Assembly: GCA_947034885.2 (NCBI GenBank)
Contig: OX344751.2
Coordinates: 11,036,001-11,100,000 of the forward strand
DNA length: 64,000 nt
Direction: 5' to 3'
Source of the DNA: Thuidium tamariscinum
Lineage: Eukaryota; Streptophyta; Bryopsida; Hypnales; Thuidiaceae
Position numbers and translations under genes: made by a program. The notes under the pieces were generated by a model. The model was given only the letters and a program-made list of their open reading frames with translations. It was not told the origin of the DNA and searched no databases. Shown here piece by piece: positions 1 through 64,000 of this stretch; position 1 is the stretch's first letter; every line of letters starts with the position of its first letter.

Positions 1-1
1 A

Positions 2-1575
2 GGCATCCCTTGCTATGATCCAGCAAATCTGGAGACAGTTGAGATAGCATCCCGCTGTCCAGTGAAAGTGGGGGTCTCGAAGCAATTTCTCGATGCCAAC
101 CTCCAGGAAAGTGAGCAACAAGCGATACCAGAAGTATCCTTAGAGAAGGAACAATCGTCAGAAATTATAGAGTCACTTGATCTCTCTCAGCTACAAACTG
201 AAGATCACCATTTTCAAATCCCGCTTGCAAGAGAAACCATTTTAGTCACTGGCTTTGTCATAATGGACAACTCTTCGAGAATCAAAGTGATCCATCCCGA
301 TCAGGTCTCAGCTGAGCTTGGAATAACGGAGCACCGCATGCGTTTCTCATGCCTCTGCCCAATTTACCCAGCTCCTAATGGTGATGAAGACAAAGCGATT
401 CAACAGAAATCTCAATTGCCAGTTGATTTGAACGCTTCAGAGGACGCGGCACAAGAAACACCAGTTGACATGGAGGTGGGCGTCCCTGCTCTCTTACACC
501 AATAAACTCTATCCTGGAAGCTTGCCTTTGCAACTAATTATAGGACACTATTGTCAGCATTTTACAAGCATGTGTAGAAGTGTAAATCTGGTAGATTTAT
601 TGAGTTATGGATTGATGTTTGGGTACTAGAGCGTAAAAAGCTGTTGAGATCAAGTTGTTAGCGGTATGTAAGAGTTGCTTATGCAATTTCAATGTGGAAA
701 GTGGTGGACCACTATCGAAGGGATAGTAGATAACTTTATGTCCATTCAAAGATCAGTCTCCAGAGACGTTTAACCAAGTCATACACTTTCTGCACTTGCC
801 ACTTGAAGGTTAACCAAGTGTATTGGTTGAGATGAGTTGCTACTGGATAATAGGGTCAATGTAGGAGACGGGATCAGGGTCCCTCATGGTAGCGATGATC
901 ATCCTCCACCGGATATTTCTGACATGGGTCTGTCTGTCTGTGTGCTTGTGCTTGCCAATTCAGGTGCAAGAAGAGGAGCCATCAAAGAAACGATACCGAA
1001 TGGATTTAAAACGACATCTCAGTCTCGACTTGGAACGAGAGCCTGTGCTGGAGGATTCTGCTGAGGAAGGCTCCGAAGTGGAGTCTTCCGCAAATCGAGA
1101 CATTTCAGGTCCTCAAGAGAGCAACCGAGCTCCAGGGGGGGGCGGGATCAGTCTCGACATCAATGCAACGCCAGATCCGTCCACTCCAGCGGAGAGTCTT
1201 TCCACCGGAAGCCGAGGCCAAGAGCTGGATCAAGTGACGAGTCTCTGGCCAGCTCACATTCAACAGCAGCGGCTGGATCCCCAGTCCCTTCTTCAGGTGA
1301 TCTTCATGTGCCTTGTGAAACATCTTGGGGATGAGAAACACCTTCTTGTGTTGGATGAGAAACACGAGTGTATACAAGGGAGGTCATTTAAGATCAGTGT
1401 GAGCCCGGAGAGTGGGAGAGTGGGAGACTGGGGAACCACTGCAACAATGGACTCGACACTAGTAGTTGAGAACAGAGAACCTCTTGTGGTGCTGCTTTGT
1501 GAGTGGTCTGCTGAAGCCCAAGGTCTTGCGGATAGGAGCTTACATGTCTTGGCGAAACTGAGGTTGAAGTTGTGA
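2..1575 (+). CDS. 3' exons of an unrecognised, probably nuclear, gene
   Basis: I do not recognise this gene. One frame is open from base 2 to a GAG/gtgggc donor after base 475. A second exon opens after an acceptor ending ccaattcag at 963 and continues in phase 0 to a TGA at 1573-1575. The joined protein has a compact segment (around bases 225-370, containing ETILVTGFVIMDNSSRIKV), then an acidic, low-complexity C-terminus with KKRYR and two DLN/DIN-type motifs (PVDLNAS, SLDINATP). EAR-like repression motifs of this form occur in plant transcriptional regulators, so a nuclear regulator is a guess. A second donor-like site (TTCAG/gtgatc) follows base 1296, so the last 93 codons may be intron rather than coding. 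The start lies before the window. Confidence 0.5.
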
Positions 1576-1707
1576 ATGATATTGGCTCTAGGAACTTTGC
1601 TTTCAATTAGGCACTACAGCTTCTGGGAGAGAGAACCCTAATATTAATGACTTTTAAAGCAGCAGCCTCCTTGACTTATTGCTTGTCACTGATGTCCATT
1701 GTTGACA

Positions 1708-2034
1708 TAAGGTGGGTACCCCCAAAACCGCCACTTTGGGTACTGTTATTAGACCGAGGTTGGTCAAAATTTCATATTTTGTGCCCATTTACTATTATTA
1801 GAATGGTCAAATTTTCATATTTTCTTGTTGGGAAGTGAAAGGAGGTTCTAATGCACCAAAGAACATTACATTTGGATACTTAGTGCAAATGTTATGAAGA
1901 GTCAAAGGTTTTTTTGGTTAGATGTTCTAAAATTGCTTCTTCAACAGACACACCTTGATTTTGGAGGTGTATAGTACATGAAATGATTATGGTGATTTTA
2001 GGCAAGGTGAATTTTGGGTGTACTCACCTCAAGG
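1708..2034. mobile_element. Degenerate copy of the TAAGGTRGGTACACCC miniature element
   Basis: The left end TAAGGTGGGTACCCCCAAAA at 1708 and the right end TTTTGGGTGTACTCACCT near 2017-2034 match, in opposite orientation, the ends of the two better copies at 58849-59125 and 63199-63463. The interior has diverged. No coding sequence is visible. Confidence 0.45.
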
Positions 2035-4819
2035 TAGAGATATTGAAACCATTAGTGGAGGAGGCTCTTGGAGATGATTGGAGATGATTGTGAAAGTGAT
2101 TTGAAGTTTTCAATCCACAATTTATAAGTTCTTAAAATTCTCTCTATAAAAATTTTTAAATAAAATTTCAATGTAATTTATTCCCTAAGATCTAGTGTAT
2201 GTGGAGTCTAGTATCTACAATATAGTACAACAATAGTTAGTTATATTGTCAATATCTAGAAAATAATTTGATAAGGATTCTTTGTTAAGGGATCATTGGT
2301 TGAATTAATAACTTGATCAATCTACTAGATGTAAATTAGAAACAATTCTAAAAGCCACTTATACCAAATAAATCATGATTTATGTTGGGCAACGATGTAG
2401 AGAATCCTCAACTAGAAAAATCAACAATTTTCTTTTTAAAATTGAATTTTTGAGGCTTAAAATAGACTATTAAGGATATTCAAGAGTTTTAAAACACAAA
2501 AAATTATAGTTTGGAAAGAATTTATTTGACTTCAAAGGTTCGTTGACACCGAAATATGGTACCTTAGACATATAGGTGTGATTTAGGTAATTACAATTAT
2601 TTTTGGCAACTTTTTAGGATTGACATTTATTATTTAAAAATGTATTGCCTCCATTTGTAAGAGCTTAGGGTTGCTTTGGGATATGTAACACCTAATTTTT
2701 GTACTTTGAAAATTAATAGTAAGTTCATTTGTATGGTGTTCAAAAAATGCTTAAGAAGGGAATCTTGAATGTTTGGTTTCACTTCTAATAGGATCTAATA
2801 GGGAATTTAATAAAAACAATGTTCAAGTACTTTTGTAGATGCATTCACACATTTGGGTGTAGCATAGGGAATTTCATGGAAATCATGATATTCTAGAGGC
2901 CATCTTCAAACCACAAGGTCTAAATCACTAAAGTGTGATCTATGATAGGTATAGATTTCAAACTATATGGTCTAAATTGTAAGAGTACCAAAGTTTGTAA
3001 AATGGCACCATTTTAATCAAATTCCCCATTTGTTAACTTACATGTATTGATGGCTATTGATCTTTTAATCAAAATGGGTTTGTCTAGTATCCCTTGAAAA
3101 ATAGTGGTACCTATATTCCTATGAAATTGTATAAAAACTTCATTAGGAGTTGTAAATATTTGATCTCAAAGATGTGGCTATTGTTGACACAATGATCATT
3201 ATTTTTTGAGTTCTATACAATTCTTAGAGATTGCATTACTACATGAGTAAAAAATAATCTCTCAGGAACATAAGAGGATTCCTAACATTGAAACTATTTT
3301 CACTACTACAGACCAACCCTTGCTAGTCTAAATTTTTGAATTTAAAAAAAATTAAATTAAATAAAAAATTTTCAGAATGTATTAAAAAGAAAAAAAATGA
3401 TTTAAAAAATTAATTCATTCATTTTTATTTTAAAATTGAAATTGAAATTTAATTAATTTAATTAATTAATATAATCTAACCTAGATGTTGCTTGACTATG
3501 TTAGCCCACTAATGTCACAAATCACAGCATTCCCAGTGTTTCCAAGATATGAAACTCACATTCTTCTGAAATGGCCAGAAATCCTCTTATATCAAATGTT
3601 TTGTTCTAACTACTAGTGTAGCCTATTAAAGATAATATCCTATATATTGTAAGTAGTAACTACCTCTTTTGAGCCCATTGTGACAAATTGCCACACAATA
3701 GGCTCTAAAATTTTAATATTAAAGTTGACTTTATTTGATTTTATATATACAACCCACCCCTCTTCTAATTTTGAGAAGGTGGGGTTTCATACAATCACTA
3801 TAGAATGATGAAAATGTCATCTGTATCCGTAAGATGTATCCATATGTCATATCTGGTATATGCATGTCGTAACTGTATTCAATATTCAAATATCTATATT
3901 TGTATTTGGTATTGTATTTTGAATTTGTATTTGGATGGCTTAGATTAAATGTCACAAAGATCAACGACTTGTGATTTATTAAGAAATGGACGGCATTTTA
4001 GAGGGGAAACATTTTTTTTCTTCCTAAATCAATGGCTTGTGATTTTTTCAAGAGAAGGGGGTGGAACTAATGCAAACCAGGAGGTGAAAGCTTCTTTTGA
4101 GTGCATTAGCATTGCTATTGAAATTTTTTTGAGACTTTTGATTGAGTATTGAATTACACTAAGATTTGGTTGGAATTCATATGAATCCCTATAGTGAAAA
4201 ATCTTTAGGGAGCCCAGTAGGAAGGCAAATGTAGATTTGAAGCTTTTGAAGGAAAATGAATTTTGACTAGGTAAAAATTTAAATCAAAACATTAAATCTT
4301 CATTATTTACTCTTTACTCTTTTTCTCCTCATCTTAGTAGGAAACATCAATTGACCAAATTAGTCAATCACATTGCAATTTTTTTTAAAATTTTCTATGT
4401 ATCAACATAATTGGATGCACTTCAATCCAATTGTATATCCCCTTTGGCTATGCTTTCAAAAACATTCATCATCTACATATTGACTGAGGGACCAAGTTCC
4501 TATTTCATTTAACCAACTAATATTCTACTTTCAAAATTTGAAATTCATCAAATAAATTTATATTTAAATAGAGATTAAATCCTCCTTCATTCAAAAATAA
4601 AATTAAAAAATCTACAAATATCATAAGTGTAGGGCATAGGTGACACCTTAGTCAATTAGTCTTTGCAAAATATTTATTGTTTTCCAAAAAATAAAGTTTG
4701 ACAAATGCTAAAATTTGGTCAAATTTTTTGGCTAAATTCTAATATTAATTTGATTCTAAAAAAAGATTTAGTCCTTTTGTGAACAAAGTAGCAATGATAC
4801 AAGTCCTAGAAGGCATGAG
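2035..4819. other. AT-rich intergenic DNA without a supported gene
   Basis: Homopolymer-rich AT DNA with only short chance reading frames. A stretch around 2890-3000 (containing ataggtatagatttcaaac) resembles segments near 10570-10680 (inverted) and 26260-26510, so it belongs to a dispersed repeat family. I see no intron signals, coding runs or RNA genes. Confidence 0.6.
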
Positions 4820-5050
4820 AAATACACTAACAACATAGATGAAGCAAATTCTAAGCAAGCCAATTGAGCTTGACGAATTGGACTAGGCGCTCAAAGGCTA
4901 GAGTCCAAAAAAGCCTCGGGTCTTGAAGAGGTAATAACAGAATTCTACAAGTAATATTGGGAGTTCATTAGGGAGGATTTTCTAGATATGATCACCAAAG
5001 CAGTAAGGGCCGACCTCCTCACGTCAAGAATCAACAAGGGTATTATCTCC

Positions 5051-5577
5051 ATGGTTGCATTAGAAGGGATTTGAGGGCTGCAATGCAAAGGACCATTTCG
5101 GGACTGTTCCCGAAACTGGTCTGGGAACGACTGGCCGTTGATTAGCATTTTCAAAAAATAAAATTGGGGGTCTTGAAATATGAAAAAAAGTCCAAAATTT
5201 TATTTTATTTTCGAAAACAAAAAAGTCGATGACGTGGCACGGTCTCGACCACGTCGGATTTCTGCTGAACTGTGTTCTCGCAGCTGTTTTTGTGATTTCG
5301 GGGTGTGGGAACTCACAAGCTCCCATATCCCTCAAATCCCTCCTAATGCTAGTATGTGAGCATAGAAGTGTGAGCTTATGAGCCTCAAAGATGATGCACC
5401 TATAGTATAGGTGCTTATACTTAAAAAACCTTCTATAATAAGACTATATTTATACTATAAATACCTATATTTTAGGTATTTTAACTATAAACACCTTCAA
5501 AGGTGGTAGAATATCTACTTATATACATATTAGAAGCTCACATGCTCGCATTTTCATACTCACACACTAGCATCATT
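5051..5577. mobile_element. Mutator-like miniature element, flanked by a 12-bp duplication
   Basis: GGTATTATCTCC stands at 5039-5050 and again at 5578-5589, and the LINE protein reads straight across if the segment between is removed. The ends are imperfect inverted repeats: CTAGTATGTGAGCATAGAAG from 5349 pairs with the reverse complement of the stretch ending CACACACTAG at 5570, for about 35 bp. A target duplication of 9-12 bp with long terminal repeats fits Mutator-type non-autonomous elements. Another element (5057-5349) sits in its left end. Confidence 0.6.
5057..5349. mobile_element. 293-bp MITE nested inside the Mutator-like element
   Basis: GCATTAGAAGGGATTTGAGG at 5057-5076 and CCTCAAATCCCTCCTAATGC at 5330-5349 are inverted copies with one mismatch. 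The segment has higher GC than its surroundings. No coding capacity is evident. TA or a TA-containing trinucleotide is a possible target duplication, but the flanks are not conclusive. Confidence 0.65.
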
Positions 5578-6102
5578 GGTATTATCTCCCTTCTGCATAA
5601 AGGAGAGGTGCGGAATCAACTCACAAACTCGTGCCCCATCACACTACTTAATGTAACATACAAGCTATACGCAAAGGCACAGCGGATGTGACTTCAACTA
5701 GTGTTGATGGAGATCATAGAGTCAGAGTCAAACCGGTTCAGCCTTTCTGCCATTACGCTTCATACAGGACAACTTTATGCTAATGCACAGAACGATCACT
5801 TGGGCTGCCCATACAAAGCAACTTGTGATTTTTCTCAAGCTAGATTTCTCAAAAGCATTCAACACTATTGATTGGAGCTTCCTCTCAAGAGCAATTATGG
5901 CTATATAATTTAGGATTCCCAAAGAGTTCATTGCCATAATAGAGATGTTATTCAAAAACGCTTAGACCTCGGTAAAAGTCAATGGCTTAGCCTCTCCAAC
6001 ATTTTTAATTGCCAGAGGGGTCTAGCAAGGCTGCCCCCTGGCTCGTTACCTATTTCTGCTCTTTGTAGAGGTCTTGAACTCCGTGATCAAACAAAGAGTG
6101 GT

Positions 6103-6987
6103 TTAACCCTTTAAGGATTGTGGTTGATTTGGGGGTCGGGTGAAGTTCTTCAAGAAAGTGAATTTTGTGGCTACTCTAAGGATGTAAAGTTAGATCAAAT
6201 CATATAAAGTGTTTCCATAAGGGAGATTCTTCAACCTAACAAAAAATTAAACTCATCCAGTGGTACAAATTGCTATAAATAAGGTAGAAGGTCCATAAAT
6301 CAAACTCTTAAGGGCTAGAATTGAATTTTTGGAAGGTGGAACATCTTTAAATTTTTCAATAAATTTTTCTTGAGAGGTAAGTAGAATAGGCATCTAATCC
6401 AAGTCATTTCATATTTTTTAAAGCTTTTTAAAATTAGTTACAAATTTTTGAAGTTCACAAAAATGGCCATTTGTGGTCATCAAAAGCAACACCCTTCTAA
6501 AATATGCAGATTTGGTACATTGAAGAAAGCAAAATGTACCTCTAAATCATGTTTGCTTTTAGAGTCTTGTTGGAATTTGAGTTGTTTTCCTTAATCCTCA
6601 AAAATCAATGACTTGAATGACCCTTTAGAATTTGCGCTACATAAATTTCAATGCATAAGTTTATTTTGGGAATTCATGAGATTACAAAGTAACACCTATA
6701 CCTTGTCAAGACATCAAGATACAAAAAAATCTCACAAATTGGTTGATATTTTTTTGTATTTTTGTTGAACACTTTCCATTTGAGGGTTTAGGCCATTTGA
6801 ATTTGCAACCTCATAGCTAATGCATTAATGCTCCAATTCTTTTGAGATTGGTTTTGTTTGAAGCACATGAAGACACTCTAATTGCGTTACCCTTTGAGAT
6901 TTTTGTGATCAAATGTATTTTGAACAATATTAGACCGAGAGTGCAAAAATCAACCAAAAAGTGGTCAAACGGTCCTTAAAGGGTTAA
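6103..6987. mobile_element. TTAA-flanked inverted-repeat element (piggyBac-like ends)
   Basis: TTAACCCTTTAAGGA at 6103-6117 and its exact reverse complement TCCTTAAAGGGTTAA at 6973-6987 bound an 885-bp AT-rich segment without coding capacity. TTAA followed by CCC at both edges is the arrangement of piggyBac-type elements. The element ends the recognisable LINE sequence. Near 6281 (taaggtagaaggtccataaa) it also carries the end of another dispersed repeat family. Confidence 0.6.
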
Positions 6988-9900
6988 CTTCTAAATGCCC
7001 AAGCCTATTTAAGTGTGTTTTGACTATGAAAAAAGTATATGGGCTTGTAGTCATCTTTAGTAAAGCAAATTGTTTTTTTTCCAAAATCTAACTACATAGA
7101 TGTTTAAAGAGCTTGTTTATTAGTTAGTACACAAATTTTGAGCACAAAATTGCATTGGAGTTGTGAAATTATAACGAGAAAAGAGTATATTTTTTATATT
7201 TAGTATGCTACCTTTTCCCATGATGTTTCTCAAATTTGCATATAAATTTTTTGGGGGATTTGAGGTGACATGAACAACTACAAAGAGTGTTAGCACAATA
7301 AAATGCACTTCTAAAAAACTAAATTTTACATGAAAAGCTATTAAATTCATTACACAATCCACCTTGCAATTGTTGAATTGTAATTATTTTTATAAGTAAA
7401 AATTGAAAATAATTCCAAATCAATAGTTGTATGCTTAAATTTTCAATGGTGAATATCATGAAAACACTTTCCTCTTTCCATTGGAATCATTCTCAAAGCA
7501 AATGGATATGTACAATTTCTTAGATCTCAAATCAAATGAAATTGCATAAAGCTAGGAAATGAAGTAAAATTGGCAAGCTTTACACTTCACTTATCGTACA
7601 TGTATGCCTTTGAAGACCTCTCAATAATTAAATATGTACTTTTTATTAGTAGAAAATGAAAGTTTTCAATAGTGAACCCTTAAAACTGCCCGAATTTTTT
7701 CTTAAATGGTCACACAAATTTAACTACCCGGTCAAAAATGAGCTTGAAATTTCAGCTCAACCATATATGGTCGATTGAGTAGTTAGAGGTTAAGGGAGGT
7801 CAAGGGCATCAACTTGCCGGAAGAAAACAAACAACAAATTATACTTGGAATCTAGTAGGAAAATGGTAGCAAATAGAGTGATGGAAAATAACACTTGAAA
7901 GTAGTTGTTATAGATGCATCTTTCCAAAGTTAACCCTTGATGTATATGTTGGGTCATTTAGGGTACCATGTACATCATTTGTTTAAGAAACTCCAAGAGC
8001 AATATTTGGAGGTGAAACTATTATGCAAGATATGCCCTTCACGAGTGTGCCCAAAATTCCAAAGATGAATATCTTCTACTTAATGTATCTTACATATAAG
8101 GATTCTTTGTCACCCTTTCAACATTAAATATTTGTTTTATTGTTCAAAGATTAAAATTGCAAACTTGGCTAAAATAAACCAACCTATGACGAGTAGAATG
8201 ATTGGTTTGGATTGTTGACATTTTTGAAATTTTTAAACTTTTTTCCCAAAGAAAGATATATATGAGAAATATAAAGAATAATTGAAAATTTATGTTTCTA
8301 ACAAAGTATGAATTGGTTATAAATTTTAGAAGTGTACTATCCAATTGTCCCAAAAGAATCCTTAGACTATCCTTGAAGACCTTGAACTTTTGAAGTTCTC
8401 TATTAAAGTAGACAAACCTATTAGCACCTTGATTTGCAATGTGACTCTCTTAGGGTCAATTTCAAGAGTGGTGCATATTTTTTAGAGGTGTGCTTGTTTC
8501 ATGAGTCATACACAAGTGGAATTTAATTTTCCAATCAAAATTATAATTTTTGAGAATTTATGAAGTAGTCTACCTTGAAATTATGAAATTACTGATAGCG
8601 TAGAATCACAAACAACTCTAAAACAACCAATTCAAGTTCAAAGGTAGGAGGTCTATAAAGTGCCCATCTAAGAGTCGGAAGTAAACTTTGAGAGGTGAAA
8701 CTTCTTGAATTATTTTTCTATAAGTTTTCCTTGAAAGTCGTCATTTCACATTTTTTGGAGCTTTGTAGAATTAGTTATGAATTTTTGTATTCACCTATTG
8801 CTAAAAGTTTGAACATTTGGTCTCTAAGGGTTAAAGACCATAAAGCCAAAAATGACTTCTAAACCATGTATTTGCTTGTTTTATTCTACAAAATGACAAA
8901 TTTTGCATTGCATTTTTTAAACATCAATTAAAAAAACTAACCTAAGGAATTTAATAGTTTTTTTTGTTGCAATTTAAGTTTCAAGCATTGCTTTGTGTGA
9001 TTTTAAGAGAAAAAAGAATGGATTTTAGTAATGCAAGTATTTATATAATATGTTTGCAAAACCTTTAAAGTTTGATTTTCTATGATAAAGAAGTAGCAAC
9101 CTTGAAAATGATTCCTCAATAGAGGATTACCCTTAGATAATCAAATTAGCTATCTAATAAGATACTCAAATTTTGGAAAAAGATTCATTGTTGATTTTAC
9201 GAAAAATTCTAGAGTATCATACAATGGGGGAACTTTGGCCAATGAGATGGGTTCCTAGCCTATACCATTAATGGCCTTTTCAATGGTTTATTCAATAGTA
9301 GATCTCAAGTGGCATTGCCTTCTGCCTTTTTTTTCCTTTGCTTGGTCTATAGGTAGAGGCAATTGGTGGAATACACATCTTACATTTGGATTTCAAATGT
9401 TTCTAAATTTTATTTTTATTTTTGTGTATCTTTTCTTGAATTTTTTCTTAAATTCTTTCATTACAAAGAATTTGGGCCTTGTAAAAGGCCATTTGACTTT
9501 TTGACCGTAGTGCAAATACAAGGAAAATAAAAATAAAAATAAATTGAAAAAATAAAATGAAATAATGAAAAAATATTTTTCAAATTTCCAATCTGGCATG
9601 GTACAACTTGAGCCATGTCAATTCTTGAAAAAAGTTGTATCTTATTTTTTGTTTTTTAATATTTTTTTAATGTAGTTGCACTACTCCATGTAGTCTTACA
9701 ATCTTCTATGGGCTTGCATTTATTTGTAATGCCTTGCATTCTTGTATGTCTTTTCTTGGCTAACAAATCTTCCAATTATCTTCAATAGTTTCTAAAATTT
9801 CACTTGAAAGTGGTCCTTACAAGAAGACCATTTTTTCATTCTTATTTAGTTCCCAAAGTACAAGAATTGTTTTCCTGTGCAAGGAACTTGCCATTACCTT

Positions 9901-12240
9901 GAGAATGAGCATAAGATGCTAAATTTCTAAACTGTTGTATGACCAAGAGAGCTAGTCAAGGCACAATTTTGCCTATCACAAATCATTGATTTCATTAAAA
10001 GTACCCTTCACTTTTGGATAATCTTGCAATTTATGACTTGGATTGAAATCAAACTTTGTAGAAATGATAATGACTTGGCTTTGTACAAAATCCTTCAATT
10101 GATTTTTCCTAAAAATGATTCATCTTGTTCTAAGCTTCATTTAATTGTAACTTATAAAATTAAGATCCGAAACATCTTGAAAATGGCTTCAAAATTTAAG
10201 GATTAAAAGGTTAACCTAAGCAGATAGAATGTCTTGGTGAATTTTGTAGCTACTACATAAAAGCATAATGCAACTCCATCTAAAAGAGATTGAATAAGCA
10301 TTTGAAATTTTTTGAAATTTTTATTATTCTAATTTTTGGAATTTGAGTTGTGGCAACTACAAAGCAATCAAATATGCGGATCAATCTATGCAAGTATAAC
10401 AAATATATGCTAATGTTCCCTCCCTATAAGTACACCATTAGCAATTACTTGTTTGTTGTCCACTTTTTGAACAAAATTTACAATTTAAAGGTCTTAGGAT
10501 TATTTTTATATAAGAATGGTGAATTTCACTAAAATGAAGCCATTTTCCAACTTTAACACATTTTATAATTTAGGCCGTGTGGTTCAAAATCTAGATTTGC
10601 CTTAAATGTTTGAAATCTATACATGTCCTAGATGTCACTTTTTACAATTAGACCACTATATAGTTTGAAATGGCACATGGAATATTGCAACTTTAATGAA
10701 ATTCACCACAAAGAAGGTGGTTTGTTACAATTGCAAGTGACTTTTTTCTACTTGTAGGTTAATTACTTTGATTGGGCTTTCTAACCAACTAGAACAAAGT
10801 TTTTCTTGGCATGCTTTGAAAAGTTAATTTTTGCACTGTAAATGAAATATTTTCTATTGTCTATTGTATCAAGAATATTCTACCCATGGAACATGATTGC
10901 CAAAAAATAATTATTTCTAAATGAGTTGGAAAAAAATGAACCAAAAAAATTGTCAAATTCAATAGGAATTATATGACCATGTTTTAGATAAAGAAATGTT
11001 TAGTTTTAGCCAAAAAGTTCAAAGTAAAGTCCAATCACCATCTACCTTAAAAAAAATTTGATGGCAGAATGAAAGAATTACTTAATTCACATTTAATGAT
11101 AATAAAGGATGAGAGAGGTTCTTTTTATTATAAAATACATTGCCTATCATAAAGCCTCAAAGAAAATAGGATTATTAGAATATGAGAGCTTGACCACTTA
11201 TTGTTTGAACTTAGGAATTGTTTTCAAAGTAGAATTATAGACCTCATTTTAGTATAGTGCGGAATAACTTTTTTCAAAACACTTTGAAGAAAAAGAAGTC
11301 AAGCTTTTATTAACATAAGCTAACTTTCAATTCCAAAAATTCATTTTTGATTTTGAGGATCCCCTCACAAGTAATAGATTGCCAAATTTTTACAAAGGAT
11401 TTTTGGAAATGTCAAAGAAAAATGTCCCAATCCACCTCTAAAATTTGTTTGTAACTTTTGACTACAAGCTCAAAATCTCAAATGAATTTTTGAAGATGAA
11501 AGTTAAATTCATTTTTCACATTAATTACTTTCAATATTTTATGAAAAAAGAATTCTACATTGCCCAAATGAAGTTCGAACACAATTCTTGCTTTTGACTT
11601 AACTATGAGTGGTATAGCTTGTACAAAACCCAATTTACATATTCCATTTGGGTTATTTTACCTACTACTACCCCACTTATAAAAGAAGCTTGTTTTCTCA
11701 ACTCTACACATATCAAACTAAGTACCCTTCAAAACTAGTTGCCAAAAAAATTTGAATTACTTTTGAAAATATTGTTAAATTAATTTTAAAAATTAAATTT
11801 GAAAGTGTAGAATGTACTTTGAGAACTTTAAATAATTATTAAGCATCAACATACTGACCATGCCTTACGGATATGATAAATGACAATCTTTTATTTGATC
11901 ACATGCAAATGTCAAAATCATGAAAATTTTCCAAATCAACAACAAATTTTCTGCAAACATGTTGAAATGAGGACTATGAGAATTGTTTTTTTCTTCTCAA
12001 ATGGAGTCCTGGTTTACATGTTTTCCTCTTTGCTTTAGATCAAGGCCTTTTCTTTGGACTAGTGTCCCCTTCGTCAGCCTCATTGCAGAGGCTAGTACGT
12101 TCTTGGAGGGACTAATCAGCACAAGTCAAAATTTTGACAATTTGACGAAATTTTGCGAGAAAAAAATAAAAAGAGCCCTCGATGAGATTTTCTTAAATCA
12201 TTTCCAATGACTATGCTCTCAAGTTTGAATCCCATGTGAA
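6988..12240. other. Long AT-rich intergenic region with dispersed repeats
   Basis: No supported gene. A repeat beginning aaggtaggaggtctataaa near 8641 belongs to a family also seen at 6281, 56325 and 57645, and inverted at about 38150 and 52545. The stretch around 10570-10680 is an inverted relative of repeats near 2890 and 26260. The remainder is homopolymer-rich with only short accidental frames. Confidence 0.55.
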
Positions 12241-14100
12241 CAGGAGATTCTTTTTCAGTTCCAATAGTAAGAGCTTCAAGTAGAGATGCTCTACTTTCGT
12301 AGAAGCCCTGCAGCAGTGTGAGCTCCAGGCGGTTCTAGCAGGATCCATGGCTTGCGGGATCTAACTTACAACATCCCAATCCACCACCACTCCCACTCAG
12401 CAATGCAACATTTGCAAAAGACCTCGAGAGTTTACAGTACTTAATTAGGTCAACACTAACAAACTGAAGACATTGTACAGCACAGCGATAACTCATTTGG
12501 GCAGTCTGTTCCAGCTTCTAACTTAGCTTAATTTGGAGGACAGTTTAGGCATTCAACTCGCCAAAATCAAGTTCTCAATGAAAGAATTATGTTTTCACTG
12601 TTAAATGTGAGCAGGAGCCACCTACCCGCCGAGGAGGCAACCAACCCTAAACTCAGCATGGAAATGATTTGAATTGTTGTCACATTTTATTTCGTCGTGG
12701 AGAATCAAACTCACAGGCTGTTTGAAAAGAAGGTCGACTTCTTTTCGGCTTCCGTTGCTAATGGAGGTCACTCGAAGCCACAGCAGTGAACGGAGCTGCC
12801 AACCCTGAAGCACACATAAGCCCTCAAAATGCCTTCAACATATTCAACACGTTAAGACGGCACAAGTTTTCTTTTCAAGTTTCAACGTACTCCCAACTTC
12901 AACTTCAATTTCAACATGATAAGTCGGGATCTATCCAGAGCAAAGAAAAATAAGTGCTTAGTTTCACGGACGGAGGTTCTTCAACTCCCTTCACTTATTG
13001 GCTTAACTAACACCGACCTCAGCGCTCATCATACTCCATATCCATCTCCATCTCAGTTGTTGGGATATTACGAACGAAACCTGAAAACCACGACACATGA
13101 TACGCAAGGGATCGTCCGTCCAAATGTTGTCCAATTCTCCTCGCTAGCTGCAGGCTCGATCATTCTTCACTTTCTTCAATCAATGTCCAGCGGTTCTGGC
13201 ATGCAGTGACGAGACTGGACGGTAGCCGAACTGGCTGGCTTGCTGCCCAACGAGATTGAACTTCTTGAAAGGGAGATTGACAAGAACTAAGTTAGAGATC
13301 GATGCTTTGGCTGCAGTGGAGATCGACCAGGGCAGGCAGCACTCAGCTTTCGTTCGTCACCGGAGCCAAACTCATGTAAGTTAGCGCGTGAATCCTGCCT
13401 GTGTTTGGTAAAAGTTTAGCAAAGAATGCCTGGGACACACCACCATTCCAACACCGACAGCGTTAGCTCCAATTGGTGCCCAGCCCCAACCCAAAACGTG
13501 TTGTGGCAGCTACGCGAAATCGTTTCATATGCAATCAGGGCCAACTTGATGGCAGAGAATCCTGTGATGCACTTTTCATACAATTGCAAGAAATTCTTCA
13601 CGAAAGTTCATTTTGCACATCTCCTCTGCATGCAAATTACTGTTGTAAGTAGGGACTGAGCTTAAATTTGGCAGATTGTAGAATCATGCAAGTTCGTTAG
13701 CTTGGCTTTCTTTGAGATTCAAGTCCAAGGGGGTGTCAAAAAGTTGCCAGGAGAGAGTGACGGTGTGTTGCAGCAAGTTGGCTAAGCTGATACAAATTAT
13801 AGACGGCAAATCAGGAGAAGCGTTCCGGCACCAGTGCATTATTTATCATCCCAAAGATACCATAGTTTTATCACATTTCCCCTCAATGATGGCCTCGGAT
13901 CCAAGCACTGCAAAAAAGAACCAAATCAATTTTATTAATAATCAAATCATTAATACAGTACACCCAAGTGACAAGCCTTTGAATCTTCAGCTTCAAATAA
14001 ACATGCATAGAAGCCACATAGTGCTTGCAACACATCTATACCAAATGTCTTAAAATTAAAAAAGAACTCAACAATGAATGTTATCACTACAGTATAAACA
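12241..14100 (+). other. Higher-complexity DNA, possible relic gene near 12916-13290
   Basis: Base composition here is more balanced than in the preceding 5 kb. A frame from the ATG at 12916 runs 97 codons, meets a TGA at 13207, then stays open for 27 codons reading RDWTVAELAGLLPNEIELLE, which looks protein-like, to a TAA near 13290. I cannot assign a family or convincing splice sites. It may be a relic, a UTR or non-coding RNA. Confidence 0.2.
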
Positions 14101-14139
14101 TTGGTCATGTAAGGCCTTCAACATTAATATTATCACACT

Positions 14140-17100
14140 CTATAACACAATAGCAAATGACAATATAATATCATTAAATTGAAAATTTTCCTCCACACAT
14201 ACCTCTCTCCTCTTGTGGAGTTGTTGAAAACATTTAAATTGATCCTCTAGAGGTATCAAATTCTCACAAGATTCAATACAAATCCGTTGTAAATTGGGCA
14301 ATAGACATAAGTTTGGCAACTTTCGAAGTCCAAAAGAATGCTTCAAATTGAGCTCCATCAATTGTGATAAGTGATCCAATCCTATCAACTCCTCTATATA
14401 AGAGGGTAAATTAGGTAAAGATAATGTCTCGAAGGAAGTTAAGGATCCAAGCGGACTCAGATCAAGCTTACAAGAACGAAATCCATCTACTCCACCGTAC
14501 AACAGGTCAATTTCAAGATACTTGAGACTCTTCAATTCTTTGGCATTATGTAAAATTCCATCAAATACACAACTTGGAACTCCATAGAACTCATGAGAAG
14601 ATAGTATCAATGTTTCTAATGCCTTCAAGTTTTCAAATAAAGAAGTTCCATTTGGAGTGAAATCCAAAACATCAAAAGGACAATCCTGGATGCTAAGAAA
14701 TGTAAGATTCCAACAGTGTCTCAAAAACAAAAGGTGCCTCAAATTAAATCCAAATGAGTGAACCCTAAGAAGTTTTGGTAGCCCCCCTCTGTTCTCATCC
14801 TTTCGTCCACAAAAAATCTCTCCCCTAGAAAGGATAGGATTTCCTTTGTCAACATAGGTATGAATGGTTAGCAAACGCAGATTTGGAAAACTTTCCAAAT
14901 CCAATTTGGGCTTCAATGTGACCATGAAATTGCGTATGATAAGGCACTCCAAATTCTGACATTCCCACAACTCCTTTGGATAGAAAATCGATGCATCCTC
15001 GAACAAAACTATTCTTTTCACCACGGGAATGTATGCATTTGCATCCTTTTGAACTACCCACCATTGATTTTCCTTCACACCTCCCCTATCCCTATCCAAC
15101 ATGGATAGCACAAACTCAATGTACAAATCATGTACCCTTAAAGAACGACGAGACTCATAAATGAGAGACTTCCGTTGTAATTCTTTCACCTACACATACC
15201 CACAATAAGGAAGCATTTCCTTAATGCCTTGGATAATGCAATCGAAGGAAATGAGCAAGCAACAAGACTCAAATCAAAGTACTCATGTTGTCCTAAGCAA
15301 AAGTTACTCTCAATTAGAAAGTACTAACCTTCATCTTCACATCAAAAGTCGAAATTCCATGCATGGCTGCTATCAATGAAATTGCCCATTTGTAATCATC
15401 TTTAAAACACCCTCTACATGTCAAATATTGCACAGAATATTTCTGAAAATTGAAAAATACCACCACATCCATAAATAACAACTTTAGCTCATCAGACAAT
15501 GTTGCATAGTTTAGATCCAAAATGGCATTTACGCTTTTCAACTCTCTTGATAACTGGAGTTTCTTGTCGGACTTTAAAGCTTTCTTCCATTTCATGATAT
15601 CAAGACTATTAACATCGTAGAAGAATGTTCCCAAAGCCTTCAACACTAAGGGATGATATTGGTGAGTGACATAGCCATCATCGAGAAACTTGCAATCCCA
15701 AACACATGCTTTCACAATCTCATCTTCACCACGTTGAAGAGGGGATATTAGTTTTTGGGGAATCGCCACAGAGAGGAACAATTCTTTAGCTTCTTGTTCT
15801 TCTAGCCTTGGAATGGACTTGCAATACTTGGCTTCTCGAAGAACAGATTGTAAAATAGTTCGACTCCTGGATGTAACCATAACCTTACTACCACATGCAA
15901 GTATAGATTTGATAAAACTCCGAGCTTCATCTCGAGAACTTTCAGAATCTCCCACATTATCCACAGCAAGGAATGTTGGTGGTAGACTCTTCAATCGCTC
16001 TTGCAAGCACTGCAAACCCTGAACCATAATTCACCCATATCAATTGCAAAATTAGCATCCAAGCTAACAAATCAATCAAGAAAAATTTGTCTCTAATCAA
16101 GATAGACTTTTCAAAAAATTATTCAAAAGTCTAATGAATGATACAACTGTAAAGCACTATAAAAAGAAACTTGGAGCAATTCTCATACACTACTCCTCAT
16201 ACCAATGGAAAGTAATGACAAGATTTATTATACATGATCCATAGCAACATCTCACACCTGAGAGTTTGTAGTAATCTTCTCCACAACCCTATCATCAAGA
16301 TCTCCAAGTTGTCGTATAACATGCTTCAACCTCTCAGTCTTTTCATATTCAGTATCACTCCCTAGCTCCACATGACATACCCGACCACGAAATTCAACTT
16401 GTTGAAAGCTACACATGGCCCCACATAGAGTGGTCTTCCCAATACCACCCATGCCATACAATCCAAGATACAAGCCCCCAGGTATGCAAACATCATTCGT
16501 AAGGCTCCCCTCCTCAAACAACGAGCATGCATTCTGTACATCACCAACATAAAAATATCTCATTCTAGTGAGTGCCACATAAATATTCAAATCAAGACAA
16601 AAAGGTTTGCAAACATCCATAATGTAGAAACCACCTTGCTTTCTATGTCCTATTCAAAATGAACTTAACATACCTCGCATATGCGTTGATACCCTTGTAT
16701 GCCATCACTACTATACTTCATCATTGGAGGGATGATTCTAAAAATTTCATCCACCACAACTTGTATATATCTTTCTTCTGACGTCCCATACTTACTAAAT
16801 TCTAAACCAGTGAATGGACGCAAATCTTGGACAACTTTAGGAAGCAGCTTCAAAAAATCATCATGTATAATCTCATCCTGTTCATCATGCTGCATCAAAA
16901 ACTTCACTCTTTTAATCTCAACATTTTTTGGTGTCATCAAGACCTCCATCCCTTTACTCTCGCCTTTACTCCACAATTCTATCTCCTTGGCATGAATCTT
17001 CCCATCTATAGCCAACTTTTCCCAAGACTCCATCCATTTCCTTGGTATAAGGTCACTTGGTGGGAGCTTGTAGAAAAGGGGGAGCAATTTCATAGTTGGA

Positions 17101-18120
17101 TTTCTCGTCTCTTTGGCCTTTACAAAAGCAGCCAACTCCAACATCGGCCATTTCGAAGTCAAATATCCCTCGGACAACACAATCACTGCCAGCATGCATT
17201 GCTCAGCAGCCTTGAAAAGATGGGGAGGAAATCTCTCTCCCTTCGATAGACTATCAGAATTTTGATCAAAGAAAGGAGAGTAGTTCAAGCGTTTCAACTC
17301 CTTGCAAAGCTGCTCAACAAAAGGCTTGTCATGTCCGCTGTGGCTCAAGAAAATAGTATGCTCCGGAAGGACCTCTGGAAGCCATCTGCACAAATCAACA
17401 TCTAATATAAGGACAAAATAAAGAAGGAACTAGATACCTTTCAAAGAATGGATGCTCAAGAGGACTATTGCATATAACGCTAGGTTTTACTCTTCACATG
17501 GACATCCAAGGCCATGCTATTGGTATCATCAAAGGGCTCACAGTAAACACAACACTATGATTTATAACCATCATTCTTCTTCTCAAACAAGGGAGCACAT
17601 CTCTATCAACGAGTCAACACAACATTATGAAGTAGGTGATGACAAAAGGTCTGGTGTTTATTTTAAAGACAACCATGCCGATCTCACAAAATAGACTCCT
17701 TGTTGAGCTTTGATGGTAAATCAAATGTACACCACAATTCACATCTTTATAGGTGCAACATTGTACTATCATGCTTTATTTGTGAAGATTGTCATTGACT
17801 ATCACATCAATGCTTCAGAACCCCAGCAACCAACCAAATCTCTTTGTGCCATCTATTTGGTAGCAAGTACCCAATAGAAGAGTAAGGATATAACAACTAA
17901 AAAATGGTGGTATTGGTGTAATGTACAAAGGCAATCAACATATAATTTGCAGCAAATAGAGACTTCTTCACACCAAGTATGACTGAACAGAACATGTCAC
18001 ATATAACAGATCCTAATATGACAAAGCTACAGTGGAAGATAAACATGTTGAATCCAAATCTGAAGAGTAGAAAAATTACCGCTGGCCTGAAGATGATGCC
18101 TCCCAAGCACGCTTTGCCAT
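14140..18120 (-). CDS. TIR-NB-ARC-LRR (TNL) immune receptor
   Basis: Intracellular NLR-type pathogen sensor of about 950 residues. Exons on the minus strand: 18120-18080 (MAKRAWEASSSGQR, joined to WLPEVLPEHTIFLSHSG), 17385-16674 (TIR domain, FLSHSGHDKPFVEQL and WPMLELAAFV), about 16620-16258 (P-loop GLYGMGGIGKTT), 16018-15329 (Walker B-like FLAVDNV, RNBS-B GSKVMVTSRSRTIL, and YHPLVLKALGT in place of GLPLA) and 15189-14140 (MHD-type RVHDLYIEF, then leucine-rich repeats). TAA/TGA stops in the introns and GT/AG sites support this model. The second intron is ambiguous: the strong donor at 16673 needs either an implausible 35-base intron or another acceptor, while an alternative donor a few codons earlier (AAGG/gtatca) joins in phase to an acceptor at about 16570. 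The kinase-2 second aspartate is N and the GLPLA glycine is replaced, as in divergent plant NLRs. The LRR part is short and no extra C-terminal domain is seen. All domains are intact, so it is probably functional. Confidence 0.85.
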
Positions 18121-18880
18121 GGTGCCTTGGGAGGGATATCCAGACACACTAAACTTGATTTGTACATACACTTCCTGGCATTGTTGCTCTAGGCTTGGCT
18201 CTTAAATGAGCACGTGGCTTTTATTGTCGATAGGAAAATGGACACATGAATAGCTTATACGTGTTACTTCGATGCAACACCAATAATTCTCATAAATAAG
18301 GTTTTTGGATGTTGGTTCGCGGAATGAACTCAAGGGAAAGGCGCTTCTGCACTCGAATGGCATGTCCAACATGCCAAGAATTAGTCACCAAGACTCACAT
18401 GGAAAATGTCAGACTGGTTATCTGTCGGAAGCCACCTCGATTAGAATTACTCAAACAAAATTTCCACAATTAGTGTACTAGATAACAAGAATGTTCCAAA
18501 ACAAAAACAAAGAAACATGAAAAACAAGAATCGCAGGTCACATTGCACTACAAGAAAGGCCATAATCTCTTCTACTTTAGAAAACGAAAGTTCTACAACA
18601 TTCTAAAACTGTATAAATCCAGTAAAAGCTATTTTCTATGAAAACCCTGTTCCAAATTCATTCATTAGAGTCTACAAGACAAATCACAGCTTCACAACAT
18701 AAAAGAGAGCGTACTATATGCTGCACACCATGGATGCACAATAAGAGGTGCATGTCATACCACATCACAGATCAAAGCACTGGTAACATGTAACCACCAC
18801 AAGTCTTTGCGCAATACATGCAGTACGCTGACTAGCATAGCCACCAACAAAAAATCACAACAACTCCAGACAAGGTTGTC
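18121..18880. promoter_or_regulatory. Upstream region of the TNL gene
   Basis: This is about 760 bases upstream of the TNL start codon. I see no gene and no unambiguous core promoter element, so the regulatory role is inferred from position only. Confidence 0.25.
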
Positions 18881-18889
18881 TAATCAAGT

Positions 18890-19870
18890 ACTAGAGAAAT
18901 GAAACGGAGTCACATATGTCCCCAAAGAAGAACAGAGGGCTGTAAAAGCAAAACGATATCAAACAGTGAACAGAACAAGGATTTCCAAAGCACAGAAAAA
19001 CAGCGCATCGCACTTACAGGTGTTTCTGGATCTTCATCTAGAGCCTCATACAAGCGCCATAGAGAATTAAAGGTAACGACCATAGCTGAGGAGGGTCCAC
19101 CGACACATTCCAATGAAGAAGCTCATCAAGAAGATAGGTTCAGTGGAGTCATAAAGTACGTATCATCGCAGATATGGTGAGCGAAATAAACCGTCTCTCA
19201 CCCGCAAGTCATTCCATTCCTGAAGATATGCACCAATCAATAACCCTAAACCCAGGCATACACCACGAGGTCGTATTCGCTCCCACTGTACACTCCCTCG
19301 TGAAATCCTCAACAACACAAATTCCGCATCAAGAAATTTGAAAAGTTCCAAGCACGGAAGCAACAAGGCAAATAAGCCACCAGCCCCGCCGCCATTTGCC
19401 ACGCTCACAATTTTAATTCAAGTCTGCAACAAAATTGAGGAGAAAGTAGGGTTACCAGCCACGATCGGAAAACGGCCTCAAACGATGTTTGCTTCATTTA
19501 CCAAAACAGCACTTTCATCTACAATAGTGAGGTCTAACAATCAAAAGCTCTAGTGAACAACGAATCAAACAATCTTGAGGAATCCTGAGAAAGATAAGAG
19601 AAGTACAGTAGCGTTTCAAAATTGGTGCTCTCCAGCCTACTCCCGTGCTGCCACTCCAGCGAGCAGTTTCGTTCAAATCTGTACTAAAATGAAATATGGA
19701 CCACTCAGCAAGCGTTCAGAAGAGATTCGCCGTTGGAAAGAGCAGAACTGTGCTAGCTTGCGAAAGCTTCGTAACTTACCCTGGCACTGCGAAGAACAAG
19801 TGATGAGCATCCACGAGCCCATGCTCCAAACCCCAGGTTGAGACATCTGTCCCTGCAACGACGGACAGGT
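18890..19870 (-). CDS. Possible small-exon gene, unrecognised
   Basis: Weak model. On the minus strand a 73-base segment (19852-19780) between gttgcag and gtaagt reads GTDVSTWGLEHGLVDAHHLF. Its frame continues through a candidate acceptor (cattttag near 19690) into GTDLNETARWSGSTGVGW. Further down, a frame at about 19120-19020 (AMVVTFNSLWRLYEALDED) ends at a gtaagt donor. It could join after ttttacag to PSVLLWGHM and a stop near 18900. The exons cannot be linked with confidence and no family is recognised. It may instead be transcribed non-coding DNA. Confidence 0.25.
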
Positions 19871-20099
19871 GGCTGTGTGCAAAATTTTCTAAATTTAGTA
19901 TATTGTTGTTTTTTAGTGCTACCTGGAACTTGTCCAAGTGCATTTCAGTTTAAGTGTAAGCCTTCAGATTGGGCAATTCCTTTGTTTGTTTTTGAAACAT
20001 ATGGGCCATTTCCATCGATAGAGGAAACTTCTCGGGGTTCCTTCACCAACTGATGAGTGACTGGGGGTAAATGCATTTCTATAATTCACTCGCGTCAAA

Positions 20100-21600
20100 A
20101 CAAAATTTGAGTGACAAAAGATAAGGTCCGAGATGCCGGCATGGGACAGACGGACAGACTCAGAACTGAAGGGAATGTTCCATGGACATATAATTATATG
20201 ATTTTTAACTCATTTAATAGTCAGAACTCCGAACGACTGACCGAATTGTAGTTGTATGACTATTCTTTTTGTTATCTATGAATTCCAAATATTCCAAAGG
20301 AACTGATTCTCCGTACACTCACGCTCGCCTTTTGCACCCAAAATATAAAAAATAAAAAATAAAAAACAAAATTTAAAGTGAACCGAGTCCTCTCCAACTA
20401 GGCTTACTTAATTCGGCAACAACGTACAGCATCGAATACACATCTCAAGATCTCCGGGAGCCCACTACTTATTAGTCCGGATTCCCTCCCAGAACCCGCA
20501 TGCAATCCCTGTGAGGAGTGAGCAACCGAAGAGCGCAAGCAATCGTGCGTCAAAGGGCATCTGAATCCGCATTAAATTGGTAGTGATTTTCAGTGATTTG
20601 GGCAATGTTTTATGCATTTGTGGCACGATTTTTGAGCCAAAATTGTGACGTAAGCAAGTCTAAAATCTAGGATAGATGTGGCATTTTGTTTCAGAACGCA
20701 CTAAAATATTGGAATACCACAAATGTAAGGAAATTGCGGGAGAAATTGAGATATGGGTCTCGAATCTCCAATCATGAGCTATTCCGAATTCGGTGACGGA
20801 TCTATCTGTGCGGAATTGCACATAACTCCGTATTTGTTAATTGTTTTGTCTTCACTAGCACATGAACAGTATTTGTCCATGATCTAGCTAGATTATGATA
20901 GTGTCAGAAACTCAGAATCTGATCAGTGGCACTGGTGTTGCCCCTCAACCCGGGGCCCTTCGATCGACCTCAGGGGTTTTGTCGATTCTGGTGCAGAGAA
21001 GACATGCCTTATATATAGTTCGCTATTCATACTAGCTGCAGGCCATCGTGGTCATATTCGATAGGTTGGATTGTTTCGACTTTCAAAGCAGCAAACCATC
21101 GCACTCAACTGACTCAAGAATAAAACACAAGCGTCAATAATATAATTAAATTCTATTGCCCAGACGACGTACTCCAGTTGCGGTAACTCAGCCAGCGGGA
21201 CGTCGATCAGTGCTCCGACCGATCAGCTCATCAGTGTCAAAAGATTCCAAACCTCGCGCGCACGTGCATATACGACCGACCCCCGTCTGACTCAGGCTGT
21301 CCAAGTCAAGACACACGTACTTCGTCGTCGAATCCCTGGCCGAATCATTTAAGTCAGCTGCTTCATGATTGATCATGCACTCTATCTAGAAAACTCTACA
21401 TTTTCGTATATTTAAATATAATAAAATGATAGTCCAATCCCCATTGTAGTATGAACCTTGCACATTTCAGCTTCAGCTTGAAATGAACAATAGATGGGAT
21501 CGATCGGAGTCGTAGCGCGTCTTGGGGTCCGTGAAGACAACCGTGCAATGAAAAGGTATTGACAGCTAGAGCTTGTGAGGACTTGGTGTAGTTTTATAAT
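20100..21600. promoter_or_regulatory. Intergenic and upstream region of the haloperoxidase-like gene
   Basis: No gene is supported. A TATA-like ccttatatatag lies near 21008, which is far upstream (about 680 bases) of the start codon, so it would need a long or spliced leader. A short A-rich simple repeat (ataaaaaataaaaaat) is at about 20343-20375. Confidence 0.25.
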
Positions 21601-21685
21601 TAAGCTTGTGAGGATTCAGTGAAGTATTTTCGAGTGATCTAGGAATTGGGAATCAAGTTTTGTTGATTATTTGCTACATCGATCG

Positions 21686-24448
21686 ATGGCGAAGGGGAAA
21701 GCATGCAAGACGATGGCGGTGCTGCTGGTGCTGCTGGTGCAAGTCCCGACTCCCGTGACAGCCGAGGTGGACAATGTGGCCTTCCAGTGGACGGACCTGC
21801 TCAACACGCTCATGTGCAGCCAATTGGCCGCGCCCTTGACGGCCGGCATCCAGCAGCAGCTCCACCTCTCGCAATGGCACGCGCTGCTTGCGCTTCGCGG
21901 CCTCGGAGGCGGCACCAAAGAAGAGGCCGTGGTGGCGTACGCCAGTTGGAAAATCCTCGGACACTACTTCTCATTTGCGCAGGTGCAGCTAGCTAGTACT
22001 CCGGTCATTACAGGGCTCAGTGCAATTAATGCCATATCAATCTATAGATGAATTCAAAATGCGGGCCAAAATGTCTATCTCTGCTTAGTAAGTTAGTATG
22101 TTCTATAGAAGAATTCATTCCATAGTCAATGTCCAGTGTTGACAGAATAGAATACACTGAGATACACTATCTAGGAGTGAAATTTACATCGACATTTCCA
22201 TGCCTTACAAATTGTGACATCTAGAGAAATCACGTCTTGTATCTAGAGATTTTCTGAAATTTTTTTGAAGTCAATGTCCAGTGATGATACACTAGGATAA
22301 GTTCAATAGGCTACGTATAATAGGATCTGTCACAAACGAAATTTGGACGTTTACGAAAGGACATTTTTCCAGTTTTCATTTTAGATTTCTCCTGTGTGAA
22401 GTTCACGTGCTCGACACGAGGATAGCTACTGCAATTTCACGTGTAATGACGAATTGAATTTCGCTGGAATTTGGGGTCCGTGTTATTTGTGCAGGTGCTA
22501 GACCTTCAGATCGGTCCCCTGTTAGATACCCAGCTCCTCCTGTCCAAAGTCACCCTCCCCGAGCAAATCCTCGCCCAACGCATCGGCGAAACCGTCGCCT
22601 ACAGCATGATTCAAAAGCGCGGCACCACATCCTCCGAATTCACTCTGGGCGCCGTCAAGCGCGCGCTCAAAGCCGCCCACCGCCCCGCCCCCACGGGCGT
22701 CTTCCGTTTCTTCGATGACTCTCCCTCCGGCCAAGATGCCGCCACTTTCTTCTTCCACGTCATGACTCTCTGGAAGCCCTTCGTCATCCCCGACCCCATC
22801 GCCTTTGTCAAAACCCACTTCCCGAACTTGAAACCCCCAGTGATTCCATCCAAGGAATGGGACGAGAATTGGACGGGATTGAAGGACATCGGGCGGATTG
22901 ACTGGCCAGGACGCACAGCCGAGATGAACCTGACTGCGAATCTGATCGGGTGTCCGAGATTGAACAGCAATAAGTGCCACTTCGAGCAGCAAGCGAACGC
23001 CGCAGCGCAGAGTGCGTTGCCGAAGGGGACGAGCTTGTATGAGAGTGTGGAGCTGTTGGCGAAAATAAGTGTGGCGCAGTACGATGCGGGGATTGCGCAG
23101 GCGACGCTGAAGTATGGGTTTTGGTTTTGGAGGCCGTCGCAGGCGTATCAGGAAGGGGATTCAAAGCATCGGCCTATTCCGAATTGGACGCCGTTTCTGC
23201 CGACGCCGTTGGAGCCCGAGTGGCCGTCGGGGACGGTGACGTTTGTGTCCGCGGGGGCGAGGCCATTGCAGACGTTCTTCGGGAAGGGGAAGAAGGTAAG
23301 TGACACACTGTAAGAACACATGCCATTGCTAAGAACAGTGATGCACGCACAAGTGGTTTAGTCTTACGTTAACATTTACCCTTCGCTATGGTCAGGTTCC
23401 TTTAAAAAAAATTCAATTTTTTTTTACATGGCATCAATTGAAATGTTCAGAAATCTTAAGGCACTGCCGCACTGACTGGTATAATTGAATATTGTAGGAA
23501 ACATTATTGAAATAATCTAACAAAGCATAAAAATTCAAGATTTTTGCAAACAACAATTCCAAATACAAATCACTTTCCATCACATGTTGCAAAAGGAAGA
23601 GAATGTAATCACGTGTGCTTTATCAGTATCCAAGTTTCTTAACAACGAAAAGCTCAATGATATATGACATTGTGTAAAAAACAAAGCATAAGATCAGAAG
23701 TCACAATAAAATACTCCATATTAGATATCACAAAAAATGAAATTTGAAGAATATTTCAGGTACTAACGAAAAATATCACTATTAAAAGTAATTGGGCCTA
23801 ATGAATCTGACTCGAGGGTACGGTACTCCCGATTACTTATTGAAAATCAACATTTCTAAATTATAAAAATAACATTAATTCAGTTTCTGCTGAATCGACC
23901 CACTTCTCGTTGCTTGAAACTACACAGATGATCCCATGATGCCAATTGAAAAGCGGGTTCGCATCATTGTTGAATATGCTTTACAGACACGAATCTGTCA
24001 GTTTCGAGCTTCAAATCTGGCGTTCCTCCCGATCCCTTCCCTATCAACATCCTGTGTTCTGAAGCTTGAGCCACAATCTTTCGACCAGATAGGATTGCAG
24101 CCAGCACGCTGGAAAAAACTTCAGGTTACTTGCTCAATGAAAATTCATTCCTTGCCGTGCTTGCAGGTGTCGTTCACGATAGCGGGCGGCGGGACGTTCG
24201 ACTGCGCGGGTTTCGAGGGCGACCCCATTCCGACACGGCACTATTCTTCCCTGGAGGCCTTCATCAAAGAGTCGCAATTGTCGAGGTTGTTCGCTGGAGC
24301 GCACTTCCAGGACGCCGTGGACGACGGCTACGTGGTGGGCACCACGGTGGCGGAGTACGTCGAGAAGCACTGGGGGCAGGTCACGCCGTCGGGCACCTTG
24401 CCGGACCTGGCGTTCCTGAACATCCTGGCCAAGGTGCCGAAGAAATAA
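21686..24448 (+). CDS. Secreted vanadium haloperoxidase / PAP2-like protein
   Basis: Three exons in phase 0: 21686-21982, 22495-23295 and 24167-24448, giving 459 residues. An N-terminal signal peptide is evident (MAVLLVLLVQVPTPVTA, cleavage near residue 26). Vanadium haloperoxidases bind vanadate and use peroxide to oxidise halides; they share a fold with PAP2 acid phosphatases. The binding-site signature is present: K305 and R312 in KYGFWFWRP, S344-G345 in EWPSGT, and R406 and H412 in SRLFAGAHF, with the 7- and 6-residue spacings of fungal chloroperoxidase. The family's acid-base histidine directly after the SG pair is a threonine here (T346), so classical halide oxidation may be impaired. 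Exons are strongly GC-rich (many CGC, GCC and CTC codons) compared with the flanking DNA. ATG 21686 is preferred because the signal peptide follows it. The substrate is unknown. Confidence 0.8.
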
Positions 24449-27400
24449 GGGGACTTCAATCCCATCACAACCGATGCTTGATGAATTAGGACTGCACGAT
24501 CAAATTAATTGAGATCGACTAATCAAATTAACTAGCGCGCATTGTAGATTGAAGTATTCATTTGATCGAATGGGTGGTTTTCGGATCTGTAGTGCGTGCT
24601 TTGCTGCCAAAGGGGTTGTTGTTACATTTGAGCTTGAATTGAAAGCTTCAAGGAATGGAATGGATGCGCGTAATTGCTTGTACCGACACAGTGTCAAAAA
24701 CTGTCACTGTTCGTGGTTTAATTCAATCTGTACATGAGTACATATGTTTGAATGGGTGGATGGGGTTAAATTTCCCCGGGGACCGGGGATTTTCGATCTG
24801 TAGCGAACTGTTTCCGAATGATTTGGTGTTGGAGCTTGGATTTCAGAGAGCTTCGAGGAATGGAATGGATGTCCTTAAATTGCTCGTACCCTCACTTTTT
24901 GTGTATTTTATGTAATTATTTACTCCCAGATATACTTTCAATTGATTTGTTGGGTTGTTTCAGCGGTTTGTTATCGTCAATTTCGATAAATTTGGGTGCC
25001 AGAAAATTGGGTCATCTGTCTAGTACACGAAGCTCCTCAACTATGACTGGAATGCATAAGCACCAGAAATTAAGAATGGTATGAACTGACGGCTCACCAA
25101 AAATTAGGACCAGTGAGGATTTGTGTTTCAGGCCCTGTGCCGTGGAAAGTGCCGAAGTTGTAGAATTTCTCCAATTTCAGGCCGGAAATTGGCATTTGCT
25201 GTGATTCAAGGTCAATTTCTTTCAATTTCTTTACATACTGTATATTAGGTTATTAGCGGAGATTCACGACGGACTTGAAGGGCACTTTTAAAGGCTGGCA
25301 CCCCGAAACGAAACCTCTTCACGTGAAACGATCTTTGGCTTTTGGATTGCCACTCTCGGTTCATTTTCAGTTTGCCAACAGTGAAAAGTTGCGCCACCGT
25401 GGTTTCCCTGATGGCCCAAACTCCCTGATTCCCCCACTTCCTAGTGCAAAATCATCTCAGAAACTTCTGATATTCCTGCAGGTAAGGGAAACAAGGATAA
25501 TCTCCCTGAGATATAGCTATACCAATGAGTCCAAAGTTTTAGAAATTTGTGAAGTTGCATGCCACAATTTGGCGCTCTGCATTGCTCCAATATCATGAAA
25601 AATGCTTTTATGTAATAGACGGTTTGATCCTCACTTTGCTGAATACGATTTAGTACAAGTCAGATGAGTGATTAATGAGCACGCCCTTGAAATGCCATTG
25701 AATTTGGAGTGGACACCAGCGTTCCCAAAACTGGCTACATTTCACTCAGTTCTACCCAAAAAAATCCTTGCACTACTATCACATTGTAAAAAAGGGCTTT
25801 CCAATGGAGCCATTTTAGTCAAAATTACAACAAACAATAAAACTTGATAGCCAATTCGCAACTTCTTCTATAGTAGAATTAGCATATATTTTGTTAGTTT
25901 TGTTTTACAATACTCTCTACAATCCTTCACAACTTGCAAAATCCTTTCTTTTCTATTTTGTTCTGCTACTACTCACTCTCAAGATAGTCAAAGTTGATGC
26001 CTGTTTCTCTTGAAAGGTAGCATAAATATTGCACTAAATTTCAAAAACAGTTATGGAAACACGATCCAGTTTTCAACTCTAGCATCCTGTTAACGAGTGA
26101 AAAGCGCTCTAAGAGATGGAAAAAAGCTGGTTCAATTCAAGCATTTTCGCTTTAGAAACATCCGCAGAAATGCCGAAGGTGGGCTTACTGGGCTGTCACA
26201 ATCATCCGGGCATGCTTCCTATATGACTATTCTATATGCCATTTTTCAGACCGTGCGGTCTAAACTAGAAATTGTCATCTAGGACAGGTATAGATTTCAG
26301 ACATCTATGCTAAATATAGATTTTGAAAATTTATGACAGATTTAGATTCCAAACCTTTATGTAAAACACCTAAAACAAGTTCAAATTTCAAACATCCAAG
26401 ACATGAATAGGTTTTTCAAATACATGACAAATTTAGATTTCCAACTGCACGGTTCAAACTATGAAAAGTGTCATTTGAAGTGATGAAATTTTGCCATTTT
26501 AGGGTGAATGCAAGAAACACTTGTACTATTTTCCGTCACAAGCTAAGTGCTCATCTGTTTTTTGGCCATAACTTTTGCATTTTTGCTCGAAATGTCTCAA
26601 GATTTCTAAAGAAGGTACTCATGTCTATCATACACCTTACATAATTTTTTGATAATTTTCAAAAATAGTTTAATACTAAAATAGTACTAGTGATTAAATG
26701 TCACAAATGAGAATTTGGAGGTTTTTAGTACAAAGGAGTACCTTTTTTTTAATGATTTTGAGATGAAATTTGGATGAGAGGGTCTTCTAGTAGATTTACA
26801 TCTCTCTACGTGAGGGATTTTGAAAAAAGTTATTTTTATGTGGTGTGGAAGTCTACAAAGTGAACTTCTTTCTGCTTGAATTTTGAAACATATAAAATAT
26901 TATTTTGGTGTTTTTTTTGGTGAATGACCATCTCCATAGAATTGTTGCAAATGGCCACTTTTTATTTTTTGTATTTACTTATTTTTACTATTTTTCCCAA
27001 ATTAAAACATGAAGGTATGTATTTTCTTGAGGTTTGGAGCTTTTTAAATTCTCCTACTTAGAGAATTTTTCTATCAATTTCCTTTGATGAAAACCTTTAT
27101 CTTAGAGGTCTATACATTGTTTATATTTTTCAATTTCTTTTCAAATTAATTTTCTAATTTTAAAGTACTCCTAAAAAAATTATGAGTATTGTAGTAAAAT
27201 GCAACAAATAAGGTAGAAGCACCCATTTCTGCTGAAGTTAGCAGTTATGAGCCATGAAATTAGGTTAGAAAGCTGAAAGAGGATTATCAGAAGGACACAA
27301 CAGAAGAAGAAAAACATTGGCACATGAACTTCATTGTAAGTGGGAAGTATGCGGTGGCCATGATTATTGAAAGTGGGAAATAGTGGTATTTGCATTAACG

Positions 27401-27480
27401 TCAGTAGGTATTTCACAGTTCAAGTCATGAAGGACTCATTTACAAGGTCAGTGTGCTCAAAACTACTGGCTGCTGTCCCT
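24449..27480. other. Intergenic region with a local duplication
   Basis: No gene is supported. Two diverged direct copies of about 130 bases (around 24566-24690 and 24750-24895) share gaatgggtgg, cggatctgtag-like and caaggaatggaatggatg segments. From about 26260 on the DNA is AT-rich repeat resembling stretches near 2890 and 10570. Confidence 0.45.
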
Positions 27481-27559
27481 GACACGAAGTCATGAGTGAG
27501 CCATAAGTGTACAACTAGGTCCGGCCAAAAAGGCGCTGAAAATTCAAAAAAAATGAAAA

Positions 27560-27900
27560 CCGACAGCTTCGCCCGCGCCCGCAGCAGGTGGTAGCAGACC
27601 TCTGCGGCTGCAAGCCCCCCCTGCCGTATGGGATGACCCCAATAAGCCGGGGGTGAGGCCCCAGAGGCCGGGGGTGAGGCCCCACAAGCCGGGGGTCAGC
27701 CCCAAAAGGCGAGGTCCTCCCAAGAAGCCGGGAGTGAGGCCCCTGAGGGCGAGGGTCGGACCCTAGAAGGCGGGGGAGACGGGGTCAGGCCCACTGGCCG
27801 AGGGTCAGCCCCAGAAGGCGGAGGGCGGGGGTCGGACCCCAAAAGGCGGGGGAGCCAGGGTCAGGCCCACTGGCCGGGAGAGCGACTCCGCTTCCCCGAG
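27560..27900. repeat. GC-rich degenerate minisatellite
   Basis: Irregular tandem units of roughly 20-25 bases built on gccgggggtgaggcccc, with variants gccgggggtcagcccc and ggcgggggtcggacccc, run from about 27600 to 27880. GC content is far above the flanks. It lies beyond the 3' end of the pogo transposase frame and may belong to that element's end. Confidence 0.7.
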
Positions 27901-28110
27901 CCAGCGAGTGCGCCTCCCGGTCAGTCGGAGTCGGGAAAGCGGAGGGTGGCCGCTACATCCCCGCCCAGTGATGCCCTAACGGCCACTTCGTGAGCCCGCG
28001 GCGCCGCTCCGTGTCTGCATGCTTGTCTCGCTCCTGGTTCGGCGTACTTTATCGGCTTGCTTTCGAGACTTCTCGCGTTCGCGATCAGCTTTCTTCCGTT
28101 CCGCTTGCAC

Positions 28111-30528
28111 TCAACACAACATCCGGTCCGCCTCCTTTCGATCCTTCTCTTCCTGTCGTTGAACCTTTCGTGCTTCTGTTTCACTGCGCCGTTCTTCTCG
28201 TGCTTTGCAGATGGCTTCTCTACGCTCTGCTTTAGCTGTCATGGCTTTGATGTAGTCGTCCGAAGTCATTAGTATGGATTTGGAGTAATCAATCAGTGGT
28301 TGAACTCTGTTTGTGAGCTTGCGGTGGGGAAGCTCCACTTGGGGTAGGGGGAATAGAGGTCGCCGTGTTTGCAGCAGTTGATCTTCTCCATCACTATCTG
28401 TATTGTCCTCTGAAGCAGCGTCGCAGCTTTCATTCTCAACAAAATATTGAGGTGCCTCTGCTTCAGCCATGTTGAAGCTTTCTTGTTCTGTTCCTTCGTT
28501 GCTGTCAGAGTCCTGCTCAATTTCGACTATATCAGGTTCTGCTGCTGCTGTGGCCTCTGTGTAACAAGTGCTGGGCTTCATGTACCGATCCATGGCTGAT
28601 GGTAGCAGTGGCCAGATTCCAGTGGCTGCAAAACCTTTCTGTATATTTTTGCAAGTCAATGCTTTCTTCAAACCAACAGACACCCACTCAGCTAGTACTT
28701 CTTTGCTTGCAGCTTTCCCATTATTAGAATCAGACCATCTATCTCTACAGGCCCTGAATGCTGTCTTGAATGGCTTGAATATACTCACATCTAATGGCTG
28801 TATTATGTGGCTTGTGTGGCTAGGGAATGTGATGATGTCCAGACCTCGAGATTGAGCCTTCATCACCACTTCTAGGGTTACATGTGATCCATGTCCGTCC
28901 AGTAGTAAGAGGTGTCTATTCTCCTGTGAAATGCCATACCTCTCTTGAACTCTATCTAGGAAGAATGAGAGCCATGCAGAGAAAAGAAAAGCTGTCATCC
29001 AGCCATTGATTTGCATTGCAAAGCAGGAACCACCTTCACATCTGATAATGAAATTGCGTTCTTGTCGTTTACCTCTGAAAATGTAGTAGTTGGGGATGTA
29101 ATGGCCAGCAGCATTCATGCAAGAGAGAACTGTGAGGTGCTCTTTGCTATTGGGAATTACCCTGTGCACAGATCTGCTACCTCGTTTAGCAAATACTAGA
29201 GTTCCCCCCCCTCCTCTGCTAGCTTGTACACCTGATTCATCTGCATTCCAAATGTGAGAGGGTTCATAGTTGTGTTCACTGTATGCAATGTTGAGGTTCT
29301 TATAGAAAGAAGCTACACTACTTGGATTCAATCCCTTTGCCCGCCCGTCCTCCAAGCTCTGAGCAGACCTCAAAGTGAGTTCAGGATGTCTATTTCTAAA
29401 CCATCGCAGCCAACCGCGTCCAGGGATACCGTCTTTGAAAGGTGTCAACCGATCTTGTGTCATCTCAGCTACTTTTCTCTTCAGTTCAAATACACTGATT
29501 GGGTGTGCATGCTCCTGCATTTCTATCATCCAAGTCACAAGAGCACTCTCTTCTTCCACACCTAGAATGCCTTGCCTACCTCTCTTGCGTTTCAATGTTT
29601 TGCCATACATGTAGTCTCGCACTGTCGATGCAGGTATGCCCATATTTTGAGCTGCGCCACCCATGCTGCACCCTGCATCCACTACTGCCACTGCGGCGTT
29701 CAGCTGCTGGTTGCTCCATGTACCATATACTTTAGGTCTTGTTCGTCCAACAGCACTTGTGCCAGCTTGACCACTTGCATCCTATGTTTGCCCACTTGGT
29801 ACAGTAGCAGTGACGACTGTTGGTCCTTTTCCTTTCGGGTCCCCTCTGTCTTCAGTGTGCCTCTTCTGTGCTAGGCCAACGCCATCGCTGTCGGTCTCTG
29901 TGTCGGACTCCGTGGAGCTGCGACCACCGCTCTCTTCAGGCTCCAATGACCTAATGTCGGCTCCGCTCAACGGAATGCAGCCAATGTCGGCAATCTTCTG
30001 CGGGGTTGGCGCTGCACTGTCGCGCCGATTTGGGGGGGCCATGGCAGTGCTGTCCATCCACCGCGTGCGCTTCCTTCCATCTGTGGGAGCCACTTCTGCC
30101 TGCAGTGGCGCACGTACTCCCTGCGCTATTGAAGGTCGCCGCAGTTGCTCTCCATGTGCTGTTGGAATTTCTTGCTGTGGTCGGATTGGAGAAACCCTGC
30201 CTACGAGACCACCAGCATGCATGCCTTGCGCTCCATCTATTGTTGTGAATGTTCTTAGTGCTTCTAGCTGCCATTGTTCTGCAGGTTGTTTCAACTGCCA
30301 ATTTGAGAAGCTCTCATGTGACGCTTGTGCTGCAATAGGCCTAGACACTGGATGCATCAACTGTGCTACTTGCCTTGCATGCATGGAATTGAAGGTAGGA
30401 CTACCATATGGAGACCAAGGTCCGATCCCTACTGTACTGTATGACAATAATTCACTTGGCCATCGCTCAATCATCCTCTCACTAGTCTGACTGACTGACT
30501 GGTCCTCTACATTGCTACTGTCCATCAT
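28111..30528 (-). pseudogene. Pogo/Tigger-type transposase with one in-frame stop
   Basis: One minus-strand frame runs from the ATG at 30528 to the TGA at 28111, broken only by a TAG at 29782-29784; the two parts are in the same frame. The first 248 residues are polar and low complexity. After the stop come a psq-type helix-turn-helix (TWSNQQLNAAVAVVDAG to STVRDYMYGK), a CENP-B-type DNA-binding segment (WLRWFRNRHPELTLRSAQ) and a DDE_1 catalytic domain with three acidic positions: NADESG (about residue 150 of the 526-residue open part), LLLDGHGSH (about 266) and QPLDVSIFKPF (about 300), the D-D-D pattern of pogo-like enzymes. These cut and paste TA-flanked elements. The tail is basic and charged (KAEREAICKAREERR-like). 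I could not find the element's terminal repeats. The stop may be a nonsense mutation, or the upstream part may be a separate first exon. Confidence 0.8.
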
Positions 30529-31478
30529 GTAAGTAGTAAATCCTCTACAAGTATGCTCTTCAAGTTGATCAACTACACTAAAGCATTAAAATCATTCATG
30601 TCTTGCAGAATGCAGAAGGTAAGCTTCATCATTCACAAAGTGAATAGCAAGTGAGTTACTGAGAACTGAAAATTAGGGAAGACGAAGCTCTGCTTGTCAG
30701 TACAGCCGCCAATATGTGCCCTTCATTATGACTATACATTCAAGGAATTCAACTGCCACTAAACCCAATTTACGCCCATTTACTACCCTTGTCAACATGT
30801 ACTGTATGGTCTACTGTGAGGAGTAGCCCCTTAGCTAGCAATCACTGTTAGGTAAGCTGTCCATTGCCACATCACTAATTCCATTAATGTAATTCATGGT
30901 CTGTATAAAATCGCGTGCATATGACTCATTCTTGAATCCTTCAGCACTGTAAGCTACAGGAGCCGTCACCCATGCTCACTAATTTTTTAATATTCTCCAC
31001 AATGGGACTACATCAAATGGTCATGAGTACCATCATAGGCTTCGCCCATGGGGATAGTCATTTTAATGGGTGCTTCTACCTTAGTACAGGTGTTTCTTGC
31101 ATTTACCCTTTAATGAAATTTTCCATGCATATGGGTCAAGGTTGGGACTTGGGAATTAAATCGAGCATTCATCAGTTTCAAGGCAATCAATTTAATTAGA
31201 ATTGGTTATGAGTTTCAAGGCCTTGGACTCCAGCCAACTAGGGAGCCCAATGCTTTACGTAACCAGTTGTTGACTTTTCAACACTAACATGGCTCTATGC
31301 CATAGGTTACCCATCACCATCGCCATGACAAGTTGCAGCTCATAACCTTCTTTCCTTTCAACTTCCTTCCTTCACCTTTGGATCAAAGATTGTAATTGAA
31401 AAATGAAAAATCGGTTATGTCCAATAACCTTCTCGCTACTACTACTACTCAAAGGTTATCTAAGCTAGAACTAGGCTC
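30529..31478. other. Intergenic DNA between the pogo gene and the giant element
   Basis: No gene is supported. The segment includes a short (CTA)n run near 31437-31450. The right boundary of the pogo element should lie here but was not identified. Confidence 0.4.
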
Positions 31479-31513
31479 TTAAAACACGGAATTCGTTATT
31501 TTTGCACTTGGCC
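31479..31513 (+). repeat. Left terminal inverted repeat of the giant element
   Basis: It begins TTAAAACACGGAATTCGTTA and matches 52189-52223 in inverse orientation over 35 of 35 bases. One more base inside also pairs. The flanking sequence outside is unrelated to the right flank. Confidence 0.85.
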
Positions 31514-31990
31514 AAGTACAATCATACGACACTAGAAAACACGGATTTTTAACCCCTATGTTAAAGTGGTATACCATTTTCATAAGAATTTCATGGGCAA
31601 TTCTTTTTGCAACATTGCTTCGAAAACATTTCATCTTGAAAGCAAATAAAACTATATTGGCCTAAAATAGAACAAATGTACATGTCCATTACATACTAAT
31701 TACATATTTTTTATTATAAAAACATCCAGAAGGTACATTGTTTTAGTACAAAAGACACATGGCATGTCCTATACTGATAATCTTCAAACCTTTTTGACTT
31801 TTCTACTTACAATTAGTCATATTTAGAACATTGCACACCATAAACTTACTATTATTCACTTTTGAAACTCTAATACATAATTTCCTAAAACAAACTCATT
31901 TATTCTAACTATACTTTCATAAATAAAACTAAATATATTACTATATACTACTACAACTTTCCGTACAAAACTAACAGTTCTCTCCCTATT

Positions 31991-34900
31991 TTAATCCATT
32001 GCGTCTGGTGTTTCTGCTATAATCTCTGATGATTGAGTGCCACCCTCTTCCCTCTCTTCAGTATCTGCTAATCTTGTGTTCAATGTTGTTGGAATTTCAA
32101 GGGGAGAACCAAGTTCCACATCATCCCTACCTCCCTCGGCTTCGACCTCTGGCGAAGGTATCGCATCCATGAGCGCTGTGTCATCTAAAACTGAAGTCAC
32201 TTGTTCAAATGTATATGCCCCTTCTATACCATTGCGATGATATCGAATGCCTTTTCGATCATGGAATACTCCATTTGCTCCTTCTGTCATTCCTTGGTCC
32301 TGAGAAGCCCATGCAAGAGATGTCTCTGGAAATTGAAATCCACTAGCCAATGTGGGATACAAAGGATCATCTTCGACACTAGTTCCCGTATCACTTGGAC
32401 GAATACTTTCCCCCCCCAACTCTTGAACCTTCTCGGCCATTTCAATATCTGTTGCCTCCGATGCAGGTACTGAACTATCTTCCATTGTTGTGTTCCCCTC
32501 TGTTTCTATTTGCGCTTCCTCAGTTGAAGGAATGACTTCCGCTACTACACCTTGTTCTGTTGGTGTGTCTTCCATTCGCCCATCATTGTCTTGATTTCCT
32601 TCATCTTCTGTAACAGGAGGCGGTTCAAGTACATCATTCATGTCCATGTCCATCATGACATCTTCCTCAGTAACCATCTCCCTCTCCACTAGTGCATGAT
32701 CAGAAGAGCCATCTACCCTCTGTGCTTCGTCTGTTCCTGAAACTATGTTCCCAGTACCTGTATGTGCTTCAGCACTCGTGGCCTTCAAATTTCCTTTACG
32801 TTCCTTCACACGTTCTTTTCTCTCTCTTCCTTCGAATGCCTCACTCGAAATAGGACTTCCTCGTTCTGATGAATCATCATCTTCTCCTGATGACGATTCC
32901 TCTTCATCTGATGAACTCTCCTCGGACTCCGATTCATCATCTTCTAACTCATCGTCTTCTTCCCCTTCCACATAGTCTTCGTCATCATCAGTACTTTCTT
33001 CTCGATCTTCCAACCCTTCTCTCTCTGGAGTATCCTCGGAATGCAAATCTTCACCTTCTTCTTCATCCTCTGCTTCAGTGCTGAATATGTCATCCTCTTC
33101 CACTTCTGCCCTTCTTGGTACTCTTGCAGATACTGACGGGCCTGCGTGAGGTGTCACATTGTTCTGTGCCGCTTCCTTCAATGTATTGTACAGGAAACGG
33201 GTTCGATCTACTGATCCATCCAACACAATCACTTGTGCACCTTCAAAAGGGACTTCCAATACTTTAGGCAATGAAGTGGTGATGCCAACTGCTACAAGGC
33301 CCCATTTCTTCGGTAAATATGATGCAACCAACCTTCGTAACTCTGTAGCGGTTCTCTCCACGCAGTCTACCTCCGAGGGCATGCGTTCATTGCTCCACTT
33401 ATCAGTGAATACCATTGGTACTTGCTCACGACTACTTCTGAGGTTCTCTACCCCCCTTGATGAAGTTGGATGCATCATCACAATTCCAACACCTCCTAGA
33501 GCTTGCACAGTACGCTCTGTCTGACCATCATGTCGAAAATCATGACTGTAAGTTGAAACTGTTTGTCTTTGAAACACCCACATGCCTGGAAGCCAAGTAC
33601 AAGCCTCCGGTACTGCCATTCTCTGTCTCATCCCATCATCAAAAAATACTCCTGGTGGAAATAAGAAAATTGCAGTCCACCTATACGTGCCTTCCATCCA
33701 CTGATACAATTTCTCCATCACTGTATTGTATTCAGTGTCTGTCCAAGCTTCATCCTCTCCTCTTCCTCCACATCGCCTACAATCAAATATCCACAAGCAA
33801 GGCAACCCCAATTGTACGACTCCTTGTGTCAAAAAAGATCCTCTGCATCGAATGAGAATGTTTGCAGTTCTATTTGCACGCGTTGTACATGATACAAGCA
33901 CCTGCCAATCCCATTGTGCCTCGTCCAGCTTTGAAACACCTGTAGTCACACCTTCGTATCCTGACTCTCCACGCTGAATACTAGCATAATGATCAAGAAT
34001 CACTGGAGAGATTAGCGTTGAAAACCTCCCTAAAGCCTCAACAGTCTTAACCGTCGGAGATGACCAAGCGTTCTTCATTTTCTTGTCAACAACTTCAGCA
34101 AGCAACTTCAATTGCCTCTGACTCTCTCCTTCAAATCTTTGTACATTGATAGCCACAAAGTTCTGCAATGTCCGCGGATGCTTCACTCCATTCTCAACCA
34201 ACAACCACCGTATAGCATTTCGTACGGCTTCCTTTCGTTGAATACGATCTGTGGCCCAAGCCAATGTGCCTTTCATTAGAGTACCTGTACCAGCATTGTT
34301 GAAATAATACCTTTGCTGTGGTCGTTCACCATCCGCTACAGGTTTCGCAGCCATCTCCTTTGCCAAAAGATAGTACATGGTTTTTGGAACTCTGCCTAGA
34401 GGTCTCAACCAATGACGCTCCATCCTCTTCCTTTCTTCCCTTACATCCACATTTGGACTCAGTGAATGTTTACTTGCATATCTTTCCCACTTCCGCTTCT
34501 CAGCCTTACTGTACCACAGAATCCCATTCTCATAATCTCGACAGATTTGTAGAACAGCTGCATACACTGCATCATCTTCTTGCCAAGCATGACATGTATA
34601 ATCAGCCATCCTCTTGTACATTACACCCAAGGACTCGCTTTTTGATGTAGACCTTGTCCAGTGCAATGCACTTGCCGTCATTGTAACTGCTCTGGCTCTT
34701 CTTGCATCATCACCTCGCACATTCGGATTGGGTCTCCCACAAGCCTCCCAAATGGCCCTCAATTTCATGAGGTCTTCTTCCATTGTTGTGTAGAATTTTC
34801 TCTCAAATTCTTTTGCATTTATACGCACAGAAGCTTCAATGTATACCTTTTCATCATTGTACACAAGGAATCGAGACTTCCGCTTTGCAAATGTCATTTG

Positions 34901-36517
34901 GTATTCCTCTGCATCCATCCATCCCTGCTTATACTCCAACTCTGCTCGCTTGCACGCCGCCACCACATGCTGACCATCGACAGGTTCCCATATGATGTTG
35001 TTTTCCAACCAATTTAACCTTGCCTTCTCTGGATTTCCTTCAACAGCCCTTGCGTTATGTAGAAATGCTTCCTCAAAGTGCTTCACTGGATCCTCAGTTC
35101 TAAATGGAATCTCCCTCCGAATTGCAGCGCCTGTATTATCCACACCCTCTAAAACATATGCCAACGGGCGCAAGGTGAGTGGTGAGATATTTGGTTCTTC
35201 TCTACCATAAAGTCGATTGTACATTGCCTCGATTCTCTTCCCAATTAAAGCTCGATGGTTTGTCTCCACATTTCGTACATCTTGAATGTTCTCTATCCTT
35301 GCATTGAAAACAAGATCCATTCCCCAAATGTATCCTGCCCAGAACTCTTCATTTGTCGGAAACTTTATAAGTGGACCTCTTACCAATGAGGTCTGCGGTA
35401 CCACATTACGCTCTTCTTCATCTGATGTTTCTTCAACAACAAGAACATCGTCTTCTTGGTGCTCATTCTCCCTTTGTACACTCGCTACTCCACGTACCAT
35501 ACCTGATCTTGTCACTGGAGGTGCAACAAGACGTTCTTGTTGGTCATTTCTATTTCCACTCCCAAACTGTAACTCTGGCCTTGTTGTTGCTGAATTCCTT
35601 GCTCCTCTACTACGCTCAGCCACTGCTCGAGATGATTCCGGTTCTGTAGATACAACCCTTCGATTCAAGTTGGTAGTCGTTGATACAGGCATAGATGAAC
35701 TACCTCTACCTTGTACAGGTAAAGCTCTTTGTCTTGATGCCACATTTTGCTGTGACTCTTGTGGCTCAGATGCACTAATTCTGCGTGAAGAGTGCCCTCT
35801 GCTACTTCCTTGAAGCCCCCTGCCTCGACTTCCTCTCACATTCCTAGAGCCGGTAACAGTACGAGATTGTTCAACATCCTCGGCTGGTCCCTCTGCCGGA
35901 CGTCTTCTACCACGTTCGGAAACTGGTACCCAATTCTTATTGCATGGTTCAGCTACAACCCTGTATATAGGATCTGTTTCTTCAGGGGCTTGTGGACGAG
36001 TTCTATCTTGAGCACTTGGTGTAGCTGTTCTTGGCATTTGCTCATATGCTAGCAACTCCTGTAGGTAATGTTGAGCTCGTAAAATGTTCTCTGGACTCAG
36101 TCCTCGAAACCTCTCCACTGCTGCACTACGTGTGGTCTGAAGTAATGCGGGCATGGAGGTCCAATTCTCTTCAAGACTGCGCAAAACTCTCATTGGCTTT
36201 GGAACATCCATACAACAACGTGGAATGGGTGCCATCATGAACTGTTTCTGCAGCTTAAACTTCCCCACTTTCCCTTCATCCATTGTGACATTCACGAAAA
36301 TTACTTCTTGACCCGAGGTAGTCACTGATTGCACTTTCCCATGCTCATGGCCAAAAGCTCCCCAATGTTGACCATCCTGAAGTACTCGATCTGTGATCCA
36401 AAGCAATGGAGTCTCAACACTTGTTGCCTCAATCCACCACCCATGTTCTATCCAATTACTGAATGTCTGTGTAGCCATAACGATCCTGTAATTCATCATC
36501 ATGAAACAAAAATCCAT
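31991..36517 (-). CDS. Very large orphan protein of the giant element (1508 codons)
   Basis: Uninterrupted minus-strand frame; I do not recognise a family with certainty. Likely translation starts at the inner ATG 36478 (MATQTFSNW), or the frame is joined to an upstream exon through an acceptor (gatgaattacag) just before it. Layout by residue: 1-110 a compact Trp-rich segment (IEHGWWIEATSVETPLLWIT); about 150-370 a basic, Ser/Arg-rich, probably disordered stretch (RGSRGRGLQGSSRGHSSRR); about 395-860 a predicted helical domain rich in Trp, Tyr and Arg; about 868-1120 a domain with alternating hydrophobic strands (CLWIFDC, AIFLFPPGVFF, WGLVAVGITT, AQVIVLDGS), order and spacing loosely resembling beta-class N4/N6 DNA methyltransferases but without a clear DPPY; about 1130-1508 an acidic low-complexity tail. 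Long intact coding next to a decayed transposase is unusual. A DNA-binding or DNA-modifying accessory role is inference only. Confidence 0.75.
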   Translation of the reverse strand: MDFCFMMMNYRIVMATQTFSNWIEHGWWIEATSVETPLLWITDRVLQDGQHWGAFGHEHGKVQSVTTSGQEVIFVNVTMDEGKVGKFKLQKQFMMAPIPRCCMDVPKPMRVLRSLEENWTSMPALLQTTRSAAVERFRGLSPENILRAQHYLQELLAYEQMPRTATPSAQDRTRPQAPEETDPIYRVVAEPCNKNWVPVSERGRRRPAEGPAEDVEQSRTVTGSRNVRGSRGRGLQGSSRGHSSRRISASEPQESQQNVASRQRALPVQGRGSSSMPVSTTTNLNRRVVSTEPESSRAVAERSRGARNSATTRPELQFGSGNRNDQQERLVAPPVTRSGMVRGVASVQRENEHQEDDVLVVEETSDEEERNVVPQTSLVRGPLIKFPTNEEFWAGYIWGMDLVFNARIENIQDVRNVETNHRALIGKRIEAMYNRLYGREEPNISPLTLRPLAYVLEGVDNTGAAIRREIPFRTEDPVKHFEEAFLHNARAVEGNPEKARLNWLENNIIWEPVDGQHVVAACKRAELEYKQGWMDAEEYQMTFAKRKSRFLVYNDEKVYIEASVRINAKEFERKFYTTMEEDLMKLRAIWEACGRPNPNVRGDDARRARAVTMTASALHWTRSTSKSESLGVMYKRMADYTCHAWQEDDAVYAAVLQICRDYENGILWYSKAEKRKWERYASKHSLSPNVDVREERKRMERHWLRPLGRVPKTMYYLLAKEMAAKPVADGERPQQRYYFNNAGTGTLMKGTLAWATDRIQRKEAVRNAIRWLLVENGVKHPRTLQNFVAINVQRFEGESQRQLKLLAEVVDKKMKNAWSSPTVKTVEALGRFSTLISPVILDHYASIQRGESGYEGVTTGVSKLDEAQWDWQVLVSCTTRANRTANILIRCRGSFLTQGVVQLGLPCLWIFDCRRCGGRGEDEAWTDTEYNTVMEKLYQWMEGTYRWTAIFLFPPGVFFDDGMRQRMAVPEACTWLPGMWVFQRQTVSTYSHDFRHDGQTERTVQALGGVGIVMMHPTSSRGVENLRSSREQVPMVFTDKWSNERMPSEVDCVERTATELRRLVASYLPKKWGLVAVGITTSLPKVLEVPFEGAQVIVLDGSVDRTRFLYNTLKEAAQNNVTPHAGPSVSARVPRRAEVEEDDIFSTEAEDEEEGEDLHSEDTPEREGLEDREESTDDDEDYVEGEEDDELEDDESESEESSSDEEESSSGEDDDSSERGSPISSEAFEGRERKERVKERKGNLKATSAEAHTGTGNIVSGTDEAQRVDGSSDHALVEREMVTEEDVMMDMDMNDVLEPPPVTEDEGNQDNDGRMEDTPTEQGVVAEVIPSTEEAQIETEGNTTMEDSSVPASEATDIEMAEKVQELGGESIRPSDTGTSVEDDPLYPTLASGFQFPETSLAWASQDQGMTEGANGVFHDRKGIRYHRNGIEGAYTFEQVTSVLDDTALMDAIPSPEVEAEGGRDDVELGSPLEIPTTLNTRLADTEEREEGGTQSSEIIAETPDAMD

Positions 36518-39500
36518 TAGTGATCAAATTTAGGTTCAAGAAAGATCTTTGAACTGACTTAAAGATGTATGGAGTTACAAACGTATTCCAGCGTAGATGA
36601 AAAGAATATGTTATTTTTCTTTATTGAGGCGCTTCAAAAATAAGTCCCTCCCAATCATAGAGACCCAATTCTATTTTTCTTAAAATCCTACACATTTAGA
36701 GAAAATCATATCTACAACCACGAGATGAAGATATTGAACATTGATATTACAAAGCAATCGAATGTTTTTATAGCTCTTTGAAACATCTTCATATATACTT
36801 CAAAATACATCACATCTACCCAACTAATTCAATGATGACTGAAGATTTCTATTCTCTCAAATTTTCAATCATAATAGCAAATTAAAAGATTTATGAAATA
36901 CTATGCACAACTACCTAGAATTGTACGTTATTTGACTTCCACATGTTATGGGATTTCTTTCTATTTGAAATTGCAACACATCTATATCTAAACAAATTCA
37001 ATCCTTAGTTACCTTTATTATCTTCTTGATTTGTTGTTGGATTTCTTATTTTTATATATACATAAGAGGTGTGCTACAGTAATTTTCATCTACATAAACC
37101 ATGTTGTATTTTATAAATGTCTACCTATATAAAACAAAATAACTAAAGTATCAAAATGTTAGGTGCTTAAATTTAAAAGTAAAAGCATTCATTTATATTC
37201 CTTTCTTTTACATTTTTTTTTCTTTTGGGACATGAAAGGTAGGGCACATTGTTTGTATAGTTAGTACAGGATACTAAAGGACATCCTCCCTAGCCAACAC
37301 TGTAACTTCAATTGATTTCAAATTACTTAAGATTTATGAATAAGGTAGTCTAACCTATTATACATGTTACAAAGTTTTTTTGACGTTAAGAACATTTTAA
37401 CATTTCATCTACGATTTTTGAGAATAACATTCATGTACCTATAAAGGTCCAGGTATCTTCATATTGCTTATACAAAAAAAATATTACAATTTCCTATTCT
37501 TGGAATTTTACACAATCATATAAAACACATAAAGTTTTAGAATTCAACTTCTTCCCAAAATCTCTATTTTTTGTCAACAACAAAGTTCAAGTACAACATG
37601 ACTACAAATCAAGTGCACTTCAAATCGCCTATTTACACGCTGCAGGAAACTGTTATAGTCCCCAAGCATGTATGAACAAAACTTCTAACAACCCAACGTT
37701 CATATGTCATAAGATTGTGAAAGCAAATGTATGATGATCTATAATAGTCATACATACTTAAGACACTTACAGTTTCAAATAATTAGTACATGTAGTTGGG
37801 AAAAATTGTTTTGAAATTCACTTAAAGAAATGACGGATTAAATTTTGAGGAGTCATATATTGATTAGAGTTATGTAGTCCCAGCCCTTCAACTTAATATT
37901 CTTTTAGCAACCACATTTTCAAATTCTACACATGTAATCAAAATTGGAAGGTTCAAAATTACATTTAAAGTTTCTATACCCTTATAATTAAAAAAAAGCT
38001 TAGAAAAATATGAAACCACCTGGATTAGATGTCAATTCTACTTGTTTTTCAAGGTAAGTTTACTGAAAAATATTTTAAGAGGTTTTACCTCCCTGAAATT
38101 CTGTTTCAGCCCTTAAATGGTCCATTATAGGACCTCTTACCTTAGCTGCGGTTTTTATGTGAAATGTTGGCAAACAATCCCAAGCTAGTAAGGTTTCTCG
38201 TGACAAGAAATCGGTATCCGCATCTTCTTAAACCGCAAAATTGTTCACCTAACCAATACTTCAACTCCAATTAAGCTCAAATGACTTAAGATTTATGGCA
38301 AAAGGTACTAAACACCATTATACATCTTACAAATTTTTTATGACATTAAAAAAAAAGGTAACCACTTTTGTTCAATACATTTTAAAGACTAAGATAAAAG
38401 TTCTTAGATGTACTCTACTTCTTTCCAGACTTTGATTAGAATTTCTCTTAGTACAAATTTAAGTACATAGAAGCTTGGGAAACTTATTTTTTCTGAAAGT
38501 CAATGTAGTCCAACTTAACTTTAGTAGCTCTAATGGGAGGAAGAACGCAACAGAAATCAAAGTCCCTGAATTATAGTTATTTTGTTATTAGCAATGCAAT
38601 GTTCCATAAATTAGTGTTTTTTCCATGTTCCTTTATATTGTAATCCAAATTCATTGGTACATTGCGTTCTTGAACATTACACATTCATCCTATAATCTCT
38701 CTATACCAAACACAAAAAAAAATTTAAACTTCATAAGTACCACAATGTGCTACAACTTCAGCTACATTTCTATTCATAGTCATGTATAGGACCTATAGAT
38801 TACTTCAATTAAGGTCTAACATTTTTTTCCTAAAATATGGTGCTCCTAAAAATCATAATTACTACAAAATTAGCCCCAAATCTAATATATAACTTATGAA
38901 CATGGATACAAATAGAGAAATGAAGATACTCATTTGAAATACAAACGTACTAACCAGGGACTAAATTGGTGATTTCTTCTCCTTGTTTAATGAACGCAAC
39001 ACTTGAATTACTTGTAACTTCCAATTGCAAATGCTCTACACCAGACACATATGAGGAAATTGTTAGTAAGACTTACAGAAGTTTATTCCACCAAATTGGA
39101 ATACAATTCATTTGAGTCCTCTTCTCTCAAACCATCGCAAGCAAAAAACGGCTTATGAAAATGTAATTGACATTGCGAATACCACGACGCTATTGACATG
39201 TATAGAATAGCAAATGAGTGAGGACAAATACCAAGAACTTCAAAGTTAAAATAAGAGAATTCACAACACCTTCCTAATACTAGTAGACATTGAATAAGGC
39301 ATAACACTCCTATAACAATGATATGGACAACTCTACATGTGTCAAACTAAAAAACAAAGAATGCGTACTCTATTTCTATAAGATATTGTCATGGGCTCGC
39401 ACATGTCTACATCTTCTATTTCCCCAAAAAAAATAGGACTATAGAGACTCATACATTAATCATTGCCAAAAACATTAAAAGACTCATTAAAAAAATGTCA

Positions 39501-42100
39501 TTTGCTTAATAGATAGGCTTTAAATAATGAATACCTTTTTAGTAGATGTACTAAAAAGTAATTTTTTTAAAAATATACATATTCATTATAAGGTATAGTC
39601 AAGTATCCACGGACTGTTTCTCTTTTTTTCTCATTCAATTGAAAATATATATTTTTTAATCCATTAGCACTTGAATAAATCCTTCTTTTATTTTCTAAAC
39701 ATTTTTGCTCACACCTAAATAACTACATTATAATTTACCTCAACATCAATAAATCCATGAATCAAGAACTTTTCAAGAAGAATTACTTAAAAAGGTTTAA
39801 TGGATGAGAAGTTCTATAATAAAGAAAAACGTTGAGACCTCCTTGGTAATTTATCCAACATTAGGATACCAAAGCTTTAAGAATTAAAATCTAATTCTTC
39901 CACATCATCTTCTATGCAAAATTATATAATCAATAAACTTGAATAGGATAGATAATAAATTGATTTGATCTCTCTTTTAACTATGATATAAGATGCTAAA
40001 GTTGTCATTCTAAATAGTTTCCATACAAGGGGTTGTTCTGTGGTTTTCAAAGCATAATCATAGGGCTTCGAACCAAATTGGAAGACTTCAAACAGTAGCT
40101 GTAAGTTCTAAGCACTTCTTGGCTATGTAATTCATAATCATTTCAATTTCTAGAGTTTACTCAAAGAAAATTTAAAATACTCATATTTCTTATTGTTTTG
40201 CACTTGAGAAAATGTTGAAGTACGTCATATATCTTATGATTTAACCCACATTCCTTTGAGATCAAGTAATGTTGGTTTTACCTATAATTAGAATTTGAAA
40301 TTGCAAATATGAATTCTTTTTTTCCAAATGTTTTCTTGTATGACATATGTAAAATGAATGACCCCATTCATTGCCTTATTAAATTCAATCTTGTAGAAAC
40401 TCTATTAAATTTGTATTGGATTGCATGTGAGCAAAGACCATATGAACATGGCACATAGAAGAGGGCTCTTAATCCCAAAATGACTCTAGAATTTCCTGGG
40501 CTTCTAGATATTTGCTCTAAATTAAACAAAAAGTAAATATTTTAATAAGTTGTATCAATTTTTTTAAAATTGTAACCGTATAAAATCAAACTAGACATGT
40601 TAGAGATCACATTAGAAAAGAAAACACAACAATATCTCTTACGGATTGGAAGATTATAATGTTTCATCATGAGGGTGTTAAAATTGTGACAGTGATTTGA
40701 AGTCTTTTAATCCTTTTTTCACATGTTGAATCTAAAAAGTTGGTCACCAGAAATTATGATGTTAAAGATCCTAACATGCATAACCCCAATAAATTCATAG
40801 CTTGTCAAAATCTACTCTACAATTTTTTTATATGAGTTTCTAATAAGATTTTTTCTCAAAGATCTAGTGTATTTGAGGCTCATTCTCAAGAGCCCTCAAC
40901 ACTACAAAAGTCAAGATTGCACTAGACACCGGTGCACAAAATCTTAAATAGAAAAATCACATTTGTACATTTTGAACAAGGCGTGAATTTTTTTCGAACT
41001 AAGCATAGATGGGTCTTAAAGAGCCTATGATCACAAACACAGACCTACACCATTTTGTGTTTAAAATTTCTTAACTAATTCAATAATACTTCAAAAAATG
41101 TGAAATAACCTGTGTTACATTTGGTCTTTATTTCCCTTTCACTGAAAAATAAGGTAAATATATTTACATCTCAAGAGTCACATGAAATGACACATCCGTG
41201 CTTAGATGGTCGCTTCCTAAGGCTCTTTCCTTACTTATATTGACAATGTTCAGATTGATAAGATGTAGCACCAAAGACTGTCATAACCAACATCAGCGCT
41301 TATGAATGACCCAACAGCCACTTTGGATGACAACTAATACCGATGAAGATTGTGGATCATTAAGACACAACAAACAAGACACTGCTACTTTAATATAGTT
41401 ATTTGTAAAGTCCCCCCACTATAGGCATGACTTTTTCTGAATTTAAAAAGGCAATTATAGTTGAAGCAACAAACTTCTTTGTAGGAAACTTATGTCATAT
41501 GACTTCAAAAGTGGGGACCAAACTTTTGTAGTCACCATTTTGATGGAAAACTAAGTTTCATACCAACTTTTAATTCAACTTCTTTAACTCAACCAACTTT
41601 TTGACAAAACTCATGGGTTTAAATCCCAATTTAGGGTAATTCATGAATAACTCAAAGATACATATATTTTCATATCCGCATCTTGTTCTGGTTATTTGCA
41701 AGGTGCCTTACCAACACCAATAATTTCAACTACTGAAATGAAATTGACACCTTCATTAACACTCCAGAAATGTGAGAGTGTTTAACACCATCATGGACAC
41801 AATGAGGACAATTACAAGCATATTACCAACTTCTGATTTGAACTTCTTCATATACTTAGTCAATGTCCAAAGAAATATGCTTCATTGTTAAAAAATTGTC
41901 TTCGACAACTTACCATCAAGAAAGATCCATAGAGAAACTCATTTCTGTCTCTGTTTAATAATAGTGAGTATGGTCAATGGGTTGCCGATATTGCTGACAA
42001 TCAGTGCTCTTCCTTAGCTTCAATGTGAAGCAAATATCTCTGTTTGAGTGCCTTTGGTGTGTCGATAAGTTGCTTGAGTCGGTTTGCGTTGCCGCCAATT
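36518..42100. other. AT-rich interior of the giant element, no gene
   Basis: No coding support. A stretch at about 37996-38150 repeats, at about 85% by eye, the DNA at 52398-52548 outside the element. Both contain gttagatgtcaattctactt-like and ctccctgaaattctgtttca and end at an inverted TAAGGTAMGAGGTC terminus, so this is a dispersed transposon family. Two related 120-base stretches lie at about 37290-37410 and 38250-38370. Confidence 0.5.
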
Positions 42101-43950
42101 CTGGACAAGGATTCCAGCGTTCTAAACGTTAATTTGCAATTACACAGAAGCTAGTGCAGAGGCAAGGGCTACATACATACTGCTAGATGACATTCAGCTG
42201 TACCTTCCATTCTATCAATCACTTGCAAAATTTTGGGGACAAGGACAGCGACCAAGAACTTCAATTCCAAAGTAAAGAAAAAGCAAGTACGACAACATAA
42301 ACAATACCACCACAGGCACAACCATAAACAAGCAAGTAGGAACAACAAAAAGACCAATACCTCAGCCACAACCACAAATGAAGAGTGAATCAAACAAGAA
42401 TGCAACAGGTTGAGGCAAACATCAAGCACACAGCAAGTGGAAAACAAACTATCAAGCAAGCACCAAGGTATGTCACTTATGCAAAATCAATCACTTCTGT
42501 TAGATCAGTCATCTCAATGTGTAACAATATAAAATTGACATAACTTCTGCGTACAAACTCCCAGGCAAGGAGAGGCTGGGGAGTGAATCACACAAAAACA
42601 GGCAATGCTACTATCAGGAGCTTGAATAAGCCCTTTCACGAATTCCGCTAAGTAGACTAGAAGTTGCGACATTGAAAACGTAAGAACATGAAGCCTCGCT
42701 ATGACAAATTTCAGCCTTTGTTCACCTGATCACTAATCCTATCCCAACTGATATTGTTGAAGTGACGGACCTTGCGTACATCTTGCATTGACAAGTATCG
42801 ACCCGAACTCCAGTATCTAAGTTGAGGTATGGTACACCCCAGTCTAAAAACCGCAGAGAAAAAAAAAAACAATCACCGGCTCACCGCGAACCCACGGGCG
42901 GACTTCCGTCGAAGTACTTTCCAGCGACCTTTCCCACGCAAGCTCGACCAGGAGTAACGGGGAACTCCAAAGCCGCAAGGGTTCCGCGAGAAGGAAGCTG
43001 GGTCCGACTGGCCTGTCCTGTGAGCCTCGTCCAGCTCCGCGCCGCCCAGGCTCCCGCCGACCTGACACACACGCGTCACGCGTGGGCCACCGGAAAAGCC
43101 GGAGAAGAATCTCCGCGCTCCTCCTGGCCTGTCGTCGGAGCCTCTTCAGACGTCGTACCGCCCAACGCCCAGCGCCCGCTGCCCAGCTCCCGCCGACCTA
43201 ATCCACAGGCAGCGTCCCCGGATTATGGTGAATGAATCTATGCGACCTATAGCAGACAGCGTAGTACACTCAAGATGCAAAACAACGGGTCATCCTCTTT
43301 TGATGAAAATCACAAGTTGAGGAAAAGCACAAGTTCCTCACCAGCAAACCTTAATCCACAGGTGTACAGAAATGCAAGCTCCAGAAGCGGTAAATGAGCT
43401 CAGGTACTTGCTGACAGCCCTGCGACTCAGAAAATTGCCCCGCTCAGTCAGTGCGATGTTGCAATACCTAATTGAAAATCTCACTCCCGTACAAAGGTAG
43501 GGTTAAGAAATTCAAGAAGAAGGAGCTATTTCTGAATCTGAAATCAACATAAGAACCTACTTCACTCAAATTCTGCTCATATGATAGAATCACCTTGGAA
43601 CAGGAGACCTTGGGCGCACAAGGACGGGAGCAGGAGGGAAGCAAGAGCGAAGTAGCCAGGGAGAACACTGTAGCACTTCGGCGGCAGAGGAAGGAGGCAA
43701 GGGTTAGCAGCAAACGCTAAGCCAGGGACGTCAGCAGTAGACACAGACTCGCAAGGACAATCGGAGAGAATGGAAAGCAGAGAAGAAGACGACCATCGGC
43801 GGGGGAGAAGAAGAGCCGAAGACCGCGTCGGAATCGAAGGCGAACCCTTCTCCGACCCCGCGCGGCCGCGCGGGGTCCAAGAGGTGAGTGAGTCCGGAGG
43901 TCCCAATTGGCCTTTTTTTTTCCAGTTGATCGACCAGTGAAGCTGAAACT
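42100..43950. other. GC-rich island inside the giant element
   Basis: About 42820-43250 and 43580-43900 are markedly GC-rich (accaccggaaaagccggag-like) amid AT-rich DNA, with open frames on both strands (for example 43906-43577 on -), none with a recognisable domain. Donor-like CACCAAG/gtatgt occurs at about 42468. It could be a captured host gene fragment, a promoter with leader exon, or a remnant of another element. It lies roughly mid-way between the two divergent element genes. Confidence 0.35.
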
Positions 43951-44009
43951 GCTGGACCGTTTCGAAGAAAGTTAGAGTCTTTCAATCTGTAAGTTAATAA
44001 GAACCCCAT

Positions 44010-44146
44010 TTGTTATTTGTTATTTGTTATTTGTTATTTGTTATTTGTTATTTGTTATTTGTTATTTGTTATTTATACCTTTCGTATCCCATTCATACAA
44101 TCCGTTATTTGTTATTTATACCTTTCGTATCCCATTCATACAATCC
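44010..44146 (+). repeat. GTTATTT tandem array and a duplicated 43-base unit
   Basis: About eight to nine uninterrupted copies of the 7-mer GTTATTT run from 44012 to about 44074. Then a 43-base unit (two GTTATTT-type copies plus atacctttcgtatcccattc and acaatcc) is present twice, at 44061-44103 and 44104-44146. The 7-base period resembles plant telomere repeats in length but not in sequence. Confidence 0.85.
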
Positions 44147-44477
44147 TTATGGGTTTTTTCCCCTTCTTATCCCTTGTTTGATGCCCAAAGAATGTGCTGT
44201 AATTATTTGTTTATGGCCGATTTTGAAATTCAGTTGATTTTGAAATAAGGTTATCTTCATAAGGTGATTTCTTGAGATTTTTCTTGTTCTTCAATTCTAG
44301 TTTTTCAAATTTCCGAATTAGGTTTTGAACTATTATCAATGGAAGTCAAGCACTTGATGTACTTACACATTTGTAACTTTAGATAATTATGTAAACTAGG
44401 TATAACAAATAAAACTCTCGGATAGAACAAAAACTTTATAAAGGATTTTTGAAAATTAGGATGACTTTCACCAAGCA

Positions 44478-45709
44478 TTAACCCTTGAACCCCTGAATAG
44501 CATTTTTTGAGAATATAAATTTTGGGGGCGGCTCACTACGGATGGCATTTTTATTGTTTTTCTTTGAAATTTTGATACAATGTGTGTCCGAGGAGTAGCT
44601 TTAAGGCCCAAAAATTTTAATAACTTTTGACTTTGTAGATAGAAAGTTATGGCATGATCTCTCACTTTGTTTGCTCGGTGGTCACCAAGCATGAACCCCT
44701 AAACCCCTGAATAGCGTTTTTTGAGAATATAAATTTTTGGGGTAGCTCACTATGGATGGCATTTTTATTGTTTTTCTTTGAAATTTTGTTACAATGTGTA
44801 TCCAAGGAGTAGCTTTAAGGCCCAAAATTTTTAATAACTTTTGACTTTGTAGATAGAAAGTTATGGCATGATCTGTCACTTTGTTTGCTCGTTGGGCAAC
44901 CCGCGCAGCTGAAAAAACTTTTTCAAAAAAACTTATTTTTGGAAAATGAAATTTCAAATTGATTCTTTAGGTTTATACAGACATGGGAAGCTTTGAATGA
45001 ATCCATTCTGATCAATGAGTCAAAAGTTATGAAGATTTTGAGTTTGGGGTAGTTTGCGGCCATTTACAGAATCTCTACAGTACAAAAAAAGTTTGAAATT
45101 CTTCATTTAATTCAATTTTGTATATTTTTGGAGAAAAATAAAAACAAAGGGTGTAGATTGTTTATTACAACATTTTACCCATTGGAATTGAAAATTTTCA
45201 ATTCTATGAATAAAATGTTCACAATTTAGTATTTTGGCTTAGTTTTTACTTCTTTCTACTTACTTATTTTTTCCTATATGTTGTACAATTCCAAATGGTT
45301 TTAAATTTTTTGAGAATGTAGCCAACTTGCATTGAAGTATGAATTCAAAGAATAAGCACCATTCTAAATTTTTTTTCACACAAATGTGGCCTGGGGAAGT
45401 GCAGTTGCCCGGATTTTCACAGGGATAAAAAAACTTTTTTATGTCAATTCAAATGCTTATATCCTGCAATCTACACAGTGGAAATTTCTGAAATTTTTTC
45501 CACATGTTTACAAACCACCTTACTACAAGATCCTACGGTTTTATGAGTCTTTTTTTTTTAAAACTATGCTCTAGTGTTAGAAATGGTAGTTCTGGAGCAT
45601 TTCTTTGGTGAAAACGACGTTCAAGGCTTTAGGGGTTAAGAAGACAGAAAAAGTATTGTAGAATGTATTCATCGTCCAGGAATCGGACGTTGGCACGCTT
45701 CAGGGTTAA
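44478..45709. mobile_element. Composite TTAACCC-ended element(s) inside the giant element
   Basis: TTAACCCTTGAACCCC starts at 44478. The right side has two candidate ends, CTTTAGGGGTTAA to 45639 and CTTCAGGGTTAA to 45709. A 215-220-base unit is tandemly repeated (about 44475-44690 and 44694-44910), both copies carrying gcttta-type and acttttgactttgtagatag motifs. The same sequence appears as long inverted arms at 57092-57610, so this is one repeat family with TTAA-CCC termini. No coding frame. Confidence 0.55.
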
Positions 45710-48574
45710 TCCTATGGAGGAATAATCTTGGAACACTCACTTCGAGCGTAGTTGTTGAAAACTCAATACTCTGTCATTTTGGATGTACATATGTATGATA
45801 AATATTTTAGAATAATAAACAAAGAAGGAAGTGCATGTCATGGTCTTCATAGATAATGTAGATGTTCTTAACCAAAAATGATTTTCATGAGAGTTCTTGA
45901 AGAAGAATTGGAGGACAGTTCTATAAAAAGTTAGTTTAAAGAGCATGTCATGAATAGTAGTTTCATCTGCAATGAACATTTTTGAATATTGTAAAGTACA
46001 TGATTGCAATGGTTACAGAAAGCATGATTTTTGCAAAGAATTTTAAGGAATTCAAAGATCAGTAATTGCAATCTTCTACAACATGTAAAATTTCAGTGCA
46101 ATTCATGGAACAATCAAAGCCCGCAAGAACTTTGTAGGGTTTACTCAATTTAGATGTTTGTGAAGCCTATAGTCATTGAATACGAAATTGTAAATAATAA
46201 AAAAAAATTTATTGTTTTTAAAGAAATATATGAAGTATATATATATTTTGCCAAGCGAACTGCTTTTTGGACTTAGTGTGGTATAAATTTTTTTTCTAAA
46301 TTCCTATTGAAATACAAATTATGTTTTTGAAAAGGTAATCTGATTTCCTATCTTCAAAAAAAGTTTTAGAAAATCATAGCAAAACTATAGGTTACAATAG
46401 AATGTCTAGAATTCGAACTGTCCCTGTAGGGGACATCAGTCCTCTATGTTTTAGAAGGCTGTTGTAGAGCAACATCTATGAAATACAATGAATAGCTAAA
46501 TAAATATTATGTCTTATATGTTGCCTAAAATGCACAAATCCCAATGGTCCAATTTCTTTAACAAGTGAAGTAAACAATGCAGTTTTTTTTTTAGGTTTAG
46601 TAAAAATTGTAGTGAAAATTTAATGCATGAGGTCATGTTGTGAATAAAATTATTGAATTCACCAAGAAACAAGTTTTTAAATAATTTTTCTCATTCAAAT
46701 CTTTATGAAATGATTTAAAGCTTTCCATATAGAAAGAAACATAATTCATGAATTTTTTTTTAAAAAATTTTAGAAGTTTTCGTAAGAAACAGTTATTGTT
46801 TTTCTCTTGATGTGGTCTATGTCGATGAGTCCTATGAATTTATTAAAAAAAATTCTTGAACAAAATGAAGTATGAAAAACTTGAAGAACTATGAAAATAT
46901 TGTGTTTCATGAAAAGAAGACCTAAAGGTTTTTGACTCTAATAGACACTTGGATGTCAAGTCCTTTGAAAGTATTAGAAAAATTCAAGAAAATAACATGA
47001 ATTCATGCAATTTGTTGAACCTTAAGGTGCTCCCCTTCAACCATTTTCATCTTCGAGAAAAGTACTGTATCTTCTCTACAAGTGTACGTTGGTACTGTTT
47101 CTTGTGCACATGAAGGAGGTGGATTATTCACTATTAATTTTTTTATTATTTGGTCTTGTGTAATAGTTGCAAATGTTTGTACAGGCCAATTGTGAGCTTC
47201 AAATTTTCATTTTGGGGTGCAAAGAAGGACCCTGAACCCCACAAATAGCAAAAGTAGACATCCAATCGCGGGTTGTTTTAGAATAGTGAGATAATATTTA
47301 GGAATTAGAAAAAAATAATTTATGTTTGGAACTTGTAAGTGTACCTTCATTTCAAGTTCTAAATGAATTGGTGAAATGATGCGAAGTTGTGAGTAAGGAA
47401 ACACCTGTCTAAGGGCAAAGGGAAAAGAAATGAGACAGACTGTTCTTGTAGTCATTTGATACTTTGAACGTGAAATCTTTTGAGGTTGCTACATCTCCTT
47501 TATTTTGAGCATACTTCGGCCTAACTTTTGGTTGTAAGCACTAATGGAAAGAAGATTCAAAATCCCATGCAGAACACCTTTTTGTATATGTTCAAAGAAA
47601 GTTTCATAAAATGAGGATGAATTAGGGCTTGTCGATACTTAATTGTGCCGAAATTATTCTTCTCGAAATAAAAGAATTCCGCAATGTACTTAAAATATGA
47701 ATGACAAGAAGTGCTAGAAGACACATTATCCAAAAAAAAAATACCTTTAAAAACATCATGCTGTCAAAATGGGTGGAAATAGGGAAAAGAAATTGCGCTT
47801 GTTTCGACAAGTACGGATTCAAATTCAATCGAGGACCCCAATGATCGCTATTTTGAAGGTCTCATATGAAGGTTCAAAATTTATGTAATGTTTGTTTTCT
47901 GATGTCATACCTTCATTTTATACTTAAAGTAATAAAATTTAAAAAGTGATTAAAAATGATGAATTACCTAATTATGATTTGTATACCAATTCTTGTGATT
48001 GTTCTCAAATATATATTGTCATCTTATACGTGTGAATGCTGTCAATGGTGTAGTTGAGCTCAAAAATCACTTGTGTAGCGTAAAAATTTCCTTATCAAGG
48101 TAGTCGAGGTTATAGTCGAAAAGCATCAACATGGACAACTGCTTAGTGTGTTCTCACTTGTCTATAATTAGGTAGACTCACAAGTTCTATACAAGTTTAT
48201 TAAATGATTGTATTATAAGTAGTAATGAAAAAAAAACCTAACATTTTATAATAGAAGTGGTAGTAGAAACTATGTTCAAATAAAGGAGAGTCATAGAAGT
48301 GATGAAAATCCTGTACATGGCACTGTTCCGAATGTATTTTCCAATATAAAGAGAAACAATGGTTTATAGAATTAGAAAAGTTGCCTTCACTGAGTAACAA
48401 AGAGTGTGGCAATGAACATAGCCTACCTATAATTTCTTATACTTTTAATGATTATAATGGTCATTGATGATTGTTTTATAGAAAACAAAAGTAAATTTGA
48501 AGGGCATGTCCTTTAATAAGTACTTGAATTTCTCTGTGGAATTGCAATTTCATTAGGAATTCTTAAAAAAATGA
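45710..48574. other. AT-rich interior of the giant element, no gene
   Basis: Only short chance frames are seen. The stretch may include the 5' leader or upstream exons of the transposase gene, but no convincing exon is visible. Confidence 0.45.
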
Positions 48575-48595
48575 AATGTTATTTACATTGAGTAC

Positions 48596-51500
48596 ATGAA
48601 ATGTCAGGAATCAAGAGTAGCAGTAGATGCAAGGGCTTTTGGTAGTCCAGTGGTTGAGCCAACGCCAGAAGCAAGAGGAGTACCAGAAGAAACGAGCATT
48701 GGACAAAGAATTGTAAGAGCTTGTCGTGCTAGACTATTTGAAGATGGTAATTTACGAAGACAAGACAGAGAAGCGGAAAGAAGAGAGAACGTGGTGGAAC
48801 TTCTTTCAGAAGTAGGAGCTGTTGTAGCAACCGGAGTCATTGACAAAAGTATTGTTTGTGGGATGGAACTTCATCATATAAAATTATAGCCCCATGAGGT
48901 TGCCGTGCGTGTTTTGAATGTTGTGGATGGAACAATATGGACAGGGGAAAGTGTGGGAGAGCGCCTTGGTCTATGCACGGGATTGGTGATCCGTTGGAAG
49001 AAATCCAAAATTCAAGAAGTTAGTGTGGGAAGGCCAAATGCCTCAGAAGCTAGACAACAAAACAATTTCAGTTTTTGTCGTTCACCAACATCAGAGTTTG
49101 ATTTCCACGAGAGCATTGGCAGTCCAAGTCCTTCAGAGATGTCTTTCAGCACAATTGGTGATGTCAATGTTCTCCAACAGAACTCACCAAGAGTGGAGCA
49201 AGGGAGTATTGGTGGACCTTCTCAGGAAAGAAGTGATGGACTACAAAGATCTAGTGACACGAGTACCCAAAGTTATTCAATGGTGAATCGAAGAAGACGA
49301 GAAAGAAGAGCACGTATAAGAGGAGAAGCATTGAACCAAAAAGTAACTTTGCAAAGTGTCTTAGCAGCCAAAAGCAAAGGTGCTTGCAAAAAGAATTGCC
49401 TTAGTGCAATTGATGAAAAATATATTTTAAATCAAAGGTATATGGCTTGGGGACAAAAGTATGAGCAGCGATCAACATGGATTCTGCAAATGTTGAACGC
49501 TTTCTTCACAAGAACAGAGGGACATGCTAGACACAAGTACGCAACGAAATTGGATGGTTTTGATGTTTGCAATGCATGCTATGCAGCTGCTCTTGGATAC
49601 TCTCAAAGGTGATTCAAGCAATTGAAGCAATCACAGCAAGTGTATGGAAGAGTGACTGCAATACATGGGAACACATGTCAGCTAAGAGAAGGCGCAGTAA
49701 TGTCAGCAACACGAGCAAGCTTTGAAGAGTTTGTCAAGGAAGCTGGGTGCACACAACCGCACAGGCAAATACGGAGGACAGTTGATAACAGCGTAGTGCC
49801 ATTGATTTTATTACCCATGAATACAACGAAGAAAGATGTCTTCGAATATGTGAATGAGGAAGTGAAGAAGATGGTGAATGGACAAACATTGAGCCTTGTT
49901 TCATTTCGTAAGTTGTGGCGAAAGGAATTTCCACACGTACAAATTCCACCATATTCTCGCTTCTCAAAGTGTTACCATTGTTGGGAGTACAAGTGTGGAA
50001 TGGAGGCTACAACAAATGCAGTAGCTCGCGAGGAGATAAAGAAGTTGTATATATTGCACATCCAACATCAAATGGAAGAGAGGCATGATTATTGGTTGTT
50101 CAAAAGGTCAGCCATGATAACACCGGATTTCTTTATGTGTTTGATAGTGGACGGCATGGACCAGAATACGACCATGGTTCCCAAGATGAGACAATCTGTC
50201 AAGAATATTGAATCCCGGTTTGTGAAAACTCACCTTTGTGGAGTTCTAGTGCATGGGATAGGATTGTATGCAGATGTGTGGATAGACGCACACCATAAGC
50301 ATGACAGCAATCAAGTGATTACCAGTATAATGCATGTCCTATCAGATGTACAAAGAAGGAAGGGGAAGCTACCACCAACTTTGCGAATTCAAGCAGACAA
50401 CACAACTCGTGAGAACAAGAACATATATATGTTTGCTTTATGTGCAGCTCTAGTGGGCTTGGGATTTTTCAAAGAGGTGCAATTGTCTTTTTTAATTGTT
50501 GGCCATACGCATGAAGACATTGACCAGAGGTTCAGTATCATTTCGAACACGTTGAAGAGGAAGAACATTGATTCTATGGATGAAATGTTGGCTTTGGTAG
50601 AGCAGGGAACATCATATACAGAGGCCTTTGTTAGTGCTCGAAAATTGGAGAATGTTCAGGATTGGAAGTCATTTATTACACCACATCTTTTGCGAGGAAG
50701 AGATCAATTGACGGGGATAACATTTCCACACCATATGAGGTTTTACGTGGAGAATGGATTACCTCGGGTTCAACATAAACACTTTAGCAAAGATGCGTGG
50801 GGACCAGCGGAGGGACATCTGTGCTTGGACTCCTTACCGATTACAACAAATAAACCAGATTTTGCTGAGGTGGCAGCAGCAGATGAGAGAGAGTTGAAGG
50901 CATTGGAAGATTTCATAAAGTACAAGGAAAAATGTGTGGACAGAGGAATGGAGGTTCAAAAGAACCATGAAGTAATAAAGAAGACGAAGGACTTCATAAA
51001 GTACTTGAAAGAATTTCCCACGTGGGATAGAACAGTACAATTGAACATGCCGTTTTGGCCATCAACAAGTTCAGAACATGAAGAGAGTGGTACTGAGTTC
51101 AATAGTATTCCTCATGAAGGAGAAGAACCTAACAGGCTGGTAACAACAGTAGACTCTATTATGGCAACTATGCCAGATCCAGAAGCTCGAGGGTACTTTG
51201 GTCCACGAAAGAACAAGCCAGCATGGAAAGCGGGGACAAGAGCTCCGAGGAGAACAAGGGTACATGAAATCGGAGAGACTATAGCTTCAAGAAGCGTGGA
51301 TGGAAGCCAAGATCCGTTTCCTATGTTTGACCCCGAAAAAGACCTAGATGTTGGACAATTTGTAGCCTTGCATGTGGAATCCACCGAAGTAAGAGCAAGA
51401 GTGCCATTCTATATCGGGAAAGTCTTAAAATTTGGTCAACGCAAGCGAGGAACGGAGATGAAGGTCATATGGTATTGGCCGATGATAAGGACGGGAGATG

Positions 51501-51799
51501 GAAGAGAAGGAAGATCTATAGAAGAACGGTACACAAATTGTATGGAAAAATTGTGGGAACCCTCTGGTGAGAAACACGATTGGGTGTACAAAGAAGCAGC
51601 TATATTTTCTTGGAATGACATGCCGAGAAGAACAAGAAGTGGGTCTGTGCAAGAAAATAATGTACAAGTGCGCGGAGTTATGACGGAGAAAGAAATAAAC
51701 ATTCCAGCTTCTGCAAAACCTCATATGTTGGAGTACATAGCCTTGCATCTAGAGCGCTTGGACAATGAACGATTGGAGAATGATGTAGGCGCATTTTAA
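48596..51799 (+). pseudogene. DUF7869-like transposase gene with two in-frame stops
   Basis: One + frame runs from the ATG at 48596 to the TAA before 51800, interrupted only by a TAG at 48887-48889 and a TGA at 49610-49612. Protein-like sequence continues smoothly across both, and the gap at the TGA is far too small for an intron. The N-terminal part has Cys pairs (GACKKNC, DVCNACY), followed by KCYHCWEYKC near residue 118 of the last open part, suggesting zinc binding. The core carries the motifs I associate with DUF7869 proteins: LIVDGMDQ (about residue 176), IQADNTTRENKN (about 257) and VGHTHEDIDQRFS (about 297), spaced like a D-D-D/E nuclease triad. The tail (from about residue 560) is a second conserved-looking segment. 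This enzyme probably moved the element, but this copy appears inactivated. The transposase role is inferred from the motifs and the terminal-repeat context. Confidence 0.75.
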
Positions 51800-52188
51800 G
51801 TTTGTAATAGCGTACAATAGTACATTGGAGCTTAGTATATTAGGTATATAGAGGTTGTGGTAGGGATATTTAGTGAAACTATTTTCAATATATGAAAATG
51901 TAAAGTGATATGTATTTTCAAATTAAATCATTAGTGAAAACTATTTCATCTACCATTGAAATGTATGATTGAAGTTAAGGAGTTCAATGTTTTTCCCAAA
52001 ATCATCCAATGCATTTCTTCCCAAACCGTAGGCATCAGAGAAATATAAGAACAATAGTACTACACAAATTCTAAAGAAAACATTCTTTTATTTTGTACAA
52101 ACCCAAAGAAAAAATGGGGGGAATAGGCCCCCCCCTTTTGGCAATGAGGTCAATTTGGCTCATACAAGTCATAAGTGCAATTTTATAT

Positions 52189-52223
52189 GGCCAAGTGCAA
52201 AAATAACGAATTCCGTGTTTTAA
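52189..52223 (-). repeat. Right terminal inverted repeat of the giant element
   Basis: It ends AACGAATTCCGTGTTTTAA at 52223 and is the exact inverse of 31479-31513. The TTAA at its outer edge mirrors that of the left end. Confidence 0.85.
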
Positions 52224-52236
52224 ATGGAGTGGGTTC

Positions 52237-52340
52237 TAAAATGGTGCCCTACCTTAAATGTACAATATTTGTACATGATGCTTTTTCAATAACCTTCAAC
52301 AGTGTATTGACAATGTACGTTTTAGCTAGGGCACCATTTT
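52237..52340. mobile_element. 104-bp MITE next to the giant element
   Basis: TAAAATGGTGCCCTA at 52237-52251 and TAGGGCACCATTTTA at 52326-52340 are exact inverted repeats. The left end is only 13 bases from the giant element's end. No coding capacity. Confidence 0.6.
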
Positions 52341-52397
52341 AAAGCCCTATGCCCTTTCAATTTCAAGATTTGATAACTAATTCCACAATGCTCAAAA

Positions 52398-52548
52398 AAA
52401 TAAGAAACGACTTGGGTTAGATGTCAATTCTACTTGTCTTTCAAGGAAAATTTACTGAAAAATATTTCTAGAAGATTTACCTCCCTGAAATTCTGTTTCA
52501 ACCCTTAGATGTTCCATTATACGACCTCGTACCTTAATACATAATTGT
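52398..52548 (-). repeat. Dispersed repeat related to 37996-38150
   Basis: The sequence shares long identical blocks (ctccctgaaattctgtttca and others) with the giant element's interior. Its outer end, read on the minus strand, is TAAGGTACGAGGTCGTATAA, matching the TAAGGTARRAGG family at 6281, 8641, 56325 and 57645. Confidence 0.55.
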
Positions 52549-52779
52549 CTCATTCGACTTCTCACATTTTCTCAATTCCGTGTCATGAATTTCAACTTTC
52601 TATACGATGTGGTTTTACGAATTGTCCTCACAGATTTCTCAAGGGGGCTTCCCAATCAAAAAATCTCTAAAATCAGACGAAGATCGCGGCCACTGTTTTG
52701 CTTTTTTTTTGCCATTCACAGAATGCAGGCACCTCACTCATCAATCACTAGAATAAAACACTCAGCACTGGTTTTGGAC

Positions 52780-53008
52780 TTAACCCTTAAGCGTCTCAAT
52801 CCTTTTTTGAATTTTTGCTCATTTTCGCTTATAACTTTGTACATATATATCATTTACCAAAATTTAATGAATTTGGTCATTAAGGAAAGTTGTCTTTTCT
52901 AGATTCAAGTATTACATTTGATAAATGAGAAGTTAATTGGATGAAATAGTGCCTTGAAGCCCTTTGGTCATCGTCCAGAATATAGACGTCGAAGCACTTA
53001 CCCTATAA
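52780..53008. mobile_element. Short TTAACCC-ended MITE
   Basis: The left end TTAACCCTTAAGCGTCTCAA starts at 52780. The right end (catcgtccag, gacgtc, ending about 53008) matches the right end at 45670-45709 (catcgtccaggaatcggacg). The right TTAA is mutated. AT-rich, no coding. Confidence 0.45.
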
Positions 53009-53391
53009 AGATGTGGCCCCCATAAATAAGGTGGTCATCAATATTCTTCAATTATTGGATCAATAGGTGCATTTCTTTTTGCTACAATTAACAATGGAGT
53101 CATCCATCAGACCACTCTAGTTTGAAACATCTTTACAAGAATAATTCAAACTATCTAAGACCTTCTAATTTCAAGACTTAAAAGCATGGGTCTATATATT
53201 AAATTTTCACCGTGGCAAAAGATTTGTTCTCACTAGGTTCACCCTTGAAGGATGCACATAGTCACCAAGATCAAGGTAGTCACCAAAATACTTTGATTAT
53301 TGAACCGGTAGGTGTATTCTTTGTTTCCACTGAAGTCATCTATTACACTTCTAGGCTTGTAAGGTTCTCACAAGGTTAAATTAACTCAAAG

Positions 53392-54734
53392 TAAGGTAGA
53401 ACCACCTATTCCCGATCAAGGATCCATACCCAACCTATAGAATGCCCGCTATTTCCAACGAAGATTAAAATAGATTTGCAATCAAAGCTTGAAATAAATT
53501 TTTTTCCCATTTTCAAGGTTGGGACTAATAAGGTCAAGACAAATGTCCCAAAGAGTCATAAATTTTGTGGGAAGTACCAAGTAGGACAATAGTCTTTTAA
53601 CTATGATCCAAATTGGAAGACTCTAGACATTGGCTTTGGGTTCAATGCACTTTTTGGCTTCTAAAAATCATAGTAATTTCAGTTTTGGGAATAAAATTAC
53701 GAAAAATTTTCAATCTTTATATTTCATATCTTTCTACATGAAAATAATTTGTATAGCCTCAAACTCCTCATGAACTATTCCACAATTGCTTAACCCCAAA
53801 AGGACCGAGCCCCATTCTGTACCAAAAAAACACTAAAAACTGCCATAGCAAAGAGTAAAAAAAAATTTAATTGTTTTTTTTCACATTTAATCATAGTGTC
53901 TTATACCTCACTAGTCTAAAAAAGTGTGGAAAAAATTTCAGAATTTTTGATTGTACAAATTGCAAGATATTTGCATTTAAAGTGGGAAAACAAGTTTTTC
54001 AGGACATTGTGGGATTGGATTTTTTGACTTTGAACATTTTTAACTTAAAAATTTTGCACTATAGAGTTTTGAGATTTAAATATTTATAGTGCAAAATTGA
54101 ATTGAGAATATAGGAAAAACAAAGAAATTCAAAGAAACTTAATTTTCATTCTTAAAAAAATTGTAAGTAGAAGTAGATACGAGAGAGAAGGAAAATCTAA
54201 AATATTAACATCTTTTAGATGGAATTATAATTCACTAATCCTAATGTGAGAATGTTCTAGCAAGTAAGCTAAACCATGAAAAAAAAATTCTTTAAAAAAT
54301 GCAAAAATTGCATTCAGCCTGAATCTTACAAGTTATTTTTTTCAATAAAATGCTCTAGCTACCTGAAAAACAAGAATGTCCATAACTTTATCATAAAAAA
54401 TCCAAATGAAATGAATCAAAGCTTCCTAGATAGAAAAAAATAATAATCTGTAAAAAAAAATTCAAAAAAAGAAATTTTTTGAATTTTCTTTGCTACCTGA
54501 ACTGCTCCCTGTCCCCTATTTTGAACTTATTTGTTATAACTTTTATTCTTGGGCACCAATTTAGAAAAATAATAATATCCCCAATAAGATATTCAGTTTT
54601 TCTATCTCCAAAAATAGTTTCAAAAAATCAGGACAAAATTCAACCGGTAGGTACCTACCCAAAATCGCATTTGTCCCCCAAAGGGACAATGGTCCTTTTG
54701 GGGTTAAGTGATCCACTATAGGTGGTTCTACTTT
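53392..54734. mobile_element. TAAGGTAGAACCACCTAT element carrying a nested insertion
   Basis: TAAGGTAGAACCACCTAT at 53392 is mirrored by ataggtggttctacttta ending about 54734. A sibling with the same ends occupies 63140-63789. Most of the right half is a 918-base TTAA-CCCC element (53790-54707). No coding frame. Confidence 0.55.
53790..54707. mobile_element. piggyBac-like non-autonomous element
   Basis: TTAACCCCAAAAGGACC (53790-53806) and GGTCCTTTTGGGGTTAA (54691-54707) are exact inverted repeats with TTAA at both outer edges. The interior is AT-rich and lacks a transposase. The sibling host element at 63140-63789 has caattgcttatggg where this copy has caattgc, then the element, then gtgatcc. 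That is what an insertion at a TTAA with TTAA duplication would give. Confidence 0.65.
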
Positions 54735-56738
54735 ATTGGTTTATATGGAGTATTAATTCAAAATATTTGAGTCAATTTTACATGCAATACTAGCAATCTA
54801 CATGAATCCATTAAAGTAGTATTAGATGTATTGAAATCATATTTGTGGTTTTTTGTAAATGAAAAGAAATCTCCACCTTGCACTAATTTACTATTGGAAT
54901 TAAAAAATTAACACATTAAGAAAAAACACTTGAATTCCATTCTTTAATAAATTATTAAAGAAAAGTGAGAAGAAAAAAATATTGTTAATAGTTTTAAGAT
55001 GGAATTGAAATACATGAATTTTAATGGTGAGATTTGGTTTTAGTATGCAAACTAATCCATGTAGCAAGCAATATTTATAAAAATTATGTTAAAAAATGAA
55101 CTCTCTATATAAATTTTAATTTTTGAAAGGTGCTTTGATAACCTTCAAAAACAATATGTTCTAAAAAACTTTGATCATTTAATCCAAGTATAATGAATCA
55201 AATCCTTGCATTGATGTAAGCCAAACAAAATTCATTAGAAATAATTACTGAATTTTTATTTTTTTAAATTTTTTTCTTCCCTAGAGTTGAGTATTTAGAA
55301 CTTAGAGTGGAATTTATTGGAATTCAAATTATATTTCTACAACCTAGTGAATATAAATATCTATCTTCAAAAAAAAAAATTCTAAGAATCATGCCAAAAT
55401 TTAAGATCATAGGAATGTACTCCAAACATTTATTTTGTCCCTCAAGGGGACACTTTGTCCCTCAAGGGGACACTTTGTCCTTTAGAACTTAGTAACAAAC
55501 ACAAAGGCTATTTTTTTTAACAATATCTTACCAAATTGTTAGAATTCTAACCTCTCTTTATGCCTACCTCCAAAAACTAGCCTATGAAATGAGGTCAAAA
55601 GGAGGGACACTAGTCAAAAAAGCAAAAAAAAGTGCTAAAAAGTGCCTAAGAGAATGAATAAGATAGAAGACTTTTTTTAATCCAAATGACTAAGGCTAGA
55701 TTTAGACTAGAATCTATAATTAGGTTTCAAGAAGCAATACAACCAATAGAATTGCTCTAAATCAGTAGGGTCGATACTCTCACCCCAGATTGCTTAAAAT
55801 TCAAAGTTTTTTGGTACTAGATCCTAGTCTAAACCTGGCCTAAGTTGTCTCTTTGACAAGCCAACACAAGGAAATGAAGCCAAACCTTGTCAAATTGTGT
55901 CCAAATGTTCACTATGTTTTGAAGACAAGCTTAGGCTCTAGCTTGGATACAAAGGGGTTTTTTTGGCTTTGTAGTGCTAGATTGCACTTAAAAAAATAAT
56001 TTTGCTAAAAAATGGCAAAAATTGGGATTTTTTTTGCCAAAAAACCTTAGATTCAAAAATAACATAGATGAAATTGCTAGATTGTAGATGAATATAGAAA
56101 TATGGAGAATTAATAGGTGCTCATTTGATATTTTTTGTCCAATAATCATGAGGATGAAAGCTAATATTTGAAGCACCACTATAATATTTTATATTGCTAC
56201 ATTGGCACTTCTTAAAAAATATAAAAAATATAAAATCTTACTTGGGTCTTCAATTAAATTGTTCATCCTAAGTCTAGGATTGCTTCTTAACTCCTAAAGC
56301 CTTGAGGTGCGGTTTTTGGCATTAAGGTAAGAGGCTCAAAAAGCAAGCATCTAAGCATTGATGTGCCTTTTTCGTGTATAACCTCATATGGAAATATTTT
56401 TAGTTTATTTTAGAGTGATAGAGAAATAGATGAGGAATCTAACACAAGTTGTTTCATATTTTTTGAAGCATTATTGAATTAGTTATTAATTTTCAAACAT
56501 AGTCTGTTATAGGTCCGTACATGTGATCATAGGCCCTTGGAAACCCATCCATGCATAGTTTGAAAAAAAATCAGTCCTTGTTCCAAAACTAGCATTGCAA
56601 GATGGGTAAAGTAATTGAAATGGTTTCTAAAAATGTCCCTTTCAAAATCTGAAATGAATGCTTGATTTAATCATTATTTCAGATTTTTTAATACTTGTAA
56701 GAAGGTAGTTGAACAACAGATTCTAATTTGAATTATAT
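54735..56738. other. AT-rich intergenic DNA with a short tandem duplication
   Basis: No gene is supported. A 20-base unit, tttgtccctcaaggggacac, is repeated in tandem at about 55434-55477. A repeat end (attaaggtaagaggctcaaa) stands near 56322. Confidence 0.5.
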
Positions 56739-56881
56739 TAAGGGCAAAACACCCATTCCCGTCCATGTATCCAAAACCGTCCATATGTAGCAGGGGTGCA
56801 CATTTTTCAAAGAAAAATGTGCACCCCTGCTACATATGGACGGTTTTGGATACATGGACGGGAATGGGTGTTTTGCCCTTA
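56739..56881. mobile_element. Perfect 70-bp-arm palindrome (foldback MITE)
   Basis: Bases 56739-56808 are the exact reverse complement of 56812-56881, leaving a 3-base loop. The arms start TAAGGGCAAAACACCCATTC. The TA at each outer edge could be the target duplication, as in Tc1/mariner-type MITEs. Zero mismatches in 70 pairs implies recent insertion or continuing arm homogenisation. Transcription would give a long hairpin RNA. Confidence 0.85.
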
Positions 56882-57091
56882 GTAGACACCTAGCCACTTA
56901 GTTAAGAATGAACCAATTGTGGTTCTTAAACCATTCATTGAAGAAGTTAAAACAAATCTCATCAAGCTCCATTGTAATCTAGATTAATCCAGATTAATCC
57001 AGATTTTTTTTTCCCAAAGTTCACATGTCCCTTTCAGAGCCCCTACTGGATGGTTGAAAATGCCTGCTCGATTTTAGAGCCCTTTCCTATA

Positions 57092-57648
57092 TAAGATTTT
57101 TGTGCAGCTCACTATGAATGGGGTTTTTATTTTTTTTCATTGAAATTTTTACACAAGATGTGCCCAAGGATTAGCTTTAAGGCCCAACAATTTTTGTAAC
57201 TTTTGACTTTGTGGTTAAAAAGTTATGGCATGATATGTCGTTTTCCTTATTCGGCAAGCAAAAAATATGAAATATGAGCAATTTTAGTTTGTGGGTAGGT
57301 ATGGTTTTCAAAAATTGCTCATAACTTTTGACTCCTTAATCCAAATGGAATGAAACAAAGCTTACCATGTCTATAAAAACCTAAAAAATCAATTTGAAAT
57401 TTTACTTTTGAAAAATAAGTTTTTTAAATAAGTTTTTTCAGCTGCCCGGGTTGCCCTCCGAGTAAAGAAAACGACATATCATGCCATAACTTTTTAACCA
57501 CAAAGTCAAAAGTTACAAAAATTGTTGGGCCTTAAAGCCACTCCTTGGGCCCATATTGTGTAAAAATTTCAAAGAAAAAAATAAAAACTCCATTCGTAGT
57601 GAGCTACCCAAAAAATGCACTTTGAGGCTTTAGGGGTTAAATAAGGTA
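57092..57648. mobile_element. Long imperfect inverted repeat, TTAACCCC-ended family
   Basis: Arms of about 160-170 bases (about 57092-57265 and 57455-57610) are inverted copies with scattered mismatches. Both carry aacttttgactttgtgg and gttatggcatgatatgtcg or their complements. The right end reads CTTTAGGGGTTAA to about 57648. The left end is degraded. The arm sequence matches the tandem units at 44500-44900. Confidence 0.6.
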
Positions 57649-58054
57649 AGAGGCTCAAAACCCACTCTCCTAAGGATTGGTCTAGTTTTCTTCATGTATT
57701 TCCTTAAATGGGGATATTTTTAGGTCATTTTTCAATCAAAGCAAAATAGATGAGGAATCTAACACAAGTGGTTTTATATTTTTTTGAAGCATTTATTTAC
57801 CAAATTAGTTATGAATTTTCAAATGAGTTGTGTTATAGGCCTCTATTGATGATCCTAAGTCTTCTATAAACTATTCACTTGCAATTTCTAAGAAAGATGG
57901 AGAAAGCAAAGGGGATGATTGGCTCTTTCAATTAATAATTCTTTTTTCCTTGATTTATTCAATGGTTCATGAGGTCAATTTAAGAACAATCTTATGTCCA
58001 TTTCACAACCATTTATATTGTTAATGCCCGTGCAATTTAAGAGCCTTCTACCTT
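57642..58054. mobile_element. Approximately 410-bp element with TAAGGTA ends
   Basis: TAAGGTAAGAGGCTCAAAA (from about 57646) and TTTAAGAGCCTTCTACCTTA (to about 58054) are imperfect inverted repeats. Its interior resembles 56390-56500. It abuts the preceding TTAACCCC-type end. Confidence 0.45.
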
Positions 58055-58848
58055 AGCAACATGAGTGAGAACCAAGGTCCATTTGTTATGTACAAAAACT
58101 AAGTTGTTTTGAAGAATCCATATAATCTTCAACAACTATCCTTGGATTAATGTCCAAATAGGCTTGAAGGCATGAAAATGACCAAGCAAAGTGAATGTAT
58201 GAAGATCTTATTTTATTGCATAGTATTCAAATGACAAAGTTTCAATTATCTACAAGTTAGAGGGGTTTTGAAATTTCAAAATTACTTTAAATTCTAAAAG
58301 ATGTGGTAAATAAAAATTCACATCAAATATAGAAAATGGTAGGAAAATCAAACATATTGTTTTTCATACTTTGAATTCTTAAAGAAAGATGGATGCATTA
58401 GAGAGAATCTAGACTATTTAAAAAATTGCTAAGAAGTATTACAAAGGAGCCCTAGCAACCTTCTAGAGAGTCCAAAATTCCTCTAATGGTTGCCTTCGTT
58501 ATTATAATCTTTATTTTAAAATGTTTGAAGAGCAATCTCCTATTTAAGAGGATATTTTCAACTTACTCAAACTAGTAGGTGGAGAGTTTTAAGAGTTGTT
58601 TCACACCAATCAAGGAGCTAATTTGTATTTGATCCCCTCATTTGCAAAAGTAGAATCTATACCTCAATCTAAGAAAAAGACAACCTCAAGTTGGGTAGAT
58701 TGCATACAATCGTGCCTTGTTGGAATTTTACAAAAAACATTTCAGAAAAAATACTTGTTGGTGTACTACCGTTGATAAGAAATTCAAAGGCAATCTAGAA
58801 TCAGAAACAAACTATGAATTGAAGAAAGGGTGACTTTTAGAATAAGTC

Positions 58849-59125
58849 TAAGGTAGGTACACCCAAAAGCGCCCTGTTCCTAAAAGTGCCATCTACAATG
58901 CACATACATTTCCAAAATCAGTCATGTTCAGAGGCTGTAGATGACACTTTCAGAAACGAACTTTGACTGTTAATAACTTCTGCATACGGTATCCAAATCC
59001 TGCATTCTTTGGTGCGTTGGAACATGCTTTCACTTGCCAACAAGACTGCATCAAAATCTGAACTAGTTAATAACAGGAACTAGGCACAGTATGAATAAGT
59101 GGCGCTTTTGGGTGTACCTACCTTA
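58849..59125. mobile_element. 277-bp MITE, TAAGGTAGGTACACCC family
   Basis: TAAGGTAGGTACACCCAAAA opens a 25-base terminal repeat that is matched exactly in inverse at 59101-59125. The interior matches the copy at 63199-63463 (shared acttttgc/acttctgc, ctttcacttgccaa and tggcgctttt segments). No coding sequence. TA is the probable target duplication. Confidence 0.8.
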
Positions 59126-60029
59126 ATGAAACAATCATCTTTGGAATATAACAAGTAAACTTGAAAATCAGCATTATCTTTGATTTGTTCAATTCTAAGA
59201 AAAATAAATCATTTTGATCATCAAAATCCAATTTTAATTGACAAAAAGTCAAGAGTGCTCAAATACACTATATGCATGTCATTTCTTTTTCTTAGAAACA
59301 AAACCCCATATAAAACCGAAAAAAAAAATTAATGACTTCAACATAATGATTTGAATGTACCATTATCAAAACTGTGTACACCACGTGAAAATCACCAGTT
59401 GTCAGTAAGTTACAAACAAAAATTGTGTGACCATTCACAAAGGACAAGACAGACAGAATCCGCACTCACCCTAACCTTGTTGAATTGTCTGAGTTTGCTC
59501 ATCAACATGAACACCTGTCTGGTTGCGAGATAATTTGGAGGTTCCTAGATATCTCTTTCAAACACCTACTCTGGCCTGACTGCTCGAGCCTAAGGAAGGT
59601 GGGCTCTGATGTGACAATCCTTATCCACATGTGGAAATCGACCCAGATATTATTCCAAAAATGTTCTACACGCAAAGAGTACATTCCTAGCATTCACAAG
59701 GTTGGTAAGACCCGTGGCTCAAAGTGGTTGACAGTTCCAGTCAAAACTAGACGGATTCACACATATATTAGCGGATTACATTACTGAACATGTAATTTGA
59801 TTACTACTCATTCCAACTGCCTGACCATTTTTCCTTCTCACTCAAGGTATCAGGATGTAAATGGAGAAAGGTGAATTTACTAGAATGGCAACCCTACTTT
59901 GATGATATCACAAACTGCGACCGCTGACAGATTCGAAGTTACTGTCGCTTCAACAGTGAAAAAAGTAAGTAGAGAAAAGTCTGAGTCCCAATTCTATTGG
60001 CACTCAAAGTTTATAACGAATTTCCTAGT
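59126..60029. other. Region downstream of the PCO gene
   Basis: Probably contains the PCO 3' UTR. A + frame at 59485-59787 has no recognisable domain and I do not call it. Confidence 0.35.
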
Positions 60030-62418
60030 TTAGCTGGGAATAATTTTGGGGCCCAAGTACAGACCTCTTTGCACCACAAAGTCATCAGGCGGGTTGAACT
60101 CCTCAAGCCACTCGATCAACCCTGGTTGACCGCTTCGTTGCACCACTCCTGCTCACACCAAAAAAAAGTCGCCTGAATCAGAGAGTGGCTCATAATGCCA
60201 AAGCAGAATTTAATTTCTTTTGACTCTAGACCGAAGGAGAGAACGTCTCCATGGTTGAGGGGAGGAGGATTGGAATCTTTGGTAGTTGCCCTAACAATCC
60301 ACTAAAAGACCCTGATTTTGAACATAAGTAACGAATGAAACTCAAGTGCAGAAACGTACACTCGAGGGTCAAAGTGCAGTACTAAATCTTCTATCTAAAT
60401 CTCTGATTGTTATGGTCGTTAGCGTACTTCAAACCAAATTTGAGTGCAGGACAAACACAACATGATCCTCCGTATCCTATGCTCTGGGAGTTAGATACAA
60501 AAAAAAAATTAGAACCTACCGCAGCTTATTAGATACTAACTTATGAATTATTCTTGATTAAATCACCGAGTCCACTAGAGCCAAATGAAAGGCTTCTCTG
60601 CAATGCATTTACAAGCACATTTGTCCCCCGACGCACTGCAATCAGAGGGTCAAGAATACGTTACTCACCATCATTCGAAGTGGCGCGGTAGTATGTGCAG
60701 TGTCGACCAGTTGGGGGTGAATATGGTGGTGCAAGCACGTCCAGTACGGCACAGGGCGTAAGGGCAGTAAACGCATGAATGTTACCGCCCGAAGTTGGAT
60801 ACAGCACCTCGGTTTCTGAGGCATGTGGTGGCTCTGTTCCATTTTGTTCAACTCCCAGGACATGATCTACCACCAGTTTTGCTTTTCTAGCTGCATCCAG
60901 CACCCCAGTACTGTTAATACCTAGAGAACACAAATTATAGATACATAGAACCACACACTTCTCGCACTGACATTCATCTCAGTGTCGAAAACTAAGCAAT
61001 TTGAGAAGAGGTTTGAACCGATGAACTTGGTGATAGAGACTTAGCTGTTTAGGGAGAAAGGTTCCTAATTACAGCCGCCTATTGTGATTACCTCTATTAC
61101 AACTTAATGTACCGGAATGATTAATATTCAAGCAGGATTGTACAGAACAAGAAACGAAACTTACAAGTTCTTCAGAGACGATGCTTCAGGGTATATAAAA
61201 GCATTAAAAACATCAGGGAGACCAAGAACTCAGGGCAGAGACTCCAACAAGCGCCCCCATCTTACTGTACAAGGAATAATTCTAGAAACAATTCTCTCTG
61301 GGTAATGTAATAGTACAAGAATACTATCCAGTAATTGCAACAGAAAAAGAGAAAATAAATACCTATCGTTGGATTTCTGTTCAATTTTTCATCATGCGGG
61401 TCCAACCAGTCGTAAGCCCTCACGTGCATGTTTCCGTAGAGCAGGCGACTGAGGACCGTCATGCCTGGATGGTTATGAAGTGGTATACTCGCAGACGTGG
61501 GTAGAACAAAAACGCCCATCTTCACAGATACAAAGAGTCGATAAGCATAACACCCCTCCACATTGTATTATTAACCACAAGTGTACCAAAATGTGCGACA
61601 TTAAGAAGTGTAAAGCACGTAGCCCTTACTAACAATGTCACTCAAATGCGTGCCCAACACTCACTTCCTGATAGATGTAGACTTTGAATTCTTACAAAAT
61701 TCCAGAGTTTGGAATGATAGAACGAAAATATGTATATGCTTGGACGAGTACTGAGCCTGATGACCTAGAGCTCTGTTGCGTTTTCACAAAATTGGTTCTG
61801 AATCATACTGAAAAAAGGTCACACTCGTAGAGATGAAGGTAGCTGATTGGAGGTGCATATCGAGACATAATTGGACGCCAACTCCCTTGACCATCGTCAC
61901 CGAAACCTCGATCACCTCGATTCAGCTGCTCAGTTAATCCAAGGTCTTGAGGCTTAATATTATCTGCAACCAACAGATCCATCATCTAAGCGACAAGCAG
62001 CCGAACTTCATCAAACATATTGTCACCTGCCAAAGTAACAGACCACCGTACCTTCTACAGTACAAAAGACAACAATTCCAGAGTAAAATGACCCAAATCG
62101 AAAATGCTTCAAATTGCACAAACACGACACGATCATGCTGATCAAGCAGAAGCAGAAACACACACCAAACGAAAAAAAGTAATTAATTTAAAAAGAATTA
62201 AAATCAGTAAAATTGCGCTAATTTCCATTGATCATAACCGCGACAGAAGATGAGTTTTTTTCCATTTCAACAGTCAAAGGAACGAGCGGAAAAGCGGATG
62301 TACCAAGAACGGCACGAACATTCGAAACCTGCGCTTCTGACGGAACACTCGTCGACGTAAAAACTTTCTTACACACGTCGTACAGTCGTTGTACCGCCGG
62401 TGCCGACGCCATAGCCAT
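60030..62418 (-). CDS. PCO: Plant cysteine oxidase (PCO)
   Basis: Cytosolic or nuclear iron-dependent thiol dioxygenase that oxidises N-terminal cysteine of target proteins, acting as the plant oxygen sensor of the Cys/Arg branch of the N-degron pathway (ERF-VII factors in flowering plants). Five exons on the minus strand: 62418-62304, 61963-61809, 61519-61363, 60920-60669 and 60148-60030, giving 265 residues, about the family's usual length. Phases 1,0,1,1 close without shifts. Family features seen: [12 protein letters not shown] at the start, [11 protein letters not shown] across the first junction, [12 protein letters not shown], the metal-site histidines H105 and H107 in [11 protein letters not shown], the third ligand H191 in [28 protein letters not shown], and the C-terminal [20 protein letters not shown]. 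The ATG at 62418 is followed by another at 62412. An upstream AG acceptor at 61986 would break the frame, so 61963 is chosen. Confidence 0.92.
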
Positions 62419-63139
62419 GACGCCCCCCTTAGATCCCTGTCGCCCCTTCAGTAAACCCTAACTAATGCCCCTGCTGCCCTGGTCTCCCTTTATGCCACAA
62501 CTCTCACTCCTCCCTACTGATTCTTCCCGGAATCGAACGCCATTCTCTCTAACGAAACACATCAGCACCATGAATGTCCCATTAAGTCGCCGGAATTCCC
62601 CCAGAGAATCTCAAATTGCAAGGGATGGCTTGCAAGACTCGTCCAGGTGCAATAGGGGGTCGATCTGGTCAAGGAAAGAAGCTAAGGCGAGCTGGAGAAT
62701 CAGTGATGGCGATGGAGGGAAGAGATTTTCAGTTCGGGGGTGGCGATGGAGTGGGGATTATTCGCAGAGAGAAGAGAAGAGAGAAGAGAGGGAGGGGTGG
62801 TTCGGGGGCGTTCGTGCCGATGGTGCTGGAAGGAGGAATGGGGAGGACGGCAGCCTTTCAGGTGGGGACGACGCGCGGAGATAGGCCTGCTGGGCTGACA
62901 AAGCTCCCCGCGCCAACTAAGCGGCAGACTAATGACTGGCTTTGGAGTAGAAAAAATATATATTAGTTTAATCTTGATTTTGATAAGGCCAGGGGGTCAG
63001 ATATTATGCCGAAAATCCCGAACATTCCGTCCTGAGCTGCAGAGCAGTCGTGATCATAATTTTATTTTCGTTTTTCGCCCCTGCCCTGTCCAATGTAGTG
63101 CTAGGGAATAAGTTAAGCCCACATCAAATTTTTAATTTA
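62419..63139 (+). promoter_or_regulatory. PCO upstream region with GC/GA-rich open frames
   Basis: The 5' flank of PCO on the other strand. A + frame from about 62622 (MACKTRPGAIGG, then GA-rich Arg/Gly/Glu-biased sequence) ends near 62966. The bias and lack of family make it a weak candidate for a divergent gene. A bidirectional promoter is possible. Confidence 0.25.
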
Positions 63140-63789
63140 TAAGGTAGAACCACCTATAACCAATCATTTAAGGTAGGTATACTAGACATGATTTGGTGTA
63201 AGGTGGGTATACCCAAAATTGCACCTCACCTAAAAGCGCCATCTGTAGTTGCTATACATTTTTGAATTCCATTATGTACCTATTTGGATGGAGCGCTTTT
63301 AGAAACAAACTTTGAACCTTAATAACTTTTGCAAATGTTGCATTTTTTGGTACATTGGAATAAGCTTTCACTTGCCAAGAAGACTATATAAAAATTCAAT
63401 TACACCAGTAATAGTTACTAGGTACTGTACCAAAAAGTGGCGCTTTTAGGTGTACCCACCTTAGAGCAAGGCAAAACTGATAGAAATGATGGGGATTGCA
63501 AAAACTTTAGTAATTTTATCGCATGAATCAAAATTATTGTGAATTTAAAAAGGCAAAAGGTGCATTGGACCCATTGCCAATATGTGGACTCTTCTAATTC
63601 CAATCATGCAGAAAACAATTTTTTTACTCACTCTTTCCTACTTTCTTGCACACTACTTTGAGACATGTGCCATGAACTTTTAATCCCAACTTTGAAAAGG
63701 AAGAAAAAAAAAATTTAGCCTTGGCTGGAAATAGGTCCATCAACATGTTGCTTATGGGGTGCCAATTGCTTATGGGTGGTCCTACCTTA
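63140..63789. mobile_element. TAAGGTAGAACCACC element with a nested MITE
   Basis: TAAGGTAGAACCACCTATAA at 63140 is mirrored by TTATGGGTGGTCCTACCTTA ending at 63789 with three mismatches. It is a sibling of the element at 53392-54734. The MITE at 63199-63463 is inserted near its left end. Confidence 0.6.
63199..63463. mobile_element. 265-bp MITE nested in another element
   Basis: TAAGGTGGGTATACCCAAAA at the left and TTTTAGGTGTACCCACCTTA at the right (to 63463) are imperfect inverted repeats. The interior is homologous to 58849-59125. Confidence 0.75.
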
Positions 63790-64000
63790 ACCTTGAAAGC
63801 ATGAAAGGAATCTCCAAAAATCTCCTTGAAGTATAGGCCTATTGAAGTAGGAACACATTGCACAATGGAAGGGGCCGACAAGGAAGGTAGAGCCTAACTA
63901 GGAGGGTCTTTCATCTGCAATGCCCAACAACAAGAAGCTTTGGCTCGTGTAAACTATGACAAGAAAATTTAGATGAAACATAAAATGAATAGAGACAATT

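Follow-up and report, generated by a model that had tools for sequence, protein, structure and literature searches.

The window analysed here, a stretch of 64,000 nucleotides from Thuidium tamariscinum (G000:C3:11036001-11100000), very probably contains a 20.7-kb cut-and-paste DNA transposon. That a giant DNA transposon is present had been proposed in an original prediction from the letters alone; the proposal is now strengthened by copies that are 99% identical but have flanks that do not match, by 4-bp duplications particular to individual copies, and by one clean paralogous empty site. The element is framed by an exact inverted repeat of 35 bp (31479-31513 and 52189-52223; 93% complementary over 44 bp), its arms 20.7 kb apart as predicted. 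Chance is indeed an improbable origin: 100 shuffled controls gave no inverted match even when up to three mismatches were allowed, and a simple calculation puts the number of exact 35-bp inverted pairs expected in 64 kb at about 1.7e-12. The TTAA noted at both outer edges is present; however, it belongs to the target site duplication and not to the terminal repeat. Because these outer 4 bp (31479-31482 on the left, where other copies have differing 4-mers, and 52220-52223 on the right) are the duplication, the element proper spans 31483-52219 (20,737 bp) and has exact terminal inverted repeats of 31 bp, the left one (31483-31513, forward) starting with AACACGG and the right one (52189-52219) lying in reverse orientation.

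Close to the left end, the near-palindrome TTGCACTTGGCCAAGTACAA (31502-31521) is a candidate protein-binding site; in most other left ends displayed, it is replaced by AAGTGCAA, a perfect palindrome. A divergent end elsewhere on the contig (G000:C3:36611488-36611534; 87%) carries the same TTGCACTTGGCCAAGTGCAA palindrome with different outer bases, and perhaps represents a related family.

As had been described, the two genes of the element face outward and end near opposite ends. ORF1 (31991-36517, reverse strand) is an uninterrupted frame of 1508 codons, with an acidic C-terminal part and a conserved core at approximately residues 388-1115; its stop codon is 508 bp away from the left end. The DUF7869 transposase gene (48575-51799, forward strand) finishes 420 bp inside the right end. 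Its 1075-codon frame contains in-frame stops at 48887-48889 and 49610-49612 and is thus a disabled copy. In the middle of the element (36799-48486), all open frames stay below 150 aa; dispersed repeats are nested there, the sequence is GC-rich at 42-44 kb, and the region is collinear with the other 20-kb copies, with patchy similarity of mostly 70-79%. One nested dispersed repeat (44232-45819), including a 2 x 214 bp tandem at 44468-44895, is also found outside the element and at the insertion sites of two further copies (C1:20.54 and C1:23.37), at differing positions of the repeat. This can reflect either chance, through high copy number, or target preference.

Directly to the left of the giant element lies a separate element with a Tc5/pogo-type DDE_1 transposase gene (28111-29781, reverse strand; PF03184, PF03221), and upstream of this gene an open frame (29782-30585, reverse strand) without a Pfam match. 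A short inverted-repeat element with 45-bp arms (52231-52347; 78%) starts 12 bp past the right end. Further away, pieces of a TIR/NB-ARC/leucine-rich-repeat type gene extend over several open frames (14140-17429, reverse strand), the TIR part being clear (E 6.9e-17) and the NB-ARC and LRR parts falling under curated cut-offs. The TIR and NB-ARC matches, along with bryophyte hits, point to a land-plant host. The stretch 22450-23310 (forward strand) has a weak match, under the cut-off, to PF22778, the second helical domain of vanadium chloroperoxidase (E 0.0048). Finally, positions 26502-27184, outside the element, match two separate mid-element places in C1:20.54 and C3:16.33 at 72-76%, as well as places in the C7:15.25 locus.

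A search of the same genome for further copies bounded by the repeat, proposed as a check, covered 363 Mb in 19 contigs. Thirty matches were obtained with the left 61 bp and 34 with the right 100 bp; these repeat counts are lower bounds. With end type assigned from the end sequence or from the inward reach of the match, the 30 left-query matches comprise 24 left-type ends (13 paired, 11 unpaired), five right-type ends and one divergent end (C3:36.61). Pairing of facing ends on the same contig, at most 30 kb apart, yields 13 bounded copies. Besides the window copy (20.7 kb), these are C1:20.54 and C3:16.33 (20.05 kb each), C11:12.95 (20.0 kb), C2:24.90 (23.7 kb), C8:23.93 (23.9 kb), C10:9.33 (25.9 kb), C7:15.56 (27.3 kb), C8:21.01 (29.0 kb), C9:15.47 (13.1 kb), C7:24.47 (7.0 kb), C1:23.37 (5.2 kb) and C2:30.46 (0.235 kb). 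In 11 of the 13, remains of ORF1 lie on the left and remains of DUF7869 on the right, several with only a C-terminal piece read or left. Repeats without both genes, which had been named as grounds for refutation, occur in the other two: the 5.2-kb copy has DUF7869 and no detectable ORF1, and at 235 bp the smallest copy has no room for either gene. Both look like ordinary derivatives, and the transposon reading stands; the 5.2-kb copy does imply that ORF1 may be dispensable.

The terminal 4-mers are identical in nine of 11 scorable pairs and agree in three of four bases in the other two (TATC/TATG and ACAT/AGAT); the 5.2-kb and 235-bp copies were left out of this scoring because their terminal bases are degenerate. 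At an assumed A+T content of 65%, identical 4-mers are expected by chance in about 0.6% of pairs. The nine identical duplications are TTAA (window), TAAT (C1:20.54), ATCT (C3:16.33), TAAA, TCAA, AATC, TTAC, TATA and CTGT. The idea of TTAA as a target rule therefore fails, and this variability makes the window's TTAA an accident of that insertion. Of four joined-flank tests for empty sites, all at paralogous sites, one is clean. When the flanks of C3:16.33 are joined with one ATCT, they match an uninterrupted repeat copy with a single ATCT (93% over 581 columns), which sits in that insertion's own left flank. The joined flanks of C1:20.54 can be aligned over the junction, at 68-72%, with copies of another dispersed repeat that have no insertion; these sites carry TTGT, TGTT or TGGT, not TAAT. 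For the window and C7:24.47, a spanning match was not found among the five loci compared.

The assignment of the right-hand gene to a DUF7869-like transposase holds, with the qualification that the frame is interrupted. Its sole Pfam match is PF25273 (E 6.3e-52). A relative, P0004 (1053 aa), is 71% identical over the 728-aa query and reads through both stop positions, so the window's stops are not introns. Conserved acids of DDD type are found at D180/D183, D262 and D302/D304 of the 728-aa frame, and the predicted fold is integrase-like with an RNase H-like DDE/D arrangement; Foldseek alone gave no match in the PDB at E<=0.001. All 45 sequences of the alignment match PF25273, and catalytic-like acids are shared. 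Among the best 120 of 504 matches, proteins with the same domain come from animals, a liverwort and a charophyte; where named, they are 'uncharacterized' or 'hypothetical', and that listing attaches no element structure to them. The locus gives this unnamed domain a likely function, that of a DDE-type transposase, and adds to it the mapped ends and the 4-bp duplication of an element.

The movement of the family is best seen in C1:20.54 and C3:16.33, which differ at 188 of 20,049 aligned columns (99.06% identity, with the middle included; seven gap columns), while their flanks have no mutual match at E<=1e-3. The differences comprise 151 transitions and 37 transversions; by context, the transitions fall into 53 CpG, 47 CHG and 51 CHH, as would be expected for methylated DNA. 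Frame breaks in both copies are mostly substitutions that create stop codons: ORF1 has eight in C1:20.54 and nine in C3:16.33, and DUF7869 has two and three, respectively, with an additional 2-bp deletion in C3:16.33. Stops at ORF1 codons 399, 532, 849, 870 and 966 and at DUF7869 codon 580 are common to both. On the simplest reading, the source from which both derive carried a transposase that was already broken, and it was mobilised in trans; parallel mutation, or loss after movement with the source decaying in step, are less simple alternatives. Sources of transposase may exist, given that long stop-free DUF7869 frames are present among at least 63 matches in the genome (61 of 713 candidates scored). 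One such candidate gene is in the 5.2-kb copy (1062 residues, 91%), its first methionine only at residue 87; others belong to a second group with 66-68% identity (C10:10.10, C6:15.65).

The copies also show signs of a mosaic history. Compared with C1:20.54 in 250-bp steps, the window is 92-99% identical from the left end to the start of ORF1; just upstream of ORF1, identity drops to 79% and then to 64%. In ORF1, 19 of 622 four-fold degenerate sites differ, and in DUF7869, 66 of 368; dS is 0.042 and 0.236, respectively. These divergences suggest that two older lineages recently exchanged the left block; 419 bp of right 3-prime non-coding DNA, 95% identical, argue against a simple two-block picture. 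A dN/dS of 0.18 indicates that DUF7869 is under purifying selection. For ORF1, dN/dS values of 0.65-0.71 (window against two decayed copies) point weakly to constraint, for which the 40-57% identity of its core region in relatives elsewhere also speaks.

These ORF1 relatives are nine proteins (about 8000 candidates scored per search), named at most 'hypothetical protein', and eight of them cover 52-98% of the core. The locus places this uncharacterized 1508-codon family within a transposon. ORF1 itself has no accepted match in Pfam, PHROG, NCBIfam or the PDB; its relative P0001 has one PHROGs row of note, phrog_35330, of unknown function (E 0.0018). By eye, the succession NHR, SPLTLRP and EPVDGQH is what we take to be a ParB-like motif order, and a C-terminal GITT...VIVLD stretch presumably resembles a methyltransferase motif. 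A comparison of the core with six ParB proteins by hhalign gave a probability of 0.1, and most of 20 column shuffles were equal or higher; the best alignment fell on the DGQH motif, but shuffled profiles scored equally well. For a DNA methyltransferase domain, Pfam, NCBIfam, PHROGs and the PDB gave no match, and the structure model of the core is poor (pLDDT 51.5).

Taken together, the best explanation is a transposon whose DUF7869 protein, probably a DDE/DDD transposase by its acids and modelled fold, would bind the ends, cut, and join with a 4-bp stagger. The two stops in its transposase frame have probably cost the window copy its autonomy, and stop-bearing copies would move, if at all, by transposase from copies with open frames. 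ORF1 is proposed to be an element-borne accessory protein. Our best guess, modelled on a proposal for the ParB/methyltransferase protein of the Ectocarpus element Sola1-1_Ec32, is that it would bind its own element's DNA, for example at subterminal TTGCACTTGGCC motifs, and so aid evasion or management of silencing.

Other origins for such a locus have to be weighed against this transposon. PiggyBac and Kolobok are TTAA elements, and TTAA flanks both edges of the window copy; a member of either group is nonetheless exceedingly improbable, as TTAA is found in one of 11 scorable pairs, the eight other identical duplications differ, and the transposase, with DUF7869 as its only Pfam domain, is different. 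TTAA targeting was rejected on account of this variability across copies. A coincidental pairing of two unrelated smaller elements with matching ends could account for the poorly conserved middle of the window copy and its nested repeats; its probability is negligible, and it was rejected, in view of two copies that are alike over their whole length, middle included, and of both genes occupying the same ends in 11 of 13 bounded copies. Large size, two genes and an ORF1 of no known kind might suggest a segmental repeat that does not transpose, or DNA of viral or provirus-like origin. This is highly improbable: the copies have their own 4-bp duplications, the flanks of the two most similar copies do not match, and IMG/VR contigs, scanned with a small set of short peptide patterns that work best for close relatives, yielded no confirmed relative of either protein.

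Two narrower readings concern which transposon this is. The first, given roughly an even chance, is that the element is a Sola superfamily transposon (Sola1) of a land plant, with ORF1 as a diverged fusion of ParB and DNA methyltransferase that marks or binds element DNA, the mechanism being otherwise as outlined above. The motif order and the methyltransferase-like stretch, recognised by eye, speak for it; the hhalign result, no better than shuffles, and the lack of an accepted database match for ORF1 speak against it. It also draws on the 4-bp duplications, the DDD-type acids, the size of about 20 kb and an accessory gene opposite the transposase strand, all of which agree with published descriptions of Sola elements (PMC12477816, PMC10741241). 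The second, more tentative and rather doubtful, is a lineage of giant transposons in non-flowering plants, in which ORF1, a new family unrelated by any detectable similarity to known domains and kept beside DUF7869 in copies of 13-29 kb, would be cassette-swapped between diverged lineages and would act on element chromatin or DNA, so that very large, trans-mobilised copies persist.

The pairing of these two proteins had been presented as not known from described plant elements; a comparable layout, that of the 21.5-kb Sola1-1_Ec32, is in print for a brown alga, Ectocarpus (PMC12477816). It combines a transposase with a large accessory gene read from the other strand, whose 1104-aa product has a ParB-like and a DNA methyltransferase domain; among the giant elements of the Ectocarpus genome, transposase pseudogenes are frequent, movement in trans is implied, and nested insertions are fixed (PMC12477816). 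The Sola superfamily is characterised by a DDD transposase, 4-bp duplications, inverted ends and sizes sometimes above 15 kb, and is reported in the moss Physcomitrella (PMC10741241). The window element shares the 4-bp duplication, and its anatomy agrees well, the comparison being one of descriptions rather than sequences. Unlike the 1104-aa algal protein with its two domains, ORF1 has 1508 aa and no detected domain; in its size of about 20 kb, and in carrying a large accessory gene opposite the transposase, the window element resembles Sola1-1_Ec32. If ORF1 is a relative of the ParB/methyltransferase protein, brown algae and plants would have one accessory strategy in common, and the copies of 20-29 kb would suit the study of how giant elements move after their own transposase breaks.
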